Part shown: positions 1-29,230 of the stretch, one piece after another | Layout of the letters: the number at the start of each line of letters is the position of its first letter | Numbering within the stretch: the stretch's first letter is position 1 | Virus record (IMG/VR): IMGVR_UViG_3300034082_003586 | Span: 1-29,230 of that record | Strand: one strand, 5' to 3' | Source: a virus | Length of the DNA stretch: 29,230 nucleotides | Program-made: the position numbers and the translations under genes | The notes under the pieces: generated by a model | What the model was told of the DNA's origin: nothing | Database searches by the model: none | The model's input: only the letters and a program-made list of their open reading frames with translations

Positions 1-160
1 TCTGCTGATATACGACTTGAGGTTGACCACCTCTATGCAGTTGTTGAATTGCCCACAAGCCTGCAATACCAGCAAGCGCACCTTGTTCGCGATCGCCCCA
101 TGCAAAAGCAGAATTACTAAAAGCTAAACCTGCAATTACAGTTACAATAAATTTCTTCAT
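1..160 (-). CDS. Small exported protein with signal peptide (3' end outside window)
   Basis: The first 53 codons are visible and the gene runs off the left edge. The product starts MKKFIVTVIAGLAFSNSAFA, a clear Sec signal peptide with a lysine n-region, a hydrophobic core and an AFA cleavage site. A Gly/Ala-rich segment (GALAGIAGLWAIQQ) and a Gln-rich tail follow. The start is set by a strong AAGGAGATATCTG ribosome site. It has its own sigma-70 promoter at 187-215. The mature part recalls small glycine-zipper periplasmic proteins of phages, but I cannot assign a function. Confidence 0.8.
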   Translation of the reverse strand, partial: MKKFIVTVIAGLAFSNSAFAWGDREQGALAGIAGLWAIQQLHRGGQPQVVYQQ

Positions 161-186
161 CAGATATCTCCTTAGTAGATGTATCT

Positions 187-215
187 ATTATATATCAAGT
201 CTGACCAAACTGCAA
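187..215 (-). promoter_or_regulatory. Sigma-70 type early promoter
   Basis: On the minus strand: -35 TTGCAG, 17-nt spacer, -10 TATAAT. It is preceded by GTAACAG, the upstream motif shared with most promoters in this window. It reads into the signal-peptide gene at 160. The region just upstream forms a CGTTAC...GTAACG inverted repeat overlapping the end of the preceding gene. Confidence 0.75.
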
Positions 216-223
216 CTGTTACG

Positions 224-430
224 TTACTTCTTACGTAACGCATCTTTACGCATCAGCACAGTGCGTTGCATGATAGGTTTACGGACTTTCACGTATTCTA
301 CACCATCAATAAAGCGTATATCGTTGTAATCCTCACAAATCCACTCTTCTGAGTTAAGAGGATTAACTAACGTTACTGAATAGGGTTTCTTTACTACTTT
401 CATAATATTTTGAACTACTACATGAAACAT
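224..430 (-). CDS. Small conserved phage protein, basic, unknown function
   Basis: A 68-residue product when started at 430, where TAATG couples it to the stop of the upstream gene. A second start, MKVVKK, lies ten residues in and could equally be used because neither has a strong ribosome site. The body (NSEEWICEDYNDIRFIDGVEYVKV) is acidic and beta-rich and is followed by a basic tail (MRKDALRKK). It is co-transcribed with the 708-884 and 430-711 genes. No catalytic motif is visible. Confidence 0.7.
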   Translation of the reverse strand: MFHVVVQNIMKVVKKPYSVTLVNPLNSEEWICEDYNDIRFIDGVEYVKVRKPIMQRTVLMRKDALRKK

Positions 431-711
431 TACAGTCCAGCAATTTGGATACCGGAACCAAAGGCAGAGTTGTACTGATTATAAAGTTCCTTGACCGGTT
501 TTGCACTCCAGACAATTTTAGCCCTATCTACCTCAATAGAATGATCTTCAGTAAAAGCTGCATAAGGGAACATGCCCATCATAGGTTGTTCAGGATTTTG
601 ACGTGAAGGGACCATTTGTATTACACATGGTTTACTTAAGGAAAGTATTTCACTACCCGTTACATCTGCAATCAACTCTTCACCTGTAATCAATTTTACA
701 ATTTTAATCAT
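430..711 (-). CDS. Conserved phage protein with Sm-like small beta-barrel pattern
   Basis: A 93-residue protein starting MIKIVKLITGEELIADV and ending in a conserved YNQYNSAFGSGI stretch. The N-terminal pattern of short beta strands around a TGEELIADV turn, a KPCVIQMV strand and a hydrophobic FPYAAF segment resembles a small conserved protein of T4-like cyanophages that I recall as having an Sm/LSM-like fold. That is family recollection, not a search result. Its start overlaps the stop of the 58-aa gene upstream (ATGA), so translation is probably coupled. Possible RNA binding is inference. Confidence 0.75.
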   Translation of the reverse strand: MIKIVKLITGEELIADVTGSEILSLSKPCVIQMVPSRQNPEQPMMGMFPYAAFTEDHSIEVDRAKIVWSAKPVKELYNQYNSAFGSGIQIAGL

Positions 712-884
712 GTTAAAATAATTTTCTCAATAAATTCATAAGCACATTCTTCATTATAAAAGATCTTAAAGAAATATGCAAGTGTTAACGGGTTATGAAA
801 AAACACTAATATCTGATCATCAAAAACACTGGCTTGAATAACCCAGTTTTTTCTTGTAACAGGTATTAGTGATAGTATATTCAT
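708..884 (-). CDS. Small 58-aa hypothetical protein downstream of Hsp20
   Basis: ATG at 884, TGA at 708-710 overlapping the next start. The product begins MNILSLIPVTRKNWVIQASV and continues with aromatic-rich LVFFHNPLTLAYFFKIFYNEE, ending EFIEKIILT. The only ribosome site, GAGGGG four to five bases before ATG, lies in the right arm of the palindrome at 887-904, so initiation may depend on that hairpin opening. The ATGA overlap with the downstream gene and the absence of any other gene in 712-911 support it. Function unknown. Confidence 0.6.
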   Translation of the reverse strand: MNILSLIPVTRKNWVIQASVFDDQILVFFHNPLTLAYFFKIFYNEECAYEFIEKIILT

Positions 885-886
885 GA

Positions 887-904
887 CCCCTCGGGCCCGA
901 GGGG
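887..904 (-). promoter_or_regulatory. Perfect 18-bp GC palindrome sequestering a ribosome site
   Basis: CCCCTCGGGCCCGAGGGG lies between the Hsp20 stop (912) and the ATG at 884. As RNA it can form a 7-bp stem with a GGCC loop. No U-run follows on either strand, so it is unlikely to be a simple rho-independent terminator. Its right arm is the Shine-Dalgarno of the 58-aa gene, so a translational switch or an mRNA-stabilising end for the Hsp20 message is possible. Confidence 0.6.
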
Positions 905-911
905 GTTCATT

Positions 912-1415
912 TTACAAAACGTTTTCTTCAGAAAGTAGTTGAGGTTTGGTTTTTTTAGGTTTAGCTTCTGAAGTATCTTTTACTTCGATCTTCTTTGGCT
1001 TCCTATGCTCAGGAATAATACGCTCTAAAAATACTTTAAGCATACCATTGAACATCTCAGCAGTTTGTACTTCGATTTGATCATCGAGTGCGAATGAGCG
1101 AGTGAACGCGCGATTTGCAATACCTTTGAACAAGAAGTTTTCTTCTGCTTCATTTGACTGAACGTTACCCTTAATTAACATCTTACCGTCATTGAGTTCG
1201 ATCTCAATGTCTTGTTTAGAAAAACCAGCAACAGCTACTTCAACAACGTAAGTATTATCGCCTGTTTTTTTAATGTTGTAGGGAGGGTAGTTAGGAATAT
1301 TCTTTGTCATATCATCGTGCATTTTAGCAATGCGCGAAAATTGATCATCGAAACCAACAAGAAATTTATCCATGTCCTTAAATGCAGGACCAAAAGTAAT
1401 GTTACCTAATGTCAT
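912..1415 (-). CDS. Hsp20 / alpha-crystallin small heat-shock protein
   Basis: A 167-residue holdase-type chaperone that should bind unfolding proteins in the cytoplasm without ATP. The alpha-crystallin domain spans about residues 45-145: YPPYNI entry, YVVEVAVAGFSKQDIEIEL strands, GKMLIKG, the conserved F-L-F-K-G-I-A-NRAF-TRSFAL block, and the NGMLKVFLERIIPE C-terminal strands with KPKKIEV acting as the IXI-like tail. A Lys-rich extension follows. The GGGAG ribosome site overlaps the end of the phasin-like gene. Hsp20 genes are common in T4-like phages of aquatic bacteria. A T4 late-type promoter at 1825-1832 could drive this pair. The family call is firm; its targets are unknown. Confidence 0.93.
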   Translation of the reverse strand: MTLGNITFGPAFKDMDKFLVGFDDQFSRIAKMHDDMTKNIPNYPPYNIKKTGDNTYVVEVAVAGFSKQDIEIELNDGKMLIKGNVQSNEAEENFLFKGIANRAFTRSFALDDQIEVQTAEMFNGMLKVFLERIIPEHRKPKKIEVKDTSEAKPKKTKPQLLSEENVL

Positions 1416-1416
1416 A

Positions 1417-1638
1417 TTAAGCTCCCTTTTTAGTTACACCAGTAATTGCATTTGCAAATGTCTCAGAAGCCAATGTTATAACATCGTTGGCCGACTTAGC
1501 GATTTGCTTTGTAAAGACACGTTGTGCCTCTACGAAATCAATTAAAGGTTTTTTAAGGGAATCTTCCTGTACTGTTTGTTTGAGGAAGTTGATTTTAGCA
1601 TCTTGAATTGAATCAATAGCCATGTTTGCGTAGAACAT
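1417..1638 (-). CDS. Short helical protein, phasin-like
   Basis: A 73-residue product starting MFYANMAIDSIQDAKINF, chosen because AGGAGAAACTAT sits just upstream; a longer reading lacks a ribosome site. The sequence is almost wholly amphipathic helix. The stretch DFVEAQRVFTKQIAKSANDV resembles the helical repeat of phasin proteins that coat polyhydroxyalkanoate granules, but that similarity may only reflect helical composition. It ends two bases before the Hsp20 ribosome site, so the two are co-translated and may act together. Confidence 0.65.
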   Translation of the reverse strand: MFYANMAIDSIQDAKINFLKQTVQEDSLKKPLIDFVEAQRVFTKQIAKSANDVITLASETFANAITGVTKKGA

Positions 1639-1793
1639 ATAGTTTCTCCTATTAAGCGAAAAGTTAAAAATTCGATACCCCGAAGGCATATCTTAATCCA
1701 GCTTACTTAATACTGGGTCAACTAACGAGTGACAGTGCAATTGCTCGGACGCCTTATACCGTAGCATCAAACAGCCCTAAGGTGGGACTTGTA

Positions 1794-1815
1794 GACGAAC
1801 CCAATGGCGTTCGTC
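1794..1815 (-). other. 7-bp stem-loop in the regA/phasin-like intergenic region
   Basis: GACGAAC at 1794-1800 pairs perfectly with GTTCGTC at 1809-1815 around an 8-nt loop. It lies just downstream of regA in the 185-bp gap 1639-1823, inside the predicted 5' leader of the phasin-like/Hsp20 message. No U-run follows, so a processing or stability element is as likely as termination. The rest of the gap shows no convincing gene. Confidence 0.5.
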
Positions 1816-1823
1816 AATTTAAT

Positions 1824-2267
1824 TTATTTATACGATTGCTCGTTATAATTTACTCTTTTGTTACCAATATTATACTTAGTTTGTAGATCCCACTCACCTT
1901 TATCCTTAAAAGCAATAATTTTTATCTGCGATAAAGGAGCAAGATCGGTAAATTTTGTAACCTCTATAATCTTTACCAGCTCCCAGTCAGAAAGGAGCTT
2001 GGCAATTGTATTTCTACGCTCTAGATCGTTTTCTGTTAAGTCAGTTTGCTTTCCGTCTAGAGCAAAGAGTTCCTTAAAGTGCACGATATAGTATTTACCT
2101 TGCTTATGTAATATATGGCAGGATTGAAAAAGAATCTTATCTTTTCTAGAGGCAACACCAATTCTAGTTAATGTTTCTCTTACTTTAAGAAAATCATCTG
2201 GTTTAACAAGTAGGACTTCTAGGGGTGCATATCCAGGTAAGTCAATCTTGAAGTACTCGTTTGACAT
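1824..2267 (-). CDS. regA: RegA translational repressor
   Basis: A 147-residue homologue of T4 RegA, which binds ribosome sites of early mRNAs and represses them, including the clamp and clamp-loader messages in T4. The diagnostic central block is very close to T4: DDFLKVRETLTRIGVAS, then SCHILHKQGKYYIVHFKELF, then TENDLERRNTIAKLLSDW. The C-terminal KDKGEWDLQTKYNIGN also matches. An AAGGTGG ribosome site inside gene 62 sets the start at 2267. The gene overlaps 62 by 26 bp, and its place last in the clamp operon is that of T4. A polymerase gene does not follow within the window. Confidence 0.95.
   Translation of the reverse strand: MSNEYFKIDLPGYAPLEVLLVKPDDFLKVRETLTRIGVASRKDKILFQSCHILHKQGKYYIVHFKELFALDGKQTDLTENDLERRNTIAKLLSDWELVKIIEVTKFTDLAPLSQIKIIAFKDKGEWDLQTKYNIGNKRVNYNEQSYK
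1825..1832 (-). promoter_or_regulatory. T4-type late promoter -10 box TATAAATA
   Basis: An exact match to the T4 late promoter consensus on the minus strand, overlapping the last codons and stop of regA, and pointing into the phasin-like and Hsp20 genes. T4 late promoters need only this -10 element, read by RNA polymerase with gp55 and loaded sliding clamp. Whether this phage uses such a system is inferred from its T4-like clamp genes. Confidence 0.5.
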
Positions 2268-2697
2268 TATTTATTCCACCTTTTTCTAATTTTTGTTTTA
2301 TCAGGTCAATTTGAGACTGATCTAGAAGGGGGAGTACCTGGCGTGCTTTTTCTGTGCTATAACCATAGTATTGTTTTATTACTTCTATCGATTCAATCTT
2401 CTCAGCTTTGATCCACTTATTATAGCGTTTCTTAGGCCTAATATTATTTAGGAGAAATTGGAATTGGAGTTTCTTATCAAGATGAGGTCTTGAGTTCATC
2501 TCATTTGCCTGGATTACGGTATCAGCGCCGTACGAAAGCCCTTTATTTACAATGTATGGAACATATTGTTTTTCAGCCCAATCATCTACCATAATATCGT
2601 TCTTATTATAGGTAATTGCATTTATAAAATCGAAGGGTGATATAGCAGGTGCTTTGTAAGGCTCGATAACTATCTCTACTTTAGGTTCTCCAAACAT
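2242..2697 (-). CDS. 62: Clamp-loader small subunit (gp62)
   Basis: A 151-residue protein, shorter than T4 gp62 (187 residues). It pairs with the ATPase gp44 to load the sliding clamp on primer-template DNA. It carries the form seen in cyanophage-like gp62: an SPFDFINAI entry near residue 19, YVPYIVNKGLSYGADTVIQANEMN, LDKKLQFQFLLNNIRPKKRYNKWIK, and KQYYGYSTEKARQVLPLL. The start is coupled by TAATG to the upstream membrane-protein gene. Assignment rests on these motifs and on position between 44 and regA. Confidence 0.9.
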   Translation of the reverse strand: MFGEPKVEIVIEPYKAPAISPFDFINAITYNKNDIMVDDWAEKQYVPYIVNKGLSYGADTVIQANEMNSRPHLDKKLQFQFLLNNIRPKKRYNKWIKAEKIESIEVIKQYYGYSTEKARQVLPLLDQSQIDLIKQKLEKGGINNVKRVLQD

Positions 2698-2984
2698 TAC
2701 ATTAACATCCTAATTAAGCCTATAGAATCTATAGTAGTTAAGAGCAGGTAGTTAGCCAACATGCCAAATGATTTCCTAGTCCAACTAGCCCAAGCATAAA
2801 GAGCGCAACCAGTAATCCAAATAGGATAAAGAACAAGAAGCGGAGGGCTGGGGACTGTGGCAGCCATAGTAATCGAACAACCAATACTAATAGCCCAAGC
2901 GACCAACTCAACAGCAAACCGAATTCTATTGGACTTAAAATCATCTTTTATCCATTCAAATGTAGGTCTTAACAATTCGTTCAT
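2697..2984 (-). CDS. Small membrane protein inserted between genes 44 and 62
   Basis: A 95-residue protein with a soluble, basic N-terminus (residues 1-22) and two or three hydrophobic segments at about 23-42, 47-68 and 75-93, containing VPSPPLLVLYPIW and ASWTRKSFGMLANYLLL. It begins inside the ATGA end of gene 44 and ends in the TAATG start of gene 62, so it must be translated with the clamp loader. T4 has no gene at this position. I recall similar small membrane proteins in other T4-like phages but know no function. Confidence 0.8.
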   Translation of the reverse strand: MNELLRPTFEWIKDDFKSNRIRFAVELVAWAISIGCSITMAATVPSPPLLVLYPIWITGCALYAWASWTRKSFGMLANYLLLTTIDSIGLIRMLM

Positions 2985-3913
2985 TTAAGTTCTACCGATG
3001 CCATAATTTCAGTTAAGCATGCAACAAGATTAATTTCTTGATCAGCTACAAAAGCGGACTTATACTGGTAGTCAGCTATCGTTAGGATCAGTTGAGGTAC
3101 TTGATTAGTTAGAGGTACAAACGTATCATAAATCTTACGGAACAAGGATACGGGGTCATTATCTAGATTATTAACAACCCAGGCTCTCATCTTCTTCCAG
3201 TCTTTTTCTTTAATAGCATCAATAAGCTCTTTCATATTAGCTTCACTGACACTGACTAAGATACCTTCATCAATAGAACCGGATTGTGAATAGCGCTGAA
3301 GCTCGTTTAGCGTTCTACGAAAGTCAGGGAAGTGCTTCTGTACGATCTTAACGATCACCTTTTGATCGAAAGGTATAGACTCTTGTTCTAGGATACTACA
3401 CACACGCTTAAAGAAGCTAGATGCAATCGCAGGCTTATCAGCATTAGGTATTTTAAACTCAATTACTGCGCACCTTGAATGTAGGGGTGCAATAATACGA
3501 TTCTTAAAATTACAGGTTAGAATAAAGCGACAATTACTTGCAAACTCTTCGATGAACCCACGCAACGCAGGCTGAGTAGAATTAGGATTTAAGTAATCAG
3601 CTTCGTCAAGGATAACCACCTTGGTATTACCAGTAAACGAAACGGTGGAGGCAAATTGCTTAATCTTAGTACGCAATACATCAATACCAGACTCTTCTGA
3701 TCCGTTAATGATCATATAGTCTGTTTGAAGCTCCTCACACAGAGCCCTAGCTACCGTAGTCTTACCAGTACCCGCGGACCCACATAGCAACATATTCTGA
3801 ATCTCACCTTTAGCAACCATCTGCTTAAAGTATTCTTTCTGAGACTCAGGTAAAATGCAATCGTCAATTTTCTTAGGTCGATACTTCTCGCACCAGATGA
3901 AATGCTCATTCAT
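2981..3913 (-). CDS. 44: Clamp-loader large subunit, AAA+ ATPase (gp44)
   Basis: A 310-residue AAA+ ATPase (T4 gp44: 319) that uses ATP to open and load the clamp at replication forks. Visible motifs: WCEKYRPK at the start, Walker A GSAGTGKTT near residue 46, Walker B VVILDEADYL near 98, sensor 1 FILTCNF, and the SRC arginine-finger motif (HSRCAVIEF) near 147. C-terminal helices form the collar domain. A GAGGGTAG ribosome site precedes the ATG. It is translated after the clamp gene with a 9-bp gap. Confidence 0.96.
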   Translation of the reverse strand: MNEHFIWCEKYRPKKIDDCILPESQKEYFKQMVAKGEIQNMLLCGSAGTGKTTVARALCEELQTDYMIINGSEESGIDVLRTKIKQFASTVSFTGNTKVVILDEADYLNPNSTQPALRGFIEEFASNCRFILTCNFKNRIIAPLHSRCAVIEFKIPNADKPAIASSFFKRVCSILEQESIPFDQKVIVKIVQKHFPDFRRTLNELQRYSQSGSIDEGILVSVSEANMKELIDAIKEKDWKKMRAWVVNNLDNDPVSLFRKIYDTFVPLTNQVPQLILTIADYQYKSAFVADQEINLVACLTEIMASVELK

Positions 3914-3922
3914 ATGCTACCC

Positions 3923-4594
3923 TCAAACTACCGAACCAGGTTCTGCTGCAATCCAATATTGTAGTTGTCTAGATTCGTGCTTGAAATGAAGGAACTTAGC
4001 TTTACCATTAGGAGTCTTAGCAACCGTAATATCATATGCATCAGGAATAACTTTTAGATTTTCAACAGCAATAAAAACATCGAAGTCATCGAAGGATGTA
4101 CCTAGAGATTTCCTAAAGTTAGATGCAGTATCATTCTTACGATCACTTACCGATAATAAAACGGCTTGATTCTTACAAGTAACAGATACAGTAGGCGCGC
4201 CAGTAATAGCAGCCGCTTTCATAATCATCTGAATATCTTCAGCTGTTACTTTAAACTTATAAACATCGGCATGCTCAATTTCGTTAGTAGGTGCAGCAGT
4301 TACAATCTCAGGATTAGAGTAATAGTATTCAAATTTACCAGCCGGGCTAGTAATACCGATACATTTATCTCCAAATTCAATATCCTGACTATCGGTCAAC
4401 GTCCACATAGCCAGAAGAGAGTTCAAATCATAGATTGCAAACTCTTTAGGTATCGTTTCTTTAATAACAGCTTTCGCAAAGATGTTCTTTGCGTTAGAGA
4501 TAGTACTAACTGCATCACCTTCTTTAAATACAATGTTAGTATTGATCGATGCAAAGTTCTTCAGCAGCGCAATAGTTTCACTTCCAATTTTCAT
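3923..4594 (-). CDS. 45: DNA polymerase sliding clamp (gp45)
   Basis: A 223-residue clamp, close to T4 gp45 (228). Three copies ring DNA, give the polymerase processivity, and in T4 also activate late transcription. It starts MKIGSETIALLKNFASIN, followed by an NI-F-EGD-VSTIS strand pair, KEFAIYDLNSLLAM, the interdomain region, and a second domain with QMIMKAAAITGAP and an HFKHESRQLQYWIA end. An AAGGAC ribosome site fits the ATG. It is first in the 45-44-membrane protein-62-regA run. The upstream sequence 4595-4625 is AT-rich and may hold a promoter that I cannot define. Confidence 0.93.
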   Translation of the reverse strand: MKIGSETIALLKNFASINTNIVFKEGDAVSTISNAKNIFAKAVIKETIPKEFAIYDLNSLLAMWTLTDSQDIEFGDKCIGITSPAGKFEYYYSNPEIVTAAPTNEIEHADVYKFKVTAEDIQMIMKAAAITGAPTVSVTCKNQAVLLSVSDRKNDTASNFRKSLGTSFDDFDVFIAVENLKVIPDAYDITVAKTPNGKAKFLHFKHESRQLQYWIAAEPGSVV

Positions 4595-4625
4595 AATATA
4601 GTCCTTATAATTACATATTATAACG

Positions 4626-5366
4626 TCATTTCCAGCTCAATGCTACTTCTTTCGTTGGCATGGTACCATTATACTTGTCGATACAGTACTGTCTTTCTTT
4701 TGCATCTAACTCCATAAATTTTGGATCTCGAAATGCAGATGAACCGTGTTCTCTAAAGCAAACCAAAACGTCATTTATCATAATAGGGTCCCCATGATAG
4801 TAGTAAGACCGATAGAAATACTCACCATCTACTATCCACAATAAGTTATCGTCCATCTCGATTGCACAGTCTCGTCTTACAGCATAGTTAGATGGATTAC
4901 CGGTTGTGTTATCACCATTTACATACTTGTTACCATACCAAGGTTTTCTGGTATCAAAGTACTCAGTACGATCTTCGTTACTGTGTGTAAAACCTGATAT
5001 AAACCATTTACCTTCTGGATTATTATCAAACGCATCGCTTATCTTTTGTAGTGCAAAAGGATCTACAAAGAAGTCATCCATATAGAGTAATTTAACAATT
5101 TCTCCGCTTGCATGCCTCACGGCATTGTTTACATTATTGGCAGCATTCTTTTTCTCACTGGTATTACGTACATACCGGATATTAAGAGCGTGGTCGAAAG
5201 TATCTACTATAGTTCTTAAGTTATCAAAAGTACTTTGATCGGAAATAACAACTTCAAAGTCTTTAAACGACTGAAAGATTAAATGAGAAAGATATTCAAC
5301 AAGAAACTTTTCTGCCCGAGTACCGTTCATGGTATAAACTGGACAACATATAGAAATTTTAGACAT
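4626..5366 (-). CDS. Glycosyltransferase family 2
   Basis: A GT-A fold enzyme expected to transfer a sugar from a nucleotide sugar. The start MSKISICCPVYTMNG is used because it begins the fold; an ATG six codons upstream (5384) is possible. The N-terminus has the ISICCPVY strand, then DFEVVISDQST (first acidic motif), KKNAANNVNNAVRHASGEIVKLLYMDDFF with a DD metal-binding pair near residue 105, and later NYAVRRD and WIVDGEYFYR. It overlaps the upstream gene by 8 bp and is the last gene of the glycan cluster. Acceptor and donor unknown. Confidence 0.88.
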   Translation of the reverse strand: MSKISICCPVYTMNGTRAEKFLVEYLSHLIFQSFKDFEVVISDQSTFDNLRTIVDTFDHALNIRYVRNTSEKKNAANNVNNAVRHASGEIVKLLYMDDFFVDPFALQKISDAFDNNPEGKWFISGFTHSNEDRTEYFDTRKPWYGNKYVNGDNTTGNPSNYAVRRDCAIEMDDNLLWIVDGEYFYRSYYYHGDPIMINDVLVCFREHGSSAFRDPKFMELDAKERQYCIDKYNGTMPTKEVALSWK

Positions 5367-5799
5367 AGTCAACACATACCCCATGAATACCTAACAACTT
5401 ATATTTTTCAAAATCTACATTAGGGTAAAAATCAAGTAGAACTTGATTGTAAGAAAATACGTTCTGCGGCTTGGGATAAGTCCAAACATACCCTTGAGTT
5501 GTCAAAGTGTAATCATCCTTATCATGCATAAAATAATTAAAGCCACTGTATCTGAATAATTCAGTACTTGCTTTAAGATTTTTACAATGTATCCATAATC
5601 TTGTCTTTAGTGATGTGAGGTAATCTATAGAGATGAAATATGTTGGCTCGTCATGTCCAAGATAAAGACCGGTTTTATGAGCCCAGAGGTCAATTTCTAT
5701 ATCGTACCCTTGCTGTATACAATAATCGATTACTTCAGATTTATTTTCATTATCTGGATCAGGTCCAAACGTATTGCCTCGATGACAAATAATTTTCAT
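5359..5799 (-). CDS. GDPD/PLC-like phosphodiesterase-fold protein
   Basis: A 146-residue product beginning MKIICHRGNTFGPDPDNEN. Its HRG, EID (GYDIEIDLW) and GHD motifs are those of the glycerophosphodiester phosphodiesterase / PI-PLC TIM barrel, in which HR, ExD and H bind metal and substrate. At 146 residues it is shorter than a full GDPD (about 240). Such minimal proteins occur in capsule and glycan loci. It sits between a glycosyltransferase and an SDR gene with overlaps on both sides. The exact reaction is unknown and loss of activity is possible. Confidence 0.75.
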   Translation of the reverse strand: MKIICHRGNTFGPDPDNENKSEVIDYCIQQGYDIEIDLWAHKTGLYLGHDEPTYFISIDYLTSLKTRLWIHCKNLKASTELFRYSGFNYFMHDKDDYTLTTQGYVWTYPKPQNVFSYNQVLLDFYPNVDFEKYKLLGIHGVCVDYV

Positions 5800-6458
5800 T
5801 AGATTAGCTTAGGTGCACCCAGCGGTTGTACATTAAGATACTTCTTCCAAGGCTGACCTTGATCCACGCGTTTAAGTTTAGTAAAACCTTTTTTACGAAT
5901 AATAATATTATCACCTGGCTCGTACTTACCGTCAATACATTCTTTAATAACTTCGGCTACTTGTAATGTAGATAGCCTAGTACGTATGTCTTCACCTGGG
6001 TAATCTTTTTCTCTCATTTTAGTATCTACACGACCGGGGCTGATTGAATAGGCATTATACCCCTCAAGTCCAAGTGATTGAACGAAAGAAATAACACCAG
6101 ACTTAGACGCTGAGTACCCGCTATGTTCTGGTTTACCATACATACCTGCAACTGAGGCAATAAAAATCATTGGACGAAATAAATTTAAAGATACTGATTC
6201 TCTTGCAACTATAAAGCTGCCAACTAAGTTAACATCAATTTCTTCTTTCCAATGATCTATGTTGGAATCCTTAACAACCTGTACGTGAGAAATACCAGCA
6301 CAATTTACTATTACATCAGGGTTATATTTTTTTAATGTATTCCGTACCTGTAAAGCATCTCTTACATCGCATTCTTCTTTAGGTACGTTTACAGTATCCG
6401 GGTACAGCTGTTTAATACCTTCACCGATATCACTTTTACCAAAAATTAAAATTTTCAT
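5799..6458 (-). CDS. Short-chain dehydrogenase/reductase (SDR)
   Basis: A 219-residue NAD(P)-dependent Rossmann oxidoreductase. The N-terminus LIFGKSDIGEGI holds a degenerate glycine-rich loop, followed by NCAG, an IASVAG serine, and the YSASK catalytic Tyr-Lys pair, then the SISPGRVDTKM segment. The C-terminus (about residue 180 on) departs from typical SDRs with a basic tail, PWKKYLNVQPLGAP. By context it should act on a nucleotide sugar or sugar precursor made with the adjoining nucleotidyltransferase. ATGA and TAATG overlaps link both neighbours. Confidence 0.88.
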   Translation of the reverse strand: MKILIFGKSDIGEGIKQLYPDTVNVPKEECDVRDALQVRNTLKKYNPDVIVNCAGISHVQVVKDSNIDHWKEEIDVNLVGSFIVARESVSLNLFRPMIFIASVAGMYGKPEHSGYSASKSGVISFVQSLGLEGYNAYSISPGRVDTKMREKDYPGEDIRTRLSTLQVAEVIKECIDGKYEPGDNIIIRKKGFTKLKRVDQGQPWKKYLNVQPLGAPKLI

Positions 6459-7180
6459 AATATAACATCCCCGTTCTCTACTTTATCTAAAAATATTTCT
6501 AGCTCGTATGGTGTACCAAGCATATGTTTCTTGTTAACGTCAACTTCGTATACCGATACATTACCTAGTCCAGAAATTAACTCATTATACGCAGGTGCAA
6601 TATAAAATTCGTTATTAGTTCTGATATTCTTAGCAATCATCATAATTACACTCTCGATATATTCATTACCATGTCGGAAGTAATAGATACCTGCACAGGC
6701 TTTATCTGAAATAACTTTCTTTTCAGCTACTTCTATAACTTGACCTTTTTTTACTTTTGCGTAACTATGATGGGGGTTGGTAGAATTAAACACAACCAGG
6801 GAACCGTCGCGGTCTTTAGAATGCTCTAGAAAGCTATCAAAATCCCATTCAAGATATTGATCACAATTTGCGATAACTAGCGGCGTAGAATTATTAATGT
6901 AAGGGAGAGCCATTAATGTGGTACACGCAGCACCTTCAGTAACAATATCTAACGGAATAATTGTACCTTGTTGTTCAAGAAATTCTTGAAGTCCGTTATC
7001 TAAATGTTCTTTCAATGCAATAAAAATAAAATTACATTCGCTGTGTTTAGACGTAAGTGAATCAATGACTCGTTTGATCATTGGAACACCAACTACATCA
7101 ATCATTGGCTTAGGCTTATCATACCCACTCTCAATAAATCGCTGGCCTCTACCAGCCATTGGTATAACTACATTAATCAT
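6455..7180 (-). CDS. Sugar-phosphate nucleotidyltransferase
   Basis: A 241-residue enzyme expected to activate a sugar 1-phosphate with an NTP. The signature sits at the start: VVIPMAGRGQRF (G-x-G-x-R nucleotide loop) then KPKPMIDVVGVPMI (the KP-K contact). Further on are the LVIANCDQYLEWD metal-binding Asp, a base-binding region, and NEFYIAPAYNELI. Length and motifs fit the short nucleotidyltransferases (LicC or capsule type) rather than the longer RmlA. It probably supplies the cluster with a donor sugar; NDP type cannot be read from sequence. Confidence 0.9.
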   Translation of the reverse strand: MINVVIPMAGRGQRFIESGYDKPKPMIDVVGVPMIKRVIDSLTSKHSECNFIFIALKEHLDNGLQEFLEQQGTIIPLDIVTEGAACTTLMALPYINNSTPLVIANCDQYLEWDFDSFLEHSKDRDGSLVVFNSTNPHHSYAKVKKGQVIEVAEKKVISDKACAGIYYFRHGNEYIESVIMMIAKNIRTNNEFYIAPAYNELISGLGNVSVYEVDVNKKHMLGTPYELEIFLDKVENGDVIL

Positions 7181-7191
7181 TTAAATCCTTA

Positions 7192-7860
7192 TTATGGAAA
7201 TTTAGCTAAAATTTCTTCGTTAATTGGTATTTTGCCGCGTAACCGATCGGTGTAATCCCTGGTACAGATACTTGTTAGTAGGTGACCACTCAATTGCGGT
7301 TCTTCACTCATGAAGTGAATATTCTCAGTACCAATAATAGAAGAGACAATATTGTAAAAGTTATGCATATGATTTGGGTCATACTTCATTAGTTCATTAT
7401 AAGCTATTTTTACCTCCTCGTGCAACCGCTTTGGCCATGCATAAAAAGTATCCCCCACCCATTTTTCTCTTTCCCAGTAACCGTTGCCCTCTGGAGAAGT
7501 AAAATTAAATTTATCCCAGTCTATGTTAAAGTCTTTTAAACTTTTATTGTAATGAACATCAAACCTCGACATAATATAAAAATCAATACTATCGTCATCC
7601 CCAATAAGAGTAATTGCTGTTTTACGAGTAGGGTTTTGCCTACTACCTTCAAAAGGTATAGAAGCAAGTCTTTTAGGGTTGAGGAGTTTGGTAACTTCGT
7701 CCATTCTATCATTATCATACGTCATAACGTAATTGTAAACAGAATGTTCTTTCCGAAGCGGCTGAATTAAGTTACGATCAATGTTAGGGAAACAATGATT
7801 AAAATCTCTCTCTGATTTATGACCGAATGATATACCTGCAAAAATTAATGCTATGTTCAT
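7192..7860 (-). CDS. Putative glycosyltransferase-like protein of glycan cluster
   Basis: A 222-residue protein with no confident family. It begins MNIALIFAGISFGHKSERDF, and residues 95-110 read DFYIMSRFDVHYN, like the acidic metal or nucleotide-sugar site of GT-A enzymes. Aromatic patches (GYWEREKWVGDTFYAWPK) and an EEPQLSGHLL end also resemble phage and capsule glycosyltransferases. It sits between clear sugar genes in the same operon. It could also be an acceptor-specific partner protein. Confidence 0.7.
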   Translation of the reverse strand: MNIALIFAGISFGHKSERDFNHCFPNIDRNLIQPLRKEHSVYNYVMTYDNDRMDEVTKLLNPKRLASIPFEGSRQNPTRKTAITLIGDDDSIDFYIMSRFDVHYNKSLKDFNIDWDKFNFTSPEGNGYWEREKWVGDTFYAWPKRLHEEVKIAYNELMKYDPNHMHNFYNIVSSIIGTENIHFMSEEPQLSGHLLTSICTRDYTDRLRGKIPINEEILAKFP

Positions 7861-7881
7861 AATTGCTATTTACAAATTAAA

Positions 7882-8607
7882 TTACTGCATAAATGGTTCT
7901 TGAGCTAGCTCTTTGCTATTCCAGAGGTAATCCTGGTAGATAGCGTTTAATTTTTCTTCATTAGTATTATGTTGTGTACCATATCCCTTAGCAAAATCCG
8001 ATGGGGGGATCTTGGTTTGTATTTGAAGCTTTCTTTTAACAGCATCAGTATTGTAAGGTGAGAACCCGTACCAAAGAACAACTAACCTGTCAGTTGTATG
8101 TGGTGTATCAAAGTGTCTGCCAAGAGGGTAGACATATAACCGCTTACTGTGAATAATTCTTGACCTTCTTATTTTAGATGCACCATCATTATAATGCATA
8201 CCATATGTCTTTTGACTAACCAAGGATTTATTTGGATCAGGAATAACGTCTGGTTGATTATCTACCATCACACAACACGGAAGAACAAGATTATCAGTAG
8301 TTGCATTATCGAGAATAGAATAGTCACCAACTAAGAACTCGGTAACGTTAAGGCACATCTTCCATCCTGGGTATTGACTCTCATAATCTATTACCTCATC
8401 GTCACATAACTTAGCATCAAAGAATTCATTCCTTGACTTAACAATAGTCCAAGTTGGACATATCTTTTTAATTATCTCTACAGATGAGTCAGTAGAATTA
8501 TAATCGATCATAACACCATGATCGAAATATTTTTTATGATGCTCTAACCACCAAGGGAGCAAATACTCTTCGTTAAAAAAATGTGTAACAACAGTTTTAC
8601 TTAGCAT
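7882..8607 (-). CDS. Glycosyltransferase, family 2-like (Glyco_tranf_2_4 type)
   Basis: A 241-residue protein with the typical entry VVTHFFNEEYLLPWWLEHHKKYFDHGVMIDYNSTDSS collapsed into short motifs: FNEE, PWWLEHH, and a YNSTDSS nucleotide-binding turn. A later VIDYESQYPGWKM and the GDYSILDN region follow the pattern of PF13704-type transferases related to GT92. A conserved HYNDGASKIRR segment lies in the second half. No signal or membrane anchor is visible, so it acts in the cytoplasm on an unknown acceptor. Confidence 0.82.
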   Translation of the reverse strand: MLSKTVVTHFFNEEYLLPWWLEHHKKYFDHGVMIDYNSTDSSVEIIKKICPTWTIVKSRNEFFDAKLCDDEVIDYESQYPGWKMCLNVTEFLVGDYSILDNATTDNLVLPCCVMVDNQPDVIPDPNKSLVSQKTYGMHYNDGASKIRRSRIIHSKRLYVYPLGRHFDTPHTTDRLVVLWYGFSPYNTDAVKRKLQIQTKIPPSDFAKGYGTQHNTNEEKLNAIYQDYLWNSKELAQEPFMQ

Positions 8608-8616
8608 AATTGACTT

Positions 8617-9198
8617 TCAAAATTTTGGATCTAATTTATATTCTTCAAATGACATAGCGTTTTTATCTTTATCAGAAATTATAGCTTTACTTGTTATTGC
8701 AAAAGGCAAGTCAACCATTAATGTTTTATCTAGAGGACAAATAGCACCTTCTGATTCCGCATTATGTACAGCTGTACAACTGTAACAAAAATGAGTTTCA
8801 TCTTCCAGAGAGATAAATGCATGACCAAACCCAGGAGGTACCCAGACTTGTTTAAAATTATCTCCTGAAAGATAGACCATTACATATTTACCAAATGTAG
8901 GTGATTTAGCACGCAAGTCTACCGCTACATCCATACCCGAACCCCTTACAACCCTGCAAAGTTTACCCATTGGGTTATTCCACTGGTAATGAATACCACG
9001 AATGACATACTTGTGAGACATAGAGTGGTTGTCTTGTACAAATGTCACACCAAGGACTTGCTCCACAAAAGGGTTTAGTGACTCAGTAAAGAAGCCGCGA
9101 TGATCAGAATATACCGGGCGTTCAAGTACCTTAACATCTGGTATAAAAGGATTAGATTCAATTTTCATAGGTATAAAAGGATTAGATTCAATTTTCAT
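8617..9198 (-). CDS. rfbC: dTDP-4-dehydrorhamnose 3,5-epimerase family (RmlC-type)
   Basis: A 193-residue cupin enzyme that epimerises a dTDP-4-keto-6-deoxy sugar in deoxysugar pathways. Motifs: DHRGFFTES, NHSMSHKYVIRGIHYQ with the catalytic His, GSGMDVAVDLRAKSPTFGK, and WVPPGFGHAF. The first ten residues are exactly repeated (MKIESNPFIP twice) because of a 30-bp tandem duplication at 9139-9198, so there are two candidate ATGs (9198 and 9168) and the longer product has an extra N-terminal decamer. No RmlA or RmlB is recognised in the window, so the intermediate may come from the host or elsewhere in the phage. Confidence 0.92.
   Translation of the reverse strand: MKIESNPFIPMKIESNPFIPDVKVLERPVYSDHRGFFTESLNPFVEQVLGVTFVQDNHSMSHKYVIRGIHYQWNNPMGKLCRVVRGSGMDVAVDLRAKSPTFGKYVMVYLSGDNFKQVWVPPGFGHAFISLEDETHFCYSCTAVHNAESEGAICPLDKTLMVDLPFAITSKAIISDKDKNAMSFEEYKLDPKF
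9139..9198 (-). repeat. 30-bp tandem duplication at the start of the RmlC-type gene
   Basis: Two adjacent 30-bp units (9139-9168 and 9169-9198) match at 29 of 30 positions. Each contains an ATG and codes for MKIESNPFIP. The reading frame is kept. Near identity suggests a recent slippage duplication. Confidence 0.97.
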
Positions 9199-9200
9199 AA

Positions 9201-9920
9201 TTAATATTTCTGTATAATGTTTCTTAGATCTTGTTTAGATCTTTCATTCCATCTTCTATGTGAGCCCGCTACGTAATGCATACCCATCAGGTCGCCTCTT
9301 TCATTTTTAAAATAGCAGTCACCGTAGTATGAAGCATCTGTCTGCCAGGCCAGTGTCTTAATCTGGTTATCTAAGATGTGCTTTCTTATCTTCCAACCAA
9401 CTTCTACAAACCCTGTAGCCCGATTTTGATCTACCTCTTGTTGCGTCAGTACCCAGCTCTTAGCTCTTGCAAGATTAATATCATAATAAGAACCAAAACA
9501 ACAAGGAATGTTTTTAAAGTTATCAGGATTAATATTTACCCATTGTCTTGTATCCTTACCATCATTGTACTCGGTACCAACAGCTTTATAACCTTGTTCA
9601 AACTTGTCTACAATGTAGTAATGTATATCATTGTTCAATACAAAGTAATCAGAGTCAATAATAGATACGATGCTTGTTTTACAAAATGTTAAGCCGTAAT
9701 CTATTGCCCGACCATGAGAGAGACCATCAAACGTTGGTGCACTATTACAGTACACATATTGGTAGTCTTCCGTTTCAGGTAGAACTCTTTTTTCGTTGTC
9801 AGGGGTATTATCTACTACAATTAAATTGTAAAGTTTTTTATCAAATCTCTTTTTGAAATTATCGACCTGCAGTTCTAATAGATCGTAATTTCTATAGATT
9901 ACTGTTACATAGTCAATCAT
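9201..9920 (-). CDS. Glycosyltransferase, GT-A fold
   Basis: A 239-residue enzyme with MIDYVTVIYRNYDLLELQ at the start, a YNLIVVDNTPDN nucleotide site, LSHGRAIDYGL, and IVSIIDSDYFVLN with the DSD (DxD) metal motif near residue 94. A later GTEYNDGK and a C-terminal HYVAGSHRRW segment are acceptor-side features. The start overlaps the upstream epimerase gene by 8 bp. The sugar donor is unknown; cluster context suggests a modified deoxyhexose. Confidence 0.85.
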   Translation of the reverse strand: MIDYVTVIYRNYDLLELQVDNFKKRFDKKLYNLIVVDNTPDNEKRVLPETEDYQYVYCNSAPTFDGLSHGRAIDYGLTFCKTSIVSIIDSDYFVLNNDIHYYIVDKFEQGYKAVGTEYNDGKDTRQWVNINPDNFKNIPCCFGSYYDINLARAKSWVLTQQEVDQNRATGFVEVGWKIRKHILDNQIKTLAWQTDASYYGDCYFKNERGDLMGMHYVAGSHRRWNERSKQDLRNIIQKY

Positions 9921-10803
9921 TGTATTCTATATAATCTTTTCGTATAACAATATTTGTTGTTGGATCTTTATAACAACTAACTACACTGTCTACTGTTGAC
10001 TCAATTGTCTCAGTAAACTTAAAGTCATAGTCTTTACAAAGCTTATCAGTATTAATATCAAAGTTATAAGCGCCTGCTGTATTACCTTTATCTATAATTT
10101 CAATACCTAACTTCTTACTTACATAACTGGAAATCTCATCTACGGTAGCAGTAAAGGAAGCAAGATTATACATGCCAGGAATAAAACTATACCTACCTTG
10201 ATACACTATGCGTTCTACAGCGCGTACTAGATCATCAATAGATAAAATAGAACGGTTTATGTGTTTATTGGCAACTGTAATCTTACCTTCATTATTTGCG
10301 GTATACACCATCATGTTAATCATAAGGTCTCTACGAATAACAGGGCTACTACCATTAACTGTACCGAATCTTAAACCTAGGATTTGTCTACCTTGTGCTT
10401 GATATTTTTGAGCGGCAATATCAAGGGTAATTTTAGTTAGGTCGTAATTGTTAAGAATATCTAAAGACATTTTATTCTCTGTAGATATATCATCTGAATT
10501 TCCGTACACAGATGCGCTACTCGCGTAAATAATTTTTGTATCTTTAGAAGTCTTCTCAACAAGGTTAATAAAATTACGAACATTGTTATGCCATGGTGAT
10601 CTGATATCACCAACGCACATCTGTACACTGGAATGACCGGCTAAAAGAATAATTGTTTTGAATGGCTCTAAAAACTCTTTAGTAAGCTTATTGTAATCAT
10701 TAGATCTATTACCATAAACCTCTACCTCGTGATTATGACTTCTTAAATGAGGTACAAGACGTGAACCTATGTATCCATTACCACCTATTACTAAAATACT
10801 CAT
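9913..10803 (-). CDS. NAD-dependent nucleotide-sugar epimerase/dehydratase
   Basis: A 296-residue extended SDR. It starts MSILVIGGNGYIGSRLVPHL with the GxxGxxG NAD site, has an LLAGHSSV strand, SSASVYGNS (catalytic Ser), and YDLTK (Tyr-x-x-x-Lys). The end of the fold shows SILSIDDLVRAV and a MYNLAS strand. The start at 10803 is chosen for AGGAAAATAAT just upstream, in preference to an ATG seven codons earlier. It lies one base after the aminotransferase stop. It should convert an NDP-sugar (epimerase, reductase or dehydratase). Confidence 0.88.
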   Translation of the reverse strand: MSILVIGGNGYIGSRLVPHLRSHNHEVEVYGNRSNDYNKLTKEFLEPFKTIILLAGHSSVQMCVGDIRSPWHNNVRNFINLVEKTSKDTKIIYASSASVYGNSDDISTENKMSLDILNNYDLTKITLDIAAQKYQAQGRQILGLRFGTVNGSSPVIRRDLMINMMVYTANNEGKITVANKHINRSILSIDDLVRAVERIVYQGRYSFIPGMYNLASFTATVDEISSYVSKKLGIEIIDKGNTAGAYNFDINTDKLCKDYDFKFTETIESTVDSVVSCYKDPTTNIVIRKDYIEYND

Positions 10804-10804
10804 A

Positions 10805-11887
10805 TTATTTTCCTGTATACTCATTCAATACTTTGATTATATGCTCTTGCTCAAACATAGTCAACCACCATCCGTTAGGAATACAAACCTGGGTTTCGGT
10901 AAACGATGTTACCCCTGGTAGATCACCTTCACGGAATTGAGATATACTGCTGTACATATCATTACGGAAGTGAACCGGGCTAACTGCAATACCGTTGCCC
11001 TCTAAGTACTTCGTAAAGTGATCTTTTAACCCTGCTTTCACATGCATACTGAATAACCAGTATGAGCAAGTATTATCCCATTCAGGTAAAGTCAGCAGAG
11101 GGTTATTTACTTTAGTAATATACTCTCTTGAATTACGTATACTGCAAGCAACTGAGTATTCTGCTTTACCTAAGTTAGCTAAACCAATTGCAGCATTAAT
11201 ATCGTTCATGTGATATTTAAAACCAACTTTGGTAATGTCTTGCGTACAGCGGAACGATTCGTTTTTAGTTCTATCAAGGCCGTACCAGCGTAGGGTACGA
11301 GCTTCGTTTTCTGTTTCAGGTGAGCAGACTAAAATACCACCATCACCGGTAGTAAGGAACTTAATTGCCTGAAAACTATAACATATATAATCACCGCGAT
11401 CTTCATCATCTATACGCGTAAATACATCCCAGGTATGAGCAGCATCCTCGATTACAGGTACACCAAATACTTTAAGTGCTTTATAATCACAAAGTTTACC
11501 TGCCCAGTTAACGGCCAGGATTGCTTTGGTTTTCTCATTAACTAATTTACCAACTGATACAGGATCAATGAGCCCGGTCAAGGGATCAATATCGGCCCAA
11601 CGCAGTCTAGCACCTCGATGAATTGCACCTACGTTAGATGCAAAACAGGTCTGAGGTGTTGCAATGACTTCGTCTCCGGGCTGTATGTTTAAAATATCTA
11701 ATGATAGGTCAATAGCTGCAGTACACGAATTTACAGTGACAGGTCTTGTCTTAGATTTTAATACATCCCAAAGACTATCTTCAAACTCTTCTACAACCGA
11801 ACCCTGACCAATGAAGCCAGAACTAAGTACAGCAGATACTTTTTCTGCTGCCTGATCCGACATCGCAACTTTAAATAACGGAATCAT
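10805..11887 (-). CDS. DegT/DnrJ/EryC1-type sugar aminotransferase
   Basis: A 360-residue PLP enzyme expected to aminate a 4- or 3-keto nucleotide sugar using glutamate. It begins MIPLFKVAMSDQAAEKVSAV and carries SSGFIGQGSVVEEFE, VNSCTAAIDLSLD, GDEVIATPQTCFAS, VIEDAAH (PLP-binding Asp), and FQAIKFLTTGDGG, where the Lys forms the Schiff base. The start at 11887 follows GGAGTATCAAT; the longer reading has none. The 17-bp overlap with the acetyltransferase gene upstream points to sequential amination and N-acetylation, as in FdtB/FdtC-like or Qdt-like pathways. Confidence 0.92.
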   Translation of the reverse strand: MIPLFKVAMSDQAAEKVSAVLSSGFIGQGSVVEEFEDSLWDVLKSKTRPVTVNSCTAAIDLSLDILNIQPGDEVIATPQTCFASNVGAIHRGARLRWADIDPLTGLIDPVSVGKLVNEKTKAILAVNWAGKLCDYKALKVFGVPVIEDAAHTWDVFTRIDDEDRGDYICYSFQAIKFLTTGDGGILVCSPETENEARTLRWYGLDRTKNESFRCTQDITKVGFKYHMNDINAAIGLANLGKAEYSVACSIRNSREYITKVNNPLLTLPEWDNTCSYWLFSMHVKAGLKDHFTKYLEGNGIAVSPVHFRNDMYSSISQFREGDLPGVTSFTETQVCIPNGWWLTMFEQEHIIKVLNEYTGK

Positions 11888-12335
11888 ATTGATACTCCAT
11901 GTAATATAATTTATCTGTTTCACCTGTTACTTTAAAGTTCAGGCCTTCGTAAGTTTTGAATGCTCGTGTATTACTTTTTAATACCTCAAGCCTAATAGGT
12001 AATGACTTATGACATTGGTCAACTAGAAACTTAAAGATAACTTTACCTAAACCTTTATCTCTATACTCAAGTACTAGACCACCAGTTAAAAGAAATTCGT
12101 TTTCATTTTTATGAACAACTCCAAAACCAGCATCAACAATACATACGCCATGCTCGATGGCATACGCAATGTATAGATCATATTTGCGAAACGCAGTCTT
12201 GAACCATTCCTCCTGCTGCTCAGGGGTAATAAACTCTGTACTACGCGTCATATATTCACGACATTGATTACGCACAACGCGGAGATTTTCAGCTTCAGCA
12301 GGCGTTGTAACTCTTTTAAAAACTATTTGTGTCAT
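11871..12335 (-). CDS. GNAT-family N-acetyltransferase
   Basis: A 154-residue acetyl-CoA-dependent transferase. It has an N-terminal RVTTPAEAENLRVVRNQ helix, the GGLVLEYRDKGLGKVIFKF acetyl-CoA loop (RDKGLG) near residue 93, and a LEVLKSNTRAFKTYEGLNF helix typical of GNATs. Proteins like this N-acetylate the amino group put on a nucleotide sugar, and the gene overlaps the DegT aminotransferase. Ribosomal-protein-type acetylation is the main alternative but does not fit the neighbourhood. Confidence 0.88.
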   Translation of the reverse strand: MTQIVFKRVTTPAEAENLRVVRNQCREYMTRSTEFITPEQQEEWFKTAFRKYDLYIAYAIEHGVCIVDAGFGVVHKNENEFLLTGGLVLEYRDKGLGKVIFKFLVDQCHKSLPIRLEVLKSNTRAFKTYEGLNFKVTGETDKLYYMEYQYDSVI

Positions 12336-13282
12336 AGAAAAACCTCTTTAAATTTCTTCATTACAGCTTCAGGCTTATACTGCTCCACCCTCTTAGTCCA
12401 GTCTTGATTACTCCACGCTGAAATATTACGAACCATAAAATTAAGCTCATGATTATCTTTATATAAGAGACCACTACCTGCTAACATCTCAATATGATTT
12501 AAGTCATGGCCATCATTCCATGCAAGGACCGGTTTATTTAAAGATAGAAATTCTGCAATTGATAAGCCAAAGCTTTCACCTCGCTGTCTTGCATGTAACA
12601 TTGCATCACATGTATTAATAAATTTTGCCTTCTTTAACGGGCTATGAAACTCATTAATAAACCGAACATTCGGGTGATCAATAAACGGCTCAGTACCTGC
12701 AAAAAGAAAAACAAACTCGTCTGTACTTGTAGCTAACTGCTTAATATATTCTTTTACAAACGGGATATCAAATGTATAGTACCCACCAATACGACCGATA
12801 ACTTTTTGATCAGCTCTAATATTGAAAGCACCGCGATAGTTATCGGTTGTATGAGGTAGTTGAACAATATGCGGTACAAAAGGTATGGTACCGCCTGACA
12901 TCTTTTGCGAAAGCCACTCGCTAATGTATGCATACCGATCCCCATGCGGTTGATTGAACTGGAATACCGCATGTACTGCAGTCTTACAATTCGTTGGTAG
13001 GGATTCTATCTGACCTGAGTTAATAAAGTATGCAAGATCAATATAATTTTCATCGATCTTCTTTTCTAGGTCGCCGGCACGGTACCCTACAACTTCAAAC
13101 TCTTTTTCGAGCTCCTCAATAACAGCTTGCTCATTACCCATGTCTTTTTCTACACCGTTTGTCTTACAGTATGTAATGACACTTTCATTACCAAGGATCT
13201 CTTGATTGTATCTTGCATAGTCAGTAATCGCTACAGTTGTACCTCTGTAGTTAATTGTATTAGCGTGGAATAATATTCTCAT
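12332..13282 (-). CDS. Glycosyltransferase, GT-B fold (GT4-like)
   Basis: A 316-residue protein. The N-terminal domain begins MRILFHANTINYRGTTVAITD, typical of GT-B donors and acceptors, and the C-terminal domain begins near residue 160 (KVIGRIGGYYTFD). The donor-site motif is ESFGLSIAEFLSLNKPVLAW near residue 242, with the E-x7-E spacing of retaining GT4 enzymes. ATGA overlaps join it to the flanking genes. Donor unknown. Confidence 0.88.
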   Translation of the reverse strand: MRILFHANTINYRGTTVAITDYARYNQEILGNESVITYCKTNGVEKDMGNEQAVIEELEKEFEVVGYRAGDLEKKIDENYIDLAYFINSGQIESLPTNCKTAVHAVFQFNQPHGDRYAYISEWLSQKMSGGTIPFVPHIVQLPHTTDNYRGAFNIRADQKVIGRIGGYYTFDIPFVKEYIKQLATSTDEFVFLFAGTEPFIDHPNVRFINEFHSPLKKAKFINTCDAMLHARQRGESFGLSIAEFLSLNKPVLAWNDGHDLNHIEMLAGSGLLYKDNHELNFMVRNISAWSNQDWTKRVEQYKPEAVMKKFKEVFL

Positions 13283-13944
13283 AATGTAAATGTAGTAGCT
13301 GAAGTAAAATTGTCTGTATTGAATGTGCCATCGATAACTTGATCACACCGCTTAACAAACATCTCAATGTTCTCTGCCATTCTAGATTGATAGAGATGAT
13401 AGATTGAATTATCGAACACCGTACCTATACCATAATAGCCAAGATTACTTAGAGGCCAGATACCCTCAGAAGAAGGCTTCTCAAAATATGTAGGCATCAA
13501 AGCACGATACTTTATATCCCACTCTTCTGCCATGTAACTTATTTCTTCAGCTGTATCTGACCTACGCGTTTCAGTAAATGAAGGCTGACCTAGTTTGTCA
13601 TATGCTTTCTTAGAGATAGCATAGAAGGCAGGTGCGGCATAGATATGGGACTTAGGGGGGATGTGGTTTGAGACTTGAGCAATGCCAACAAATGTCTCAT
13701 TACGATTTGCATACTTAATATACTCTAAGTAATTTTTATTAAGCGGGATACAATCGGGCTCCATAAACACAATAACGTCACTTGACGAGTTATTGATTAC
13801 CCATTGCATCCACATACCATGATTATGACCATCACGGTTATCATAATTCATCGGAATACTAAAATGGTCCATGACACGTTGATGTGCTGACAGCATATCT
13901 TTATCAACGTTATTCCAATGTAACGAATTAAACTCAACTTTCAT
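13279..13944 (-). CDS. Putative glycosyltransferase, GT-A-like, first gene of cluster
   Basis: A 221-residue protein that starts the glycan operon and has a strong AGGAGTGTGAT ribosome site. Residues about 57-68 read VIVFMEPDCIPLN, the usual acidic turn at the metal site of GT-A enzymes. The IYAAPAFYAISKKAYDKLG segment is also seen in such enzymes. Its end overlaps the GT-B gene. Function is inferred from motif and operon; a nucleotide-sugar-binding protein without catalysis is possible. Confidence 0.75.
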   Translation of the reverse strand: MKVEFNSLHWNNVDKDMLSAHQRVMDHFSIPMNYDNRDGHNHGMWMQWVINNSSSDVIVFMEPDCIPLNKNYLEYIKYANRNETFVGIAQVSNHIPPKSHIYAAPAFYAISKKAYDKLGQPSFTETRRSDTAEEISYMAEEWDIKYRALMPTYFEKPSSEGIWPLSNLGYYGIGTVFDNSIYHLYQSRMAENIEMFVKRCDQVIDGTFNTDNFTSATTFTL

Positions 13945-13977
13945 ATCACACTCCTATCATATAATTATAATATAGAC

Positions 13978-14005
13978 AAAGAAAAACCGCCACTGGGGAC
14001 GGTTT
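13978..14005 (-). terminator. Rho-independent terminator of the tRNA operon
   Basis: On the minus strand AAACCG (14005-14000) pairs with CGGTTT (13989-13984) around a 10-nt loop and is followed by TTCTTTGTC, a U-rich tail. It lies just after tRNA-Leu(UAA), the last tRNA, and before the glycan cluster. Confidence 0.7.
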
Positions 14006-14012
14006 ATTTATA
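14005..14012 (-). promoter_or_regulatory. T4-type late promoter -10 box TATAAATA before the glycan cluster
   Basis: An exact TATAAATA on the minus strand, between tRNA-Leu(UAA) and the terminator hairpin. Transcription from it would start inside the hairpin, so the hairpin would not form and the glycan genes could be read late while tRNA transcription is stopped. Confidence 0.45.
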
Positions 14013-14019
14013 CCACAAA

Positions 14020-14096
14020 TGGTGCGAGTGGCGGGACTCGAACCCGCAGATTATGGATTTTAAGTCCACTGCCTATACCAATTCGGCTACACTCGC
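14020..14096 (-). tRNA. tRNA-Leu(UAA), short variable loop
   Basis: GCGAGTG/CACTCGC acceptor stem, CTTAAAA anticodon loop, A73 and encoded CCA. The anticodon stem is followed by only AATCT before the T stem, so the long variable arm normal for bacterial tRNA-Leu is missing. The D arm (GAATTGGTATA loop) still looks like a leucine tRNA. Confidence 0.93.
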
Positions 14097-14127
14097 ACAT
14101 AAATACTTAAAATTACTTTATAAAAAA

Positions 14128-14730
14128 ATGAATCCCTATACCGAATTAGACGTACCGGTTGATGCTTCCTTAGAAACCATTAAACAACGGTATAGAACTT
14201 TAGCACAAATGTATCACCCTGATAAAGGTGGTGATGAAGAGATATTTAAACGTATTAAACTTGCGTATGAAATATTAAGTGATCCTGTTAGAAGAAAACA
14301 ATATGATATTACAGGTGAAACTACTACTACGAATGCTAAAGATGAAGCTGTTGCAAACATAGTTCAAATTCTGTTACACGTTGTACCTAGTTTTAACGTT
14401 GATCAAGATGACCTTATTCATATTGCTGAAATGGAAACTAGGTCTATGCTTGACCTTGTATTTAAAGACATAGGAGTTACAGAAAGGTATATTGTTAATC
14501 TTGAAAAAGTTTCGAAAAAGTTAAGAATAAAAACCGAAGGTGAAAATTTATTAAATAGCTTTGTCCTTAATCAAATACAACAAAGAAGACAAGAGCTTGT
14601 AACATTTCAACACAGAGTACGAGTTTGTAATCTTATGCTTGAAATACTTAAAGACTATGAATACGGTTTAAGAGTTATTATGAATGAAATGCCTGTTCCA
14701 CCCGAAAATACCGGTCAAAGTAACGAGTAA
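14128..14730 (+). CDS. J-domain (DnaJ-like) protein
   Basis: The only plus-strand gene. It encodes 200 residues: a J-domain at about residues 2-65 (YTELDVPVDASLETIKQRYR, HPD at MYHPDKGGDEEIFKRI, AYEILSDPVRRKQYD) and a helical C-terminal half without the Gly/Phe or zinc-finger parts of DnaJ. It should stimulate an Hsp70 ATPase, presumably the host DnaK. Start MNPYTELD is chosen because the J-domain begins there; the frame is open further into tRNA-Leu. No ribosome site is seen, only an A-rich TATAAAAAAATG. Its 3' end overlaps the opposing FlbD-like gene by 16 bp, so it lies antisense in the tRNA operon. Confidence 0.88.
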   Translation: MNPYTELDVPVDASLETIKQRYRTLAQMYHPDKGGDEEIFKRIKLAYEILSDPVRRKQYDITGETTTTNAKDEAVANIVQILLHVVPSFNVDQDDLIHIAEMETRSMLDLVFKDIGVTERYIVNLEKVSKKLRIKTEGENLLNSFVLNQIQQRRQELVTFQHRVRVCNLMLEILKDYEYGLRVIMNEMPVPPENTGQSNE

Positions 14731-14900
14731 ATCTCATCAACTGTTTCTCTTACATTCCATGTACCTGAAGCACCACAGAAGACTGTAGTTACCGTTTCAT
14801 CTTCAGTAGTATTTTCGAATATTGAAATAATATTTTCTTTTTTAAGAATAAGCCGTTTGTCTTGAAACGGTAAAGAAGCGTTAGTAAGTTTAATAAACAT
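14715..14900 (-). CDS. Small FlbD-like protein
   Basis: A 61-residue protein, started at 14900 after AGAGAGACTAT; the open frame otherwise runs back into tRNA-Arg. It matches the pattern of the FlbD family: MFIKLTNASLPF, KRLILKKENIISIFENT, TVTTVFCGAS, then VRETVDEIYSLL. FlbD proteins are small beta-strand proteins common in flagellar operons and widespread in phages with unknown role. It is within the tRNA transcript, between tRNA-Arg(UCU) and tRNA-Leu(UAA). Confidence 0.75.
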   Translation of the reverse strand: MFIKLTNASLPFQDKRLILKKENIISIFENTTEDETVTTVFCGASGTWNVRETVDEIYSLL

Positions 14901-14920
14901 ATAGTCTCTCTTATAAAAAA

Positions 14921-14995
14921 TGGTCCAGCGTACAGGAATCGAACCCATATTCACGGCTTAGAAGACCGCTGTATTATCCATTATACTAACGCCGG
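14921..14995 (-). tRNA. tRNA-Arg(UCU)
   Basis: CCGGCGT/ACGCTGG acceptor stem, GCGGT-CTTCTAA-GCCGT anticodon arm, TTCGATT T-loop, A73 and encoded CCA. Reads AGA/AGG. Confidence 0.94.
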
Positions 14996-15000
14996 AAAAA

Positions 15001-15077
15001 TGGTGCCCAAGGAGAGACTCGAACTCTCAAAATTTGGCTTCTAAGACCAACACGTATACCAATTCCGTCACCTGGGC
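15001..15077 (-). tRNA. tRNA-Leu(UAG), short variable loop
   Basis: GCCCAGG/CTTGGGC acceptor, TTGGT-CTTAGAA-GCCAA anticodon arm, TTCGAGT T-loop, A73, encoded CCA. The variable loop is only ATTTT. The D arm TGACGGAATTGGTATACGTG resembles normal class II leucine tRNAs, so the long variable arm appears to have been lost. Confidence 0.93.
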
Positions 15078-15083
15078 AAATCC

Positions 15084-15554
15084 TTAGGCTGCTAATACTT
15101 CTTTTAATCTATCAGCCGCATAGCTAGCAGCAAATGCATTCGGTTTTACCATCGGTATCACGTTACATGTACCTTTAATATAACCAACTGCCTGCTGTAT
15201 CACTACACTACTATTATAACGTATATCCGGATTAATATCAAGGTGTATCTGCACTTCTTTTTCACCAATTGAATCAACAATTTTATGATACAGTTCCGCC
15301 ACCTTATACACTTCATTCATCAGACGCATAGATGGTTTACTTGCCTTAGCATCGTAATCAATCTCGGTCTGAATCTCACCAAAAATCTTACACCCGTGAC
15401 GACCGTTGATATGTACGACAATCGCTAAAGTATAATCTGCATACCATCTACCATCACGTTTCATTCTTTCTGAATCAGCCCCGATGTAGATTTTTGTCTC
15501 TGGACTCTGTGATTCAATGAAAGCTTTAACTTCGTCTATATTTAATTTTTTCAT
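15084..15554 (-). CDS. RNase H-like (DUF458/YkuK-type) protein
   Basis: A 156-residue product. KIYIGADSERMKRDGRWYADYTLAIVVHI has the acidic strand of the RNase H fold, and QIHLDINPDIRYNSS and the C-terminal VKPNAFAASYAADRL fit the YkuK/DUF458 family of predicted RNase H-like proteins. The start at 15554 is the first ATG; the longer reading uses GTG. It lies between tRNA-Leu(UAG) and tRNA-Gly and should be transcribed with them, so an RNA-processing role is tempting, but this is inference. Confidence 0.8.
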   Translation of the reverse strand: MKKLNIDEVKAFIESQSPETKIYIGADSERMKRDGRWYADYTLAIVVHINGRHGCKIFGEIQTEIDYDAKASKPSMRLMNEVYKVAELYHKIVDSIGEKEVQIHLDINPDIRYNSSVVIQQAVGYIKGTCNVIPMVKPNAFAASYAADRLKEVLAA

Positions 15555-15570
15555 GGTATACACTTCTTAA

Positions 15571-15644
15571 TGGAGCAGGGTGCGAGAATCGAACTCGCGA
15601 CTTGAACTTGGAAGGATCTAGTTTTACCACTAAACTAACCCTGC
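15571..15644 (-). tRNA. tRNA-Gly(UCC)
   Basis: GCAGGGT/ACCCTGC acceptor, CTTCCAA anticodon loop, TTCGATT T-loop, T73 and encoded CCA. The anticodon stem has A27-A43 and T30-T40 mismatches, so it is weak. Confidence 0.9.
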
Positions 15645-15646
15645 GT

Positions 15647-15722
15647 TGGCACCCCGGGAAGGCCTCGAACCTTCAACCCCTGGTTTTGGAGACCAGTGCT
15701 CTGCCAATTGAGCTACCGAGAT
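15647..15722 (-). tRNA. tRNA-Trp(CCA)
   Basis: ATCTCGG/CCGGGGT acceptor with two G-T pairs, CTGGT-CTCCAAA-ACCAG anticodon arm, G73 and encoded CCA. Only 2 bp separate it from tRNA-Gly. Confidence 0.93.
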
Positions 15723-15728
15723 ATATTA

Positions 15729-15777
15729 TATATCGTTAACGAGATATCCTACATGCAATATATCGTTTACGAGATAT
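15729..15777 (-). repeat. Two copies of a 19-bp near-palindromic repeat between tRNA-Trp and tRNA-Arg
   Basis: TATATCGTTAACGAGATAT at 15729-15747 and TATATCGTTTACGAGATAT at 15759-15777 differ at one base. The first holds the perfect palindrome TCGTTAACGA. The second copy ends exactly at the 3' end of tRNA-Arg(UCG). Possible processing signal, operator or duplicated tRNA flank. Confidence 0.85.
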
Positions 15778-15853
15778 GGTGCGTCTGGAGAGATTCGAAC
15801 TCCCAACCTTCAGTTTCGAAGACTGACTTTCTATCCAGTTGAATTACAGACGC
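15777..15853 (-). tRNA. tRNA-Arg(UCG)
   Basis: GCGTCTG/CAGACGC acceptor, TCAGT-CTTCGAA-ACTGA anticodon arm, TTCGAAT T-loop, A73 and encoded CCA. Position 10-25 is an A-A mismatch. U34 rather than A34 means CGN reading by wobble rather than by the host tRNA-Arg(ACG) route. Confidence 0.93.
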
Positions 15854-15858
15854 ATGTA

Positions 15859-15933
15859 TGGTGGTGACAGTTGGATTCGAGCCAACGACCTGCTCCGTAT
15901 GAAGGAGCTGCACTACCGCTGTGCTATGTCACC
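15859..15933 (-). tRNA. tRNA-Met(CAU), elongator type
   Basis: GGTGACA/TGTCACC acceptor fully paired, so not an initiator. GCTCC-TTCATAC-GGAGC anticodon arm, A73, encoded CCA. The T-loop is CTCGAAT, with C54 in place of the usual T54. A lysidine-type Ile2 identity cannot be fully excluded. Confidence 0.9.
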
Positions 15934-15938
15934 GTAAT

Positions 15939-16028
15939 TGGCGGAGAGTCAGGGAGTCGAACCCTGTGACCGTATTACTACTGTCTACGGATTAGCAATC
16001 CGCTGCATTACCATCCTGCCCACTCTCC
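15939..16028 (-). tRNA. tRNA-Ser(GCU)
   Basis: GGAGAGT/ACTCTCC acceptor, CGGAT-TGCTAAT-type anticodon loop with GCT, long variable arm (TAGACAGTAGTAATACGGTCA region), TTCGACT T-loop, G73, encoded CCA. The 5' half overlaps the 3' end of the 57-aa gene at 15992-16165. Confidence 0.93.
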
Positions 16029-16165
16029 AATTCTTGAATCCTATTTGCAGCCTCTTCTAACAGGTCTGCAATACGATCAGGCTTATTTTCCTGAACGGAT
16101 TTTCTATCTTTTATCTGCCTGCGTATTTCAGCACGCTTACGTAAACGGTAAATTAAACTTTCCAT
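15992..16165 (-). CDS. 57-aa charged helical protein whose 3' end runs into tRNA-Ser
   Basis: ATG at 16165 follows AAGGGTGTAAA. The product starts MESLIYRLRKRAEIRRQI and has DRIADLLEEAANRIQELE, a coiled-coil stretch seen in many small phage proteins. The last twelve codons lie inside tRNA-Ser(GCU), and the TAA stop overlaps the first base of... the anticodon region (TGC TAA over the GCU anticodon). Removing the tRNA by RNase P would destroy the mRNA end, so one transcript can give either tRNA or protein, not both. Function unknown. Confidence 0.72.
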   Translation of the reverse strand: MESLIYRLRKRAEIRRQIKDRKSVQENKPDRIADLLEEAANRIQELESGQDGNAADC

Positions 16166-16178
16166 TTTACACCCTTAA

Positions 16179-16267
16179 TGGCGGAAGACTGGCGTAATCG
16201 AAACCCTGGCCTTTCGGCTCCACCTGCGTTCAAAACAGGGCCAGCATCCCCGGCTGGACAATCTTCC
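16179..16267 (-). tRNA. tRNA-Ser(UGA)
   Basis: GGAAGAT/GTCTTCC acceptor, CCTGT-TTTGAAC-GCAGG anticodon arm, long variable arm with a GCC-GAAA-GGC hairpin, G73 and encoded CCA. The T stem is irregular around TTTCGATTACGCC, and the loop position 32 is T, so the tRNA is slightly degenerate. Confidence 0.87.
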
Positions 16268-16274
16268 ATTAACT

Positions 16275-16350
16275 TGGTACCGAGAGACGGGATCGAACCG
16301 CCCACACCTTGTGCTTCAAACAAGTGCTCTACCAACTGAGCTATCTCGGC
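16275..16350 (-). tRNA. tRNA-Phe(GAA)
   Basis: GCCGAGA/TCTCGGT acceptor with a G1-T72 wobble pair, CTTGT-TTGAAGC-ACAAG anticodon arm, TTCGATC T-loop, A73 and encoded CCA. Confidence 0.95.
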
Positions 16351-16359
16351 AATTTTCTT

Positions 16360-16433
16360 TGGGGTGACCACTGAGAATTGAACTCAGATAAGCGGAATCA
16401 CAATCCACGACTTTACCATTAAGTTATGGCCAC
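16360..16433 (-). tRNA. tRNA-His(GUG) without encoded G-1
   Basis: GTGGCCA/TGGTCAC acceptor fully paired, GTGGA-TTGTGAT-TCCGC anticodon arm, TTCAATT T-loop, C73, encoded CCA. The base before position 1 is T, not the G-1 that bacterial tRNA-His normally encodes opposite C73. Confidence 0.92.
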
Positions 16434-16450
16434 ACCAAAGAAAACTACTA

Positions 16451-16536
16451 CCATAGAAAAACACACTCAAGTCCGCGGCACGGAAGGCACTATACCCGCG
16501 ATGGCTTTTGACCAGGCCTAGTGTGTTTATCTATAG
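16451..16536 (-). ncRNA. Structured RNA element A in tRNA operon
   Basis: The ends 16451-16467 and 16520-16536 pair over 17 positions with two mismatches (CATAGAAAAACACACT against AGTGTGTTTATCTATAG). Inside are a CGCGG/CCGCG hairpin (16474-16478 with 16496-16500) and a weak GGC/GCC hairpin. It is homologous at its ends to element C and shares its three-way-junction layout with B and C. There is no anticodon arm or gene here. The strand follows the operon; the symmetrical stem does not decide it. Confidence 0.6.
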
Positions 16537-16541
16537 TTACC

Positions 16542-16643
16542 ATATTGAAACACACTATGCAACAGGTTTAGGTCTGCTTCTGTATCCTGTTACGGCTTAG
16601 TATGAAGTTATCTCTGGACCTCAGCCGTAATATGCTTCAATAT
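16542..16643 (-). ncRNA. Structured RNA element B in tRNA operon
   Basis: An outer stem pairs ATATTGAA (16542-16549) with TTCAATAT (16636-16643) and continues with interruptions. Inside are two adjacent hairpins: AACAGG/CCTGTT (16561-16566 with 16586-16591) and ACGGCT/AGCCGT (16592-16597 with 16623-16628). The left end (accatattgaaacacact) aligns with the left ends of elements A and C. Confidence 0.6.
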
Positions 16644-16647
16644 AATT

Positions 16648-16742
16648 TACCATAGAAAAACACACTCTTAAACCTTCCTTCAGCGGTTAGTCGCTATCTC
16701 CCTTACTAATCGGGCGTAGGGTAAGTATGTTTATCTATGGTA
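16648..16742 (-). ncRNA. Structured RNA element C in tRNA operon
   Basis: The ends 16648-16666 and 16724-16742 pair over 19 positions with two mismatches. Inside are AGCG/CGCT (16682-16685 with 16692-16695) and CCCT/AGGG (16700-16703 with 16718-16721) hairpins. On the minus strand it begins at the ACCA end of tRNA-Lys, so the outer stem includes the tRNA 3' end. T4 also has two stable RNAs of unknown function in its tRNA cluster. Confidence 0.6.
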
Positions 16743-16812
16743 GGGGCACAGAGAATCGAACTCTGATTAATAGGTTAAAAGCCTACTACTTTAGCCGTTA
16801 AGTTATACCCCC
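16738..16812 (-). tRNA. tRNA-Lys(UUU)
   Basis: GGGGGTA/TGCCCCT acceptor, GTAGG-CTTTTAA-CCTAT anticodon arm, TTCGATT T-loop, A73 and encoded CCA. The 5' ten bases overlap the stop end of the 43-aa gene, and the 3' CCA overlaps the outer stem of RNA element C. Confidence 0.94.
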
Positions 16813-16934
16813 ATAGGTATTTGGTTTTGTGCTTTACGCAATGCCTTATTAGACTTACGATGAACACCTGCTTTACGGAATAGTGCTAGACGAACGAAGC
16901 AGTTACGTTCGCGCACGATTTTCTTTCGCTTCAT
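16803..16934 (-). CDS. 43-aa basic conserved phage protein ending in tRNA-Lys
   Basis: ATG at 16934 with a strong TAGGAGATAGAA ribosome site. The product begins MKRKKIVRERNCFVRLALFR and continues KAGVHRKSNKALRKAQNQ: very basic, probably nucleic-acid-binding, and of a type I have often seen among small tailed-phage proteins. Its final codons GGG GTA TAA are the first bases of tRNA-Lys. It has its own promoter at 16954-16981. Function unknown. Confidence 0.85.
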   Translation of the reverse strand: MKRKKIVRERNCFVRLALFRKAGVHRKSNKALRKAQNQIPMGV

Positions 16935-16953
16935 TTCTATCTCCTAAAATACT

Positions 16954-16981
16954 ATTATAGTTGCTCTCACGAAAAGGGCAA
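16954..16981 (-). promoter_or_regulatory. Internal sigma-70 promoter in tRNA operon
   Basis: Minus strand: CGTAACGG upstream, -35 TTGCCC, 16-nt spacer, -10 TATAAT. A GTTGC...GCAAC inverted repeat overlaps the -35 and spacer. It would boost the 43-aa gene, tRNA-Lys, the structured RNAs and later tRNAs. Confidence 0.65.
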
Positions 16982-16989
16982 CCGTTACG

Positions 16990-17067
16990 TGGCAGAGGGT
17001 ACTGGATTCGAACCAGTGATCACGGAGTCAAAGTCCGATGCTTTAGACCGAGCTAAGCTAACCCCCA
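16990..17067 (-). tRNA. tRNA-Gln(UUG)
   Basis: TGGGGGT/ACCCTCT acceptor with an unpaired T1-T72, as glutamine tRNAs favour a weak first pair. CGGA-CTTTGAC-TCCG anticodon arm, TTCGAAT T-loop, G73 and encoded CCA. Confidence 0.93.
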
Positions 17068-17073
17068 ACAAAC

Positions 17074-17149
17074 TGGTACCTGGTGACGGGATCGAACCGC
17101 CGACATCCCACTTGTAAGGAGGGCGCTACTACCGCTGAGCTAACCAGGC
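17074..17149 (-). tRNA. tRNA-Val(UAC)
   Basis: GCCTGGT/ACCAGGT acceptor, CCCTC-CTTACAA-GTGGG anticodon arm with one T-T mismatch, TTCGATC T-loop, A73 and encoded CCA. Confidence 0.93.
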
Positions 17150-17158
17150 AAAAAATAT

Positions 17159-17234
17159 TGGCTCCCCAGGGTGGGATCGAACCACCGACACCTTGATTAA
17201 CAGTCAAGTGCTACTACCGCTGAGCTACTGAGGA
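17159..17234 (-). tRNA. tRNA-Asn(GUU)
   Basis: TCCTCAG/CTGGGGA acceptor, TTGA-CTGTTAA-TCAA anticodon arm, TTCGATC T-loop, G73 and encoded CCA. Confidence 0.95.
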
Positions 17235-17241
17235 ATAAACT

Positions 17242-17313
17242 TGGTGGACCTATGGGGTAACGATCCCCAAGCATGGCATTGCAAGTGCCTTTCCCTACCC
17301 ATTAGGTAAGCCC
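17242..17313 (-). tRNA. tRNA-Ala(UGC), compact and atypical
   Basis: GGGCTTA/TAGGTCC acceptor keeps the alanine identity pair G3-T70 and has A73 and encoded CCA. CTTGCAA anticodon loop. Only 72 nt: the T8-A9 linker appears to be missing, the D arm is CCT-AATGGGT-AGG, and the T-loop is ATCGTTA with A54. Confidence 0.85.
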
Positions 17314-17320
17314 AAAATAC

Positions 17321-17394
17321 TGGTCTCGGTAGCAGGAATCGAACCTACGCTCTATCGTCCCAAACGACAAGTGATACCATTTCACCATACCGAG
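17321..17394 (-). tRNA. tRNA-Pro(UGG)
   Basis: CTCGGTA/TACCGAG acceptor, TGTCG-TTTGGGA-CGATA anticodon arm, TTCGATT T-loop, A73 and encoded CCA. Confidence 0.94.
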
Positions 17395-17401
17395 AAAAAA
17401 C

Positions 17402-17475
17402 TGGAAGCGGGTGAAGGATTCGCACCTCCGATGATCCGAGCTTATGAGACTGGATTGTTGGCTACACTACCCGCT
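17402..17475 (-). tRNA. tRNA with CAU anticodon (Ile2 or Met), divergent
   Basis: AGCGGGT/ACCCGCT acceptor, CTCATAA loop, encoded CCA with T73. It departs from the norm: no GG in the D-loop, a bulged C in the anticodon stem, and a TGCGAAT T-loop with G55. It lacks initiator marks (no unpaired 1-72, no GGG/CCC anticodon stem). It may be the lysidine-type tRNA-Ile2 for AUA or a decaying tRNA-Met. Confidence 0.75.
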
Positions 17476-17481
17476 AAAAAA

Positions 17482-17565
17482 TGGTGGAAGCGGTTGGATT
17501 CGAACCAACGTGCTGTTACGAACGGATTTACAGTCCGTCACCTTCGGCCTCTCAGTCACACTTCC
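17482..17565 (-). tRNA. tRNA-Tyr(GUA)
   Basis: GGAAGTG/CGCTTCC acceptor, ACGGA-CTGTAAA-TCCGT anticodon arm, long variable arm, TTCGAAT T-loop, A73 and encoded CCA. Confidence 0.95.
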
Positions 17566-17572
17566 ATTAACT

Positions 17573-17647
17573 TGGTGCCCCAGGAAGGAATCGAACCTCC
17601 ACACCCTGCTTACAAAACAGGACCTCTACCACTAAGGATACAAGGGC
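17573..17647 (-). tRNA. tRNA-Thr(UGU)
   Basis: GCCCTTG/CTGGGGC acceptor with one T-T mismatch, CCTGT-TTTGTAA-GCAGG anticodon arm, TTCGATT T-loop, A73 and encoded CCA. Confidence 0.93.
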
Positions 17648-17655
17648 AAAAAAAC

Positions 17656-17730
17656 TGGCGACTCGTGGGAGAATCGAACTCCCATCTACGGATAGACAAT
17701 CCGCGATAATGACCATTATATGAACGAGCC
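17656..17730 (-). tRNA. tRNA-Asp(GUC)
   Basis: GGCTCGT/ACGAGTC acceptor, CGGA-TTGTCTA-TCCG anticodon arm, TTCGATT T-loop, G73 and encoded CCA. Confidence 0.95.
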
Positions 17731-17739
17731 TAAAATCAT

Positions 17740-17815
17740 TGGAGTACGCGACAGGAGTCGAACCTGCATAAAACAGAGTTGCAGTCTGTTCCCTAGCCTT
17801 TCGGGTCACACGTAC
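17740..17815 (-). tRNA. tRNA-Cys(GCA)
   Basis: GTACGTG/CGCGTAC acceptor, ACAGA-CTGCAAC-TCTGT anticodon arm, TTCGACT T-loop, T73 as usual for cysteine, encoded CCA. Confidence 0.94.
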
Positions 17816-17820
17816 ATTAA

Positions 17821-17859
17821 CCATATTAAAAAACACTAGCTTAATGCTCTTTAATATGG
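17821..17859 (-). other. 10-bp hairpin abutting the tRNA-Glu 3' end
   Basis: CCATATTAAA (17821-17830) pairs perfectly with TTTAATATGG (17850-17859) around a 19-nt loop. On the minus strand the left arm starts with the CCA of tRNA-Glu, the same arrangement seen at tRNA-Lys with RNA element C. A processing signal or a reduced member of that RNA family. Confidence 0.7.
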
Positions 17860-17931
17860 TGCTCCCGAACGGTTTCGATCCGTCTTCTCCGCCTTGAAAG
17901 GGCAGCGTCCTAGCCAGTAGACGACAGGAGC
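17857..17931 (-). tRNA. tRNA-Glu(UUC)
   Basis: GCTCCTG/CGGGAGC acceptor, GCC-CTTTCAA-GGC anticodon arm, A73 and encoded CCA. The T-loop is ATCGAAA, with A54. Confidence 0.93.
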
Positions 17932-17935
17932 ATAT

Positions 17936-18009
17936 TGGTATCTGGTAGAGGTAACGCTCCTCTGTCTTTCGATTATCAGTCGAATGCTCTACTATTGAGC
18001 TAACCAGAC
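17936..18009 (-). tRNA. tRNA-Ile(GAU), first tRNA of the operon
   Basis: GTCTGGT/ACCAGAT acceptor, TTCGA-CTGATAA-TCGAA anticodon arm, A73 and encoded CCA. The D-loop AATAGTA lacks the GG pair and the T-loop is AGCGTTA (A54, G55), so both partners of the 18-55 elbow contact are changed. Confidence 0.92.
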
Positions 18010-18024
18010 ACATTAAATGGTATG

Positions 18025-18043
18025 CAAATTTTTAAAGAACAAT
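18025..18043 (-). promoter_or_regulatory. boxA-like antitermination element in tRNA operon leader
   Basis: On the minus strand TTGTTCTTTAAAAATTTGC closely follows the rrn boxA form (E. coli TGCTCTTTAACAA), which binds NusB-S10 to make RNA polymerase termination-resistant. It lies between the hairpin at 18044-18059 and tRNA-Ile. Confidence 0.65.
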
Positions 18044-18059
18044 GTTGATTATTATCAAC
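18044..18059 (-). promoter_or_regulatory. boxB-like hairpin upstream of boxA
   Basis: GTTGAT-AATA-ATCAAC forms a 6-bp stem with a 4-nt loop, a few bases after the predicted start site and one base before boxA. Order and spacing are those of boxB-boxA in rRNA leaders. Confidence 0.6.
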
Positions 18060-18071
18060 GCTACAGAATCT

Positions 18072-18100
18072 ATTTTAACCTATTCTGCAGTTTCGTGCAA
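18072..18100 (-). promoter_or_regulatory. Sigma-70 promoter of the tRNA operon
   Basis: Minus strand: CGTAACG upstream, -35 TTGCAC, 17-nt spacer, -10 TAAAAT. Predicted start near 18065. It lies downstream of the terminator at 18125-18156, so the tRNA operon is an independent unit. Confidence 0.75.
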
Positions 18101-18124
18101 GCGTTACGATGAACTTTACACATT

Positions 18125-18156
18125 AAAAAACCCTCGGGGCTTTCGCTTTCCGAGGG
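18125..18156 (-). terminator. Strong rho-independent terminator
   Basis: CCCTCGG (18131-18137) pairs with CCGAGGG (18150-18156) and is followed on the minus strand by six U. It ends the ncRNA unit and any read-through from the DUF932 gene. Confidence 0.9.
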
Positions 18157-18307
18157 CTCTGGTAATTTGTACGTCTGTACTAGTTACACGTCCCTCGGAT
18201 GGCAATCTCTCCCCATGTATTGCGATCGGAACTTGAGCCAACGCAATAGCTGGGTAGCGGCATGGCTACGCTAAACTGATGCATTGATTTAAATTTCTTC
18301 GCTAACA
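18125..18307 (-). ncRNA. Predicted stand-alone structured RNA, about 180 nt
   Basis: A unit between a near-consensus promoter (18314-18342) and a strong terminator, without a gene that has a ribosome site. Hairpins: GTAGC/GCTAC, a 7-bp TATTGCG/CGCAATA stem (18218-18224 with 18242-18248) inside CCCA/TGGG, and GTAC-AGAC-GTAC flanked by GTAA/TTAC. A 42-codon ATG frame (starting MLAKKFKSMH) begins almost at the start site and would be leaderless; I judge it less likely than a noncoding RNA. Confidence 0.6.
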
Positions 18308-18313
18308 TAAATG

Positions 18314-18342
18314 ATTATATCCTACTTTTGAGTTACTGGCAA
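18314..18342 (-). promoter_or_regulatory. Near-consensus sigma-70 promoter of the ncRNA unit
   Basis: Minus strand: -35 TTGCCA, 17-nt spacer, -10 TATAAT. Start expected near 18307. Confidence 0.8.
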
Positions 18343-18401
18343 CTAGTACCTGACTATTACGTATGGTTATTATTTACCACCGTGTAATATATAGGCTTTT
18401 G

Positions 18402-19376
18402 TTATGCCATTTCTGCATACTTTACAGCTAAGTCCAAAGCTTTTTCTTTCTTAGCACGATTCATACCGTACCAGGCAGAAGTCAAACGACTATCGCGTGA
18501 ACGACCAAGCTTATGATCAGTCATATACGTTACAGCGTTAAAGGCTTGCCACCAAGACCCCTCAGCATAGTTTGCACCAGGTTGAGTATGTACTACAGCC
18601 ATCGCCTCTTCGGCCTGACGACTGATAGGGAATGCTGTCTTAGACAACTTAACCTCATCCTTCGACATGGATGGGAACACGCGGTTGAAGTATTCAACGA
18701 TCGTTTCCTTGTCATATTTTTTCTTACCCAGGAACTGCGCCTGCTCTTTATAACGAGACAGCTGTTCCTTAGCAACACCTAGGGTCTCTTTTACCGAGTC
18801 ACCATCAAATTTAGAACGGTGATTGATCTTTACAGAATGCTTAACCTCACTATCCAACGCCATAGTCAAGGTATTGTTACATACAACTCGTACAGGTGTG
18901 AAGCGAACATCAATAGAGCGGCCAAACTCGTGAGGATTAGAAAATAGTAAGTAGCCTTCAACTTTATCTCCACCAAAAAGGGTAAACGAATCCTTAATCT
19001 GTGCCATAGCCCAGACCATCTTACCACCTTTGAGGGATCCTGCGGTATGCATCTCCATATCACCAGCATGAACGAAGTCATTGAAGAATTCGAATGCTTC
19101 CAGGTTCTGAACCGGATTCCAATTATCGGAAACTATGGTCAATACCTTATTATCGGTAGAGCGTACCAGGGCCTGGGCCTTAGTTGGTACAAGACCACCA
19201 TCGGAATTGAAGAATAGCTGTTTTTTACTGACAGTCCAATCCAAATTAGCAGCTTCTAGCATTTGTTCTGGTGAGACGTCTGAAGGGACCCGCTTACCAA
19301 GGCCATGCCAGGGGGTTTCCCCGACGAATGCCATGTTTGCTTCGCCGTTTTTTGCAATTTCAAGTTCATGAGCCAT
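18402..19376 (-). CDS. DUF932 phage/plasmid-like protein (TIGR03299 type)
   Basis: A 324-residue protein with the typical entry MAHELEIAKNGEANMAFVGE followed by TPWHGLG, then LDWTVSKKQLFF, the VQNLEAFEFFNDFV block, RFTPVRVVCNNTLTMAL, and GSWWQAFNAVTYMTDH near the C-terminus. The family is widespread in phages and plasmids and its biochemical role is unsettled. It is read from a sigma-70 promoter at 19407-19435. An AAAGGACTATATC ribosome site precedes the ATG. Confidence 0.92.
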   Translation of the reverse strand: MAHELEIAKNGEANMAFVGETPWHGLGKRVPSDVSPEQMLEAANLDWTVSKKQLFFNSDGGLVPTKAQALVRSTDNKVLTIVSDNWNPVQNLEAFEFFNDFVHAGDMEMHTAGSLKGGKMVWAMAQIKDSFTLFGGDKVEGYLLFSNPHEFGRSIDVRFTPVRVVCNNTLTMALDSEVKHSVKINHRSKFDGDSVKETLGVAKEQLSRYKEQAQFLGKKKYDKETIVEYFNRVFPSMSKDEVKLSKTAFPISRQAEEAMAVVHTQPGANYAEGSWWQAFNAVTYMTDHKLGRSRDSRLTSAWYGMNRAKKEKALDLAVKYAEMA

Positions 19377-19406
19377 GATATAGTCCTTTTGTGTTAAGAT
19401 GTACTA

Positions 19407-19435
19407 ATTATAATGCGGTTTGCCGATAAAATCAA
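19407..19435 (-). promoter_or_regulatory. Sigma-70 promoter of the DUF932 gene
   Basis: Minus strand: GTAACAG, -35 TTGATT, 17-nt spacer, -10 TATAAT, then TTAGTACATCTTAACA, nearly the leader found in the repeat cassettes at 26174-26887. It overlaps the end of the MazG-like gene. Confidence 0.8.
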
Positions 19436-19692
19436 CTGTTACTTTCGAAAATCTTGGAAAACTTTTTTAATTTTTCCCGTTTCGTAAAAATATTGTCAAG
19501 TCGTTGCTCGTAACTGCAGTGAACCACCTCATATTCATACATCAGGTCGAGCATTGCCTGTAAATCACACAACTCTACGACGAGTGCAGCGTGATTTTCC
19601 GACATTCCAAAGCGACGAACCTTGGAAACTGCTTGAATCACCTCTGCACACTCCTCCTGGAGTATCGTCATTATCTCTTCATTACGGTTCAT
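19432..19692 (-). CDS. MazG-like nucleotide pyrophosphohydrolase-fold protein
   Basis: An 86-residue protein begun at 19692, where ATGA couples it to the SprT-like gene. EECAEVIQAVSKVRRFG carries the EExxE-like helix, and LVVELCDLQAMLDLMYEY the second acidic helix (ExxD) of the all-alpha NTP pyrophosphatase fold. The tail is basic. Such phage enzymes may clean up non-standard NTPs or change nucleotide alarmones; the substrate is not evident here. Confidence 0.75.
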   Translation of the reverse strand: MNRNEEIMTILQEECAEVIQAVSKVRRFGMSENHAALVVELCDLQAMLDLMYEYEVVHCSYEQRLDNIFTKREKLKKFSKIFESNS

Positions 19693-20174
19693 GGATATTT
19701 TTCCTCTAAAATACGGCAAACAGTTTCGGCCAGATACATCTGACGATTCCAGGCCTCTTGCTCCCACGGTTGATCGCGGTAAGCTTTATAGGTAGTACCC
19801 TTTTTACCAGGAGTACCATTCCAGTGATGTAACCAACCTTTTCTCTGAACGTATTTCTTCTTCAGTTTACCGGTATGGTATTGTTCGGCATGGACGAGTT
19901 CATGGGCAATTACTTCCAACGCCCTTGCCCAACCAAGCCTACAATCGATTACAGCCAGCTTATCCTCTACAGAGTAGTAACCATTGGTATTTTTAGCCTT
20001 AATAGGAGCCACACGAAACTTAACGTCTCTAGGTAGATCCAATTGCTTACGAAACTCCGGTAGAGATCTATCGATCATAGATGCAATGACCGCTGCCGGC
20101 TTGGTATGGGTATAGATGGCCGAAAGGGACATGTAGATATCCTTCGTAACCAGTTTATCGGTACTTTTAATCAT
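19689..20174 (-). CDS. SprT-like zinc metallopeptidase
   Basis: A 161-residue protein. VIAHELVHAEQYH near residue 95 is the HExxH zinc site with its second-shell helix, and KGTTYKAYRDQPWEQEAWNRQ gives the downstream Glu. Family members include SprT/Spartan proteases that act on DNA-protein crosslinks, as well as phage proteins of unknown target. AAGGAG gives the start. It is first in the SprT-MazG pair and has its own promoter at 20200-20227. Confidence 0.85.
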   Translation of the reverse strand: MIKSTDKLVTKDIYMSLSAIYTHTKPAAVIASMIDRSLPEFRKQLDLPRDVKFRVAPIKAKNTNGYYSVEDKLAVIDCRLGWARALEVIAHELVHAEQYHTGKLKKKYVQRKGWLHHWNGTPGKKGTTYKAYRDQPWEQEAWNRQMYLAETVCRILEEKYP

Positions 20175-20199
20175 AATATAAAACTCCTTCTCATACCCT

Positions 20200-20227
20200 A
20201 TTATAGGGGCTTGAGCGAGAAAATCAA
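20200..20227 (-). promoter_or_regulatory. Sigma-70 promoter of the SprT-like gene
   Basis: Minus strand: -35 TTGATT, 16-nt spacer, -10 TATAAT. The -10 overlaps a CCCTATAATAGGG inverted repeat, which could be an operator. Confidence 0.7.
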
Positions 20228-20256
20228 CTATCTAACGTAACGTTACTCTTCTTCGT

Positions 20257-20772
20257 CTACTTTAAAGACTCTGCCCAGTCGTCGTCATGTGCATGGGTCT
20301 CACAGGCAGTATAGATCCACCCGTGTCCTAGACGCTTACCGGGGCTGCCACAGGTCTCACAAGTAACTGCAGACATGGATTCGGCAAAGGAGATATAGTT
20401 ATAATGGGCATCAGTACCGGCTTGGATATAGAAACGGAGAGTACCGAATTTTTCCTTAACCTCAACTACAGTAGGAACCTTTGCGGCCTCCTCATCTACC
20501 TTTACTTTTGCATCATCGATATCTTCTTGTATTACAGCAACCCCTTTCTCACCAAACCGGGGTTTACCAAGGCGAGAGACCAGGTAGTCGTGACGTAATA
20601 TAGCATCATCGTATTTGTGATGGAGGTGCCAGCATAGTGTATCGACGATATTGAACCAGCCATCACCATGGGCAAAACCCCAGCACATGGCAGTGGTTCT
20701 CATATCGGCATTACGATCCTTAAAGAGTAAAGGATACTTATCACACAATTGTTTATCTAGTTCTTCATTCAT
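20257..20772 (-). CDS. Conserved phage protein with C-terminal zinc-ribbon-like CxxC
   Basis: A 171-residue protein when started at MNEELDKQL, coupled by ATGA to the gene upstream; an ATG four codons earlier is the alternative. The N-terminal half has GDGWFNIVDTLCWHLHH, the middle VKEKFGTLRFYIQAG, and the end CETCGSPGKRLGHGWIYTACETH, likely a CxxC...CxxH metal site. I recognise this as a widespread phage family of unknown function. Confidence 0.82.
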   Translation of the reverse strand: MNEELDKQLCDKYPLLFKDRNADMRTTAMCWGFAHGDGWFNIVDTLCWHLHHKYDDAILRHDYLVSRLGKPRFGEKGVAVIQEDIDDAKVKVDEEAAKVPTVVEVKEKFGTLRFYIQAGTDAHYNYISFAESMSAVTCETCGSPGKRLGHGWIYTACETHAHDDDWAESLK

Positions 20773-21080
20773 GCTACCATCCATTCAATTTCGTCACGAA
20801 TTTCAATTATTTCCGCACCACCATACTCATCAATACGGAAGGGGGTACCTACGGATATCCACATAACCTCTAGGTTATCGGCGCCACCGTAGTAATGGTT
20901 TTCACCATACACCTCTTCACAGTATATTTCTATGGCCTTTACCGAGGCTTTCTCCAGTACCATATCTACCAATTTTGGATCATAGAGTAATTCCTCCACA
21001 CCATGCCACGAATACCAGCCGGCACCGTACCCGGTGGAGACCAGGACAGCTACCATATCATCTTTAATCTTTTTATTCAT
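20769..21080 (-). CDS. Conserved phage protein, unknown function
   Basis: A 103-residue acidic protein with MVAVLVSTGYGAGWYSWHG near the N-terminus, LLYDPKLVDMVLEKA, and GADNLEVMWISVGTPFRIDEYGGAE. This pattern of a GYGAGW turn followed by a DP-x-LV helix is known to me from many phage genomes, always without function. The tail overlaps the next gene by ATGA. Confidence 0.82.
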   Translation of the reverse strand: MNKKIKDDMVAVLVSTGYGAGWYSWHGVEELLYDPKLVDMVLEKASVKAIEIYCEEVYGENHYYGGADNLEVMWISVGTPFRIDEYGGAEIIEIRDEIEWMVA

Positions 21081-21095
21081 AATTCAACTCCAATT

Positions 21096-21335
21096 TTAAC
21101 GACACACTTGTTGATAGACTGCGCGACCATAAGCATTGTAGCCAATTAGTTGTGAGTGGCAGGTAATGGGTCGAGTGCGCGGTGGAACAACTAAAACCGG
21201 CCTGGGTTGGTTTAATTCAGAAGCAATAACCGCACCTCCGAGCGCACCGACCAGTGCGGCAGTTTGCACACTAGTTGCACACCCGGACATTAAAACAACA
21301 CCACCTACACAAAGTATAAGTTTTAATTTATTCAT
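21096..21335 (-). CDS. Small lipoprotein with glycine-zipper-like segment
   Basis: A 79-residue protein with a lipoprotein signal: MNKLKLILCVGGVVLMSGCA, lipobox LMSGC, predicting lipidation at Cys19. A TAALVGALGGAVIASEL segment looks like a glycine zipper, followed by a Pro-rich linker and a C-terminal SQLIGYNAYGRAVYQQVC with two Cys that may form a disulphide. It should sit in the host envelope facing the periplasm, where it might affect superinfection or lysis, but there is no direct evidence. Confidence 0.8.
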   Translation of the reverse strand: MNKLKLILCVGGVVLMSGCATSVQTAALVGALGGAVIASELNQPRPVLVVPPRTRPITCHSQLIGYNAYGRAVYQQVCR

Positions 21336-21586
21336 TATTCAACTCCGAAATGCTTCTTAATCGCACCACTACACTCTTTAGCAAACAATGCTGTTGGAGC
21401 CTGATCGTGTATAAACTGTCCCCCTTCTACAACACCGATGCACTCTTTAACAACTAACTCGATTAACTTGGTTAGTTCATCATCGTAGCGACAAGACCAA
21501 TCAATAGCATCACCTGGGTTCCAGGTCTCTTCACCCCACAGCACGAACCCTGCTTTCTCTGCTAGCTCTTTAATTCGTTCATTCAT
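21335..21586 (-). CDS. MNERI...HFGVE family protein, paralogue 1
   Basis: An 83-residue protein starting MNERIKELAEKAGF and ending CSGAIKKHFGVE. The core DELTKLIELVVKECIGVV matches the (K)FAELIV-EC helix of the other copies. This family is frequent in phage genomes and has no known function. It is coupled by TAATG to the lipoprotein gene. Confidence 0.85.
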   Translation of the reverse strand: MNERIKELAEKAGFVLWGEETWNPGDAIDWSCRYDDELTKLIELVVKECIGVVEGGQFIHDQAPTALFAKECSGAIKKHFGVE

Positions 21587-22083
21587 GATAGAAAGCCTTC
21601 TTCATTTTGTTTTGGTTGAGGGGGTTCAGCATCTGAATACCTATATTCGTAGATTGGTTTATCTGGTACCACATAAGGAAAGGTGACTGGTACTCTAGAT
21701 TCTCTACCGGTATAATAGGTCTTTGAAGCTTTACCGTCCTCACCCCTGTACCATTCCCAAAATACCCTCCCATTTATATCATAGCAGGATCCATTAGCGT
21801 CTATAAACACCGATGACCTTCTCTTGTTCTGCCAATGACCCTCACCCACCTCATTCCATTCTGCATCGTCACCGGTCAGGGGAGATAAGGGCTTGAAATC
21901 TAAAAGCCTTGTTAGAATAGAAATAGCGTAGGAGGCAGAGAACCCGGAATGCCCCTCCCTGGCAAACTCATTCATCATATGGAGAATGTGCTTTCGCATA
22001 TGTACATTCATTTCGTCTTCAGAATCCTCCGTCATACCAATACGGTCTAATTCCACCATGGCATGTGATAAAATATTACTCAT
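21583..22083 (-). CDS. Conserved phage protein, unknown function
   Basis: A 166-residue protein. The N-terminal block ELDRIGMTEDSEDEMN, MRKHILHMMNEFAREGHSGF, SILTRLLDFKPLSPLTG, DDAEWNEV and GHWQNKRRSSVF is very characteristic of a family found across many phages. The C-terminal third is more variable and Pro-rich. It is preceded by one base of spacing and ends with an ATGA overlap. No enzymatic motif is visible. Confidence 0.85.
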   Translation of the reverse strand: MSNILSHAMVELDRIGMTEDSEDEMNVHMRKHILHMMNEFAREGHSGFSASYAISILTRLLDFKPLSPLTGDDAEWNEVGEGHWQNKRRSSVFIDANGSCYDINGRVFWEWYRGEDGKASKTYYTGRESRVPVTFPYVVPDKPIYEYRYSDAEPPQPKQNEEGFLS

Positions 22084-22084
22084 C

Positions 22085-22354
22085 TTATTTCTTCTCCAGC
22101 TTAATACCCATAACCTTATAGAGCATTGATTGTACGATATTTGGTTTCTTACTCGTCTTGAACGTGACCTGATCGGTATCGATCGATAGATTACCCGTGA
22201 TGTAAGAACTCGTGGTACCTGCAGTCATCAGAAACATTCCATTGGTACCGATCGAATTGACGAATATATTTGGCTTCAGGCAATTGCTATGATCTAGGTC
22301 GAGGGGGATTTGCTCGGTCAAAGGCCAAAAAAAAGGAAGTTCTTGCTGCATCAT
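22085..22354 (-). CDS. Hypothetical protein, beta-rich
   Basis: An 89-residue protein starting MMQQELPFFWPLTEQIPLDL. The middle is hydroxyl-rich (MTAGTTSSYITGNLSIDTDQ), and the C-terminus is basic (SMLYKVMGIKLEKK). The start overlaps the preceding stop. I do not recognise it. Confidence 0.72.
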   Translation of the reverse strand: MMQQELPFFWPLTEQIPLDLDHSNCLKPNIFVNSIGTNGMFLMTAGTTSSYITGNLSIDTDQVTFKTSKKPNIVQSMLYKVMGIKLEKK

Positions 22355-22722
22355 ATCGTAACTTGAAACATCTTATCTTCCATAGCATGTAACTGTACCC
22401 TTGCCTCCTCTACATTGCTATCATAGAGAGACCGTTCAATGTTTCTAAAGTCTTCTCTAAACTCTCCAAAGATCGCCTCTATTACCTGTCTCTTGGTACG
22501 TTCAATAGCATTGGCAAGAGCATTATCAGACTTAAGTTGTTCTAACTCATCAACCCAGCATTGGGCGCCAAGAGTAACACCGATTCTATACTGAATTTCT
22601 GTCCCGGTTTTTAAGTTTTGAGTATCTTCTCTTACTGCAAATACATCTTGGAATAGCTTTGTTTGCTTAAGGCGAACCTTGTCGCCCCTTACTGCCATAA
22701 TTTCATTGACTACTTTACTCAT
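22351..22722 (-). CDS. Hypothetical phage protein, helical C-terminus
   Basis: A 123-residue protein. The N-terminal half is basic with short strands (VRGDKVRLKQTKLFQDVFAV), and the rest is long helices (ELEQLKSDNALANAIERTKR, EFREDFRNIERSLYDSNVEE). ATGA joins it to both neighbours. Function unknown. Confidence 0.78.
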   Translation of the reverse strand: MSKVVNEIMAVRGDKVRLKQTKLFQDVFAVREDTQNLKTGTEIQYRIGVTLGAQCWVDELEQLKSDNALANAIERTKRQVIEAIFGEFREDFRNIERSLYDSNVEEARVQLHAMEDKMFQVTI

Positions 22723-22814
22723 TCTGTCATTGTCCTTGAATCTTCATTTGATCGGTATGCATATACGATAGCTGCTACTATGTAACCTGCAAAGAATCCT
22801 AAAATAAAACTCAT
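22719..22814 (-). CDS. 31-aa single-helix membrane micro-protein
   Basis: ATG at 22814 follows AGGAGTTAAAGA. The product starts MSFILGFFAGYIVAAIVYAY and has a polar tail RSNEDSRTMTE. One transmembrane helix is predicted at residues 3-20. Its stop overlaps the next start (ATGA). The gene is below common length cut-offs but has strong translation signals. Confidence 0.8.
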   Translation of the reverse strand: MSFILGFFAGYIVAAIVYAYRSNEDSRTMTE

Positions 22815-22833
22815 TCTTTAACTCCTAATTTGT

Positions 22834-23046
22834 TCATTTTTTCATTCCAAATATATTCATTAGATCATCGATACTTATATCATCGATACTTGCAGATGAC
22901 GCTGGTTTTGTAATAGTATCGTCGGGTTCTGTAAATTCATCATGGGCGGTGCTTAAAGCTAGATCATAATAAGCTCGCATGTCACCAGAAGTGTAAAGGC
23001 TGCGACCATCAACAATGGTTGCTGGAGGAAGTGAGGGGCGTTTCAT
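22834..23046 (-). CDS. Small conserved phage protein
   Basis: A 70-residue protein starting MKRPSLPPATIVDGRSLYTS, with SGDMRAYYDLALSTAHDE, a low-complexity linker, and an acidic tail SIDDLMNIFGMKK. The tail is encoded by two nearly identical short stretches (TCGATGATATAAGTATCGATGAT). Its start overlaps the end of the HFGVE paralogue upstream. Function unknown. Confidence 0.75.
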   Translation of the reverse strand: MKRPSLPPATIVDGRSLYTSGDMRAYYDLALSTAHDEFTEPDDTITKPASSASIDDISIDDLMNIFGMKK

Positions 23047-23297
23047 TCTTTAACTCCGAAATGTTCTTTAATCTTAACGGCAAGTTTATCAAACAAAAGC
23101 CACCGTCCCCAGTTATTTACCAGGTTTGCACAATCTATGACAATTAAATCGGCAAATTTTGCTTGAAAGATATTCTCCCAAGTTACATGGCCCTCTTCCC
23201 AAATCTTACCAGGTGTTTTAGATCTAACAGGAGCCAGGTACACCTCATTGGCATAGTCTCTTGCCTGTTCCGAAAGGTGGTTAATTCGTTCGTTCAT
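23043..23297 (-). CDS. MNERI...HFGVE family protein, paralogue 2
   Basis: An 84-residue protein with MNERINHLSEQARDYANEVY at the start, QAKFADLIVIDCANLV in the middle and VKIKEHFGVKE at the end. The middle differs from the other copies. It overlaps the upstream gene by 17 bp. Confidence 0.83.
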   Translation of the reverse strand: MNERINHLSEQARDYANEVYLAPVRSKTPGKIWEEGHVTWENIFQAKFADLIVIDCANLVNNWGRWLLFDKLAVKIKEHFGVKE

Positions 23298-23517
23298 TTT
23301 CCAATACCTTTAACAAACGGTCAATGACTTTTTTCAAATTTTCTTCTGTGAGATAAAGTTCAATCATCATGTCCATTTCTGCATCGTTGGATGTGTCTGT
23401 CATGGTCAATGTAAATGTACGGGAATTCACAGCAGCCGGTCTAAGTGTTAAGTCAACATACCGATTATCTGCATCGTATACACATTGTTGAAATATCGCA
23501 CCGTGATCTATGTTCAT
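23281..23517 (-). CDS. Hypothetical protein
   Basis: A 78-residue acidic protein starting MNIDHGAIFQQCVYDADNRY. VDLTLRPAAVNSRTFTLTMT is likely beta, and ELYLTEENLKKVIDRLLKVL is an amphipathic helix. It overlaps genes on both sides. Not recognised. Confidence 0.75.
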   Translation of the reverse strand: MNIDHGAIFQQCVYDADNRYVDLTLRPAAVNSRTFTLTMTDTSNDAEMDMMIELYLTEENLKKVIDRLLKVLENERTN

Positions 23518-23690
23518 TCTTTAACTCCAAAGTCAAACCATTCGTAGAGTTCATTCATGATGGACTCCCTGATCTGATTGGTAATTTGCTCTTCGGTAGG
23601 ATTATCGGTATGCTTAAAGGCACGCCGATAGCCTATGGTCAAGCCATTCTCAATACACATCTCTAACACTGGTAATATTTTAGGTTTCAT
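23514..23690 (-). CDS. Small hypothetical protein with FGVKE end
   Basis: A 58-residue protein when started at MKPKILPVLEMCIENGLTIG, whose ATG overlaps the TGA of the 37-aa membrane gene. A longer GTG start would run inside that gene without a ribosome site. It has a DNPTEEQITNQIRESIMNEL helix and ends EWFDFGVKE, like the HFGVE family tail, but lacks the MNERI start. It may be a distant or recombined relative. Confidence 0.75.
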   Translation of the reverse strand: MKPKILPVLEMCIENGLTIGYRRAFKHTDNPTEEQITNQIRESIMNELYEWFDFGVKE

Positions 23691-23800
23691 ATGAGTAGCA
23701 GTAGTAACAGCCACCAGGCCGATAGATCATTATATAGTATAAAGCATACGAAGGCAAGCTTAACTATTAAAGCAACAGCCAGGTAGCTGTACTGATTCAT
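23687..23800 (-). CDS. 37-aa two-helix membrane micro-protein
   Basis: ATG at 23800 overlaps the stop of the gene upstream (TAATG), and TGA overlaps the next ATG. The product starts MNQYSYLAVALIVKLAFVCF and ends DLSAWWLLLLLLI: two hydrophobic segments with a short polar turn (YND). Both overlaps support translation. The pattern recalls small phage membrane proteins; the role is unknown. Confidence 0.7.
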   Translation of the reverse strand: MNQYSYLAVALIVKLAFVCFILYNDLSAWWLLLLLLI

Positions 23801-24030
23801 TACTTGAACATCACCTTATTACGTCTCTTGATCTCACGATCCATATCCATAATCCAGTCCATAATGGTTCTGGTATTGAACTTGGTATCGTACCCATTAA
23901 CGCGGAGCTTGCGCCTGCGGTCTTCGGCATACCCATGAAGGGTCCTCACCGTGTTGTACAGATGGTTGGTCTCCATCTCCTTGATAGGGATTGCGCCATC
24001 TTTGGAGGGCCATGAGGTAAGACGTGACAT
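23800..24030 (-). CDS. Small basic phage protein
   Basis: A 76-residue protein started at 24030, where AAAGGACCTTTATT precedes MSRLTSWPSKDGAIPIKEME. It has NHLYNTVRTLHGYAEDRRRK and TIMDWIMDMDREIKRRNKV helices. Basic helices suggest nucleic-acid contact, but there is no known domain. The longer open frame to 24078 lacks a ribosome site. Confidence 0.75.
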   Translation of the reverse strand: MSRLTSWPSKDGAIPIKEMETNHLYNTVRTLHGYAEDRRRKLRVNGYDTKFNTRTIMDWIMDMDREIKRRNKVMFK

Positions 24031-24067
24031 AATAAAGGTCCTTTCTAGGGAGTTGGTTTCACGGTAA

Positions 24068-25123
24068 TTAATCAGCACTTTTTAGCAGGTAACGATTAGA
24101 AATCGACTTGAAAGTCATTCCACCATCCACCTGCTTAAACACAACGCCCTCGCGTTCCTGCGAAGGAGTAATTGCAGATGGGCCTTCTGCCCAGGTCAAT
24201 AGTTCATCCACGGTACTGCATGGTACAATAGTTTGGTAGGCAATGACAGGAACATGCAGTAACCCCATCATTGTAATCAAGGTCTGACGTTTATTTGGCG
24301 TCACATAAAACCCGCCAGAGATGTTATAAACATCAAATACTCTGAATTCTGGCTTTGACAGCTTGTAGATGTTGCCTTGAATTCCCGGACCAATCAACTC
24401 ACCTTGAATAGCAAAATCAGTACCAACAACTGTCCGCATTTTACTTTCAATATCATCACGCCGAGCCACCTGCCAGAACGTATTGTCCGTAGTTTCCTTG
24501 AGGTCAAGGTTTCTTGAGCATACACCGAAAACGCCATCGATCAGGTATACGGTCATTGAACTACCTTCAAGCTTCTCTGTAACTTCAAATTGAAGTTTAT
24601 CAGTAATAGCTTGATCGATTTCTGTAACCAGGTTCTGGCAACGCTCTTGATCGGTCTTAGGAATAGCGGTGGGGTAGTTACCCTTGGCCTGGCCAGCAAG
24701 CTGGGCATTCAGGGGCATTTCCCACTTGACGATGCCTAGGGCTTCTGACACATCATCACCTTCGGCCACAGACAGCGAATACTCACCTGTTTCATCTGTG
24801 TAGATCATCAAGTAAGTGCCAGTTACATCATTGATCACAGGCAACAACAGGCCCTGTGACAATTGACCACGTAGTTTCACCGTACGAAGCCGTTCACCCT
24901 GGATACCTTCGTACACACGGGGTTCTTTGCCTTTGGATAGGAAGGGGGCCAGTGCGGTGGGTACCCAAGAATCAATCTCCAGGTATACAGCCAGATCACC
25001 TACCTTGAATTCACCTTTCTTAACCACACAGGTCCAGCCACCAACGATGGCGCATTCAATGGCATCGGCGCCCACAATGGGACGTAGCGAGTCGATCTTA
25101 CGGATAGAAGCCATTTTTCTCAT
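24068..25123 (-). CDS. RNA ligase, DRB0094/Rnl5-type
   Basis: A 351-residue ATP-dependent RNA ligase. An N-terminal OB-like domain (about residues 1-150) carries GWTCVVKKGEFKVGDLAVYL. The nucleotidyltransferase domain follows: motif I TEKLEGSSM with the AMP-accepting Lys near residue 184, motif Ia-III IQGELIGPGIQGN and FRVFDVY, motif IV EREGVVFK, motif V MTFKSIS. Deinococcus-type enzymes of this family seal 3'-OH nicks in RNA. AGGAAAATATC sets the start. The promoter is at 25155-25183. With the large tRNA set nearby, repair of cleaved tRNA is plausible; no end-healing kinase-phosphatase is seen here. Confidence 0.92.
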   Translation of the reverse strand: MRKMASIRKIDSLRPIVGADAIECAIVGGWTCVVKKGEFKVGDLAVYLEIDSWVPTALAPFLSKGKEPRVYEGIQGERLRTVKLRGQLSQGLLLPVINDVTGTYLMIYTDETGEYSLSVAEGDDVSEALGIVKWEMPLNAQLAGQAKGNYPTAIPKTDQERCQNLVTEIDQAITDKLQFEVTEKLEGSSMTVYLIDGVFGVCSRNLDLKETTDNTFWQVARRDDIESKMRTVVGTDFAIQGELIGPGIQGNIYKLSKPEFRVFDVYNISGGFYVTPNKRQTLITMMGLLHVPVIAYQTIVPCSTVDELLTWAEGPSAITPSQEREGVVFKQVDGGMTFKSISNRYLLKSAD

Positions 25124-25154
25124 GATATTTTCCTGCGTTTAATTCGGTATACCG

Positions 25155-25183
25155 ATTATAAGGTCAGAATAGAAATACACCAA
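25155..25183 (-). promoter_or_regulatory. Sigma-70 promoter of the RNA ligase gene
   Basis: Minus strand: -35 TTGGTG, 17-nt spacer, -10 TATAAT. GTAACTACCTAAG precedes it. Confidence 0.7.
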
Positions 25184-25184
25184 C

Positions 25185-25448
25185 TTAGGTAGTTACGTAA
25201 CGGTAAAGGTATTGTGCGATCTCACCACCTATACCTATCATGAGTAAGGCGACGGTGCTGAAGAGGAATAGGGTAAGGAATACCCAGGAGGTTATGAACA
25301 ACCATTTCACCGTGGAACTTAGCGCGCAAAAAAATTTTTCGAATCGGTATATAAAGGGGAGTTTCAGCTGAGGGAATTCTCGCCGCAAAATTATTTTCTG
25401 CAGGGATTCTAGAGACCGGATTCTTAGCGCGCGAAAATTTTTAAACAT
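25185..25448 (-). CDS. Small membrane protein with basic N-terminal half
   Basis: An 87-residue frame: a basic half with three look-alike stretches (KNFRALRI, IILRREF, EKFFCALS) and a hydrophobic helix WLFITSWVFLTLFLF running into STVALLMIGIGG. The DNA contains two copies of an AAAATTTT...GCGCGCTAAG motif that cause the similarity. The start has a weak ribosome site, so the real start may be further in. Function unknown. Confidence 0.6.
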   Translation of the reverse strand: MFKNFRALRIRSLESLQKIILRREFPQLKLPFIYRFEKFFCALSSTVKWLFITSWVFLTLFLFSTVALLMIGIGGEIAQYLYRYVTT

Positions 25449-25546
25449 AGGTATAAGTAACTAGGCCTGAAACCTGGTTGATAGAGTAACTATACTTTTT
25501 TTTGAGAAAGTGAGTACTACTGTATTCTATACTGGTAGCCTTATAC

Positions 25547-25753
25547 TCATTCTTCTCCATAGTATTCAGCCATGTCATCTACTTCTTTTTCGGTATAGGG
25601 CACATATGTGATGTCATTCCACTGTTCGGCACTCTGAATCAGATCCTCGGCCATACTAGGAGGTACTCGCAGAATGCGGACAATCTCATGATCGGTGTAG
25701 CCAAGACTTAACATCTCGGCCGCTTTCTCAATCGTTGCTTTTATACCAGACAT
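25547..25753 (-). CDS. Small HTH-like phage protein
   Basis: A 68-residue protein starting MSGIKATIEKAAEMLSLGYT. EMLSLGYTDHEIVRILRVPP followed by SMAEDLIQS reads like the helix-turn-helix of sigma/resolvase-type domains. An acidic tail follows. It overlaps the tail of the gene at 25755. It could be a small transcription regulator, but without a basic recognition helix this is weak. Confidence 0.75.
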   Translation of the reverse strand: MSGIKATIEKAAEMLSLGYTDHEIVRILRVPPSMAEDLIQSAEQWNDITYVPYTEKEVDDMAEYYGEE

Positions 25754-25754
25754 G

Positions 25755-25853
25755 TTATGGCCTCATCATGAAAAGGAAGTAGTAGAAGAAGGGGCCGCCA
25801 ATCAAGAGAGCTATGATCATAGCCTGGCCCATCTCTTTTAAAAACTCGATCAT
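25755..25853 (-). CDS. 32-aa membrane micro-protein
   Basis: ATG at 25853 immediately follows the stop of the gene at 25855 (TAATATG). The product starts MIEFLKEMGQAMIIALLIGG and continues PFFYYFLFMMRP: one hydrophobic helix of about 20 residues. The next gene begins right after its stop. Translation probably depends on coupling. Function unknown. Confidence 0.65.
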   Translation of the reverse strand: MIEFLKEMGQAMIIALLIGGPFFYYFLFMMRP

Positions 25854-25854
25854 A

Positions 25855-26172
25855 TTAAGCAGAAAGAGCGGCGAAGGGGTTGCCTTTAGCAGACGAGGCC
25901 GAGGCCAGGAAAGCATCGATTTCGGCCAGCTTCTGAGCCTTCTTAGTACTAGAAGTACCTTGAATAGACTCTTTGACCGACTTAGTTGCCTTCTCTGCCT
26001 TAACAGCGCCTACAGCAGGCTTGGCAACACCTTTAGTAGCTTTAGTATGATACACGAAAGCGTTAGAGCGAGTAACGCCCAGAACATTCATGATCTCTGA
26101 CAGAGCCAGAGCTTTATCAGGAGTAGAAGCTACGATGCGAGTAGCGATAGAGAGGTTAGTTTCTTTAGTCAT
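25855..26172 (-). CDS. Small phage protein with HTH-like N-terminus and Ala/Lys linker
   Basis: A 105-residue protein. LSIATRIVASTPDKALALSE is followed by IMNVLGVTRSNAFVYHTKA, which fits a winged-helix-like element (LG-VTRSNAFVY). A long Lys/Ala/Val linker leads to a C-terminal KKAQKLAEIDAFLASA helix and GNPFAALSA. It is the first gene after promoter cassette R1. A DNA-binding role is possible but not shown. Confidence 0.75.
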   Translation of the reverse strand: MTKETNLSIATRIVASTPDKALALSEIMNVLGVTRSNAFVYHTKATKGVAKPAVGAVKAEKATKSVKESIQGTSSTKKAQKLAEIDAFLASASSAKGNPFAALSA

Positions 26173-26173
26173 T

Positions 26174-26254
26174 GTGTGTGTTCCTTGTTAAGATGTCTAA
26201 TTATAGTCTAGATCCAGTAAAAGTGCAAGCAGTACCCCTACAGATCGGATGGTT
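26174..26254 (-). repeat. Promoter cassette R1
   Basis: An 81-bp intergenic unit shared with R2 and R3. Outer parts are the same (leader AACAAGGAACACACAC and distal CCATCCGATCTGTAGGG), while the promoter spacer is different from R2/R3. It lies between the stop of the gene at 26253 and the ATG at 26172. Confidence 0.9.
26200..26228 (-). promoter_or_regulatory. Sigma-70 promoter in cassette R1
   Basis: Minus strand: -35 TTGCAC, 17-nt spacer, -10 TATAAT, then TAGACATCTTAACAAGGA that includes the ribosome site. Confidence 0.8.
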
Positions 26255-26519
26255 ATTCTTCAACTCCGAAATGCTTTTTAATCAAAAAAGCACAATTGTT
26301 GGCTGTTGCTTTGGTCTTGCGAGCCATTTCACCTGTGTTGGTGATTTCAGTTTGACCAGCAACAAACTCGCATTGAGCAACACATTTAGCCACAATCAAC
26401 TCGGCGAACTGGCGCAAGTCTTTGGGGCGAACTAATATCCCAGTCATCATTACACCTTTGTCGGTGTATAAATCAATATCCAATTCTGCCAGAAGTTTTT
26501 CAATTCGTTCGTTCATCAT
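26253..26519 (-). CDS. MNERI...HFGVE family protein, paralogue 3
   Basis: An 88-residue protein: MMNERIEKLLAELDIDLYTD, RQFAELIVAKCVAQCEFVAG, and a CAFLIKKHFGVEE end. The first ATG is favoured because the cassette R2 leader puts AAGGA at the same distance as in the R1 gene. It lies between two promoter cassettes. Confidence 0.85.
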   Translation of the reverse strand: MMNERIEKLLAELDIDLYTDKGVMMTGILVRPKDLRQFAELIVAKCVAQCEFVAGQTEITNTGEMARKTKATANNCAFLIKKHFGVEE

Positions 26520-26520
26520 T

Positions 26521-26601
26521 GTGTGTGTTCCTTGTTAAGATGTCTAATTATAGTCTCTTTCGGACCAAACGTCAAGCAGTAACCCTACAGATCGGATGGG
26601 T
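26521..26601 (-). repeat. Promoter cassette R2
   Basis: An 81-bp unit, 80 of 81 bases identical to R3. Its distal end also encodes the last codons (PSDL, stop) of the gene at 26585-26797. Confidence 0.95.
26547..26575 (-). promoter_or_regulatory. Sigma-70 promoter in cassette R2
   Basis: Minus strand: GTTACTGC, -35 TTGACG, 17-nt spacer, -10 TATAAT. Confidence 0.85.
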
Positions 26602-26797
26602 TCTCACCAGTCTCGGTGTCGATAGCGCCAGTGTAGACAGCAATCGTATCGTAAGGTGTAGGGTTGACAAAATTCCATAGGCTTACATACAGAAGTGCTT
26701 GCTCTTTTGTAGCAAACTCCTGCTCATTCATGACCTTGTGATCATTCACATGACCAGCATGGATAGGGTGAACTTGAACATTGTATACGATCATCAT
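26585..26797 (-). CDS. Small hypothetical phage protein
   Basis: A 70-residue protein starting MMIVYNVQVHPIHAGHVNDH, with EQEFATKEQALLYVSLWNFV and an acidic end. AGGAGCAC directly precedes the first ATG. Its last codons lie within cassette R2. Two beta strands and a helix are likely; function unknown. Confidence 0.77.
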   Translation of the reverse strand: MMIVYNVQVHPIHAGHVNDHKVMNEQEFATKEQALLYVSLWNFVNPTPYDTIAVYTGAIDTETGENPSDL

Positions 26798-26806
26798 GTG
26801 CTCCTA

Positions 26807-26887
26807 GTGTGTGTTCCTTGTTAAGATGTCTAATTATAGTCTCTTTCGGACCAAACGTCAAGCAATAACCCTACAGATCGGATGGGT
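26807..26887 (-). repeat. Promoter cassette R3
   Basis: An 81-bp unit, 80 of 81 bases identical to R2, starting right after the stop of the gene at 26889. It drives the gene at 26797. Confidence 0.95.
26833..26861 (-). promoter_or_regulatory. Sigma-70 promoter in cassette R3
   Basis: Minus strand: GTTATTGC, -35 TTGACG, 17-nt spacer, -10 TATAAT. Confidence 0.85.
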
Positions 26888-26888
26888 A

Positions 26889-27098
26889 TTAGGCAGGTGC
26901 CAAAAGGCGGCGGAATCCACGAAAAGCCGTTCTAAAGGCGTTCTTCTGTATAGAATCCAGTTCTTCGTAGTTCTCCTGCATCCATATCAGAGTTTCCAGG
27001 ATAGGAAGGCCCAGAGCAGTGGCCTCTTCTTGTACAATGTTCAATGCTTCCGCCTGGCTCAAAGTCTCGAAAGACTGGTCTAAAGACTGCCAGCTCAT
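26889..27098 (-). CDS. Small hypothetical helical protein
   Basis: A 69-residue, mostly helical protein (MSWQSLDQSFETLSQAEALN, then EEATALGLPILETLIWMQEN) with a basic end FRGFRRLLAPA. GAGGAGTCTGT precedes the ATG, which overlaps the upstream TGA. Not recognised. Confidence 0.75.
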   Translation of the reverse strand: MSWQSLDQSFETLSQAEALNIVQEEATALGLPILETLIWMQENYEELDSIQKNAFRTAFRGFRRLLAPA

Positions 27099-27283
27099 AC
27101 AGACTCCTCAGACTCCTCAATCATCTTGTCTACAACTAAGCTGCAAGCATTCAGTGTCATCATGGCTATCTGATAAGCTTGGGCTTTTTCTTTCTTACTA
27201 GAAAAGCCTTCGATGCGGTCAAACAACTCCTTCAGGCTTTCAGGAGTATAGAATATATTGCTTTTAGGTATTGGGTTCTTCAT
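27095..27283 (-). CDS. Small hypothetical phage protein
   Basis: A 62-residue protein with SNIFYTPESLKELFDRIEGF, a basic KKEKAQAYQIAMMTLNACSL helix, and an acidic end. AAGGAGTCTGTATA precedes the ATG. Same operon as the gene at 26889. Function unknown. Confidence 0.77.
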   Translation of the reverse strand: MKNPIPKSNIFYTPESLKELFDRIEGFSSKKEKAQAYQIAMMTLNACSLVVDKMIEESEESV

Positions 27284-27310
27284 TATACAGACTCCTTAGA
27301 TTCCATCACT

Positions 27311-27565
27311 TCAGGCAGTTACAGACGAGGTTTTTAGCAGGGCGTTGGTGAAGAGGAGGTGCTTGGCAATGTTCATGTGCTGGCGGCAGTACTCAACTGA
27401 GCGAGGACCAGCACCCATTCCCAACATCTCTTGGCAATCGGAGAGGATCCCAGCTATTACCATCTCGATCCCACCGTGTTTAGCGGTGAGGGACTCGACA
27501 TACTGCTCGCGAATGTCTTCTGTGGTCATTCCGTACAGCTGGATCTCACGTGATTGATTAGTCAT
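27311..27565 (-). CDS. Small hypothetical phage protein
   Basis: An 84-residue protein started at 27565 after TAGGAACTAAG; an upstream ATG (27589) lacks a ribosome site and sits at the promoter's start point. It has EIQLYGMTTEDIREQYVESL, EMVIAGILSDCQEMLGMGAG and EYCRQHMNIAKHLLFTNALL helices. All-helical, with three Cys (one in the first half, two around the middle). It is first in the operon reading to 26889. Confidence 0.78.
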   Translation of the reverse strand: MTNQSREIQLYGMTTEDIREQYVESLTAKHGGIEMVIAGILSDCQEMLGMGAGPRSVEYCRQHMNIAKHLLFTNALLKTSSVTA

Positions 27566-27595
27566 CTTAGTTCCTATTTTGTTTGCCATGTGATG

Positions 27596-27624
27596 ATTAT
27601 AGGCTGAAACGACAGAAACGTCAA
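27596..27624 (-). promoter_or_regulatory. Sigma-70 promoter
   Basis: Minus strand: GTAACAGC, -35 TTGACG, 17-nt spacer, -10 TATAAT. Upstream lies an AATACCC/GGGTATT stem-loop (about 27635-27662), the same hairpin-then-promoter order as in the cassettes. Confidence 0.85.
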
Positions 27625-27782
27625 GCTGTTACTGAATACCCTTACGGCTTGCTCGGGTATTCATTCTAGTTATATAACAGCTGGGTAATATCATAATATT
27701 ATAATAGCTGCTGGCTGGTTTCGGGAAGGCGTTTATTAGGTCGAGAAATCTCTGTTTTTAACCCTATAAATACACACCAATT
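27625..27782 (-). other. Noncoding spacer between terminator and promoter
   Basis: No gene with translation signals is seen. It holds the GGGTATT hairpin near 27650, an AT-rich stretch with TATAATATTATGATATTA, and a plus-strand TATAAATA at 27765-27772 with no plus-strand gene beyond it. Confidence 0.6.
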
Positions 27783-27816
27783 TAAAATAAAATATTAGTA
27801 AGGTAAACTTACTAAT
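27783..27816 (-). terminator. Rho-independent terminator
   Basis: ATTAGTAAG and CTTACTAAT (27794-27802 with 27808-27816) form a 9-bp stem with a 5-nt loop, followed on the minus strand by ATTTTATTTT. It overlaps the stop codon of the 26-aa gene and closes the operon from the AAA ATPase. Confidence 0.8.
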
Positions 27817-27892
27817 TTCTTTTCATATCCCACAACACTATACCTATCACTGCTACTATAACGATTATAAAGATAATAAAATCTTCAGACAT
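27812..27892 (-). CDS. 26-aa single-helix membrane micro-protein
   Basis: ATG at 27892 overlaps the end of the gene upstream by 8 bp. The product starts MSEDFIIFIIVIVAVIGIVL and ends WDMKRN: an acidic N-terminus, a 17-residue hydrophobic helix and a basic tail, giving an N-out/C-in orientation. The stop lies in the terminator stem. Its overlap and membrane pattern support it despite its size. Function unknown. Confidence 0.6.
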   Translation of the reverse strand: MSEDFIIFIIVIVAVIGIVLWDMKRN

Positions 27893-28076
27893 CAACATCT
27901 ATATGCCTACCTTTTTCATTACCTAATCTAATATTTCTTTCCACTCTTTCGGCTATTATTCTATCTAGATTCTTCTTCTCTATTACCTGCCTATAATCTT
28001 CTTCTCTCTTATATTGAACGTTTGCCCTCTCCGTTCTTTCTATTTCTTGATTACGATTAATTCTATCTATTTTCAT
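27885..28076 (-). CDS. Small charged coiled-coil protein
   Basis: A 63-residue protein very rich in Glu, Arg and Lys: MKIDRINRNQEIERTERANV, YKREEDYRQVIEKKNLDRII, then ERVERNIRLGNEKGRHIDVD. It is one long helix by appearance, possibly a coiled coil. It overlaps both neighbours. Function unknown. Confidence 0.75.
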   Translation of the reverse strand: MKIDRINRNQEIERTERANVQYKREEDYRQVIEKKNLDRIIAERVERNIRLGNEKGRHIDVDV

Positions 28077-28411
28077 ATCTTATTTCTCGATTTAATAAAT
28101 GCATTAAATCCTTCTTCCGTACCTATATCATACTCATTAACAATAATGGTATTCCTATCTATTCCCGCCTCGATATTACCATGATACACCTCATAGCTAT
28201 GATCCAGGGTAGCTGTTCCATCTTCAAACTCATAGAACGTAGCATCATCACTATCAATCGTTACATCTAGATCGCAATGGAGTATATCGTAGTCTATGAC
28301 CGTATGATCTTCATTATATACTCTGAACACATACTGATTATTAAAGGTTAGAATAATAATTCCTTTAGTTCCCTTAGCCGGCTTTTGAGTACAATTTTCT
28401 ATCTTAATCAT
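28073..28411 (-). CDS. Hypothetical acidic protein
   Basis: A 112-residue protein, beta-rich, starting MIKIENCTQKPAKGTKGIII with LTFNNQYVFRVYNEDHTVID, Asp-rich loops (CDLDVTIDSDDATFYEFED), and a GTEEGFNAFIKSRNKI end. Its pI should be very low; a DNA-mimic role is conceivable only as speculation. It overlaps its neighbours by 4 and 8 bp. Confidence 0.77.
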   Translation of the reverse strand: MIKIENCTQKPAKGTKGIIILTFNNQYVFRVYNEDHTVIDYDILHCDLDVTIDSDDATFYEFEDGTATLDHSYEVYHGNIEAGIDRNTIIVNEYDIGTEEGFNAFIKSRNKI

Positions 28412-28607
28412 TCGTACCTCCGTAATAGGCGATTAATATGTCTAAGCAGGCAATGATCTCAGCATTCCTTACCACATCATCTGGATGAAGATACTTACCT
28501 TTCTTCTGATCCTTTAGTTCTTTCTTCAGATACTTTCTCTGGTCTTGTAAATTTAAGAGCGTGATCCTATCGGCAATCTCGAAATCTATCTTCAGGCCTT
28601 TATTCAT
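28404..28607 (-). CDS. Small conserved phage protein
   Basis: A 67-residue protein starting MNKGLKIDFEIADRITLLNL with QDQRKYLKKELKDQKKGKYL, HPDDVVRNAEIIACLDILIA and YYGGTND. The pattern of a basic helix, HPDD turn and LD-LI-YYGG end is one I have met in other phages without function. ATGA overlaps the upstream paralogue. Confidence 0.78.
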   Translation of the reverse strand: MNKGLKIDFEIADRITLLNLQDQRKYLKKELKDQKKGKYLHPDDVVRNAEIIACLDILIAYYGGTND

Positions 28608-28819
28608 TCTTCAACTCCGAAATGCTTCAACACTTCACCGCCAATATCTTGTTCATTTGTATCTTGTGCCCAACTAGCACGATTGGCGCATTCCCGAACA
28701 ATCAACTCGGCGAACTTTTCTAGTGTCTGCTCTGAAACACTAACAGGGCTTCCTTGTTCAGGATAGCGAACTTTGATTTCTTCGCTATCTTCCCAGATTT
28801 GTTTAATTCGCTCATTCAT
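28604..28819 (-). CDS. MNERI...HFGVE family protein, paralogue 4
   Basis: A 71-residue protein: MNERIKQIWEDSEEIKVRYP, LEKFAELIVRECANRASWAQ, then DIGGEVLKHFGVEE. It is the clearest example of the family core (EKFAELIVREC). One base separates it from the stop of the ATPase gene. Confidence 0.85.
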   Translation of the reverse strand: MNERIKQIWEDSEEIKVRYPEQGSPVSVSEQTLEKFAELIVRECANRASWAQDTNEQDIGGEVLKHFGVEE

Positions 28820-28820
28820 A

Positions 28821-29230
28821 TCAGTTACCTTGAGTCAAAACATACTTGGCCAAGTCTTTCCAATCCCGATTACCATTATTAGCAATCTTAGTAACGGCAA
28901 TCAAAGAGCGCAAAGACATATTAGGAATCTTACCCAGATTAGACTTCAGAAAGTCCAAAGCCATTACCTTGGCAGTAGCATTCACCTCGGGCAAAAACTC
29001 TTCCGACTTAGCAATTACTTCCATACGCTCTAACTTCTGAGCCTCGGTCATCGACAGATCAACAACCAAACTACGGGTACGAATAGCCTGATCGATCTTC
29101 TCCAAAGCCATATTCGATACAAAGATAATCGAACCGGTAAACTCAAACGAACGCGGCAGATCTTCATCACGCATATCGGCATTCCAAGAGATATAACGCT
29201 TGGCATAAGAATCCAAAGCACCCTTCAAGA
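28821..29230 (-). CDS. AAA+ ATPase, C-terminal part (5' end outside window)
   Basis: The last 136 codons are seen. FEFTGSIIFVSNMALEKIDQ has sensor 1 (Asn), and AIRTRSLVVDLSMT has the arginine finger region of AAA+ proteins. A helical lid follows (EFLPEVNATAKVMALDFLKS), and MSLRSLIAVTKIA with NRDWKDLAKYV ends it. The Walker motifs must lie beyond the right edge. It looks like the phage AAA ATPases that act on DNA or protein complexes; the exact role is not decidable. It starts the operon reading to the terminator at 27783. Confidence 0.82.
   Translation of the reverse strand, partial: LKGALDSYAKRYISWNADMRDEDLPRSFEFTGSIIFVSNMALEKIDQAIRTRSLVVDLSMTEAQKLERMEVIAKSEEFLPEVNATAKVMALDFLKSNLGKIPNMSLRSLIAVTKIANNGNRDWKDLAKYVLTQGN

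Follow-up and report, generated by a model that had tools for sequence, protein, structure and literature searches.

Why phages carry large sets of tRNA genes is an old open question. A phage array covering every isotype is already known, a published case being phage XacN1, whose terminal repeats each harbor 26 canonical tRNAs that together serve all 20 amino acids (PMC5852040). Shigella phage Sf14 possesses 26 tRNAs for 19 amino acids; in these two phages, as in the Vibrio phage of Yang et al. 2021, the tRNAs are clustered and nearly non-redundant, and the locus described here resembles them in this respect. It resides in a 29,230-bp virus fragment (hereafter, the window); the phage context is evident from the virus record and from PHROGs hits (clamp, clamp loader, Hsp20, RNA ligase). 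By clamp loader, the closest isolate is the Methylophilales phage Melnitz (63%), and relatives have a permuted tmRNA of the betaproteobacterial type. The window belongs to a T4-like phage, the host of which is probably a betaproteobacterium. DNA comparison with isolated phages returned short matches only, mostly to tRNA.

The tRNA Set

In the region 14020-18009, ARAGORN called 22 tRNAs, every one on the minus strand, and Rfam RF00005 at the gathering score recovered 21 (Table 1). The alanine tRNA, missed by both, obtained 32.0 bits (E 1.8e-7) with a covariance model built from 60 tRNAs of phage arrays, the lineage of the window being excluded, and the second CAU tRNA obtained 30.2 bits (E 6e-7), while the top non-tRNA match of this model reached 9.9 bits. 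For both genes, the cloverleaf is the minimum-energy structure. The alanine tRNA retains G3:U70, the AlaRS determinant, as read from its sequence; decay as the reason for its unusual T loop was rejected, since similar loops recur in other arrays. Ser-UGA scored 29.6 bits (E 1.7e-6 within the cluster) with a Ser-tRNA covariance model and 32.3 bits with the tRNA-Sec model, the latter value lying under the cut-off of that model; its acceptor stem and position are common to L031. Its T stem is imperfect, making it the least secure member of the set.

The earlier note, made from the letters alone, had listed 24 minus-strand tRNAs with encoded CCA, naming the loss of several on covariance scoring as grounds for refutation. 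Its count and anticodon list agree with ours (22 genes by ARAGORN, with covariance models supplying Ala-UGC and Ser-UGA), CCA is encoded in 24/24 genes, and the three members weak by RF00005 all pass the better-matched models. The count covers the fragment, and the rest of the genome may hold further tRNAs.

All 20 amino acids are covered, which makes this array one more case of a complete-isotype cluster of functional-looking phage tRNAs, and CAU is the only anticodon to recur. When 24 tRNAs were drawn from the pooled array frequencies, 7.1 repeated anticodons were expected against 0 observed (0/4000 draws), and coverage of 20 amino acids was likewise reached in 0/4000 draws. The non-redundancy is not due to chance, and it is seen in most of the large arrays examined. 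Several relatives possess sets of equal completeness.

Table 1. Coordinates of the tRNA genes, RNA elements, leader signals and selected protein genes of the window.
Feature	Position	Strand	Evidence
Terminator-like hairpin upstream, insulating the operon	18125-18156	-	Conserved in L031, L026, L033
Sigma70-like promoter TTGCAC-17-TAAAAT	18072-18100	-	Sequence; weak match by consensus alone
Small hairpin GTTGAT-AATA-ATCAAC directly upstream of boxA, boxB-like position	18044-18059	-	Folding vs. shuffles
boxA TTGTTCTTTAAAAATTTG, 15 nt upstream of first tRNA	18025-18042	-	Identical to betaproteobacterial rrn boxA
tRNA-Ile (GAU), first of array, T loop AGCGTTA	17936-18009	-	ARAGORN; RF00005 59.9 bits; phage-array model
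tRNA-Glu (UUC)	17857-17931	-	ARAGORN, RF00005, phage-array model
Minimal long hairpin between tRNA-Glu and tRNA-Cys, begins at tRNA-Glu CCA	17818-17860	-	z -6.4
tRNA-Cys (GCA)	17740-17815	-	ARAGORN, RF00005, phage-array model
tRNA-Asp (GUC)	17656-17730	-	ARAGORN, RF00005, phage-array model
tRNA-Thr (UGU)	17573-17647	-	ARAGORN, RF00005, phage-array model
tRNA-Tyr (GUA)	17482-17565	-	ARAGORN, RF00005, phage-array model
Second CAU tRNA, most likely of the initiator (fMet) class; A1:U72, U73, T loop TGCGAAT	17402-17475	-	ARAGORN, phage-array model, class comparison, cloverleaf MFE
tRNA-Pro (UGG)	17321-17394	-	ARAGORN, RF00005, phage-array model
tRNA-Ala (UGC), 4-bp anticodon stem, G3:U70, T loop ATCGTTA	17242-17313	-	Phage-array model, cloverleaf MFE
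tRNA-Asn (GUU)	17159-17234	-	ARAGORN, RF00005, phage-array model
tRNA-Val (UAC)	17074-17149	-	ARAGORN, RF00005, phage-array model
tRNA-Gln (UUG)	16990-17067	-	ARAGORN, RF00005, phage-array model
tRNA-Lys (UUU)	16738-16812	-	ARAGORN, RF00005, phage-array model
Stem-flanked RNA element 1, begins at tRNA-Lys CCA	16650-16740	-	z about -4.5
Stem-flanked RNA element 2; interior near-identical to element in L093 phage permuted tmRNA	16540-16645	-	
Stem-flanked RNA element 3; interior same as L317, nearly same as L236	16451-16536	-	
tRNA-His (GUG)	16360-16433	-	ARAGORN, RF00005, phage-array model
tRNA-Phe (GAA)	16275-16350	-	ARAGORN, RF00005, phage-array model
tRNA-Ser (UGA), G73, long variable arm, imperfect T stem	16179-16267	-	Ser-tRNA model, L031 comparison; missed by ARAGORN
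tRNA-Ser (GCU)	15939-16028	-	ARAGORN, RF00005, Ser-tRNA model
tRNA-Met (CAU), elongator type	15859-15933	-	ARAGORN, RF00005, CAU class comparison
tRNA-Arg (UCG)	15777-15853	-	ARAGORN, RF00005, phage-array model
tRNA-Trp (CCA)	15647-15722	-	ARAGORN, RF00005, phage-array model
tRNA-Gly (UCC)	15571-15644	-	ARAGORN, RF00005, phage-array model
RNase H-like protein gene within array	15084-15554	-	PF04308
tRNA-Leu (UAG)	15001-15077	-	ARAGORN, RF00005, phage-array model
tRNA-Arg (UCU)	14921-14995	-	ARAGORN, RF00005, phage-array model
tRNA-Leu (UAA), last of array	14020-14096	-	ARAGORN, RF00005, phage-array model
Terminator-like hairpin directly 3' of last tRNA	13977-14005	-	
RNA ligase	24068-25123		PHA02142

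A Ribosomal-Type boxA in Front of the Array

The new point of this analysis is that, by sequence identity, a boxA of the rrn type opens this operon and many similar phage arrays. Exact copies of the window's 18-mer stand in the rrn leaders or spacers of about two dozen Betaproteobacteria entries, including leaders of Alcaligenaceae/Burkholderiales, so that its sequence is of the host type; in several of them, it lies ~222-229 nt upstream of the 16S start. The portion GTTCTTTAAAA, situated in a leader predicted to be transcribed, fits the validated boxA consensus GYTCTTTAANA (PMC5725501). With up to 2 mismatches allowed, 0.08 chance matches to the boxA pattern are expected anywhere in the window. 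The TTGCAC element of the promoter is also present in L031, and promoter matches attain 11-12/12 in several other array leaders. The small hairpin preceding boxA was considered as a boxB and rejected, its stability being no greater than that of shuffles (z -0.34).

In viral contigs, boxA lies on the same strand within 60 nt before the first tRNA at 44 of 83 sites (6-17 nt at 43 of them), compared with 0/14 sites for a permuted boxA; another 30 of the 83 are far from any tRNA. Among 35 large arrays chosen by the hairpin element described below and not by boxA, the motif stands ahead of the first tRNA in 10, in comparison with 8 of 659 internal tRNAs (Fisher 9e-10), and is absent before the remaining 25. 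Relatives selected by DUF932 carry it in 6/7 large-array lineages and in 0/6 small-array lineages. The isolated Xanthomonas phage X1 (35 RF00005 hits) has the same GTTCTTTAAAA 17 nt before its first tRNA. Still, boxA before phage tRNA arrays is not general: it was not found near the arrays of KVP40, T5, T4, Felix O1, CcrColossus, Atu_ph07 and Lacusarx. When isolated phages were searched with a 64-nt query for the betaproteobacterial leader, no match tied to tRNAs turned up. Many records of enterobacterial phages contain the gammaproteobacterial boxA, but only 3 of its 80 viral-contig sites precede tRNA arrays; for the Firmicutes-type boxA, the figure is 1 of 80.

Hairpins between the tRNA Genes

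The array holds hairpins of a large covarying family, CCAUA..AAACACAUU - AGUGUGUUU..UAUGG, whose members separate phage tRNA genes and also lie within the intervening sequence of permuted tmRNAs in phages. Neither the hairpins nor the stem-flanked elements matched any Rfam 15 family outside tRNA/tmRNA, and searches of annotated phages, plasmids and E. coli genomes did not recover the element. The idea that the stem continues into the discriminator base of the preceding tRNA was rejected (60/82 paired against 60.0 expected). The family is a candidate new RNA class tied to tRNA and tmRNA maturation. A broader proposition is that many phage arrays are "pseudo-rrn" operons, in which the boxA of the host clade recruits the Nus complex and these previously undescribed CCA-anchored, tmRNA-shared hairpins direct processing and may also give rise to small RNAs of their own; we regard the chances for and against it as evenly balanced.

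Operon Model and Alternative Explanations

The genes, the identity and position of boxA, the repeated occurrence of both signals in phage arrays and the covariation of the hairpins are the observations from which we infer transcription, Nus binding, processing, charging and purpose. It appears rather probable that the array is a host-transcribed stable-RNA operon in the rrn style, whose tRNA pool would top up or replace failing host tRNAs. Host RNA polymerase would start at the sigma70-like promoter, and the boxA, identical to that of the host rRNA operons, would sit in the earliest transcribed sequence. Bound by host NusB/S10 and their partners, it would render the polymerase Rho-resistant, and such a polymerase would give a high yield of the 4 kb of largely untranslated RNA, which the long hairpins starting at CCA probably help to cut into tRNAs. 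The product would be a one-copy-each pool for 20 amino acids with a probable initiator, keeping phage translation going once the tRNAs of the host are broken down or cut. Host tRNAs would still be needed, for AUA at least and probably for many C-ending and some U-ending codons of the four-codon boxes. Loss of host tRNAs as the putative driver would agree with Yang et al. 2021, as cited in PMC10264068. Against the model stand the weak consensus match of the window promoter and the close relatives in which the locus is kept with 4-7 tRNAs and boxA is absent; a large pool is therefore dispensable.

Another explanation, possible though on balance unlikely, is defence evasion: single phage tRNAs would stand in for host tRNAs that anticodon nucleases (PrrC, PARIS AriB, retron/Septu effectors) have cut, and the set would be large on account of the many nucleases in existence. 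According to PMC10264068 and PMC11555353, such a role is known for some phage tRNAs. The number of tRNAs also varies strongly among close relatives. The RNA ligase gene of the window hints weakly at repair of anticodon-nuclease damage, but the enzyme was not found in 12 related records, several of which are fragments, and was rejected as a conserved partner of the array. Furthermore, the anticodon loops of tRNA-Lys and most others look standard in sequence.

Less likely is codon supplementation, according to which the tRNAs suit AT-rich phage codons poorly read by the host and completeness is a by-product of accumulation. Codons ending in A/T are favoured in the window, and the tRNAs of XacN1 match codons commoner in the phage than in its host (PMC5852040). 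At the same time, zero repeats and a tRNA for each amino acid, even Trp and Met, would not be expected from need-driven or random gain; as the earlier note had argued, a set so close to minimal and free of redundancy, yet serving 20 amino acids, does not look like one that supplements a handful of rare codons.

Full autonomy, i.e., reading of the entire code by wobble and superwobble independently of host tRNAs, is very improbable. The second CAU tRNA has the acceptor NGCGGG..CCCGCN (GCGGG/CCCGC) with a weak A1:U72 pair, in line with the weak or absent 1:72 pair of initiators, and shares the GUCUCAUAAGC anticodon arm and its T loop with the initiator tRNAs of L053, L082 and L094. The Ile2 tRNAs found in other arrays (GGGCCTATAGCTTAA..ACTCATAAT) look different: with those of related arrays, it has no acceptor, D arm or anticodon stem in common. 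The three G:C pairs of the lower anticodon stem are absent (stem CCAGU/GCUCG), as they are from the C1:A72 tRNA of L053. It is most likely initiator-like, short of a proven initiator, and not an Ile2. Hence, the set probably includes initiation, which the earlier note had exempted from its decoding claim, and probably lacks a reader for AUA, because the second CAU tRNA is of the initiator type. Neither a TAT-anticodon loop in tRNA context nor a third CAU tRNA was found within the cluster. Consequently, the tRNAs of the fragment leave one of the 61 sense codons unread, and AUA makes up 142 of the 605 Ile codons (23%) in the window.

The remaining 60 codons are readable if every U34 superwobbles. 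By standard wobble, the single U34 tRNAs cover 74% of codons, and it takes superwobble to reach 98.2%; ordinary U34 rules leave 26% of codon occurrences without a reader, among them GGU, the main Gly codon. Superwobble requires unmodified U34, but host enzymes would modify it. Moreover, relatives add Gly-GCC, Thr-GGU, Arg-ACG or Ile-UAU, which suggests that single U34 tRNAs are often insufficient. Of the claim that the set reads the whole code, the near-minimal, non-redundant coverage of 20 amino acids therefore stands; the whole-code reading does not, AUA being unread and superwobble being needed in all four-codon boxes, and the set is probably not self-sufficient.

The least probable reading is that the 18-mer resembles boxA by chance, being AT-rich, or serves tRNA processing and not antitermination: the motif is AT-rich and some viral sites lie away from tRNAs, but its exact rrn identity, its fixed position before first and not internal tRNAs, the empty permuted control and the scarcity of matches expected in the window argue against it.

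Comparison with Known Systems

If the antitermination machinery of rRNA drives such arrays, their expression would rival rRNA output, which fits pool replacement more than fine tuning. The boxA offers a simple genetic handle, through a small number of base substitutions or the use of a nusB host, and hosts of uncultured phages may become easier to predict from its clade-specific sequence.

Among RNA elements, the array hairpins resemble those of permuted tmRNAs, where the AAACACAUU..AGUGUGUUU hairpin fills the segment from CCA to the 5' G of the coding half (phage tmRNA L635); in the array, they sit between two complete tRNAs instead. Stable RNAs C and D of T4 are an analogy only, as small RNAs beside tRNA CCA ends in a cluster with a GIY-YIG gene; homology of rnaC/rnaD to the elements was rejected because no stem is shared (the AAACACA stem is absent).

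Lambdoid nut sites exemplify the use of boxA and host Nus factors by phages. In the window, a requirement for N protein or boxB was not found, and its boxA is of the rrn type, placed ahead of tRNAs. The closer likeness is to rRNA operons (NusB/S10, SuhB), with which the array shares the 18-nt boxA identical to that of Betaproteobacteria, a leader following the promoter, and stable, mostly untranslated RNA; it differs in being phage-encoded and without rRNA, and boxB/boxC are not established. Compared with large arrays such as that of XacN1, where GTTCTTTAACA occurs within the tRNA zone (36631) and does not adjoin the first tRNA, the window is distinguished by a single U34 tRNA per four-codon box and an rrn-identical boxA in front.

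The tRNA gene set and its coding capacity

According to the earlier note, the array comprises 24 minus-strand tRNAs with encoded CCA, which cover 20 amino acids without redundancy, and this description was borne out by our analysis. ARAGORN recovered 22 of the 24 genes in 14020–18009, all on the minus strand, and 21 tRNAs scored above the cut-off of the Rfam tRNA model. The two genes missed by ARAGORN, Ala-UGC and Ser-UGA, along with the weak second CAU tRNA, were retested with covariance models built from tRNAs of other phage arrays, the window lineage being excluded. The type I model gave 32.0 bits for Ala-UGC and 30.2 bits for the second CAU tRNA (best non-tRNA match after them, 9.9 bits), and the Ser model gave 29.6 bits for Ser-UGA. 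Cloverleaf folds were predicted for the second CAU tRNA and tRNA-Ala, the latter retaining G3:U70, and CCA is encoded in 24/24 genes. CAU is the sole repeated anticodon; random draws from pooled array frequencies contained, on average, 7.1 repeats and never zero (0/4000 trials).

Features in and around the tRNA array and in the L-numbered records (mostly viral contigs) compared with it
Feature	Position	Remarks
Terminator-like hairpin	18125–18156	upstream of operon
Sigma70-like promoter	18072–18100	TTGCAC-17-TAAAAT; similar in L031
boxA 18-mer	18025–18042	TTGTTCTTTAAAAATTTG; 15 nt ahead of tRNA-Ile
Second CAU tRNA	17402–17475	
tRNA-Ala (UGC)	17242–17313	
Three tandem elements	16451–16740	each closed by a long stem; between Lys and His tRNAs
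Minimal hairpin copy		between Glu and Cys tRNAs
tRNA-Ser (UGA)	16179–16267	
DnaJ-domain gene	14053–14730	+ strand, opposite to array; between Arg-UCU and last tRNA
Sugar-nucleotide/glycosyltransferase-like genes	4626–13944	long run (epimerase, aminotransferase)
Type II Ile (UAU) tRNAs	L031:5796–5887; L034:14912–15004	also L237, L249, L256, L264, L285, L286, L306, L310 and others

The second CAU tRNA combines a GCGGG/CCCGC acceptor, a weak A1:U72 pair (C:A, A:A or U:U in related tRNAs), a GUCUCAUAAGC arm and a TGCGAAT T loop, features close in sequence to the initiator-type tRNAs of L053, L082 and L094. It lacks one hallmark of initiators, three G:C pairs in the anticodon stem, which the L053 tRNA also lacks. 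Its assignment as Ile2 is disfavoured, the Ile2 tRNAs of other arrays being quite different. Hence, this gene groups with initiators, and most likely the array has an initiator and lacks a reader of AUA, which accounts for 142/605 Ile codons in the window. The proposed reading of the whole code stands in part: 98.2% of codon occurrences are read with superwobble, but 91.5% if cmo5U is present in every four-codon box and 74% by standard wobble. Since the AUA reader is probably absent and the coverage partial, translation independent of host tRNAs, also put forward in the earlier note, is unlikely.

A boxA leader ahead of the array

The array is preceded, in order, by a terminator-like hairpin, a sigma70-like promoter and an 18-mer agreeing with GYTCTTTAANA, the tested consensus of boxA, the antitermination signal of bacterial rRNA (rrn) operons; the authors of that consensus state that non-coding RNAs were left out of consideration (PMC5725501). 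Among the 80 bacterial matches listed, about two dozen lie in betaproteobacterial rRNA leaders or spacers (Alcaligenaceae, Burkholderiales, Ferrovum), several of them 222–229 nt ahead of the 16S start and most followed by ACAACCGATAAGTGTGGGCGC; the remaining listed matches are scattered through AT-rich DNA.

In viral contigs, boxA occurs within 60 nt before a tRNA array at 44/83 sites, 43 of these at 6–17 nt, and a control pattern with permuted bases and unchanged composition yielded 14 sites, none near a tRNA. The array-linked sites represent at least eight distinct leader types (judged by eye, automatic clustering being rough), several with 11–12/12 promoter matches immediately upstream. Two samples picked without regard to boxA gave a concordant result: among relatives fetched by the DUF932 gene adjoining the array, boxA was found in 6/7 large-array lineages vs. 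0/6 small ones (Fisher p = 0.005), and among hairpin-selected contigs at 10/35 large arrays vs. 8/659 internal tRNAs (p = 9e-10). Of the isolates, Xanthomonas phage X1 carries boxA 17 nt before its first tRNA and XacN1 has one within the tRNA zone; none was found near tRNAs in KVP40, T4, T5, Felix O1, CcrColossus, Atu_ph07 or Lacusarx. An rrn boxA exactly of the E. coli type (TGCTCTTTAACAATTTA) was also seen in several isolated enterobacterial phages (e.g., K1-5, K1E, SU7), mostly in regions lacking annotation, and these sequence occurrences suggest that its use may be wider among phages.

The most economical reading of the array is that host polymerase would transcribe it as an rrn-style operon, which would supply a broad tRNA pool in high yield. 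Such an operon would accord better with a loss of host tRNAs in the course of infection (Yang et al. 2021, cited through PMC10264068) than with rare-codon supply, either of which may be the pressure at work.

A family of CCA-anchored hairpins

The pattern AAACACATT-N(30,60)-AGTGTGTTT of the stem-flanked elements between the array tRNAs recurs at 117 further viral loci. The hairpin core was preselected by this pattern and counts are inflated by common descent; outside the core, positions -8 to -2 are 86–97% paired in 194 distinct elements, with several pair types per position, and positions further out ~37%, i.e., at background. A tRNA lies within 200 nt of 86/128 scanned elements. The CCA of the preceding tRNA marks the start of 82/87 distinct tRNA-touching elements (tRNA-Lys 43, tRNA-Gln 18), and 31 of the 87 reach the first bases of the tRNA that follows. 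In the permuted tmRNA of phage L635 the element takes up the intervening sequence, from CCA to the G at the 5' end of the coding half, and the interior of the second window element is shared with that in the L093 tmRNA. Rfam 15 gave no match for the element apart from tRNA and tmRNA models. We infer that the hairpins have a role in processing by RNase III or RNase P/E.

A setting free of tRNAs was also found for the AAACACATT/AGTGTGTTT hairpin: near-identical copies lie in several isolate-genome prophages (L671:3811–3879, L652, L649, L666 and similar) of Pasteurellaceae/Mu-like appearance, apparently as part of a larger structured RNA.

Other features of the locus

Two small minus-strand ORFs, 16803–16934 (43 aa, very basic) and 15992–16165 (57 aa), have stop codons within the tRNA-Lys and tRNA-Ser-GCU genes, respectively; Pfam and PHROG searches returned no match for either. 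Two near-identical palindromes (ATATCTCGTWWACGATATAT) lie at 15728–15777 between the Arg-UCG and Trp tRNAs. The listed ORF start of the DnaJ-domain gene overlaps tRNA-Leu, and the sugar-nucleotide gene run possibly serves surface glycans or decoration.

Arrays in relatives and known phages

As far as tRNA-Lys, L022 and L023 match the window almost exactly (99.97% for L022), but beyond this tRNA L022 is almost wholly different (L022:3280–4414 vs. window 16433–16737), a pattern that may be read as cassette-like turnover. The L022 segment contains an ORF resembling, by eye, a GIY-YIG-type homing gene, along with hairpin elements and an additional tRNA. L031 carries an equally minimal set of 24 tRNAs (21 by ARAGORN; Ile-GAU, Tyr and Ser-UGA by hand), with Ile-UAU present and the initiator absent, and 27 tRNAs were counted in the 163-kb contig L034, with an initiator alongside Gly-GCC, Thr-GGU, Arg-ACG and Ile-UAU. 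In other relatives with 89–91% identical DUF932, just 4–7 tRNAs are visible. The tRNAs called Ile (UAU) are type II, of 90–95 nt with a long variable arm, in 41/42 calls from two samples, often with a conserved arm AGCGCCAGAT(T/A)AGCG, and represent an unusual putative AUA reader.

Neither the boxA leader nor the hairpin family is so far described in the literature and databases searched; in the papers covered, largely open-access ones, no phage tRNA operon was reported to carry boxA. Leader and hairpins both render the array experimentally testable. The nearest isolate by clamp loader (63%), Methylophilales phage Melnitz, carries four tRNAs together with a two-piece tmRNA (PMC9004378). Arrays covering 20 amino acids also occur in L053, L277, L286, L291 and L292. 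Overall, the completeness of the array is a feature of an already known kind: XacN1 has a published array that, like the one in the window, covers 20 amino acids, with 26 canonical tRNAs per terminal repeat (PMC5852040).
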